NCBI RefSeq assembly: GCF_000485595.1
Contig: NW_014578271.1
Span: 53,647 to 91,682 of the forward strand
Source of the DNA: Priapulus caudatus
Lineage: Eukaryota; Priapulida; Priapulimorpha; Priapulimorphida; Priapulidae
DNA length: 38,036 nt
Direction: 5' to 3'
Shown here in pieces: positions 1 to 38,036 of this stretch. The notes under the pieces are model-generated. The model had not been told where the DNA came from and searched no databases. It was given only the letters and a program-made list of their open reading frames with translations. The translations under genes and the position numbers were made by a program. Position 1 is the first letter of the stretch. Every line of letters begins with the position of its first letter.

Positions 1-1824
1 CCTTTTTACAATTACAAGTGCTGCTGACAGGGGGGATGCCTGTCCCATATTCGTACTCATCGTGACCCATGCACGGATAGAGAGATGGTATTATATCAGA
101 GAACTGTAGTGCATAACACGTGCCTCGGTAACATAGATGGCGACTATCACTGTTCACAGTGATAGGTGTAGACTTGATACACCAATCCCAGAACAGTTCG
201 ATCGTGGCGCATCCAGCGCTTTTGTGGTTTCTTGAAATCCTGCAGAGTATAAAATGATTCTCGGCTAGAATATTAGGTAGTCAATTCACGAGCATCGACT
301 AAGTACGTGATGGGCACAAGTTGTCGCCGTCCCGCTCCATTCTCGTACAGGTGCTTCGATTCCCAATGCACGCAAAATTTTTTTCTCATGCATAGCGTAA
401 GCTTGGCTACGTTGTCTAGAGTGAATCAAAGTACTTATCCAGAACTACCGTACTACATACAGACCAGTCACGCAAAGTACATACATATTCCTATTATAAA
501 AATGCTGCGTTGACTATAGCTAGCAGTAAGAAATGCCAAGTAAATCGGCGTGAAATTCTGAATCTCACTATGTAACAATCAAATATCTCATAGAACATAA
601 TATTGTTTGCGTTAGCATTCGAATTCTGCCCGCTCAATCTACAGAATCTGCCGACTGTGGCAGCCCTCATTTGAACTGACGCCACCTAAAACCCACGCTG
701 ATAACCTGTTTCTGGTAAATCAAGATACTCTATAATTCTAATATCTATTGCAATAATAACACTATAGCCGAATGTAAAATCGGTTGATTGTGCAAAGGGC
801 ACATTACACGCCAACACGGTGTTCGCTACTTTTGTGTAACCGGTTATGGCCGGTGCCACGCGGGATTATAAGTAAATATTGCTATTATTTAGACAAGTCG
901 GAAAACCCTCTATAGTCTAAGCAGCTCACTACGCGTTGCTATAATGACGGAGCATATGCTATTATAATGGGATGTTCTCGCATATACTACTCTTGTTTTT
1001 ATATTAATGTAGGTGCGCTATAGTAGGTGTGAGCGTATAGTGTCATGACACTTTCATTATTTCAAGGGCTAGGAGAGAATCGCTTATTGCAGCGAATATT
1101 ATGCTGCGGCGGGGGGGGGCGGGGGGGGGGGGCGACATAGCGCGAAACTGCGTCTGAGGAGCTCATATAGCCAGCGCAGAAGTCGTCACAATCAAGCGTA
1201 TCTCTCATAGTTTGATTTTACTGCACGTTCTCTAGCTGCATATTCTTACTTATTGAATGTGACATTAGCATGGTTTGTAAGCATTCATGGAAAATCCTGA
1301 AAACTTCGAAATTTTTGTGCATTTCAATACTGCAAGCCTTGAAAAAAAAGATTAGCTCTGGTAATTTCCTTTACGCTTTGATTTTGAAAATCTGATTTAA
1401 GCTGGAAAAAAAAAAAAAATCTTGTGGCTTGCTCATTCGGCTTCTAAGTTTTATTTTTTGTATTGATCTTCATGTGCTTCCAAAGAATTACCTAAATGCT
1501 CATGGAAAATCCTGGAAATTTACTGGTCTCCAGGTGTGGTGCGCGAACATGAATTATTCATTTATATCTCAATTTCCCTTTCGGTAGTGCCTCTTTTTAA
1601 GAGATCATGCCAAGAAAAATATGAAAATATAATGAAATTTTTTGAAAAATTGATTATTCTTTGCTACTGTGTTGCCAGCACAATGAACGGCTATGCGAGC
1701 ACGACTTGTTTTGTTCGGTGCTTACAGTTTTATTACTGAACCTGTTTACATTGCATGCAATCATCTGCGCTATTCTTGATCCTGTATAAATGACAGGTCA
1801 TCTTAGGCACTTCATTTATAGCTA
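1..1824. other. Unassigned AT-rich DNA
   Basis: No reading frame here has recognisable domains, and no convincing exon was seen. A G-tract interrupted by single C bases lies at 1109-1133. The 14-mer CATGGAAAATCCTG occurs at 1286-1299 and again at 1501-1514, which suggests the remains of an old repeat. The short open frames look random. Confidence 0.5.
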
Positions 1825-2862
1825 CGTCTACACGGACGAACCTTTAACTCGAGTTTAAGCGTCTCTACAGGCGGCCTGCTTTAACTCGAGTTAAGGTAAC
1901 TCAAGTTAGCGTAACTCGATGTTAGCTTAACCTCGCCACCTCGCAATCGCAAGCTTAAGCGTAACTCGCAGTTACCTTAACTTCGAGTTAAGGCCCGTGT
2001 AGACGCTAACCTCGTAGTAGCTTAACCTCACGCATAGGCGGCCAGCCACTATGGTACGATTACGCTTACACACGCACTGCACGCACGCGTACTTGCACAC
2101 GCACGCACACACTCAGATTGCACGCACGTAGTACGTGCCCCACACGCACGCCCACGGTACGTGCACCACGCCATGCACGCACGTACCGCCACGCCTTACG
2201 TAGCACATGCACTACGCTGCGCACGCACGCCCCGCTACGCACGAAACGTTAGTACTCTGCACACGCCGCGCTCACGCACGCAGTCTACTTTACCTGCACA
2301 CGCACGCCACACTACTCATGGCACGCCACCTGTACATGCACACGCACGCACGCACGCACGCACGTGTACCTGCACACACACGCACGTACGCACGCACGTG
2401 TACGTGCACCACACACGATCGCACGCAAGCACGCATGCACGCACGTGTACGTGCACACGCACGCACGCACGCACAAACGTGTACCTGCACACGCGCGCAC
2501 GCACGCACGTGTACGTGCACATGAACGCACGGACGCATGCACGCCAGTGTACGTGCACACGCACGCACCCACACATGCACGCACATGTACGCACTCACGC
2601 ATGCACGCACATTACGTGCACACGCGAGCACGCACGCACGCACGCACGAACGCACGCGTACGTACACGCGTACGCACGCACGCAACACACGCCGCCACGC
2701 ACACACGCACGCACACACGCACGCACGTTTACATACACCGCGCACCCACGCGATGCCACAATAATCGTCGTAATAATCACTATCGGGTGTTGTCGTGTAG
2801 ACGCTACATTAATCGCTAACTCGAGTTAACGCTTAACTCGATATAGGTTCGTCGTGTAGACG
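1825..2862. mobile_element. Non-autonomous TIR element with a GCAC-rich core
   Basis: The left end reads CGTCTACACGGACGAAC and the right end, reverse complemented, reads CGTCTACACGACGAAC, so the ends are imperfect inverted repeats. Both subterminal zones are packed with variants of the palindrome TAACTCGAGTTA (about 1845-2030 and 2815-2845). No transposase is present, so this looks like a non-autonomous DNA element. I could not fix the exact outer ends or a target-site duplication. A related terminus (GGCACTTCATT followed by GACGTCTACAC) occurs at about 1805-1834 and again at 36017-36037. Confidence 0.6.
2041..2735. repeat. GCAC-type simple-sequence block
   Basis: About 700 bp of degenerate CACG/GCAC and CA-rich repeat, with recurring GTACGTGCAC variants. 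It lies inside the TIR element at 1825-2862. Long frames are open on both strands at once (His/Arg/Thr-rich on plus, Cys/Val/Arg-rich on minus) because the repeat seldom forms a stop codon. They are not evidence for proteins. Confidence 0.9.
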
Positions 2863-3225
2863 AGGCCTAAAAATCTTCACTCATAGAATTCAGAATCATT
2901 TTGGCACTGTTCTAGGAAGCTTGCGGATAATTCACCTATAGGACTGCTGAAACCACACCCAAATCAGCTGTGGATTCAAGGACAATTAATCAATGCATGC
3001 TGAAGATCTAACAGAGTGGGTACCTAATGTTTGTGTTACGTACAAATCTTAACATCAAATGCAGTATTTCTTCATTTCAGCCAATAAATACATGATATTT
3101 AAGCGGTTGTGGAATATTTCCCACAAAATCTTGAGCGGTCTGCTCTCCTTTTATTTTCACAAATAAATTAAGTCATGGGCAAATGCTGCTTACATCTTCA
3201 AATATCGCTTTTAAGTTATCACTAT
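2863..3225. other. Unassigned intergenic DNA
   Basis: AT-rich sequence between two TIR elements. No exon, open frame or repeat structure stands out. Confidence 0.4.
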
Positions 3226-4139
3226 CAGTGCTCGAAATAAGAAAAAAAAGTGTGGTGTCCTGCGGACAACCCAGGCCATCAAAATCAGGTTGTCCGCAAC
3301 AATTTCTGTTTGTCCCAAAAAAATTATCCCCAAATCTCCATATTTCAATCACATAATAATATGGTCAGAAAACACCAAAAAACAGTGGTGTAGCCAGGAT
3401 TTTTTAACAAGGGCCAAAAACAGCGAACTGCGCAAAATAGTGGATGACTTAATATTTTAATGGCTCCTCCGCCTCCCTCTCCACACCCTACGGCTCCTCT
3501 ACCTTCTCTGCAATCTTGTTTTGGGGCGGTGCCATGCGAAAAGGCGACATTTTTGTTCATTGTTCTCTGCTCCCAAGATATGCAATTGTTCAGTGGCAGA
3601 TCTAGCGATTCCAATGAGCGGCGTTTAAAACAAGCGGGGCGGTATGGGGGTCCTCCCAGAAATTGAAAAAATGTAGATCGCAGGAGATGTATTTGCGGCA
3701 CTTTTGAGTAAATGTACAGCCGTCATTCTGACTACGACAATTCCTTTTTTAAACTTTTTGATCAACAGAATCCCACTGTTGTTTGTTTTGCATGGGCAAA
3801 AGCCCATCGGAAAATTCAAAATAGTAATGGATAAAAATACCAAAATTAAGGGTGAACTTTGCCTGTTTGCTGGTTCCAAATAGAGTTCACACTCATAAAT
3901 CAGAAAACCTGACATATACCAGTGTGGAAATAGCAGCTGGTATGCGTCGCTTTCCCACACATAGATTAATGGCGGGCCGCCAGGCTTATAAGTGCCCTTG
4001 GAGAACCACGAGAAAAACATAAATAAAGTGCGTTTTTCGTCACATTTTTCCTGGTTGTCACCGCGACAATGTCTCAGACTGGTTAGGTTGTCCGCGCGCA
4101 AATTCTGGTTGTCTCGGACAACGCTTATTTCGAGCACTG
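3226..4139. mobile_element. hAT-like non-autonomous element with 5-bp target duplication
   Basis: The termini are inverted repeats: the left end CAGTGCTCGAAATAAG matches the reverse complement of the right end, which stops at 4139. The 5-bp sequence ACTAT directly flanks both ends (3221-3225 and 4140-4144). CAGTG termini with a short duplication fit hAT elements of the 5-bp type; that class assignment is inference. Inner copies of GGTTGTCCG and GGACAACC near both ends form subterminal inverted motifs. The 170-codon minus frame inside has no recognisable domain and is probably chance. Confidence 0.72.
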
Positions 4140-4889
4140 ACTATACTGAATACATGTAATTTTGGTGTAATCTGATGCTTATCACATCCAATTTTTATTA
4201 CTTACTAATAGGCAATTTAATGTTTTAAGGAGACTGCTCAAATGTATTGGTGTGGACTGGAGTGCCCCAGCAGTGCATGATAAATGTATGCTTCAGCTGT
4301 TGAAGATGCCAGAGACTCCTGCATTTTTACTTGAAAATGTACTTCTTTTAGCTCAGCCAGTGTTCTTGAAAACTCACCAGTCTGTGCATAATGTCTAGAC
4401 TGTTGTGCATGCACGAGCTGACACAAACTAATAACTGCTGTCATATTTTTGATGAAAAATATTTGTGAAAAAAGTAATAAAGCCAAAAATAAAATATTAC
4501 CGTGTTTCCGTGTTTACCTCTAACCCGACCCCTTTTTTTCATGCCGACCTAAAGATTTTATTGGGTAGATAAAAAAGTTACTCAAATACAGCTATTGCAA
4601 TAGCATGTTTACAGACTTGATTGTAATGCTGCCTAGAACATGTTGAAATGAAAATAAACACTGATACTGAACATGTTAATTGGCATACATGAATGGCTAT
4701 TTCCTGAATGAATATCCTGTAAAACTCACATTTATAGATGATTACCAGTAATATTTCGGGATCAAACTAGCTAAACCTTTTATAAAACATCATGTGCCTT
4801 GTATTAGCACCAATTATGCTAAAACTGGTACCATGTCTCTACAGTTGTTAATACCGTAAAAGTCGCATAATCGTCATCGTCTAACTCGT
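4140..4889. other. Unassigned AT-rich DNA
   Basis: No supported gene. An ACCGTGTTTCCGTGTTTA stretch at about 4500-4517 and TACCGTAAAAGTCGCATAATC at about 4852 resemble ends of decayed repeats, but no partner ends were found. Confidence 0.35.
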
Positions 4890-6121
4890 CAATTCGCATT
4901 AAGTCATCATGGAAGTCAACAGTCTCCGCCATTTTCTCTCATAGTAAATCCATTGGAATAACCCGATAAGTCGTCATTATGCACAAGTCGACGCCCTCAG
5001 ACAGTCCCATGTAATACAAACAACAGTAATTTCCCATCTGTAAGTAGTCATCTAAGAAATGCTGATGGCGCCGCGCGCAGTGTACGGTCTAGGGGATATC
5101 TGGAGATGCAGATATTTGCTTACCACAATGCAGTGCCTGCTATATAAGCTTGAGAAACCTAATGAGACAGTAATTAAGGTTCCTGCAGAGATTGCTGCTA
5201 AATACTTTCATAATGTCCATGATTATAGATGTATAGTAGAAGTATGCATATATACACCAACATAAAATAACTTGTGATAACAAAATTTGTTTAATAATCC
5301 ATCGCCAATCGCCAGTAGTCAAGAACTAGAACTTCTAATTCAAATGCTAATAAAGTTTATCTCAAGTTAGATCCAAATAAAGAAAATAACTTACACTGAC
5401 GAAAATTTCGTCCATCTCTCGCATAGACTTCATCAGACCTGAGGAAGTCTATCGGAGAGGATGGACGAAAATTTCGTCAGTGTAAGTTATTTTTAACTTA
5501 ATTTGATCTAACTGAGATAAACTTTATTAGCATGTGAACTATAGAGATCCAATAAAATTATTACAAATGCACATTACAAAATTTTAATCACAACTACTAT
5601 CTGGTTTCAATATTACATTTAATGCAACATGGCATCATCATGCAGCTCCTTCACAAAATCTTTCCATATCACACCTGTTTGTTAATTAAAAAGCCGTGAT
5701 GTCAGCTAGTTCATGATCTATATCAATTCTGAATTTATAATGTGAGCACAGAGCGCCAATATTTGTGAGTGGCGTGGCCGTGGCACTGAAAACTGCTTCC
5801 TTTCAGTTCATTTTTGTGTTTCCGAATCCAAAGTAATCCTTGCTGATAGTTTGAAAATATTGCCATCTTCATATTGTTCATCTGAAACAGACAGTTTGGT
5901 AATAATGTAAATACTTCACGTCCGTTGCTGCTGTTAGTTTACAGCTTGAAAATTCACTTGAAACGACCTGAACATTCGCACTAAATATGCAACATATTGC
6001 TACAAATAGTATATTGTGAATTACAAATTGATGCCTTTTTTTTACAATGTACTTTATTTCCAACTAGAGCATCGGAGAGCACAGACCTCCGCAAGGCAGC
6101 TGAATTTTTTCAATGTGAATG
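4890..6121 (+). repeat. 1.2 kb tandem duplication, unit 1
   Basis: The sequence from CAATTCGCAT onward recurs almost unchanged at 6131-7341. Differences between the units are mostly one- or two-base insertions and deletions, with comparatively few substitutions. That pattern is typical of uncorrected long-read error or of two alleles placed in tandem, rather than of ageing duplicate DNA. The unit holds a 190-bp palindrome (5344-5533). Its open frames are short and differ between the units, so no gene is supported. Confidence 0.85.
5344..5533. repeat. 190-bp near-perfect palindrome (MITE-like), copy 1
   Basis: Both arms begin ATGCTAATAAAGTTTATCTC when each is read inward. They contain CTTACACTGACGAAAATTTC and GAAGTCTAT motifs and meet at a loop of about 10 bp near ATCAGACCTG. 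Such a structure would fold into a long hairpin and resembles fold-back MITEs. It codes for nothing. Confidence 0.75.
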
Positions 6122-6130
6122 TTTCAATGA

Positions 6131-7341
6131 CAATTCGCATAAGTCATCATGGAAGTCAAAGTCCCCATTTTCTCTCATAGTAAATCCATTGGATAACCCG
6201 ATAAGTCGTCATTATGTACAAGTCGACGCCCCTCAGACATGTCCATGTAATACAAACAACAGTAATTTCCCATCTGTAAGTAGTCATCAGAAATGCTGAT
6301 GGCGCGCGCGCAGTGTACGGTCTAGGGGATATCTGGAGATGCAGATAATTCTTACCACAATGCAGTGCCTGCCTATATAAGCTTGAGAAACCTAATGAGA
6401 CAGTAAGTTAAGGTTCCTGCAGAGATTGTGCTAAATACATTTCATAATGTCCATGATTATAGATGTATAGTAGAAGTATGACATATATACACCAACATAA
6501 AATAACTTGTGATAACAAATTGTTTAATAATCCCATCGCAATCCGCAGTAGTCAAGAACTAGAACTTCTAATTACAAATGCTAATAAAGTTTATCTCAGT
6601 TAGATCCAAATTAAGGTAAAAATAACTTACACTGACGAAATTTTCGTCCATCTCTCCGATAGACTTCATCAGACCTGAGGAAGTCTATCGAGAGATGGAC
6701 GAAAATTTCGTCAGTGTAAGTTATTTTTTAACTTAATTTGGATCTAACTGAGATAACTTTATTAGCATGTGAACTATAGAGATCCAATAAAATTATTACA
6801 AATGCATTTACAATTTTAATCACAACACTCATCTGGTTTCAATATTACATTAATGCAACATGCATCTCATGCAGCTCCTTCAAAATCTTTCCATATCACA
6901 CCTGTTGTTAAATTAAAAAGCCGTGATGTCAGCTAGTTCATGATCTATATCAACTTCTGAATTTATAAGTGAGCACAGAGCGCCAATATTGTGAGTGGCG
7001 TGGCCGTGGCACTGAAACTGTTCCTTTCAGTTCATTTTTGTGTTTCCGAATCCAAAGTAATCCTTGCTGAATAGTTTTGAATATTGCAATCTCATATTGT
7101 TCATCTGAAACAGACATTTGGTAATAATGTAAATACTTCACGTCCGTTGCTGCTGTTAGTTTACAGCTTGAAAATTCACTTGAAACGACTTGAACATTCG
7201 CACTAATATGCAACATATTGCTAACAATAGTATATTGTGATTACAAATTGATGCCTTTTTTTCAATGTACTTTATTCCAACTAGGCACTCGGAGATGCAC
7301 AGACCTGCCGCCAAGGCAGCTGAATTTTTTCAATGTGAATA
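6131..7341 (+). repeat. 1.2 kb tandem duplication, unit 2
   Basis: Second copy of the 4890-6121 unit in the same orientation, starting about 10 bp after the first ends. It carries the equivalent palindrome at 6578-6768 and ends at the sequence CAATGTGAAT, where an AT-rich palindromic tract begins. Confidence 0.85.
6578..6768. repeat. 190-bp near-perfect palindrome (MITE-like), copy 2
   Basis: Same palindrome as at 5344-5533, carried within the second unit of the 1.2 kb duplication. It differs by a few single-base indels. Confidence 0.72.
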
Positions 7342-7405
7342 TTTATTAATTAATTAATTAATAATTAACGTGAAAAAATTAATTAATTAATTAATTAATT
7401 AAATA
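7342..7405. repeat. TTAA-rich palindromic tract
   Basis: Runs of TTAATTAA on both sides of a short AACGTG centre. The tract is self-complementary and sits at the right boundary of the tandem duplication. Confidence 0.7.
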
Positions 7406-7640
7406 TAATTGGATCCGGATTAGTGCGAGCGTGCAGGTGGGGAGACTGTGGTTGCCCCTTAGCCTGTGTTTGTAAGTCTACAGCCAGCCACACCTAGCGG
7501 AAGTGAACTGAAACGTGCCATCGGTAACACACACACACACAAACATCTTCCGTGAACACACACACACACAAACCAACACTCAATGGCACGCCGGTGAAAA
7601 CATAACCTCTGCCACGCCCCTGGCGGAGGTAAAAATGCAT
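7406..7640 (-). repeat. Dispersed-repeat fragment with CA/GT microsatellites
   Basis: On the minus strand it starts TTACCTCCGCCAGGGG and continues into a GTGGCAGAGGTTATG motif, which I remember as the head of a repeat widespread in marine invertebrates. Two CACA runs lie at about 7526-7542 and 7556-7572. It borders the 3' end of the LINE. The family attribution is from memory and tentative. Confidence 0.4.
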
Positions 7641-7909
7641 ATACATACATGTATAGAATATGCTATACAACAAAATATAGTATTGTGATGGTAATCACAT
7701 TACAGATGATACGAACATATTGCTTTCATGCTTATATGAGATGGTTTACATATATGATGGTGTACATTTCCAACACAGGTAAATGTCGTTCACAGGTAAA
7801 TAATGCTAAAATAGTTATGTACATTGAACATAGCAAGTGGTTTCTCTTTTCCAAAGTTCGTGCATAGTTTTATAGATGTATATGCTTATATATGTTCTAT
7901 GTTACGTCC

Positions 7910-10900
7910 TTATACTATAAATTGTGAAATAAATGCCCATTTGCCATAAAACTTGTCAAATCTGTTGTTTGTTATTGCTATATATTTTTCTACTTCCATG
8001 ATGTATTTTAGATATGCTTTAACCGCAGCCAAGGATGGTCTCTTCCTGCTTAATTTGCATCTATAAATGGTAAATTTGGCAATCAGTATAGTGAAATTAA
8101 ATGCTGTATCTTCTTCAGGCTTGCCTAATAAGATATCAGCAGGTTGAAGTCGTTCTATATGTATATATCCACATCTTGTCAACCATTGCTGCAGGTCTAA
8201 CCACATCCGAAACACATGTTCACATTCTACAAACAGATGGAGCATTGTTTCTACATTGGATTCACAAAAGGAACATTTATCTGAGTCTTTGATATCTATG
8301 AGGGCAAGAAATTTGTTTGTGGCAAGGATGCGATGAAGTATTTTGTGTTGAAAATACCTTAATCGTGTGTCTAATGTAATTAAAAATGGTAACTTGTAAA
8401 ATTTGTTCCATTGTATATACTCCTCATTTTGGAAACCAAGATCCCATCTCCACTTATTTTGGGAGGGAGGCATGGTGTCGTTTGTACACTGGGAAAAGAA
8501 TTTTGAGTATGCACTACATCCTTTTTCAACTGAAAGAACAGCTAATAGCTGTGGGGATATAAATGTAGTGTGCGGTGATTGTTGGCCTAAGATAACACAA
8601 AGCCATGTGTTTGGTACTGCATTAATCAATCTATGATAATCAAGAAAGGTAATCGATATGTGATAATCCGATTTTAAACCTTGGAGTGTTTTCGATTTAC
8701 CATCTTCTTTGACCAAGTCTCTGACGCATAAAAGATTTTTATTTTCCCAAGCTTTGATATATTCCATTTTTATATATGAGTTACCCCAAAAGGGTTGATT
8801 TAGTATATCAGACAAAGTTTTTGATTCGAATTTTTCACCAAACACTGACCATGCCGACACTACATCATACCAAAATGGGTTTTCAATTTTTGGAACATGT
8901 ATGTGGAACCTGGGTCCCATTTTAAGTATAGTTTTTATATTGTATTTTTCAGGGAAAACACTCAAAGTATTTTGCTTTTTACAAAGTCGTTTGATCCATG
9001 ACAGTTTTAAACTTTTTATATAGTTATCTATATTGACCATATTTAAACCTCCCTTATCATACCTTTTAACTATTGTTTCTTTTTTAATTTTTGTAGGTTT
9101 TTTATTCTAAATAAATTGGAAAAACAAAGTGTGAATTTCTTTTATGGTAGTTTCACTGGGGTTAGAAAGTGACATCAATAAATGACTAATTTGGGGTAGA
9201 ACAAGAGATTTAATTACAGTGATTTTTCCAAGTGGTGTTAGGTTGCGAAATGACCATAAATTAAGAAGGTTTTTTATGTTTTGTATCCCGGGAAGTATAT
9301 TGTGTTCTGTAATAGAAAAAATATCTAGAACTGAAAAGTCTACACCTAATGTAGTAAAAGATTTTTGTCCAATCAAGATTATTTTCTCTGCAGAAACGAC
9401 GATCCGATTCTCGCATTGATCCCAACCAAACAACTTTTGTTTTTTCCATGTTAACCTTTAGCCCAGAGATATGATAAAACCATCTCAAAGTAGTTAGTGA
9501 TTCCCTAAATGATGTTTCACTACCATCTAACAGGAGAGAGGTATCATCAGCGTATTGTGATATTTTAAATATTTGGTCCCACAGTTTAATACCTTTAATA
9601 TCCTTATTATTCCTGATCGCTATACCTAAAAGCTCGGCACACATTACAAAGATGTAGGGAAAAATTGGGTCACCTTGTCTGCAGCCCCTGCCTAATTTTA
9701 GAAAACCTGAAAAATGTCCATTTTGAATAATACATGATTCTGTGTTTTCCTGGAACAAATGAATCCATCTTTTGATAGAGTCTCCAAAGTTAAATACCTC
9801 CAGAGTTTTTTTAATAAAAGCCCAGGAAACTGTATCAAAGGCCTTTTCGAAATCGATCAGCAATAACATCCCAGCTATATTTTGTTTTTGTGTCTCAAAA
9901 ATCACATCATGTATTAGCCGAATATTTTCGCCGATAAACCTTCCGAGGATAAAACCCTTTTGATCTTGATGAATTAGGATGTCAAGAACTGACTTGATTC
10001 GTTCAGCTATGCAAGATGACATAATTTTATAGGTGAAATTTAACAGAGAAATTGGACGCCAGTTTTTCAAGAGATTGCGTGGTTTACCCGTTTTTGGAAT
10101 GCAAGTGATGACACCTTGTTTTTGGGTAATGGACATTGAGCTATTATCGTATGCAGAGTTAATTGAACGGAGTAGAAAATGTCCAATATCATTCCAAAAG
10201 AATTTGAAAAATTCAGCAGTATAGCCATCTATGCCTGGGCTTTTTTTTGTTTTTCGATCTTTTTAATGCATCTAGGAGTTCATTATGTGTGATTTGACCT
10301 TCAATGCTATGTCTTTCTTTTTCTGATAGGGTTGGTATATCTTCTAAATTCAGTTTTTCAAAAAAGTTGGCATTGTCAACAACATCACTTCTACATGAAT
10401 ATAAATTTTCATAGAATATTTAATTGTTGTGTCCGGAGGATTTCCTTTCTTTGTGTTACTAAGGTCCCATAATCTTTTTTTAATTACAGTATTTTTTTAT
10501 TAATATAGTTACGATTTTCTAAATTACAAAAATATGAGGTTGGTTTTTCACCATGTTCATGCCATCTTGCTCTCGATCTAATTATTGTCCCTTTAATACG
10601 GTTATCACGAAGGTCTTCTAACTCTAAATTTAATTTCTCCAAAGCAACTAAATTTGTTTCTGCCGTGATGGAGTTTTCTTTTATTTGTTTGTCGAGGCTA
10701 AAAATCTTTTCCTCTAAATTTTTTTCGAAATGGCAATTTTCGCGCTTTTTGCGGGATGCATAAGAGATAATTCTTCCTCTTACATGAACTAAGAGTTTCC
10801 CAAAACAGTTGGTCATCAATATGGAGCTGGAGGTCTTTACATGGACAGTTTTCTATGTAATCTGGATTATATGGAGTGGCAGCATATATGGATTTCATAG

Positions 10901-12155
10901 TTGCTATTTCTTTTTTGATTAATTTAAAGTGATTACGTCACGAATTTCTAGCACCAGCAAGTAGTACATTTGTGTGTTATTTGTACAAAATAAAATGTAT
11001 GAAAATACAATTAGTGTTTCTATTTACTTTTCATGCTTATATACCTTCTTTATATGCCCTAATTTGCCGGTGAAAAACAGAGAGACGCCAGTATCTGAAC
11101 AGTACTGGGGGAATAGGTTAGACAACAGAAATTACCAAATCGTCTAGATTTTTGCAAATTTAACCAACGTAAAAACATTTTTATCAGGTGAGAGTTTGAG
11201 GATATATTTAGTAACGTTAGTTCTTACTTTTAATGTAAAGAAATGGCAATTTTTTTTTTACAAATTTTACCATAGAAAATTCGTGACGTAGAAATACGTA
11301 GAAATTCGTAGAAATACGTAGAAATTCGTGACGTAGTGAAATTTCGTTCGTAACAAAATTTTGATCTTTCAGTAGTAAATTATTAAATTTCCAGTACCCC
11401 TTTCAATGTTTTTCAGAGACTATGTTTATAGTGATATTAACTGGGGCATGATCGGATTTATATTTGGGTAGTATGTGGGCATTTGAAAAAATCGATAGTA
11501 AGTTTTCTGTAGCAAGAAAGAAGTCCAAGCGTGCCATTTTTATTGGATTTTTTTTTGACCATGTGTAGTGTCTTTCATTTTCGTGGAATATTCTCCATAC
11601 GTCTATTAGGCCTCTTTCGGCTATAAAAGATAGAACGCTGCTCCGAGCTCTTGGGTTGTTAACTGATTTATAGTTAAAGAGATCTTTCTCTGTGTCTAGA
11701 ATTAGGTTCCAATCTCCACAATAAACATAGTTTACATTGCCAAAGTCTTCAATAATATTAAATATATTGGTATAGAAGTCGGGCTTATCCTCGTTTGGTC
11801 CATAAAGATTAACCAAAGTAATTTGCATTTGGTTTTCGATTGTAATATCTAGTACAATATAATTTCCACAAGGGTCTATTTTACTTCGGTGTACTTTGTA
11901 TTCGAAACCAGTGTTAAATAAGATTGCCACACCTCTAGCATTTGATGTGAATGGACCTATAATTGCACTTAGACCCCATTCTGCCCCGACCCGATTTACA
12001 AATTTTGGGTCGATATGTATATCTTGTAAGCAAACAATATGTATGTTCTGTTCCCGAAATCTTTTGAAGAAGTCCCTACGCTTAAATGGATTGACCATGC
12101 CTCTAGTGTTAGAGATTGAATATTTAACTGGGCCATTTTGTTTGTTTGTTTTTTA
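7910..12155 (-). pseudogene. LINE ORF2 remnant: endonuclease and reverse transcriptase
   Basis: Copies the element RNA into DNA at a nicked target site. The endonuclease (12140-11403) shows an SISNTRG start, VNLYGPN, GDWN, RLDFFLA and SDHAPV. The usual LQETH is LQDIH here, so the catalytic Glu position is Asp. A TGA follows SEKH, after which the linker GYWKFNN continues in frame until a MITE interrupts at 11334. The linker resumes at 10932 (KLIKKEIATMKS), shifts frame near 10797, and runs to RARWHEHGEKPTSYF. The reverse transcriptase (10370-9107) has NWRPISLLN, LLIDFEKAFD, RQGDPIFPYI, the catalytic QYADD and GLKVNMEKTK. Frame changes occur near 9420 and 9107. The last block (9040-7910) holds a CSFC...HLFVEC zinc motif. 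No start codon precedes the endonuclease in frame before Met at 12098. Confidence 0.9.
10933..11334. mobile_element. 0.4 kb MITE inserted in the LINE, 5-bp target duplication
   Basis: The ends are inverted repeats: TTACGTCACGAATTTCTA on the left and TAGAAATTCGTGACGT on the right. AGTGA flanks both sides (10928-10932 and 11335-11339). The reverse-transcriptase linker of the LINE is readable right up to each edge, which confirms an insertion. The right end also holds a tandem GTAGAAATACGTAGAAATTC repeat. No coding capacity. The class is unknown. Confidence 0.75.
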
Positions 12156-13014
12156 CTGACCTATTTTGTGGTGATTTTCTAGGAATAGCGATGCAGGACA
12201 TATGATATAAGTGGTACATGTAGAGCTGATGCTCATGTATAAATATATGTATACATTTCAGGAAATAATGTTTTAAACAGGTAAACATATAACATAGAAG
12301 ACACACAGGACCTACAAACATACAAGTACGAGCGTTTATACTGGATGCATTGTGTTCTATATAGATGTATGTTCTAAACAGCATATAGGCACTCGTACAG
12401 GACAACACAAACACACAGTACACATAAGTCCACGGCGTGACTGCCATAGACAGTACGTAAGACTAGCACATCTGGTCCCATATCTAATAATTATGCGCAC
12501 GCGGCTATGCTACTTGATCGCTGTGATATAATATACACAATTGATGTGCCTTAGTGAATACAGCTGAATGAATTATAAAGTGTTGTAGAAAAGTAATAGA
12601 AAGAAACAGGCAACACTATTTAGGGCTACTATCTTGCAGAAATTTGTTTACGCACCGCAACATTCATGACTTCGTTAGTAACCGTTGAAAATTAAATAGT
12701 GTAATGCCGTAATGGGTACGTAGCATGCCGAAATATACGCAGTACTAGTAATGTACGTACTACTTATACGTACGTGTGGTCAAAGAACTGCTGATTTACT
12801 GCCTGCGCATACCAGCAAATAGTTATTACGGTAAATAAAAAATAATAATAGAAATGCGTGTTCTCTGAATGTGAAATCATGTTGCGATTTATCCGACTAA
12901 ACATTTAAAACCGAATATAAAAAAGAAAAGAAAAACTTGAACGTATATACGATTTTTTAAACCCGTCATTTTTAGAACTATTAATACTTCACTGATAGTG
13001 ATATTATTGTTCGG
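12156..13014. other. LINE inter-ORF spacer, unusually long
   Basis: About 860 bp separate the end of ORF1 from the endonuclease frame; L1 spacers are usually much shorter. No domain was recognised in any frame. It may contain another inserted repeat, but no inverted ends or target duplication were seen. Confidence 0.5.
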
Positions 13015-13809
13015 TCATTCTTTCTTTTTCCAAGAGTCTGCACTGTTTTTTCTTGTTTCGATGAAAATGTCCGTCCCCCGCTCGACGACTCTTGCCTGTA
13101 GTTCACCGTTTTTCCTCGTCTCATACGCCTCGTGGGCCAGTGCTCCTCTTTTTGCTTTTAGCTCAGGCGGCAAGTCAGTGCGGATGCTGTATTTCTTGCC
13201 AGCTAAATGTTTTCCTGACCTTAAAAAGGCTTCTCTCTCCGTCCAGTATAGGAACACGAGTATGATAGGCGTTTGTCCGAGAGAGCGCTTTTGAAGGCGA
13301 TGTGCGTTTCTGATGGTTAGACGTTTTGCGTAGCCTTCTTCGTACTGTAGATGTTCAACAGCGAATTTTCGCACGCGCTCAATCGTTCCTGCCGGTTAGG
13401 TTTCGTGGCCTTCAACTCCGTAGATAAGTAGATTGTACTTGCGGCTATGTGTTTGGGCCACAAGCAATGACTGCCGAAGATCGTTGATTTCTCGTTTCAC
13501 TGTTTGCATCTGTTCTTGAGTTTCGTTTTGCACCTTTTTCACATTGTCGACGTCCATTTCCAAACTGTCGATCTTTTCCGTTAACTGTGTTATTTTTTGC
13601 TTTACTTCTTCGAAACCAACAAAGATGAGTTGTTTGAGTTCAGCATTTGTGACCTCGTTGCTTACGTTAGCGGCCGCCATTGTTGTTGAAGTTGAACCGG
13701 CCGATTCAGTATCCACGGAAATGTTCTGTTTCTCTTTTCTTGCGCTATTTTGGCGAGTTAGATAATGATGGATACTTTCCTTACCCACTTTTGATTTACC
13801 TCTTCTCAT
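13015..13809 (-). pseudogene. LINE ORF1 (RNA-binding chaperone) with one nonsense codon
   Basis: An ORF1-type protein that would coat the element RNA. It starts at an ATG at 13809 and runs 264 codons in a single frame, broken only by TAA at 13398-13396. Before the stop there is a basic N-terminus, then a coiled coil (about residues 55-110, heptads in KQKITQLTEKIDSLEMDVDNV) and the first RRM strand NLLIYGVEG. After the stop come the rest of the RRM (IRNAHRLQKRS, IILVFLYWTEREAFL) and the C-terminal domain (LPPELKAKRGALAHEA). This is the order in L1 ORF1p. One stop in an otherwise open frame suggests recent decay or a sequencing error. Confidence 0.85.
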
Positions 13810-13905
13810 GCTACGCTGCCTGTTATGCCTTGTTCGTTAATCATTCGTTTTCTTGCTGGAAGCGATGCTACACCCGTCTTACACCACAGTCGCCATGACA
13901 CTTAT

Positions 13906-14731
13906 GAACCGATCTTGATGATTGATGCCGTTTTTGATGGGTTTGTAATTGCTGCATATCAAAAGGGTCAAAAGTATTTTGGATAACTTACCAGAATAAT
14001 AGGAACCATGTCAATTCATCTTCTATTGATCCTATATGCATTAAAAACAGCAATTTTCTATTTTGCATCTTTGAGATATTAATCTTGTTGTTATAAACTG
14101 TTATTGCGGTGGGCGTGCGTGCGTGGGGTCATACCAGCTGTATGCCGGTATGCCGGTATGTAGCTGTATGCCGAGTGAAAGGTTATCTCGCCGAGTGTTG
14201 CGTCGATGTCCAATCTCCCAGCGAGCCACACCACATCGCCGAGCGTTAGTAGCTGCGTTTTGTTTCAAGTTACGCGAAAAATACATTGGGATTGATGGCA
14301 ACAGAATGGATAATCGTGTCGTACGTTTTAGTCTGTATCTCCGGATTGCAGGTGTATACGAGGAAACGATTTCGCACGATGCTAGGCGAATGTACTGTGT
14401 ACGATTTGAGCTCAAGTTGGTTGAGTTACGCGTAGTAAATCGTAGGTATTTTAAGGCTAGTAAATGACGAATTTTCCTTGTTTATTGAAGTCACACTCCT
14501 TCCCTATTATCTACTCCTGATATTTACTGATAAAAAATAGTATACACATATCGAATCATGGTTGCTTTCTTATAATAGAAACAAACGGCATGAATATGGT
14601 TTTTCAAGTTGATGTATGGCACTCATGTATTCCCTGTTTGAGGGAGACTAGAGGTCATTGTCTTCCAGAATCATTTCAAATTTTTTCTTGCTAAGGGAAT
14701 AAGATACATTACATACTCAGTTTGTACTTAC
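13906..14731. other. Unassigned DNA downstream of the last kinase exon
   Basis: I searched the minus strand for the final alpha-kinase exon, which should contain an HxCNxxC zinc motif, and did not find it. A short GTATGCCG repeat lies at about 14140-14175. The overlapping open frames on both strands at 14101-14467 have no recognisable domain. Confidence 0.4.
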
Positions 14732-14798
14732 AGGCTCCCATCTTCACCAACCATCTCATCCGTTGCAATTTCAATGTCTGTCAGGAATTTGCCAACTC
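14732..14798 (-). CDS. Exon 10: alpha-kinase after DLQG
   Basis: Acceptor TTGGTATAG|GAGTTGG and donor GGGAGCCT|GTAAGT. It encodes VGKFLTDIEIATDEMVGEDG. Joined in phase to the previous exon it reads DLQGVGKFLTD, the conserved DLQGVGxxLTDPxI element of alpha-kinases. This is the last exon I could find; the zinc-binding C-terminal exon is missing from the expected stretch. Confidence 0.72.
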
Positions 14799-17700
14799 CT
14801 ATACCAAAAGGGATTACATTCATTAAATTATATTACTATATAAGCATTGGATCAAGAGCTAATAATAACTCTATTATAGGTATTATTAACTCTCGATTGG
14901 ATGTTATAAATACTGTCTGGCATGATTCTTTCTTCTGAACTTACCATTACTGCTAATGTACAATACAATGTCAGAATTTTGTGATGTTTTTAATACATAA
15001 AAAACATGTTGTTATTAAAGGTGAGGTGAAAATATGGTTTATAGTGATTTTTTAAAAACGTGATGCAGATTTGGCAGTGGCATCTAATAATCTTTGAGGT
15101 TTTAAGGTTGCATAACGATGACTTCTGTACTGTACCTTGGAGATCTGTCAATATCAATTTCCTCTTTGTGAATTCATGCGCATAATAAGCAAGCGCTAAA
15201 ACAGCATGTTGCATACTGTTTTGGTCCCCATCGTCATCTACCTGAATCATCTCATTTCCAATGTATTTTACAAATTTTTCCCTCCAAGAATGGCTCGACT
15301 ATCGCTGACTTTCCACCGCTACCAACAAACAGATAAGGTGTGATAACCCTATATGAACAGAAAAAAACGATTTCAACTAAAGATGTAATAATTACATTGT
15401 TATACTAGATGTGTCTTGTGGCATTCAACAAAATCTACTAAATTAAATGTAGGTTATGTGTGTAAATGACAGGCTTCAAGATTTTCAAAGGGAAATTTCT
15501 GACTCACACAGGTTTCTTCTCAAAAGTAGCTGGCAGTTTGTTGGAAAACAAAGCACACAATTGCTGTGACACTACTTGACCTTGCACAGCCTGGTAAATA
15601 ATGAAAGTGTCAATGACACTGTAGCTCACCACAAAAAAGGACACAAATGAGTGAGAAGAAGTCAGTTTTAATTGAGCAACCATCGACATACATTATAGAA
15701 ACGTATAATGGGAGAACTCCCATTATATACTCTTGATAATTATGTTTAATTTTTTTATGTGAAAATAAATGTTTGAGATGTGAAAGTCTGAGATGTGGGC
15801 GAGTGATGGCGTTACACCAAAATGATCACCATTTAACGTTTTTATAATATTCAGATTTAGGCACTGCCTAAAAGCGGAGCTGCCGATGTGTAACGTGTAA
15901 GATTGAGAGGATACGCTTATTCCATGTAGCTGCTATATACCACGGGACAATGGAGTTTCCCTGCCCATAACACAACTTTTGTCAAAGGTTAATTGGTTGC
16001 ATGGAAGTGTTTACTTCGTATGAGTTTTTCTAGGCGGTAGAACACGGTTGCCATCTGTATATCGCAATAATAATTTATAAACCAAAATGAATCACAATTT
16101 GTGATGGTAGATATATACCCGCTTTAATATTTCTTAGCGATGGCGTTCAAAATAAATAGGTTATGCTGCGTTCCGACGTGTTTTGTAAAACTTTACTCTA
16201 ATATAGACGTTTTATCGGCAGGGTGGAGAGGAAATACCAATTTTGCATTAAAGATATTGTCAATGAAATCTTGTAAAATGAACCAGACGAGTGTGACACC
16301 ACAGACTGTTTGTTATCTGCGTGTCTATATAATATGCTATATAATTGCCAAAACCTACCTCATTTGCATAATCTTTTTTAAAATCTCAAAACCCCTAGCC
16401 CTTATTCATTCACATACCAAAAATAAGCAAAATCCGTTGAATCTGAACTGACTAATGGCAATTTCCATTTTTGCTAAAAAATTGCCGTGGCTCGAAAGTA
16501 CGTCGACTGGTGTGCTCCAAAATAGGACGTTCAATATGGGAGCAAAGCAGAACTATACCCAATTTCAAACATGTGGGTCAAACGGTTCCTCAGTTATCGT
16601 TGACCGTAGCCAAATGTTGACAGAAGGACGAACGAACGGACAGACGGACGGACGGACGGACGACGGACGACGACCCATGGCAATAGCTCAGCTGGACGAT
16701 GTCAAGGTGAGCTAAAAAATTTTATGTTTATCAGTTTTGCTGTTGAACTCTAAACCTATTCTCCAGAAATAAACTATAATCTTGTGTTGACTAGTGCCAC
16801 ACCAGGAACACCCATGGAAACTAGAATGGCATAGTCTATAGAAGATGCATACAGCATATTTCCCTTCGATTCATTTCCTGCGCCATCATTTCAACCTGTA
16901 AAAATTAATTAATTAATTTACATGTATCAGTTTTGTAAATAATGTAGCATATGAATAACTAGAAATGGCAGTTGTCGCCAACCACATGTATCCCCCACGA
17001 TCTAGTATGAATGAAATATCTCTTGGTTTTGGTACGCGACACACCTTCTCCCCAAGATGTGTAAGTATACCAAGTTTGGTCACGCTAGGTCAATTAAGGG
17101 CCAAGTTATAGAGCGGAAGGAAAATATGATCAAGGTCAAGGTCAAATAATCACGCTAGGTCAATTAAGGGCCAAGTTATAGAGCGGAAGGAAAATATGAT
17201 CAAGGTCAAGGTCAAATAAAGGTCGCAGTGACCTGGTTTTGGTACGCGACACACCTCCACAAGATGTGTAAGTATACCAAGTTTGGTCACGCTAGGTCAA
17301 TTAAGGGTCGAGTTACAGAGCAGAAGGGAAAGTGTCTGCGGCGGCGAGTGAAACCATAGTATCCCCGACTTTCGTCGCAGGGGATACAATTACTATGATA
17401 TGTGGAAATGTAATACAATAATGTTTTTCTGCATAAGCCCAGCATGCTACTCAATGGTTATGTTACAGTTATGGTAGAGTTATAATGTAAAGCAACTCAC
17501 TAATCACAGCAATTAATGTAAGATAACTTTGTTTTTATTGGTAGTCAAAATGTAATAGCTTACATCTTAGTTGTTAACTACCGGTACTCCAAGAATTGCT
17601 TCTTGCATTGATGTGTATTCTTTTACTACATCTGTTAGGAGAATCTGCAGGGAAGATGCACTTTATGGTACAATTAAACCTGACAACAGTGGAAGCACAT

Positions 17701-20700
17701 GTAAGACAATCATTACAGCTATAGCTAGCTCATGCATTGTTAGCAAATGCTAAAACCATGAAGCAGTGGCCAGAGCAGCAAAAATATAATGACTACTTTT
17801 GAAAAAGATAAAGAGTTAAAAATTAAAAGCTCAATATACCTTGAACCCATACGTGTGGCCAGGTGAAACACCTGCTCCTTGGTCGGCCCACAGGCATTCC
17901 GCTTTGTAGGCAGTCCTGTGTCCACCAGGATCAGCCACAGCCATGTGCCTTTTGCTTGTAGATTGTGGTGGCGGCCACGACCATTTGTTATCCACATAAA
18001 CAAAAGACGTCACATGTCCTTCCAGCCCTATAACAGTATAGTTCAGAAATGATAAATTATAAAGATTTTAAGGGCAACTATAATATCTGAGAAGCAATAA
18101 TATTGTAAACTATAGTGTCACACCTTGAACTGATAGGTAATTCACATTAAGCGTTGTTATAACAAATGAAGAATGCTAGCAAAAAAGTAATGAACATCCA
18201 ATATGGCAGGTACAGTAGAAAAGATTGCTGCAAATTTTATAATTAAGTGAAAGATCTTATAATATGTATAATTAAGTAGAATGTCCTTAAATATTTGCAT
18301 GTGAAAAGCCTGTCATGAATCCACAAAATACGTTTTCTGGCCCTACATGAAGCAATTGAGATTGGTGTCATCATTTAAGTCTCTGGTCCATTTAAGGGTG
18401 ATACTCCATTAGGAGTGTTCCCAACTTTAATGTCATTAATGGTCATAATAACATATATATATATATATTAGGGTCATATATTAGTTTGTGGTTTAATGTC
18501 ATTGAGGTTAGGGTTAGGGTTAGGGTTAGAGTTAGGGTTAGGATTATCAATCAATAATCATTAATCATTAATGATATCAAAGTTGGGAACACTCCTAATG
18601 GAGTGTTAGCCTAATTTAAAGAAATTTGTTGAATCAGAAAACAAGTGTACATTATGTTATATATGTACATATATACTGTAAAGTCAGTTATTTTCGTGGG
18701 TTCCAATTTTCGTGGTTTCAATAAACAAGTGCCGCGGAGCGACAGCGCTCATCTCACGTCTACTGCGGTGACTCTGTGGTGGAGTGGTGGGATTCTAGTA
18801 AACCCTGTTAGTCCCAAATGTGTTCACATACGCGCCAAAACAGTGGAAGGCACAGGGATGGTACAGGAACCTTCTCGAAGGAATGTTCGTTGGGATCGTT
18901 ATGAAAGTGCCACGAGATAGCGCATACGTTTAAGTGTCTTAAGATTAAAGATGAAAGCTCCAATTGTACATAGTAGCAACAACTATTTGCAAGACAGAAT
19001 AGGTAAGCACTCATCGATTTACCTACGCAAGCCTACAGGCTGAAATAGAGAGCTGCCACCTGTAACTAATTAACGCAGGCAAAAACTACACAGAACTATC
19101 ACCACCACATGCACTGGCAGTGGCTACTGGCAGTGGCATAAGTTACTGCTGTAACACACTGACAGTACAGAATGCCATCGAAATTATACGATTTAAGGAG
19201 CATAAACCTTCTTCAACCAAATTTAGCTTTTGAAATTTCACTGTAACATTGTAGCCTCATCCGTCCAGGCATGTATAGATTCTACTAGCAAATCCGGCAG
19301 TCAAATTCTTTCTAAAAGTTAAATAAGTTAAATCCTTCCCGCGCCTTCATACGCATAGCGTATAGCTACATGGCACATAAGGCGGTGCCTATCTCCGTTT
19401 CAGTAACCCTGAGGCCCCGCAGCTGCTTTCACAGTAAATGCTACAGTAGGGGGTTAGTCCACTGGTAGCACTGCGAGTTAACTTGCCACACTCTATCTCT
19501 ATTTGCTGAATGCTAAGCAGAGAAGCCGTGTGTACCATTTTTCAAGTCTTTGGTATGACCTGGCTGGGAGTTGAACCCCCCGACCTTCCACATACGAGGC
19601 GAGCACTCAACCATTGAGCCATCGCAGTGGTATTGCTGTGGAAATTCTTTCTAACAGTAAACAAATCCATGTTTAACCCTCCTCTTGAGGGTCAAAAGGT
19701 TATCCGACAAATCTGCCCTGTGCCCATTGACCTTTGACCTGTAACCTCCAATTTCGGCACAGTGATGACTTTTCCTACCATGATGCTATACACCGACTAT
19801 CACGAGCCTAGGTCGAGCCGTTTGGATTTGTGCCGCAATTCTGCATTTTCTCCCTATACCTTAAGTTAAGGAGGGAATGTTCCCCCTTCTTTTACACCTC
19901 TTGACCTATGACCTTTGACCCCCAGCTTCGACATCCCAACTCGTTTTCGGATTACCCCCCCACGTCCCGACTTTAGAATCCGTACGTCGAGCCCTTTAGA
20001 TTTGTGCCCAACTGTTGACGGACGCACGGACGCACGCACGGACGATCATGCGATTCTACAAGCTGCATCTGACTTCGTCGGATGAGCTAAAAATACATGT
20101 TCGTGGGTTCTTAAATTCGTGGATTAAGCCTTCCAATAAATTTGGACATATGTACATGATATTTCGTTGGGTACATTAATTCGTGGATTGATGTACCCAC
20201 GAAATCCACGAAAATTAGAACCCCACGAAAAAAAGGATGTTACATTAGTAAAAAAAGCACATAACCTTACACCTTAGGTAGCTATAGATACCAAATACAC
20301 GTAAAGTTTCAAGGTCCTTAGTTAAGCCGTTTAGATTTGTTTCACCATTGTTGATGGATGGATGGGTGATGATGGGCGCTAGAGCCATTTAGTCTGGTAG
20401 CTTATGCATTCCCGTGGGCATTTAATGATTAAAGCAAGAGACCTATGTTAATATCTTTATAATATAGTATACTATAGAACAAGAAAAATGAAGGTGGCAA
20501 TCTGGGATATTGCGCAAACATTATTTTTATCAGCGATTTTATGAAACGCGTCGATCGCAAAATAGACAATTTTCCCAAAAATACAATTTTTTAAATAAAA
20601 AGACGATTTAAGCAGTTACAAACTTAATTTTGGTGTCAAAATGCAAGGAATGGATGGAAGGATCCACTAAAATAGTAACAATCAGCTAACAATTTATGAC

Positions 20701-23700
20701 CATAATGATGACTTTTAGACATGGATGGCAAAACTATGAAAATGCGCTCAACGAATACTTCGGTTTCATCGTCGATATTGAACATAAATGGCAATAACTT
20801 CACAAATGTACAGTGATCATTTTTATATACCAAAATCAACCTCTATTATTCCCCTGATTAAAAATATTAAAAACATTGGCAAAATATTTGTAAAACATTT
20901 AATAATAATTACTAACATAACCACCCCCCTAGTGAAAGTTAATTTACGCCAAAATCGTCATGTGAGTTTTTCTTATATTGAATGAAATTCATACCATAAA
21001 TATGTCTATAGAGTCCTTTCAAAGTCTTATATGTCAAACTGGGAACCCCTCATAACTCAATTGCTGCAGAACTGGAGCAAATTCAAAATGGCTGCTATTT
21101 TACCATTCATAATATACACACACATCGCCGATTAAGATTCATACCTTGTTAAATTACAGTTTGGCGAATAGCATGCAAATTGCAAAGAGTCATGACAAGT
21201 ATTCACAATCATACTTGTCACTTTATTAACAATTGCCAACTACAAGTATGATTTTGTACAATACACAAGCTGCGAATAGGCATTCTTTACCCATCGTCAT
21301 CGCTCATGGTTCATCATCATCATCATCCTGGCCAACATCGTCATCTGGCATGTTGTAGCACCATCTCCCCTTGAGCAGCTACAAAGTTCCGTGCATCGTA
21401 GCCCAGCCTTCCTGCACTTGCAGCGGTTTGATGAACACTTCGTTTTGGCACAGGAGCACCTGTAAAGTCACATATAATTGTGTCAAGTCAATGGCGTTAA
21501 TAGCATGATTATACAATGCTAATTATATATGTCAGCACAACCATACCTATATGTATACATACATAATTTTTTGTACTATGTGTGTCTACATTCAAACATA
21601 CATATATTGGCCAATGCTATTACCTGACGAGATGAATCACTGCTTCTGGGCAGGCGCAGCGTTGTCATGACAGGCCTGTACTGTCCTTCCACCAAATACC
21701 AGCCATAGTCATCAGGTGAAGGTAACTCCGGATTTGCCACAACGTCCACGCTCCAATAAGTGCCTGGTAGTGTGCCCTCATGATGGCTGCACGAAGAGCA
21801 GCATGTGTCGGTGGCACTCTCTGCTTGCGCTTGTTTCATTTTGAATAGGTGCCACCTGACGTCTGCAACAGTGGTGAGGTCATCTGGAGGTACAGTTTGC
21901 AGACATAGCGTTCGAGAAGATCCATCGTGGTCTCAGACGGGTTTTGCATTGTACCAAATGCTGCCCAAATGCTGCCATCTGCCCAGCTGCCCAAATTCTG
22001 CCATCACGTCTGGATCCATATCAACAGACTTTCCAGCATTCTCTTGCTCATTCCTGAAAATCGCCCAGTGATGTCTGCACCACTGAAAGCATGAAAGCCA
22101 GGGAGTGCTGCGACGGTGCTCGAGCCCAGCGCATCAAAGATCGGTTGAAGTGAAATGCTTCGACGCCTCTGCCCTGTTCCGGTTACAAGGTGAACATTTC
22201 GACACAACTCTGGGTATCGTCTGAGCGCCAGTACGAGGATATCAGTGTCTTGAGAGTGGATGCTGATGGACGTAGCACCTGCAGAGGTAGCCTCCTTGGC
22301 GGAAGGATCAGGTTGTGTCAGCTTCTTCCTGACTACTGGCCCGATGAGAAACGTCTCGATGGTTGCCCTTTGCTTGTCACGCCATGCCACAATAAGTGTT
22401 TCCTCCTGAGTCAGTTCATGCTCGAGTATATTTCAATGCCATGTACGTTGTTTGCTCATCCTTAGTTTTCACATCTGCGAGAGCTTCTGCATCGAGACCC
22501 TTGTGATTGATCTAGAATCTGTTATATGAAGGCTACAGGGACAGCTTTACCAAGTCTTTTCAGTCTTGTAGCGGACTTCAGGGACCTTGCGACATCATAT
22601 CGTCGAAGATCAAATGAACTTCGTCATACTTTCCGAATTTCTGCCAGTGACGTTGTATGAAATGGTTTGCGACATGGGCTTTATCGTGTCTGGCTTGTCT
22701 AAGGACTGCAACTCGCACATTGCGTCGACGACAACAACATTTTGGATCCACTTTCATCATGTTGATTCATCGGGCTCAACGTCAACATCTGGTCGCCGTC
22801 GATGAGGTCCTCGAGGATCGCCATTAGGTCGCTCTTCGAACTGGTATGCAACAGTGCACCATCCGCTGAAAAGGGGATCTTGAACAACGGAAAACTCAAA
22901 GGTACCTACAGCCTCCTTCAAATTCACATCGGTCTTGATTGAAGATAACTATCAATCGAGCAAAGAGTGCTCAGTCTTCTTGAGTTCAAAACTTTGTCGT
23001 CAACTTGCTACTTTACTTTCGCCGCCGTTGTGGACCACATCTTGAGTTTCAGCTTTTTCATTGGTGCCCACAGATTAACACTGGCGTTGTGGTAATTCTT
23101 CATCAACGAATGTTGAAAAGCGCTGCTGACCAATCGCAGGCATGTTTGTGATATCTTGTTGAACTTGTTCAGGCATCACAGCTTTCGTAACCAGATTTAT
23201 CAGCTGATTTCCGTCTTCTGTGAAAGGATTTTGAAATGTTGATCGTTGACATGAGAGCTTGAGCGTTCTGCTCTTGGTGGTGTAGTGCTGACTTTGTGAG
23301 TTTATGGTGAAATGGTCTATGGTGTACTGGTATGCCAGAATCATATGCGCTTCCTGTGCAGTCGAGCGAGTTCTGGTGCAATCAAGAGAAATCTTGCTCT
23401 TGCGTTGGGTTTAGTGTGATGCCGACCGATCCTCCGGACACCTTCATTAAACGATTGACTTGCTCTAGCGCATGGTCGGCATGCTCTTGTAGCTGCTCAG
23501 AGGGAGATGGGTGCGACAACATGCCAGATGACGATGTTGGCCAGGATGATGATGATGATGAACCATCGAGCGATGACGATGGGTAAAGAATGCCTATTCG
23601 CAGCTTGTGTATTGTACAAAATATACTTGTAGTTGGCAATTGTTAATAAAGTGACAAGCTATGATTGTGAATACTTGTTATGACTCTTTGCAATTTGCAT

Positions 23701-26700
23701 GCTATTCGCAAAACTGTAATTTAACAAGGTATGAATCTTAATCGGCGATGTGTGTATATTATGAATGGTAAAATAGGCAGCCATCTTGAATTTGCTCCAG
23801 TTCTGCAGCAATTGAGTTATGCAGGGGTTCCCAGTTTGACATATAAGACTTTGAAAGGACTCTATAGACATATTTATGGTATGAATTTCATTCAATATAA
23901 GAAAAACTCACATGACGATTTTGGCGTAAATTAACTTTCACTAGGGGAGTGGGTTATGTTAGTAATTATTATTAAATGTTTTACAAATATTTTGCCAATG
24001 TTTTTAATATTTTTAATCAGGGGAATAATAGAGGTTGATTTTGGTATATAAATGATCACTAGGTTGTACATTGTGGAAGTTATTGCCATTTATGTTCAAC
24101 ATCGACGATGAAACCGAAGTATTCATTGAGCGCATTTTCATAGTTTTTGCCATTCCATGTCAAAAAAGTCATCATTATGGTCATAAATTGTTACTATTTT
24201 AGTGGATCCTTCCATTCCTTGCATTTTGACACCAAAATTAAGTTTGTAACTGCTTAAATCGTCTTTTTATTTAAAAAATTGTATTTTGGGAAAATTGTCT
24301 ATTTTGCGATCGACGCGTTTTATAAAATCGCTGATAAAATGTTTGCGCAATATCCAGCATTGCCACCTTCATTTTTCTTTTCTATAATATATCATAAAGA
24401 TATTAAAATAGATCTCTTGCTTTAATCATTAAATGCCCACGGGAGATCAATTCATGACATAAGAGACCACACTAATTGTTTAAGCTCAGCCAACTATATA
24501 GTGTCTAGTGCTGAAAAAGTACTTAAAAGTGCAGATTATTTTATACCTTATTTTTATACTTACCATCATATTGAACAGGTGGCAACTGGTGAAGACACCC
24601 CATTCTCCGTAACACACTCAGACCCACTAAAAATCAAAATCCCTAAATTAATAATTCCATGAAACACAGTTGAAGTTTGGTAAGGGATGATGTATTGATT
24701 GCCATTTCCTGACAGTAGATTCACAACTAATATTGTAACCAAATCCACACTTGTGATGATAATTGGACTCTCTTCATTAATATGTTTAAAGCAATGATCT
24801 CTTGAATATTTTAACTGCATTAAGATGTTACTGCTAGTGTAAATGATAACAGCAGGTGTCTAAAATAGAAGTTCTTTATGACTTACACAATGTAATGTTA
24901 AGATCAGTGTTTCCCCTGGCCAAAAAGGTGTGCGAGGCAGTAAATTTTATTTTTATTGATTTCTCGTTCAGTGTCCCAGCAAAGCGAGCGCTTTGGCGCT
25001 CGCCCAGCTAGGGTGTCCAATTTTTGAAACAAGTGCCGCGGAGCGACAGCGCTCATCTAACGTCTACTGCGGTGACTCTGTGGTGGGAGTGGTGGGATTC
25101 TAGTAAACCCTGTTAGTCCCAAATGTGTTCACATACACGCCGAAACAGTGGAATGCACAGGGATGGTATCAGGAACCTTCTCAAAGGAATGTTCGTTGGG
25201 ATCATTATGAAAGTTGCCACGAGATGGCGCGTACGTTTAAGTGTCTTCAGATTAAAAATGGAAGCTCCCATCGTACGTAGTAGCAACAACTATTTGCAAG
25301 ACAGAATAGGTAAGCACTCATCCATTTACCTACGCAAGCCTACAGGCTGCCAATAGAGAGCTGCGCACCTGTAACCAATTAATGCAGGCAAAAACTACAC
25401 AGTACCACCAACACATGCACTGGCAGTAGCCACTGGCAGTGGCATACGGTACATGTAACATACTGACAGTACAGAATGCCATAGAAATTATACGATTTAA
25501 GCAGCATAAACCTTCTTTAATAACCAAATTTAGCTTTTGAAATTTCACTGTGACATTGTAGCCTCATACATCCAGGCATGTATAGATTCTACTAGCAAAC
25601 CCGCACTCAAATTCTTTCTAACAGACAGTCAACACAATCCATGTTAACCCTCCTCTTGAGGGTCAAAAAGGTTATCTGACACTTACTCTCGCATGTCAGC
25701 AGAAGTAGATTTCATGGTCCTTTCAATAATGCCATAAAAATGCTAGGTCACCGCTGAAACAAAAAGCTTTTCAATCGCTCCGTCAGACCATGTCCTCAGA
25801 AAATGTCTAAAATCTGCCCTGTGCCCATTGACCTTTGACCTGTGACCTCCAATTTCGGCACAGTGATGGCTTTTCCTACCATGATGCTATACACCGACTC
25901 TCACGAGCTAGGTCGAGCCATTTAGATTTGTGCCCGCAATTATGCATTTCCTCCCTATACCTTAAGTTAAGGGAGGAATGTTCCCTTCTTTTACACCTCT
26001 TGACCTTGACCTTGACCCCCAGCTTCGACATCCCAACTCGTTTTCGGATTACCCCCCACGTCCCGAATATCGTGACCGTACGTCGAGCCGTTTAGATTTG
26101 TGCCCAACTGTTGACGGACGGGACGGACGGACGGACGGCGACGCTCGGCAACGGACGGGCAGGCGGAGCGTGGACGATCATGCGATTCTACAAGCTGCAT
26201 CTGACTATGTCAGATGAGCTAAAAAATGATGCAATTCGGTGCATTCTTAACTATTCTGAACAGATATTTATAACACTGTATGTGCGTCTTGATTGTAGTA
26301 ACACTAATTTCATCAGCGAGGCGGCCTTTTAGACAAATTTCTGCGTGGCGGCAGAGAATTTGAGCGAGGCGGCCCGCCTCGCCCGTGTCAATGCTGGGGA
26401 AATACTGAAGATTAAGCAGCACATTAGCATTGGTTAGTAAACGTTTGCATTTATAATTTTTGCTGGTGAGCCTCCAGACACAACTAAGTAATAACACAAG
26501 TGCACAATTATATTTATTTTTTTGTATTTAAATTATAAAATCTTTTTATATTTAAAAAAATATTTGCAAATTATTGAATCTGTAACAATATGTTCCACGA
26601 TTGTAAAACAGTTGTTAAAAATGTAAGTTGCATATTTTTTGTACCATATGAGATTAGATATGCATAATGCCTGTCTGTGATGCCATGTTTGAACAGCGAG

Positions 26701-28554
26701 TTGCAAACAGTGAAAGATTTCGATGGCTAGACCCTGCTTATTTCTCGTTTTTATACTCTATAAATCTATGTAAGTTAGGTTTTCTATGATAAGCAGATGA
26801 ATGGGAGTATATTTGACTAAGGTTAAATGATGTTGTTCATTTATGACAAATTTGAAGAGATCATTGCATGAAAAAACACCATCAAATATACAACAGTTAA
26901 TATATATACTTACACTTCAACTTTTCAACCGGAGGAACTTCACACTTCTCTTGGGATGAACATGAAGGTGCTTCCTCCAGCTGTCTCAACCTTATTGATT
27001 TAGGATTGCTAAAGTTAGAATACCATTTACTAAATAAGTGTTTTTTAAATGAGTAGAAGTGCGATTAATAACTTCATTGCCCAGACATTCCGAAATGTAT
27101 TTGTAACTGGTAGGGCATCAAAGCAGCTGGGACAGAGAGGTTAGTTTACATGGTCTGTAACTAGAGAGGCAATTGAAACGAGTTTAGCGAAAGTGCACAG
27201 AGAGATGACTGTTAGCTACACATCTTTGCTTACACATACAGCCTGAGGAGCCAGCCTAGAAATTTAGTGCAAAACTGGGTTTTGTACGAGCATCCATGTT
27301 AGTGAAGTAATGCATATTAAAATAGGAGCTCATTTTGCACATTTTGCAATTATTTAATCATAAAAGCTGGATGTCAGAAAAGATTCCTATGCAAATAATG
27401 TGGGATTTCGTAATTTTGTTTGGTTTTAAATACAGAACCTTTATATTGGTTTTGAAAAACCAAGTACACAGTTACTGTAAGTTTTTTTAAATTTACGACA
27501 CAAGTTTATTGTATACTTACAAGCAAGTGTCCATATGCCTGCGAAGCTCCCCCATGATGATATCTACCCCACATTTCTTGCATGCGACGGTTACCGCAAC
27601 ACCCCTGTGGGTTTCGTCATAGGTTGCAGCATATTTTTGTCAAAATTAGAAAAAAAACTAGCAAATCATACATCACACACTAAAATTTTAATTTCTCTAC
27701 GTGTTTTAGTAAGGTTCAAATACTGCAGCATAATTACGCATTGTTTTCTCATGGCTAAAGCAGTGCAACACTGACCTCACGTGGTGATGCGTCCAGATCT
27801 CCCTGTATCGGCCGAATATAACATGTGGCCGCATTAACACATGAATGCGGTGACCTTAAATAGTTGGGTGTATATCCAGTTGCTGGTAGTGGAATGACCT
27901 GCAGGCAACGGTTAGCACCACCAATGGACCGCAGAAGTTCGAATCCGTTTCTTTCTAATTTTGGATAAAATCCTGCGAGGACTTCAATAAATCCAACAGC
28001 ATCACAGTTTTTGTCTGCAACAAATGTACCAATTTTTAGAAAAGCGTTTATATAAAAATTTGAGGAAGTGCAAGCTATCTGTTAGCATTTTTTGATAATC
28101 AAAATGCAACTTGATGGTAACTGATGGTAACTCTGACATATATCACCTGTCACCTGTCGGTTACACAAGTTGCGGACTTAACAGCCATCTTATAAGAAAT
28201 ATAGTGTCTTTATTGGACATATCTGCAATTATTACACTTGAAAACAACATGCATTGTTTTACGTATAGCCATTTTAGTGATGCATTGCATGTTAATCATA
28301 TTTCAGTGTTTTTTAGTATTGCAAAATGCGATGTAATACTAGTTATTTCATCAATTGCAATTACCTATAACAATCATAATATATGTAAACATATGAAACA
28401 TTCACATGTTCACAACATACCATACAAGTCTGGTTCAACCTAGCGAATAATCCATACAAATAAATTTACCTGAGAATGTGACTCTAGCCATCCCTAAACC
28501 AGCGGCTTTTAAATCATTTTTCTCGTGCTGGTTTGGAACTTTGTCGGTATCCAT
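14732..28554 (-). CDS. Multi-exon gene: C2HC zinc finger plus alpha-protein kinase
   Basis: A spliced minus-strand gene assembled from GT-AG exons: 28554-28470, 28014-27776, 27604-27521, 27008-26914, 24626-24564, 18027-17840, 17644-17582, 15618-15508, 15348-15136 and 14798-14732. Reading phase carries over correctly at seven of the nine joins. It does not at 27776/27604 and 17582/15618, where a short exon may be missing. The product starts with an IRPIQ-containing domain, then a C2HC finger, then an atypical alpha-kinase that would phosphorylate Ser/Thr. The 3' end, with the HxCNxxC zinc site, was not found. Joining the kinase half to the zinc-finger half rests on phase at 24564/18027, so two genes remain possible. 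Introns hold a 4.1 kb transposon, a SINE and other repeats. One extra base in the 15348 exon breaks the frame. Confidence 0.6.
15136..15348 (-). CDS. Exon 9: alpha-kinase core (EPFLEGK...FVKY...DLQG)
   Basis: Encodes ITPYLFVGSGGKSAIVEPFL then EGK, and FVKYIGNEMIQVDDDGDQNS and ALAYYAHEFTKRKLILTDLQ. These are the E-P-x-L-x-G-x-F-x-K-Y and DLQG signatures of alpha-kinases. A five-base A run at about 15272-15276 puts the two halves one base out of frame. This is either a homopolymer error or a disabling mutation. The donor is CCAAG|GTACAG, phase 1. Confidence 0.75.
15508..15618 (-). CDS. Exon 8: alpha-kinase N-lobe helix
   Basis: A long pyrimidine tract leads to the acceptor GAGCTACAG|TGTC; the donor is CCTGT|GTGAGT. 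It encodes VVSQQLCALFSNKLP and then TFEKKPV. It corresponds to the Q..A..LA..FN..LP stretch of alpha-kinases. The partial codon GT joins G of the next exon to give Val, in phase. Confidence 0.65.
16450..16722 (+). repeat. Dispersed repeat with GACGGAC tract and GAGCTAAAAA end
   Basis: Runs through AATTTCAAACATGTGGGTCA and a GGACGGACGGACG array to GGTGAGCTAAAAAA. The same closing pattern (GGACGGAC array, then GATGAGCTAAAAA) ends the repeats at 18723-20093 and 25027-26226. Similar repeats are, from memory, widespread in marine invertebrates. Confidence 0.55.
16988..17387. repeat. 0.4 kb element with GTATCCCC ends and internal tandem copies
   Basis: Begins GTATCCCCCACGATC and ends GCAGGGGATAC, a short inverted repeat. 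Inside, a 70-bp unit starting CACGCTAGGTCAATTAAGGG is perfectly tandem at 17081-17150 and 17151-17219. A third related block is at 17230-17330, where GGTACGCGACACACC also recurs. Non-coding. Confidence 0.65.
17582..17644 (-). CDS. Exon 7: alpha-kinase catalytic-lysine segment
   Basis: Acceptor CCCTGCAG|ATTCTC and donor GTACCG|GTAGTT. The 21 codons include DVVKEYTSMQEA; the VVKEY Lys is the likely ATP-contacting lysine of the alpha-kinase N-lobe. Phase is 0 on both sides. It does not match the next exon found at 15618, so a small exon is probably missing. Confidence 0.55.
17840..18027 (-). CDS. Exon 6: alpha-kinase N-lobe, first part
   Basis: Acceptor GTTATAG|GGCTGG and donor TTCAAG|GTATAT, 188 nt open. 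It encodes LEGHVTSFVYVDNKWSWPPP and, near the end, HMAVADPGGHRTAYKAECLW. The GGxRxAYKA element matches the glycine-rich start of alpha-kinase domains. The exon starts in the phase left by the 24564 donor and ends in phase 0, which fits the next exon. Confidence 0.62.
18028..18402. other. Intron sequence, nothing recognised
   Basis: AT-rich sequence upstream of kinase exon 6, with no exon, repeat or open frame worth reporting. Confidence 0.4.
18403..18604. mobile_element. 202-bp MITE containing a TTAGGG array
   Basis: Inverted ends ACTCCATTAGGAGTGTTCCC extend inward for about 40 bp on each side with few mismatches. The centre holds an AT dinucleotide run (about 18455-18470) and a run of TTAGGG telomere-type repeats (about 18504-18542, with one TTAGAG variant). 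No target duplication could be fixed. Confidence 0.7.
18723..20093 (+). repeat. Dispersed repeat, copy A
   Basis: Starts AAACAAGTGCCGCGGAGCGA and ends GATGAGCTAAAAA. Copy B (25027-26226) matches across its length except for a SINE present only here and an extra segment of about 130 bp present only in copy B (about 25680-25810). Its ends contain GCTCATC and GATGAGC, and a GACGGACGCACG tract precedes the 3' end. The class is not known; no target duplication was seen. Non-coding. Confidence 0.75.
19316..19641 (-). mobile_element. tRNA-derived SINE with 13-bp target duplication
   Basis: Read on the minus strand, the 5' part has an A box (TGGCTCAATGG) and a B box (GGTTCAACTCC) about 45 bp apart, as in a tRNA promoter for RNA polymerase III. 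The 3' tail is a TTTAACTTA-type repeat. AAATTCTTTCTAA flanks it at 19303-19315 and 19642-19654. The matching repeat copy B lacks the insert, showing the empty site. Not a functional tRNA: the stem pairing does not close. Confidence 0.82.
20251..20389. other. Short spacer before transposon copy 1
   Basis: About 140 bp with a GATGGATGG run. Nothing coding. Confidence 0.4.
20390..20952. repeat. Left TIR of transposon copy 1
   Basis: Reverse complement of 23921-24474 with small changes, including about 10 bp lost near the outer end. Landmarks are CCCGTGGGCATTTAATGATT near the tip and TAGTGAAAGTTAATTTACGCC at the inner boundary. Confidence 0.8.
21300..23480 (-). pseudogene. C-terminal half of the transposon protein: XPG-like region and CXC tail
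   Basis: Minus-strand remnant, starting abruptly at ADHALEQVNR (23480). It overlaps the last 100 residues of copy 2 (29179-29560) and continues beyond where copy 2 is cut. In order: TNMPAIGQQRFSTFVDE; DGALLHTSSKSDLMAILEDL (22860-22800); DEVHLIFDRYDVARSLKSAT (about 22620); HSQDTDILVLALRRYPEL (22258); GFHAFSGADITGRFSG (about 22100); and PSPDDYGW...PVMTT (21720-21660). The DTD and GAD acidic motifs resemble PIN/XPG-type nucleases; this is inference. A phase-2 intron (21460-21623, donor CGTCAG|GTAATA, acceptor TTTACAG) leads to a tail with CSCAKTKCSSNRCKC and CTELCSC, a CXC-like zinc motif. Several frameshifts and stops. Confidence 0.78.
21460..21623 (-). other. Intron retained in the transposon gene
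   Basis: 164 nt with donor GTCAG|GTAATAGC and acceptor TTTACAG|GTGC. Joining the flanking exons gives AVIHLVR then CSCAKTKC in one frame, matching the expected order of the family tail. Reading through without splicing does not. One base is missing about 30 bp upstream, so the frame needs that correction. Confidence 0.65.
23485..23586 (+). pseudogene. Inverted duplicate of the transposon gene's 3' end
   Basis: On the plus strand it reads CSCSEGDGCDNMPDDD, then an acidic tail of Asp/Glu/Ser ending at TAA (23584-23586). AATAAA follows at 23645-23650. It is the same tail that the minus-strand gene carries at about 21300-21386, but in the opposite direction. It abuts the truncated gene at about 23481-23484, the breakpoint of the rearrangement. 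The acidic C-terminus is better preserved here than in the left arm. Confidence 0.7.
23921..24474. repeat. Right TIR of transposon copy 1
   Basis: Closely matches the right TIR of copy 2 (33058-33618) in the same orientation. Both end CATAAGAGACCACACTA, so that end of the element is fixed by two independent copies. Confidence 0.85.
24564..24626 (-). CDS. Exon 5: short linker exon
   Basis: 63 nt between TTTTTAG|TGGG and GATG|GTAAGT. Only one of the three frames is open (GLSVLRRMGCLHQLPPVQYD), and it is the frame predicted by both neighbours. The 4.1 kb TIR transposon starts about 90 bp further along the following intron. Confidence 0.5.
24905..26407. mobile_element. hAT-like element with 5-bp target duplication, carrying another repeat
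   Basis: Ends CAGTGTTTCCCC and GGGGAAATACTG are inverted repeats. AAGAT flanks both sides (24900-24904 and 26408-26412). Palindromic GCGAGGCGGCCCGCCTCGC and GCGAGCGCTTTGGCGCTCGC motifs lie near the two ends. The middle is occupied by dispersed-repeat copy B (25027-26226). End sequence and duplication length match the style of the element at 3226-4139. No transposase. Confidence 0.72.
25027..26226 (+). repeat. Dispersed repeat, copy B
   Basis: Second copy of the 18723-20093 repeat, from AAACAAGTGCCGCGG to GATGAGCTAAAAAA, here inside a hAT-like element and without the SINE. Its GACGGACGGACGG tract is longer than in copy A. Open frames within it differ from those of copy A, so none is likely to be real. 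Confidence 0.78.
26413..26913. other. Intron sequence, nothing recognised
   Basis: AT-rich intron between exons 4 and 5 of the kinase gene. No repeat ends or further exons were identified. Confidence 0.4.
26914..27008 (-). CDS. Exon 4: charged linker
   Basis: Acceptor CTTTAG|CAATCC and donor AAGT|GTAAGT. It encodes NPKSIRLRQLEEAPSCSSQE followed by KCEVPPVEKLK, a hydrophilic linker after the zinc finger. Phase agrees with exon 3 on one side and with the 24626-24564 exon on the other. Confidence 0.6.
27521..27604 (-). CDS. Exon 3: C2HC (UBZ-like) zinc finger
   Basis: Lies between an acceptor CCCACAG and a donor CTT|GTAAGT. It encodes ACKKCGVDIIMGELRRHMDT followed by Cys, i.e. C-x2-C-x11-H-x3-C, the spacing of small ubiquitin-binding or nucleic-acid-binding C2HC fingers. 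The two bases left at its end combine with the first base of exon 4 to give Phe, in phase. Its start is not in phase with exon 2. Confidence 0.62.
27776..28014 (-). CDS. Exon 2: IRPIQ-type N-terminal domain
   Basis: Opens after the acceptor TTGTTGCAG and ends at GTGAG|GTCAGT, 239 nt all open. It encodes FIEVLAGFYPKLERNGFELL, then VIPLPATGYTPNYL and YIRPIQGDLDASP. From memory, the FELLR...IP...GY...YIRPxQxDLD pattern occurs in the N-terminal regions of large uncharacterized and HECT-ligase-like proteins of invertebrates and fish. Its function is unknown. It is invisible to ATG-based ORF searches. Confidence 0.62.
28470..28554 (-). CDS. Exon 1: translation start of the zinc finger/kinase gene
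   Basis: Begins with ATG (protein start MDTDKVPNQHEK) and runs 28 codons plus one base to a donor reading TCTCAG|GTAAAT. The leftover G joins AC at the start of the next exon to give Asp, so the splice is in phase. No signal peptide. No TATA box was obvious just upstream. Confidence 0.6.
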
Positions 28555-28970
28555 TTCTGCCAGGCAACAAATTTTGTGGGTCTATGAGTTTTTTACGGCA
28601 ACCAGTATAGTTCCACTACCACCTTTTCATTTTTTTGATACGGGATGGTAGGGTGAGAAGTTGCGATGCAACTCGGAAGAAACTGCGATAAAATACATGA
28701 AACTTTAAGAAACCAATTGCAAACAATTTAACTCCCCAGAATTAAATTCAAACAGGGGGGAGGGGAGGGGAGGGGGAGGGGGAGGGGGGAGGGGGGAAAC
28801 TAGGGGGGTCCGGGGGGCGTGTATTTTTACCGTACGACTAATTAATGCGTAAAATCGCCACTACACCATAGACGGTATTTGGGGTTCTTGTATATATAAG
28901 ATAGCCGAGTCGGTGTACAGCAAAGGTTAACTGTGCATTGTCAGGTTAACTTGAATCATGGTACATACCG
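28555..28970. other. 5' flank of the kinase gene with a G-tract block
   Basis: Upstream of the ATG at 28554. It contains a run of GGGGAGGGG-type tracts at 28756-28822, which could form a G-quadruplex on the plus strand. No TATA box was seen. Whether the G tracts act as a promoter element is unknown. Confidence 0.45.
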
Positions 28971-29147
28971 TTAGTTTGTTTTCCCATTTGACGTTGCAAA
29001 TAGGAAATGGGTTTCTGACCTATTACCTATTTTAAAAATGAAAATAGAAAATAGGAAATGGGCAGATCAGAAATTTTCAGCTTAAAAATAGGAAATAGGT
29101 CAGAAACCCATTTCCTATTTGCAACGTCAAATGGGAAAACAAACTAA
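28971..29147. repeat. 177-bp palindromic MITE-like element
   Basis: The arms start TTAGTTTGTTTTCCCATTTG at the left and mirror it at the right (CAAATGGGAAAACAAACTAA). They stay matched for about 65 bp each around a short centre. Non-coding. It ends 30 bp before the N at 29178. Confidence 0.75.
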
Positions 29148-29177
29148 TTCGAAAATGAGAAATGGGAAATAGGAAAT

Positions 29178-29178
29178 N
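29178..29178. other. Single N, probable contig join
   Basis: The transposon gene is open up to the base after this N and is lost immediately beyond it, replaced by unrelated palindromic sequence. In copy 1 the gene continues smoothly past the same point (about 23110). This points to an artificial join rather than a biological end. Confidence 0.7.
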
Positions 29179-32100
29179 ACGAATGTTGAAAAGCGCTGCT
29201 GACCAATCACAGGCATGTTTGTGATATCTTGTTGGACTTGTTCAGGCATCACAGCTTTCGTAACCAGATTTATCAGCTGATTTCCGTCTTCTGTGAAAGG
29301 ATTTGTGAAATTGTTGATCGTTGACATGAGAGCTTGAGCGTTCTGCTCTTGGTGGTGTAGTGCTGACTTTGTGAGTTCATGGTGAAATGGTCTATGGTGT
29401 ACTGGTATGCCAGCAATCATCTGCGCTTCCTGTGCCAGTCGAGCGAGTTCTGGTGCAATCAAGAAGAATCTTGCTCTTGCGTTGGGGTTTAGTGTGATGC
29501 CGACCGATCCTCCGGACACCTTCATTGAACGATTGACTTGCTCTAGCGCATGGTCGGCTCCGATAGCACAAAATGGCACTGCGTTTTTGTTCACAACCCA
29601 ATTCCCATCCATAAATTCATCCCATAGAGTTGGATCTATCTGGGCTAAGGCTTTCATTTCTGCTAGATAGACAGGAATCATCCGAGCGTAGTTGAGCTGG
29701 TCGTGCGCAAAGTAGTATTTTACAAAGTGTTCGGTCTGACTGAGGTGGAGGTTCCAGTCTGCGGATCGTACAGCTTGGATGTAGGTGATCATATGCAACA
29801 CCATGTGCATGTAGTGTAGCGTAGCCTGTGCAAGCGGTCTGGTGCAAAGTTCTGCGTCATACTCTTTCATCTTCTCGACAAGCCTCATAGTCTCTGTCGT
29901 GTCTGTCATGTGTTGATGTGACTCTCGCATCTCACTGCAGTCGGCTTCTTTGCACGCAATGTTCAGAGATTCAGCTGCTGCCATGCATTCATTGTGGAGG
30001 TTGTTGTTCTTGACAAAGAATTCCTCCGCATACATCTTGAAGAATGCCTGCAGTGTGAGTAGATGTGCATTGATTCCTCTCTTCACATGCTTTCCCTGCA
30101 AGATCTGATTGACTGTACAAGGACCATATATGTCACTTTCAATCCAGCATAAATCAATGCCGCTTTCCTCAATATACGATCCAATCGCCCTAAGTTGTGC
30201 CATCACGACGTGCAGCTCTCCAGGTCGCAGTATCAAATGCTGGAAGTCATCTCGGGACATTTGGAGTTGCTTTGCGGGCTTGTAGAGCCCCATGTCGAGC
30301 GTCACGACTGTCTTACGTTCCGGTCCTACAATTTTTGTGGTGATACCTTGGGCCTGTTTCAGGATCGTTAGCAAAGTCTGAAATTCATGAGCAGGTGCTG
30401 CAATCATTGGAGGTGTGTTCACGTACGTCTGTGGTGTTTCATTTCCAAGAACGGATTTGTAGGCAGCCCATGTTGGAATGTGGGAACCTTCTGTCCTGGG
30501 TTCTGACAGCTCTGCTTCTGGGTTACTGGGTGGCTCTCTGGTGTCTGACAGCTCTGCCTCTTCTGATAGCTCGGGGTTACTCCGTGGCTCTCTGTGTTCT
30601 GCCGCGACAATCAGAACATCACGTCTGGAGAGTGCTTGTCCAAGAAGCCACGTTAGGTGTGGCGAATGTGTTGCTGACAGCAGTTCTGGTTCCAGGCATG
30701 TGAATGCTGAGTAGCATGGACTTGGTGGTTTTGGTGCTTTTGGCATATGGCAAGGAAGCAGGCCAGTAATTGTGTTGGGGAGCTCTGTCAGTGAGCTAGT
30801 GTTGGCTTTACCATGCAGTTCTAACTTGTGGGTGACATCTCCTGGGTGGCATGTTTGATACACGGCCATCACAGTCCCATGCAGTGTTCGTTTTCCGTTT
30901 GGGGTATCCTCCGAAAAGTCGACGTTGTCCACTGCATAAAATACATGTCTGCCTAGAACAGCATTAGCAGGTATGTATGTACCATCATGCTGTATCATAC
31001 GCTCTATAACAGCGTTTGCTATCTGTGTTTCCAGTCGGAGGAGGCGTTCATAGTGCACAGATACACCAAATCCATGTAGGAGATTGATGATCTTTTTACT
31101 TCTTATGGCTTGACGAATAGCCAGGCCGACAGCGAGCTGTTGTGGCATTTCGCGTTGTTGTCGGACTACACAAGACTGTGTACGAGTTTGACGTCCTGAC
31201 ATGAATAATGACACTGCTGTCTGAGAAAGATGTATGGAGTGTTTCTCTCCTGTCTCATACTTTCCGTTAGAAGTAAAGTTCGTCTGTTTGCCTTGGAGAA
31301 GCCACCTGGAGAACGCGAGGAGCTGTTTTGGGACATGTGAGTCGGTGAGGTCATTCAACGAGCCAGTGAAGTCCCATTTATCTGTGTTTGATATGGCCTT
31401 TCGTAGAATTGTAGCAGCATCAAACAGTGTCTTCATTTCCAATGTAATATCATTGACTTGAGCGTCACTGGCGTTGTCAATTGCCGCATCTGCTGTCGAC
31501 TTGATGCTGACGAGCTCGGATTCATTCCTGCGAATCGGCTGATGGAACTCGACGTCAGGAATTTCTCTTTCAATCAGATCTTTCACATTCTTGCGTGGAC
31601 AGTCAGCTTTGAGCACACTGTGCAATTTTCGAATTGCATTATAATGTACATGCAGTTCTGCCATGTTGAGTATTCGCCCATAGTGGAGAACCTCTGTCAA
31701 CAGGCTGATGAATTCGATGTCAGCAGCTGCTTCTTCCACAGGGCTGCATGTTGATTTGTCAGCATATGCTTTGCGGAGAACGTTCGTCACATGTTTTGTC
31801 CAACACTTGTTGTGATATTGCGCGTCTATCGCATGGGCATCAGCAGTATCAATTGCAGTGTTCAGCTTCACACGGAGTTTCTCTTCATTACTCTCATCTA
31901 TCGCAGCACGAAGGTTGTTACCGGCTATTTCTGTTCGGACTCTATGCAATGTAGAATATCGCGATCCTCTTTCGTCACAGAAAAAACATACCTCACTGTC
32001 ATATGGGATGGACATAGAACGTGTGAATTTGCTGGAACTGTCAGGTGTAGGTATTTGAAAGGTTGATTTCTCATACACTTTTCTTTCATACCGTTCCTTT

Positions 32101-32411
32101 GCTCTAGCAGTCATCCTCACGTGCACGGTGTTTTTGTAGCAAGTGCTGTGCCACCTAGCTCCTGATAACATCAATAGTTCTGGAGTTACATCACCTAGTC
32201 GTCGATTTATTTCAGGGTAGTTTTGATCACCGTAAGAGGCTCTCTCTCGTACAAAACTTAACACTCGTTCATGTGCTGACGCTTTTTCTACAAGATTTTC
32301 ACTAGTAACTTGCTGACATAGCAAGCAAAGGACAAAGTTAGTGCCAGGTCTGGCCACTTTGGCCAGTTTACAACCCAAAGAGTCTATGTTAGTCATCGTG
32401 CTAGCCACCAT
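29179..32411 (-). CDS. Transposon-encoded protein, copy 2 (3' end missing)
   Basis: 1077 uninterrupted codons from ATG at 32411 to the N at 29178. Residues 29-91 and 142-203 are two similar zinc-finger-like units, C-x2-C-x55-H-x2-C and C-x2-C-x54-H-x2-C (CLLC...HSTC; CFFC...HNKC). Mid-protein motifs are YAVDNVDFSEDTPNGK (Asp 495), TLDMGLYKPAKQL (Asp 706), GELHVVMAQLRAIG (731-744) and WIESDIYGP (756-764). The spaced Asp/Glu residues could be an RNase H-like transposase core, but no such fold is proven. Residues 608-645 are a Glu/Pro/Ser-rich insert. The last 100 residues match copy 1, which supplies the XPG-like region and CXC tail. From memory, related long proteins are common and uncharacterized in invertebrate genomes. 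An intact frame suggests recent activity. Confidence 0.85.
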
Positions 32412-33057
32412 TTACCAGCCACCAATCAGGAGAAGTGAGGGCATTCATGTGATCATGTGCATTGCAGGCGTTCTGCAATCACAAGTATTAACCAATTATG
32501 CAGATGAAGTAACTTTTATTGGACTTATTTATTATTATATGAACATGTTATTTCTGTTCACGGTAATATAACGCATAACATATACGATTAATATTGCCTC
32601 GTGTGCTACACCTCTTTCCAAAATTATTTGACAGCATTTGATACATTTGGCGTTCCATAGACAGTGTCTGCTATGCGGTTTATTTTGACCTCCATTGTCA
32701 ACATAGTACTAGAGTACTAATTACTAGTATAGAGTACTAATTACACTTATTGCTTTACTATCACATGGCTTAATATTCATGTTATCATTTGGAATAACAA
32801 ATAAATGCTTTTGGTAAGGAGGAAATATGAAGTGACACCATTTGCATCAAGAAACAGCCACCTTCATATGGGTCATTGTTTACACTTTTACCAGTGCTGC
32901 AACCTGGTGAGTGACTATAACGGGTAGGTAAAGAAGTGATAATTTACTTTCTTTTTTTCGTTTTCTTAAATTAGTTATCCCAAAATATTTTCACATTTAA
33001 TAACTTCATTTGATAAAATATATTGACATTACAGTGAGTTTTCTCAAATATTGGCGG
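32412..33057. promoter_or_regulatory. 5' region of transposon copy 2
   Basis: About 645 bp between the start codon and the inner edge of the right TIR. It must contain the promoter and 5' leader of the transposon gene if the element is transcribed from within. No TATA box or other specific element was identified. Copy 1 has lost this segment. Confidence 0.4.
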
Positions 33058-33618
33058 TTGGCGTAAATTAAGTTTCACTAGGGGGGTGGGTTATGTTTGT
33101 AATTATTAATAAATATTTTACAAACATTTTACTAATGTTTTTCATATTTTTAATCAGGAGAATAATACAGGTTGACTTTGGTTTCTAAAAATGATCACTG
33201 GGTTGTATATTTGTGAAGTTATTACCATTTATGTTCAATATCGACGATGAAACCGAAGTATTTTTTGGGCGCATTTTCATAGTTTTTGCTATTCCATGTC
33301 GGAAAAGTCATCATTATGGTCGTAAATTGTTACTATTATACTGGGCCCTTCCATTTCTTGCATTTTGACACCACAATTAAGTTTGTAACTGCTTAATTTG
33401 TCTTTTTATTGGAATTTTTGTATTTTTGGAAAAATCGTCTATTTCACGATCGACACGTTCCATTAAATCGCTGATAAAATAATGTTCGCGCAATATCCCA
33501 GATTGCCACCTTCATTTTTCTTGTTCTATACTATATCATAAAGATATTAAAATAGGTCTCTTGCTTTAATCATTAAATGCCCACGGGAGCTCAATTCATG
33601 ACATAAGAGACCACACTA
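33058..33618. repeat. Right TIR of transposon copy 2
   Basis: 561 bp matching copy 1's right TIR (23921-24474) in the same orientation, and its left TIR in reverse. It starts at TTGGCGTAAATTAAG and ends CATAAGAGACCACACTA. The opposite TIR of copy 2 would lie beyond the N at 29178 and is not in the window. Confidence 0.85.
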
Positions 33619-35035
33619 ACATCAAGTTTGTGTTATAACCAGCAGTAGTATGATTTCTGAACAATAAAATTGTGTACATAGCATAGTGTGAACAGGTTTT
33701 AACTGTACCCAATTTCGAAACCGTTGTTAAAGGTTTCATGTAAAAATAAAAGTGAACAAGCGAATACCTAGTATGTTCCTAGGTTAATTCACATTGGGAG
33801 TAGATCAACAGAAGTATGACAGTCTAAGGTACAGTAAATTCAATATATTGATGTTGCCAATATCAGCATCAATAAATGTTAGATTTCTTGTATTTTAGCC
33901 TCCTACATCTGTTAGTCTACCGCTGGTCACTTGAGAAGCTGCATATTCAAAGTTTAATTCACGTATCTAAATTCGAATAGCAAAAAATGAAGAAATTGTA
34001 TGATGAATTTTTTATATATGAAATTTATTATTATTTGTTGTCTAGGCAGAGGGTTGGTTACTGTAGGTGACTCGCTGAAATCACATTTTTCCACCAAACG
34101 TATTTTTATACGTGTTATGTTTGTGTGTTTAGGAAATGCGTTATTCAGGAAGATGAATATATTTTTTGCAAATATAGTTTAGTAATTTTCTAATAATGAA
34201 CATCAAGAAAGGTGGGTAATGTAGACTTTTCCTGTGATGTATGTTCTATTTTTATTTAGGATAAAAAATTGCCTATATGGTTCTGTTCAATATTATTTTG
34301 ATGGTATATTTATGAAACGTGCGCTGGTATTTTATACATATATAATTAAGGAGTTAAACTTTGATATAAACAGGATAATATACCAAGTATATTTAACGTT
34401 TTTCCAAATATCTCGGACGGTAAACTCATACCTCAATTATCATGGCCTTAACTAAAGAGTAAAGGGCTGTTAGAGCGAGATACGACTGACTAGCCCGACC
34501 AGGCAGCAATGAGACTAACATCTTGTTAGACATCTTGAGGTTCATACACAGGTGTTTTAGAATGGACACCGTTTCTCGGATCTTATACCGGGAGACATGA
34601 TCATGACGTACTATGCGAGTATGCCTATGGCTATGAGTATGAGTATGCCTAGCCAAAGATCGTAGAGTGAACAAGATAAACCACTCATAGCGAAATCACG
34701 TTTTGGCAATGACGTGCTAGTACGCAATGTGAGCGCCACCGGTCCGCCAGTCTTTAGGAAGCAAAAACCCGCTCCGCGTCTGTTGATACATAGAAATAAT
34801 TGCGATACACATGGTTATATATATTATATGTATTTATTAATATAATGTTAAATAGATAATATTTTTATTTGCCAATAGCTGTATTTTCCAAAATCTCTCA
34901 TTCAAAGTGTACAAAAATATCTAACAATGATTTCATAATTCGGATGATTACTATGAGTATTGTACACAGTGCGAGCTGCCAGCTAGTCGGTGTAGGAAGT
35001 CGCCTATACCGCAGCGCGGCAGGTTTCAGAAGGCC
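33619..35035. other. Unassigned AT-rich DNA
   Basis: No exon, repeat pair or recognisable frame. The short frames at 34000-34455 are AT-driven and lack domains. A GAGTATG-type short repeat lies at about 34615-34650. Confidence 0.4.
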
Positions 35036-35880
35036 GAGAAGTGTGGTGGAGTGAGGGGAGAGAGCTGTTTGTGTAGAAGGAGTCGGCTGAGAAGGACCGG
35101 AAGAGGGAGTAAGGCAGGCGGGAGAAGCTGATGTCTGGTTGGCAGGAGGAAGGGGGAGAAGGGAGAAGGGATATAGGAGGGTCGCAGAAGGGAGCTTAGG
35201 TGGAGCTGAGGAGGGGGAGAAGCGGAAAGCGTTGTTGTGAGGAGCGCGGATGACAGCTGGTGGAGAAGGAGGGTAGAAGGGAGAAAGGTCCGTGCGTTCC
35301 CTCGCGAGGCGCGAGCCCGTGTGGTTGGTGCTGGTAGGAGGCGGGAGGGTGGAGAAGGCCTGGTCGTGCTTCCTCCTTCCTCCACCAGGCTTCTCTATTC
35401 TCCTCCTCCTTCTCTACCACCTATCTCCCCCTCCTATCTCCCCTTCTCCTTTCTCCACCAGCTCCCTTCTTCCCCTCCTTCTCTCCCTTCCTTCCTTTCT
35501 TCCACCAGGCTTCTCCCTCCTTCTCCTCCACAGCTTCTCCCCCTCCTCCTTCATCAACACCTTCTCCCTTTCCTCCTTCCTTCCTTCTCCACCAGCTCTC
35601 CCCTCCTTTCTCCACCACCTCTCTTTCTTTCCCCCTGCCTCCTCGTCCACCAGCTCTTTCTCCCCCTCCTCCTTCTCCCCACCTCCCTTCTTCCCCTCCT
35701 CCTTCTCACACCCAGCTTCTCCTCTTCTACTTCTCCCCGCTCCTCCATCCCCCGTCCTTCTCCCCTTCCTCTTTTCCACCAGGCTTTCCTTCCTCCTTCC
35801 TCACCACCTCCCCTTCTCCTTCTCACCAGCTTCTCCCGCTCCTCTTCTCCACCAGCTTCTCCCTCTTCCCTTTCCTCATT
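35036..35880. repeat. Purine-rich to pyrimidine-rich strand switch
   Basis: 35036-35360 is strongly G/A-rich (GGAGAAGGG-type units) and 35362-35880 strongly C/T-rich (CTTCTCCTCC-type units). The halves can partly pair with each other. Pro/Ser/Leu-rich and Glu/Arg/Lys-rich frames open on both strands are by-products of the skewed base composition. Not coding. Confidence 0.85.
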
Positions 35881-36050
35881 CCTAGCCATATTGAGTCGGC
35901 CATACGGCCGCCTGTGTGTATACGCCATATTGAATTCTTATCCACACGGCCGCCGTGCGATACTGTTATTAGTCTCGGCCAGTGGTGTAGTGTCAGGACA
36001 GTGGGTACAGGTGCCAAGGCACTTCATTGGCGACGTCTACACAAAATAAT
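35881..36050 (+). repeat. Short tandem motif and a repeat terminus
   Basis: GCCATATTGA followed about 20 bp later by ACGGCCGCC occurs twice in a row (35886-35912 and 35926-35955). At 36017-36037 GGCACTTCATT...GACGTCTACAC resembles the left end of the TIR element at 1825. Confidence 0.5.
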
Positions 36051-38036
36051 GGTAATTAAACACTAATGTTATTACTATCAAAGTCATTAATGTTTCTCTA
36101 CTCTATTCGCCTTATTATTGTCGCATAACTTGCCTGTTAAATGCCGTTTTAAATGCTGCATCTGCCAACACACAATTAGCTGTAACTACACCGCACGTTA
36201 GCGCCTGGTGCGACAAACAACATCCTACTGGTACTACTGTTATCAACGATGTTGCACAACTCTTCACGATGGATTTCGACAAAAAGAATGTTTTCTCACC
36301 TTTCCGGTATTCTGTGGGGACACCTGCAAGAAGGGACAGGCTCGGGCTTTCACTGCGACCATTGCGAGCAAGTTTACAGCAGACAGTAATGCTGAGCTGT
36401 CAGCACCAGCGACAGGTTGGCACCACCAGTAGCAGTACGCAGCATCCGGGATTCGTGTGAACTTGCTTCCTAAAAATGGCCGGTTGTGGCGCGACCATAC
36501 CTCGCTATGATTGGAGAGTGGTTTATCTTGGTGGCCTACGGCGCACTAGATCTTGTGTGCTCTGGCTATGTGTCGTCCTTTTGAGACATCGGCTGAACGA
36601 TTGCTAGACCTGCAAAGAAATTGGGCAGCGAGAGACTTCGCTGCCGGCTTTACTTTAGTATTGTGCTGCTTTCGCGCAACCAAAACACGAGGCAACTCGT
36701 TTTTAAACACTGCGATTTCGGATACATCAAGGCGTATGTAAGCATAGACTATCTATAACCATGGGCCTGTAAAATCCGGGGGGATGGGCGGAGCACTGAC
36801 CCCCGTCCGCTCTTGAAGGAGGGGGGTGATGGCTGTACAAAATATGCCCCCCCTGAGATTCAAAAAAAACTCCTTCCTCGCTGCCCACTTGAAAGTTCAC
36901 GCATAATTATGCATAATTTGGCAGACATTGGGCGACCTAAATATTTCAATTACTGCAGGCGGCGTGTTACAGGCGGGGAGGGTCACAGGGGGTCCGGACC
37001 CCTCCCTGCTCGGCGCAGAAAACGCATCTGATGGGGGTCTAATGCAAAAAATCTGTCGGGAGGCCCCCCAGACCCCCCCTTCGCGTGTCATTCCCCCATC
37101 CTCCTCGGTTACGCGATTACGACCTGCTCTATAAACAACCAATATCTCTTGTTATTTGAGGATAATCTACGTCGGGTTAGTAACGAATACGCATTCAGCC
37201 ATCGGCCGCCGATTCAGCCGATGTTAATGAGACCAAATTAATTTGTCTCCATTAAAAATCTTTTTTTTCGCTGCCGATACTATTTCAAGGAGTGTAGCGT
37301 AGTATTAACATTCTTAATACGGGTCTTGATATCCATCGGTTTTTATAGACATATGCCACTAATAATCTGCCTAAACCAAAGAAGTAATACTGCTTCTCGT
37401 GTTGCCTCTTCACATTTTTCATTCGCTACTCCTCACCTTCTACATGCCTCTAGCTTGAATTTTTTTGTTCGTTCCCTCTGCTAATATTCTCCTACGCATC
37501 CATTCCCCACCCTTTCACAACCCTTCTTCTGCTAGCCACGAGCTTACGCTTTTTCGCCTTTTCACTATGCTGGCGGAAACGTGAAAAGCTGGGATGCTCG
37601 GGTGGTCGGCTATCCTCTTATGCCTCTCCAGATAGCCCTCAATCCTCATCGTCACCACCTCCTTCTGCGATGATTCGGTTTTCACGTTAGGCTACCGCCT
37701 ACTACTTCATTTTTCAATTGCCTTTCCTGCTTCCCCCTTCCCTGTATCCCAGTACTGCTCCNTGTCGCTCTGCGGCACTTGTCTTTGTTTCATAGATATA
37801 TAAAAGGATTCCTAATCCCAAAGCGTAAAGGGAAATGAAAAGCGCAGCTATAATCATGGCATATTTCTATCAACCGACAGCCTGTAGGGGTGATCATGAC
37901 CCCTACCCACAAAACGCGATGCATTTATTCCTTGCAGCTGTGTGCCAGTTCGCGTACGCTTTGTATTTCTGTAGTTATCAGACTACGAATAACCTCCTGC
38001 ATGTGTGTTCTCTCCTGTATCATTTGCATAATGGGG
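36051..38036. other. Unassigned DNA
   Basis: No gene could be supported. 36770-37100 is rich in G and C runs and may be an old repeat. A single N stands at 37762. 37380-37760 is mildly C/T-rich. A small TCAGCCATCGGCCG/CGATTCAGCCGATG pairing lies at 37196-37220. Confidence 0.4.

Follow-up and report, generated by a model that had tools for sequence, protein, structure and literature searches.

Two copies of one element

Two copies of one DNA transposon were found in the window, by which we mean the whole 38,036-nucleotide stretch of Priapulus caudatus contig NW_014578271.1 analysed here (Table 1). Copy 1 has both ends of the element and a broken 3′ part of its gene. Copy 2 has the 5′ part of the gene and only one terminal inverted repeat (TIR), since its other end was lost at a single N at position 29178. 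The sequence-only reading had placed a transposon family at 20390-33618, with a TIR shared by two copies. This interval does hold two copies of one DNA transposon, but it is not a single unit, because blastn searches with parts of the element gave no match in 24478-29177. A single large element was thus rejected, although the copies share their TIR and gene.

Table 1. Features of the two transposon copies, in window coordinates
Feature	Position	Strand	Evidence
Left target-site duplication, ATT	20387..20389	+	direct reading
Copy 1, both ends present, apparently an internally deleted fold-back element	20390..24474	.	TIR arms, terminal 17-mer, flanking ATT
Copy 1 left arm, extended inverted repeat (TIR, 3′ flank, last coding bases)	20390..21384	+	93.3% over 989 columns to the inverted right arm (21 mismatches, 19 gap openings)
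Copy 1 left TIR proper	20390..20952	+	blastn to copy 2 right end; outermost 20 bp by local alignment
Copy 1 gene remnant: putative end of DDE core, XPG-like nuclease, CXC-like tail; broken frames	21287..23477	-	frameshift-aware alignment to P0001
GT...AG intron, 164 bp, before CXC exon	21460..21623	-	splicing joins ...AVIHLVR to CSCAKTKC..., one frame, as in P0001
Copy 1 right arm, apparent inverted duplicate of left end replacing the element's 5′ part	23487..24474	-	match to 20390-21384
Right target-site duplication, ATT	24475..24477	+	direct reading
Copy 2, truncated at assembly N (29178)	29179..33618	.	open frame, single N, TIR match
Copy 2 putative transposase gene, first 1,077 codons open	29180..32411	-	C2HC-like 29-91 and 142-203, winged-helix-like 221-316, RNase H-like DDE core ~422-1005 with insertion
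Copy 2 right TIR, 5′ of gene	33058..33618	-	88.8% over 561 columns to copy 1 right arm

Terminal repeats and target-site duplication

Terminal inverted repeats were present, with 86.6-88.8% identity over 552-561 columns. By blastn, the right end of copy 2 matched the right arm of copy 1 (33058-33618 against 23921-24474, 88.8%, 561 columns, E=0.0) as well as its left arm (33058-33588 against 20410-20952 minus, 86.6%, 552 columns, E=0.0). The terminal 17-mer CATAAGAGACCACACTA occurred exactly at 24458 and 33602, and with three mismatches at the left end of copy 1 (20390). Elsewhere in the window it was matched with up to five mismatches at six places, each with five. The terminal repeat that had been noted as common to both copies is therefore far beyond chance.

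The TIR length of 555-561 bp given previously held as the length common to the two copies, but the inverted repeat of copy 1 is about 990 bp long. It extends well past the 561 bp that copy 2 also has, and its inner part includes the last coding bases of the gene. Its length is best accounted for if the right part of copy 1 duplicates the left (gene 3′) end of the same copy in inverted form. A natural TIR of 990 bp was rejected, as the right end of copy 2 matches the outer 561 bp only. The simplest reading of copy 1 is that an inverted copy of the left end replaced the right part, so that the first ~937 codons (P0001 numbering) were lost; template switching during gap repair is the probable cause.

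The outermost bases of copy 1, TAGT...ACTA, are bounded on both sides by ATT, a 3-bp target-site duplication (TSD) seen in copy 1 only. Agreement between the flanks of this one copy stops at 3 bp; given the base composition, three bases would match by chance at a single set position with a probability of ~0.018.

One gene in two fragments

The 1,077 open codons reported for copy 2 were confirmed. Where the copies overlap, they are 96.8% identical over 380 columns (7 mismatches, 5 gap openings). Both had been described as lying around the same gene, which is correct as to the gene but not as to the stretch of it, copy 2 holding the first 1,077 codons and copy 1 about the last 680, or the C-terminal two fifths (P0001 numbering; the position of the stop codon was read directly). 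Copy 2 covers residues 3-1063 of the relative P0001 with 56% identity, and copy 1 covers residues 938 to about 1613. Full-length relatives of 1,525-1,697 aa span both fragments, which therefore belong to one protein, and the composite protein put forward earlier is real.

Aligned to P0001, the copy 1 remnant was identical at 398 of 660 aligned residues, with 26 frameshifts over ~2.2 kb and 2 stops outside the intron; these counts are approximate, as the alignment used our own scoring and left the intron out of its model. The frameshifts may be due in part to uncorrected long-read error and in part to decay. The predicted intron before the CXC-like tail was recovered in copy 1, and the frame continues across it as in P0001. 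Both copies are damaged, and if the element is still active, the activity would have to come from another genomic location.

Domains of the encoded protein

Sequence conservation and structural models point to a pair of C2HC-like units, followed by a winged-helix-like domain, an insertion-bearing RNase H-like DDE core, a nuclease of the FEN1/EXO1/XPG type and, last, a CXC-like tail. The paired C2HC units were borne out by the alignment of relatives. In the first, C29 and C32 were conserved in 23 of 23 rows with a residue there, and H88 and C91 in 25 of 25. In the second, the counts were 25 of 26 for C142, 26 of 26 for C145 and 27 of 27 for both H200 and C203.

The DDE core, with candidate catalytic residues D495, D706 and E957, is an addition to the sequence-only reading, which had not identified one. 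Its AlphaFold model matched the folds of P element, ISCth4, Hermes and RAG1. The analysis supports the proposal that the element is mobilised by the gene it carries. The C-terminal domain of the relative P0080 matched EXO1, FEN1 and XPG in structure, with conserved acidic motifs, and copy 1 carries a nuclease domain of the P0080 type in broken frames. The PIN/XPG-like region suggested before was thus recovered, its DTD and GAD motifs in copy 1 and its FEN1/EXO1/XPG-type fold in the P0080 model. RNase H and PIN/XPG, two of the fold types for which an AlphaFold comparison had been recommended, were matched. The element's nuclease domain shares its fold and the order of its acidic motifs with the FEN1/EXO1/XPG 5′-nucleases, at 10-18% identity among the 50 structural alignments listed; unlike these enzymes, it would be fused to a transposase.

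Searches by sequence gave little. When the window protein was scanned against Pfam and NCBIfam, no family scored above its cut-off (one NCBIfam row, E 0.064, 13 bits against 221). A phmmer search against PDB sequences had no match, and profile searches that included PDB sequences returned designed four-helix bundles only (E 0.32-1.5). The best fold matches of the DDE core were the P element, hAT (Hermes) and RAG1 transposases, which were not matched by phmmer or by profile search of PDB sequences. The TSDs of P element and hAT (Hermes) are 8 bp long and those of RAG1 5 bp, and we know of no XPG domain in any of the three.

Relatives

With the 1,077-aa piece as query, 82 related proteins were found. 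Seventeen of them were full-length and reached the C-terminal part; many others were shorter pieces. The full-length relatives were 23-56% identical to the window piece and kept the entire architecture. Those with a named source came from the sea anemones Actinostola and Exaiptasia, the coral Porites and the sea urchin Strongylocentrotus, and were labelled hypothetical, uncharacterized or unnamed. One relative, P0010, is filed under a Sedimenticola MAG; it is probably DNA of an animal host that was binned with the symbiont. P0114 carries the name of an RNA polymerase III subunit, had no BLASTP match to the query and was left out. A profile comparison of P0082 with A1 was circular, P0082 being a row of A1, and was not counted.

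Pfam DUF6589 corresponds to part of the core, and at E<=0.01 it matched 24 of 35 members. In the two scans that gave a cut-off, 4 of 6 and 3 of 6 proteins matched it, all below the gathering score. Pfam TCR, corresponding to the CXC-like tail, was matched by 3 of the 35 members at E<=0.01 (best 0.0017), and in one of the scans that gave a cut-off it too fell below the gathering score.

No relative was found in viral contigs, where two pattern scans gave 1 and 25 pattern stretches, or in prokaryote genome contigs, where two scans gave 100 and 296. These scans are weak evidence of absence since the four used only 6, 2, 1 and 2 short patterns. A tblastn search of plasmids had no match.

Classification

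The two copies very probably represent a DNA transposon of the Academ superfamily, in an AcademX-like lineage, with long, imperfect TIRs of about 555-561 bp and a single gene, whose product would be about 1,600 aa long; it was placed there by described features. The AcademX nuclease is probably XPG-like. Academ was reported by Kapitonov & Jurka (Repbase Reports 2010, as cited in PMC4455052), is counted among 20 superfamilies with a DDD/E transposase in PMC9587614, and is amplified in bivalves according to PMC10294476. With AcademX (Kapitonov & Jurka 2010; Kojima 2020; both as cited by later papers) the window element shares a DDE transposase, an encoded nuclease, a 3-bp TSD and TIRs. Its TIRs look long (about 555 bp), and in this comparison by description no difference from AcademX was established.

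The sequence-only reading had proposed an undescribed family with no named superfamily. This was not supported, as the combination of DDE transposase, nuclease and 3-4 bp TSD is described for AcademX in PMC10045372. The element looks like a new member of a known superfamily rather than a new superfamily, and the assignment by DDE, nuclease, TSD and TIR features is strong but indirect. The same paper ties TSDs of 9-10 bp to the encoded helicase of AcademH, in the same superfamily, and those of 3-4 bp to the nuclease of AcademX. Neither AcademH feature, as given there, was seen in the window element: its TSD is 3 bp, and the 5 Pfam families to which the 35 members gave matches (E<=0.01) include no helicase. 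No other open frame of at least 120 aa was listed within the two copies of this incomplete element. An alignment search for helicase-bearing AcademH relatives found none with a helicase domain among the matches listed (59 of 7,993 scored candidates).

It is improbable that the element belongs to a DDE superfamily distinct from Academ, so far unnamed, which independently joined an XPG-type nuclease. The likeness to Academ is one of described features, Pfam knows the relatives only as DUF6589, through the matches given above, and DUF6589 was not mentioned in the literature searched. However, TSD length, DDE core and nuclease jointly are as described for AcademX in PMC10045372. The NV in the transposon protein name Academ-1_NV_tp presumably stands for Nematostella. 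This protein is listed in PMC9004415, and relatives of the window protein occur in anemones, coral and sea urchin.

A KDZ-type (Kyakuja-Dileera-Zisupton) transposon was considered because of the cysteine-rich CXC-like tail, to which the three TCR matches correspond, and is very improbable. Pfam includes KDZ/CxC models, and no KDZ or CxC family was among the 5 families matched by the 35 members (E<=0.01). Neither an XPG nuclease nor a 3-bp TSD is known as a trait of KDZ elements. That an XPG-like gene was captured between TIRs as a non-autonomous passenger of another transposase is scarcely credible: only two copies were seen, neither intact, but the protein has a putative DDE core of its own, and an architecture kept whole in 17 of 82 relatives fits a transposase and not chance capture.

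Possible mechanism and significance

In an AcademX-like element of this kind, the N-terminal zinc units and the winged-helix-like domain would bind the TIRs. By the chemistry of the DDE class, the RNase H-like core would cut the ends through its three candidate residues and join them to target DNA with a 3-bp stagger, which we propose as the source of the 3-bp TSD. The FEN1/EXO1/XPG-type domain may trim or nick structured DNA that arises in the process, for instance flaps at the target gaps or the 5′ strand that is not transferred. We consider it rather doubtful that having its own flap or junction nuclease makes the element less reliant on host help for excision or repair of the 3-bp gap, and that copy 1, with a left end on either side and a TSD that looks intact, was mobilised as a left-left substrate. 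Were the latter true, one type of end would be enough for transposition.

The analysis gives concrete domain boundaries and candidate active-site residues for a transposase of the DDE-plus-XPG type, a group known to Pfam only as DUF6589, which would help annotators to label genes of this group as transposons. It also raises the question of what role a repair-type flap nuclease has in a cut-and-paste reaction.

Neighbouring repeats

A broken non-LTR retrotransposon lies at 7910-12152 on the minus strand, in three separate open frames with endonuclease (PF03372/PF14529), reverse transcriptase (PF00078) and zf-RVT (PF13966) domains; further open frames lie nearby at 13015-13836. An interspersed direct repeat of ~1.1-1.3 kb (18723-20024 and 25027-26120, spacing ~6.1-6.3 kb, pieces 90-98% identical) flanks copy 1. 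An inverted repeat at 28971-29147 (75 bp, with 27 bp between the arms, 95% complementary) adjoins the assembly N. Another direct repeat pair was found at 5383-5984 and 6619-7206 (~600 bp, ~1.2 kb spacing), with pieces 88-99% identical.
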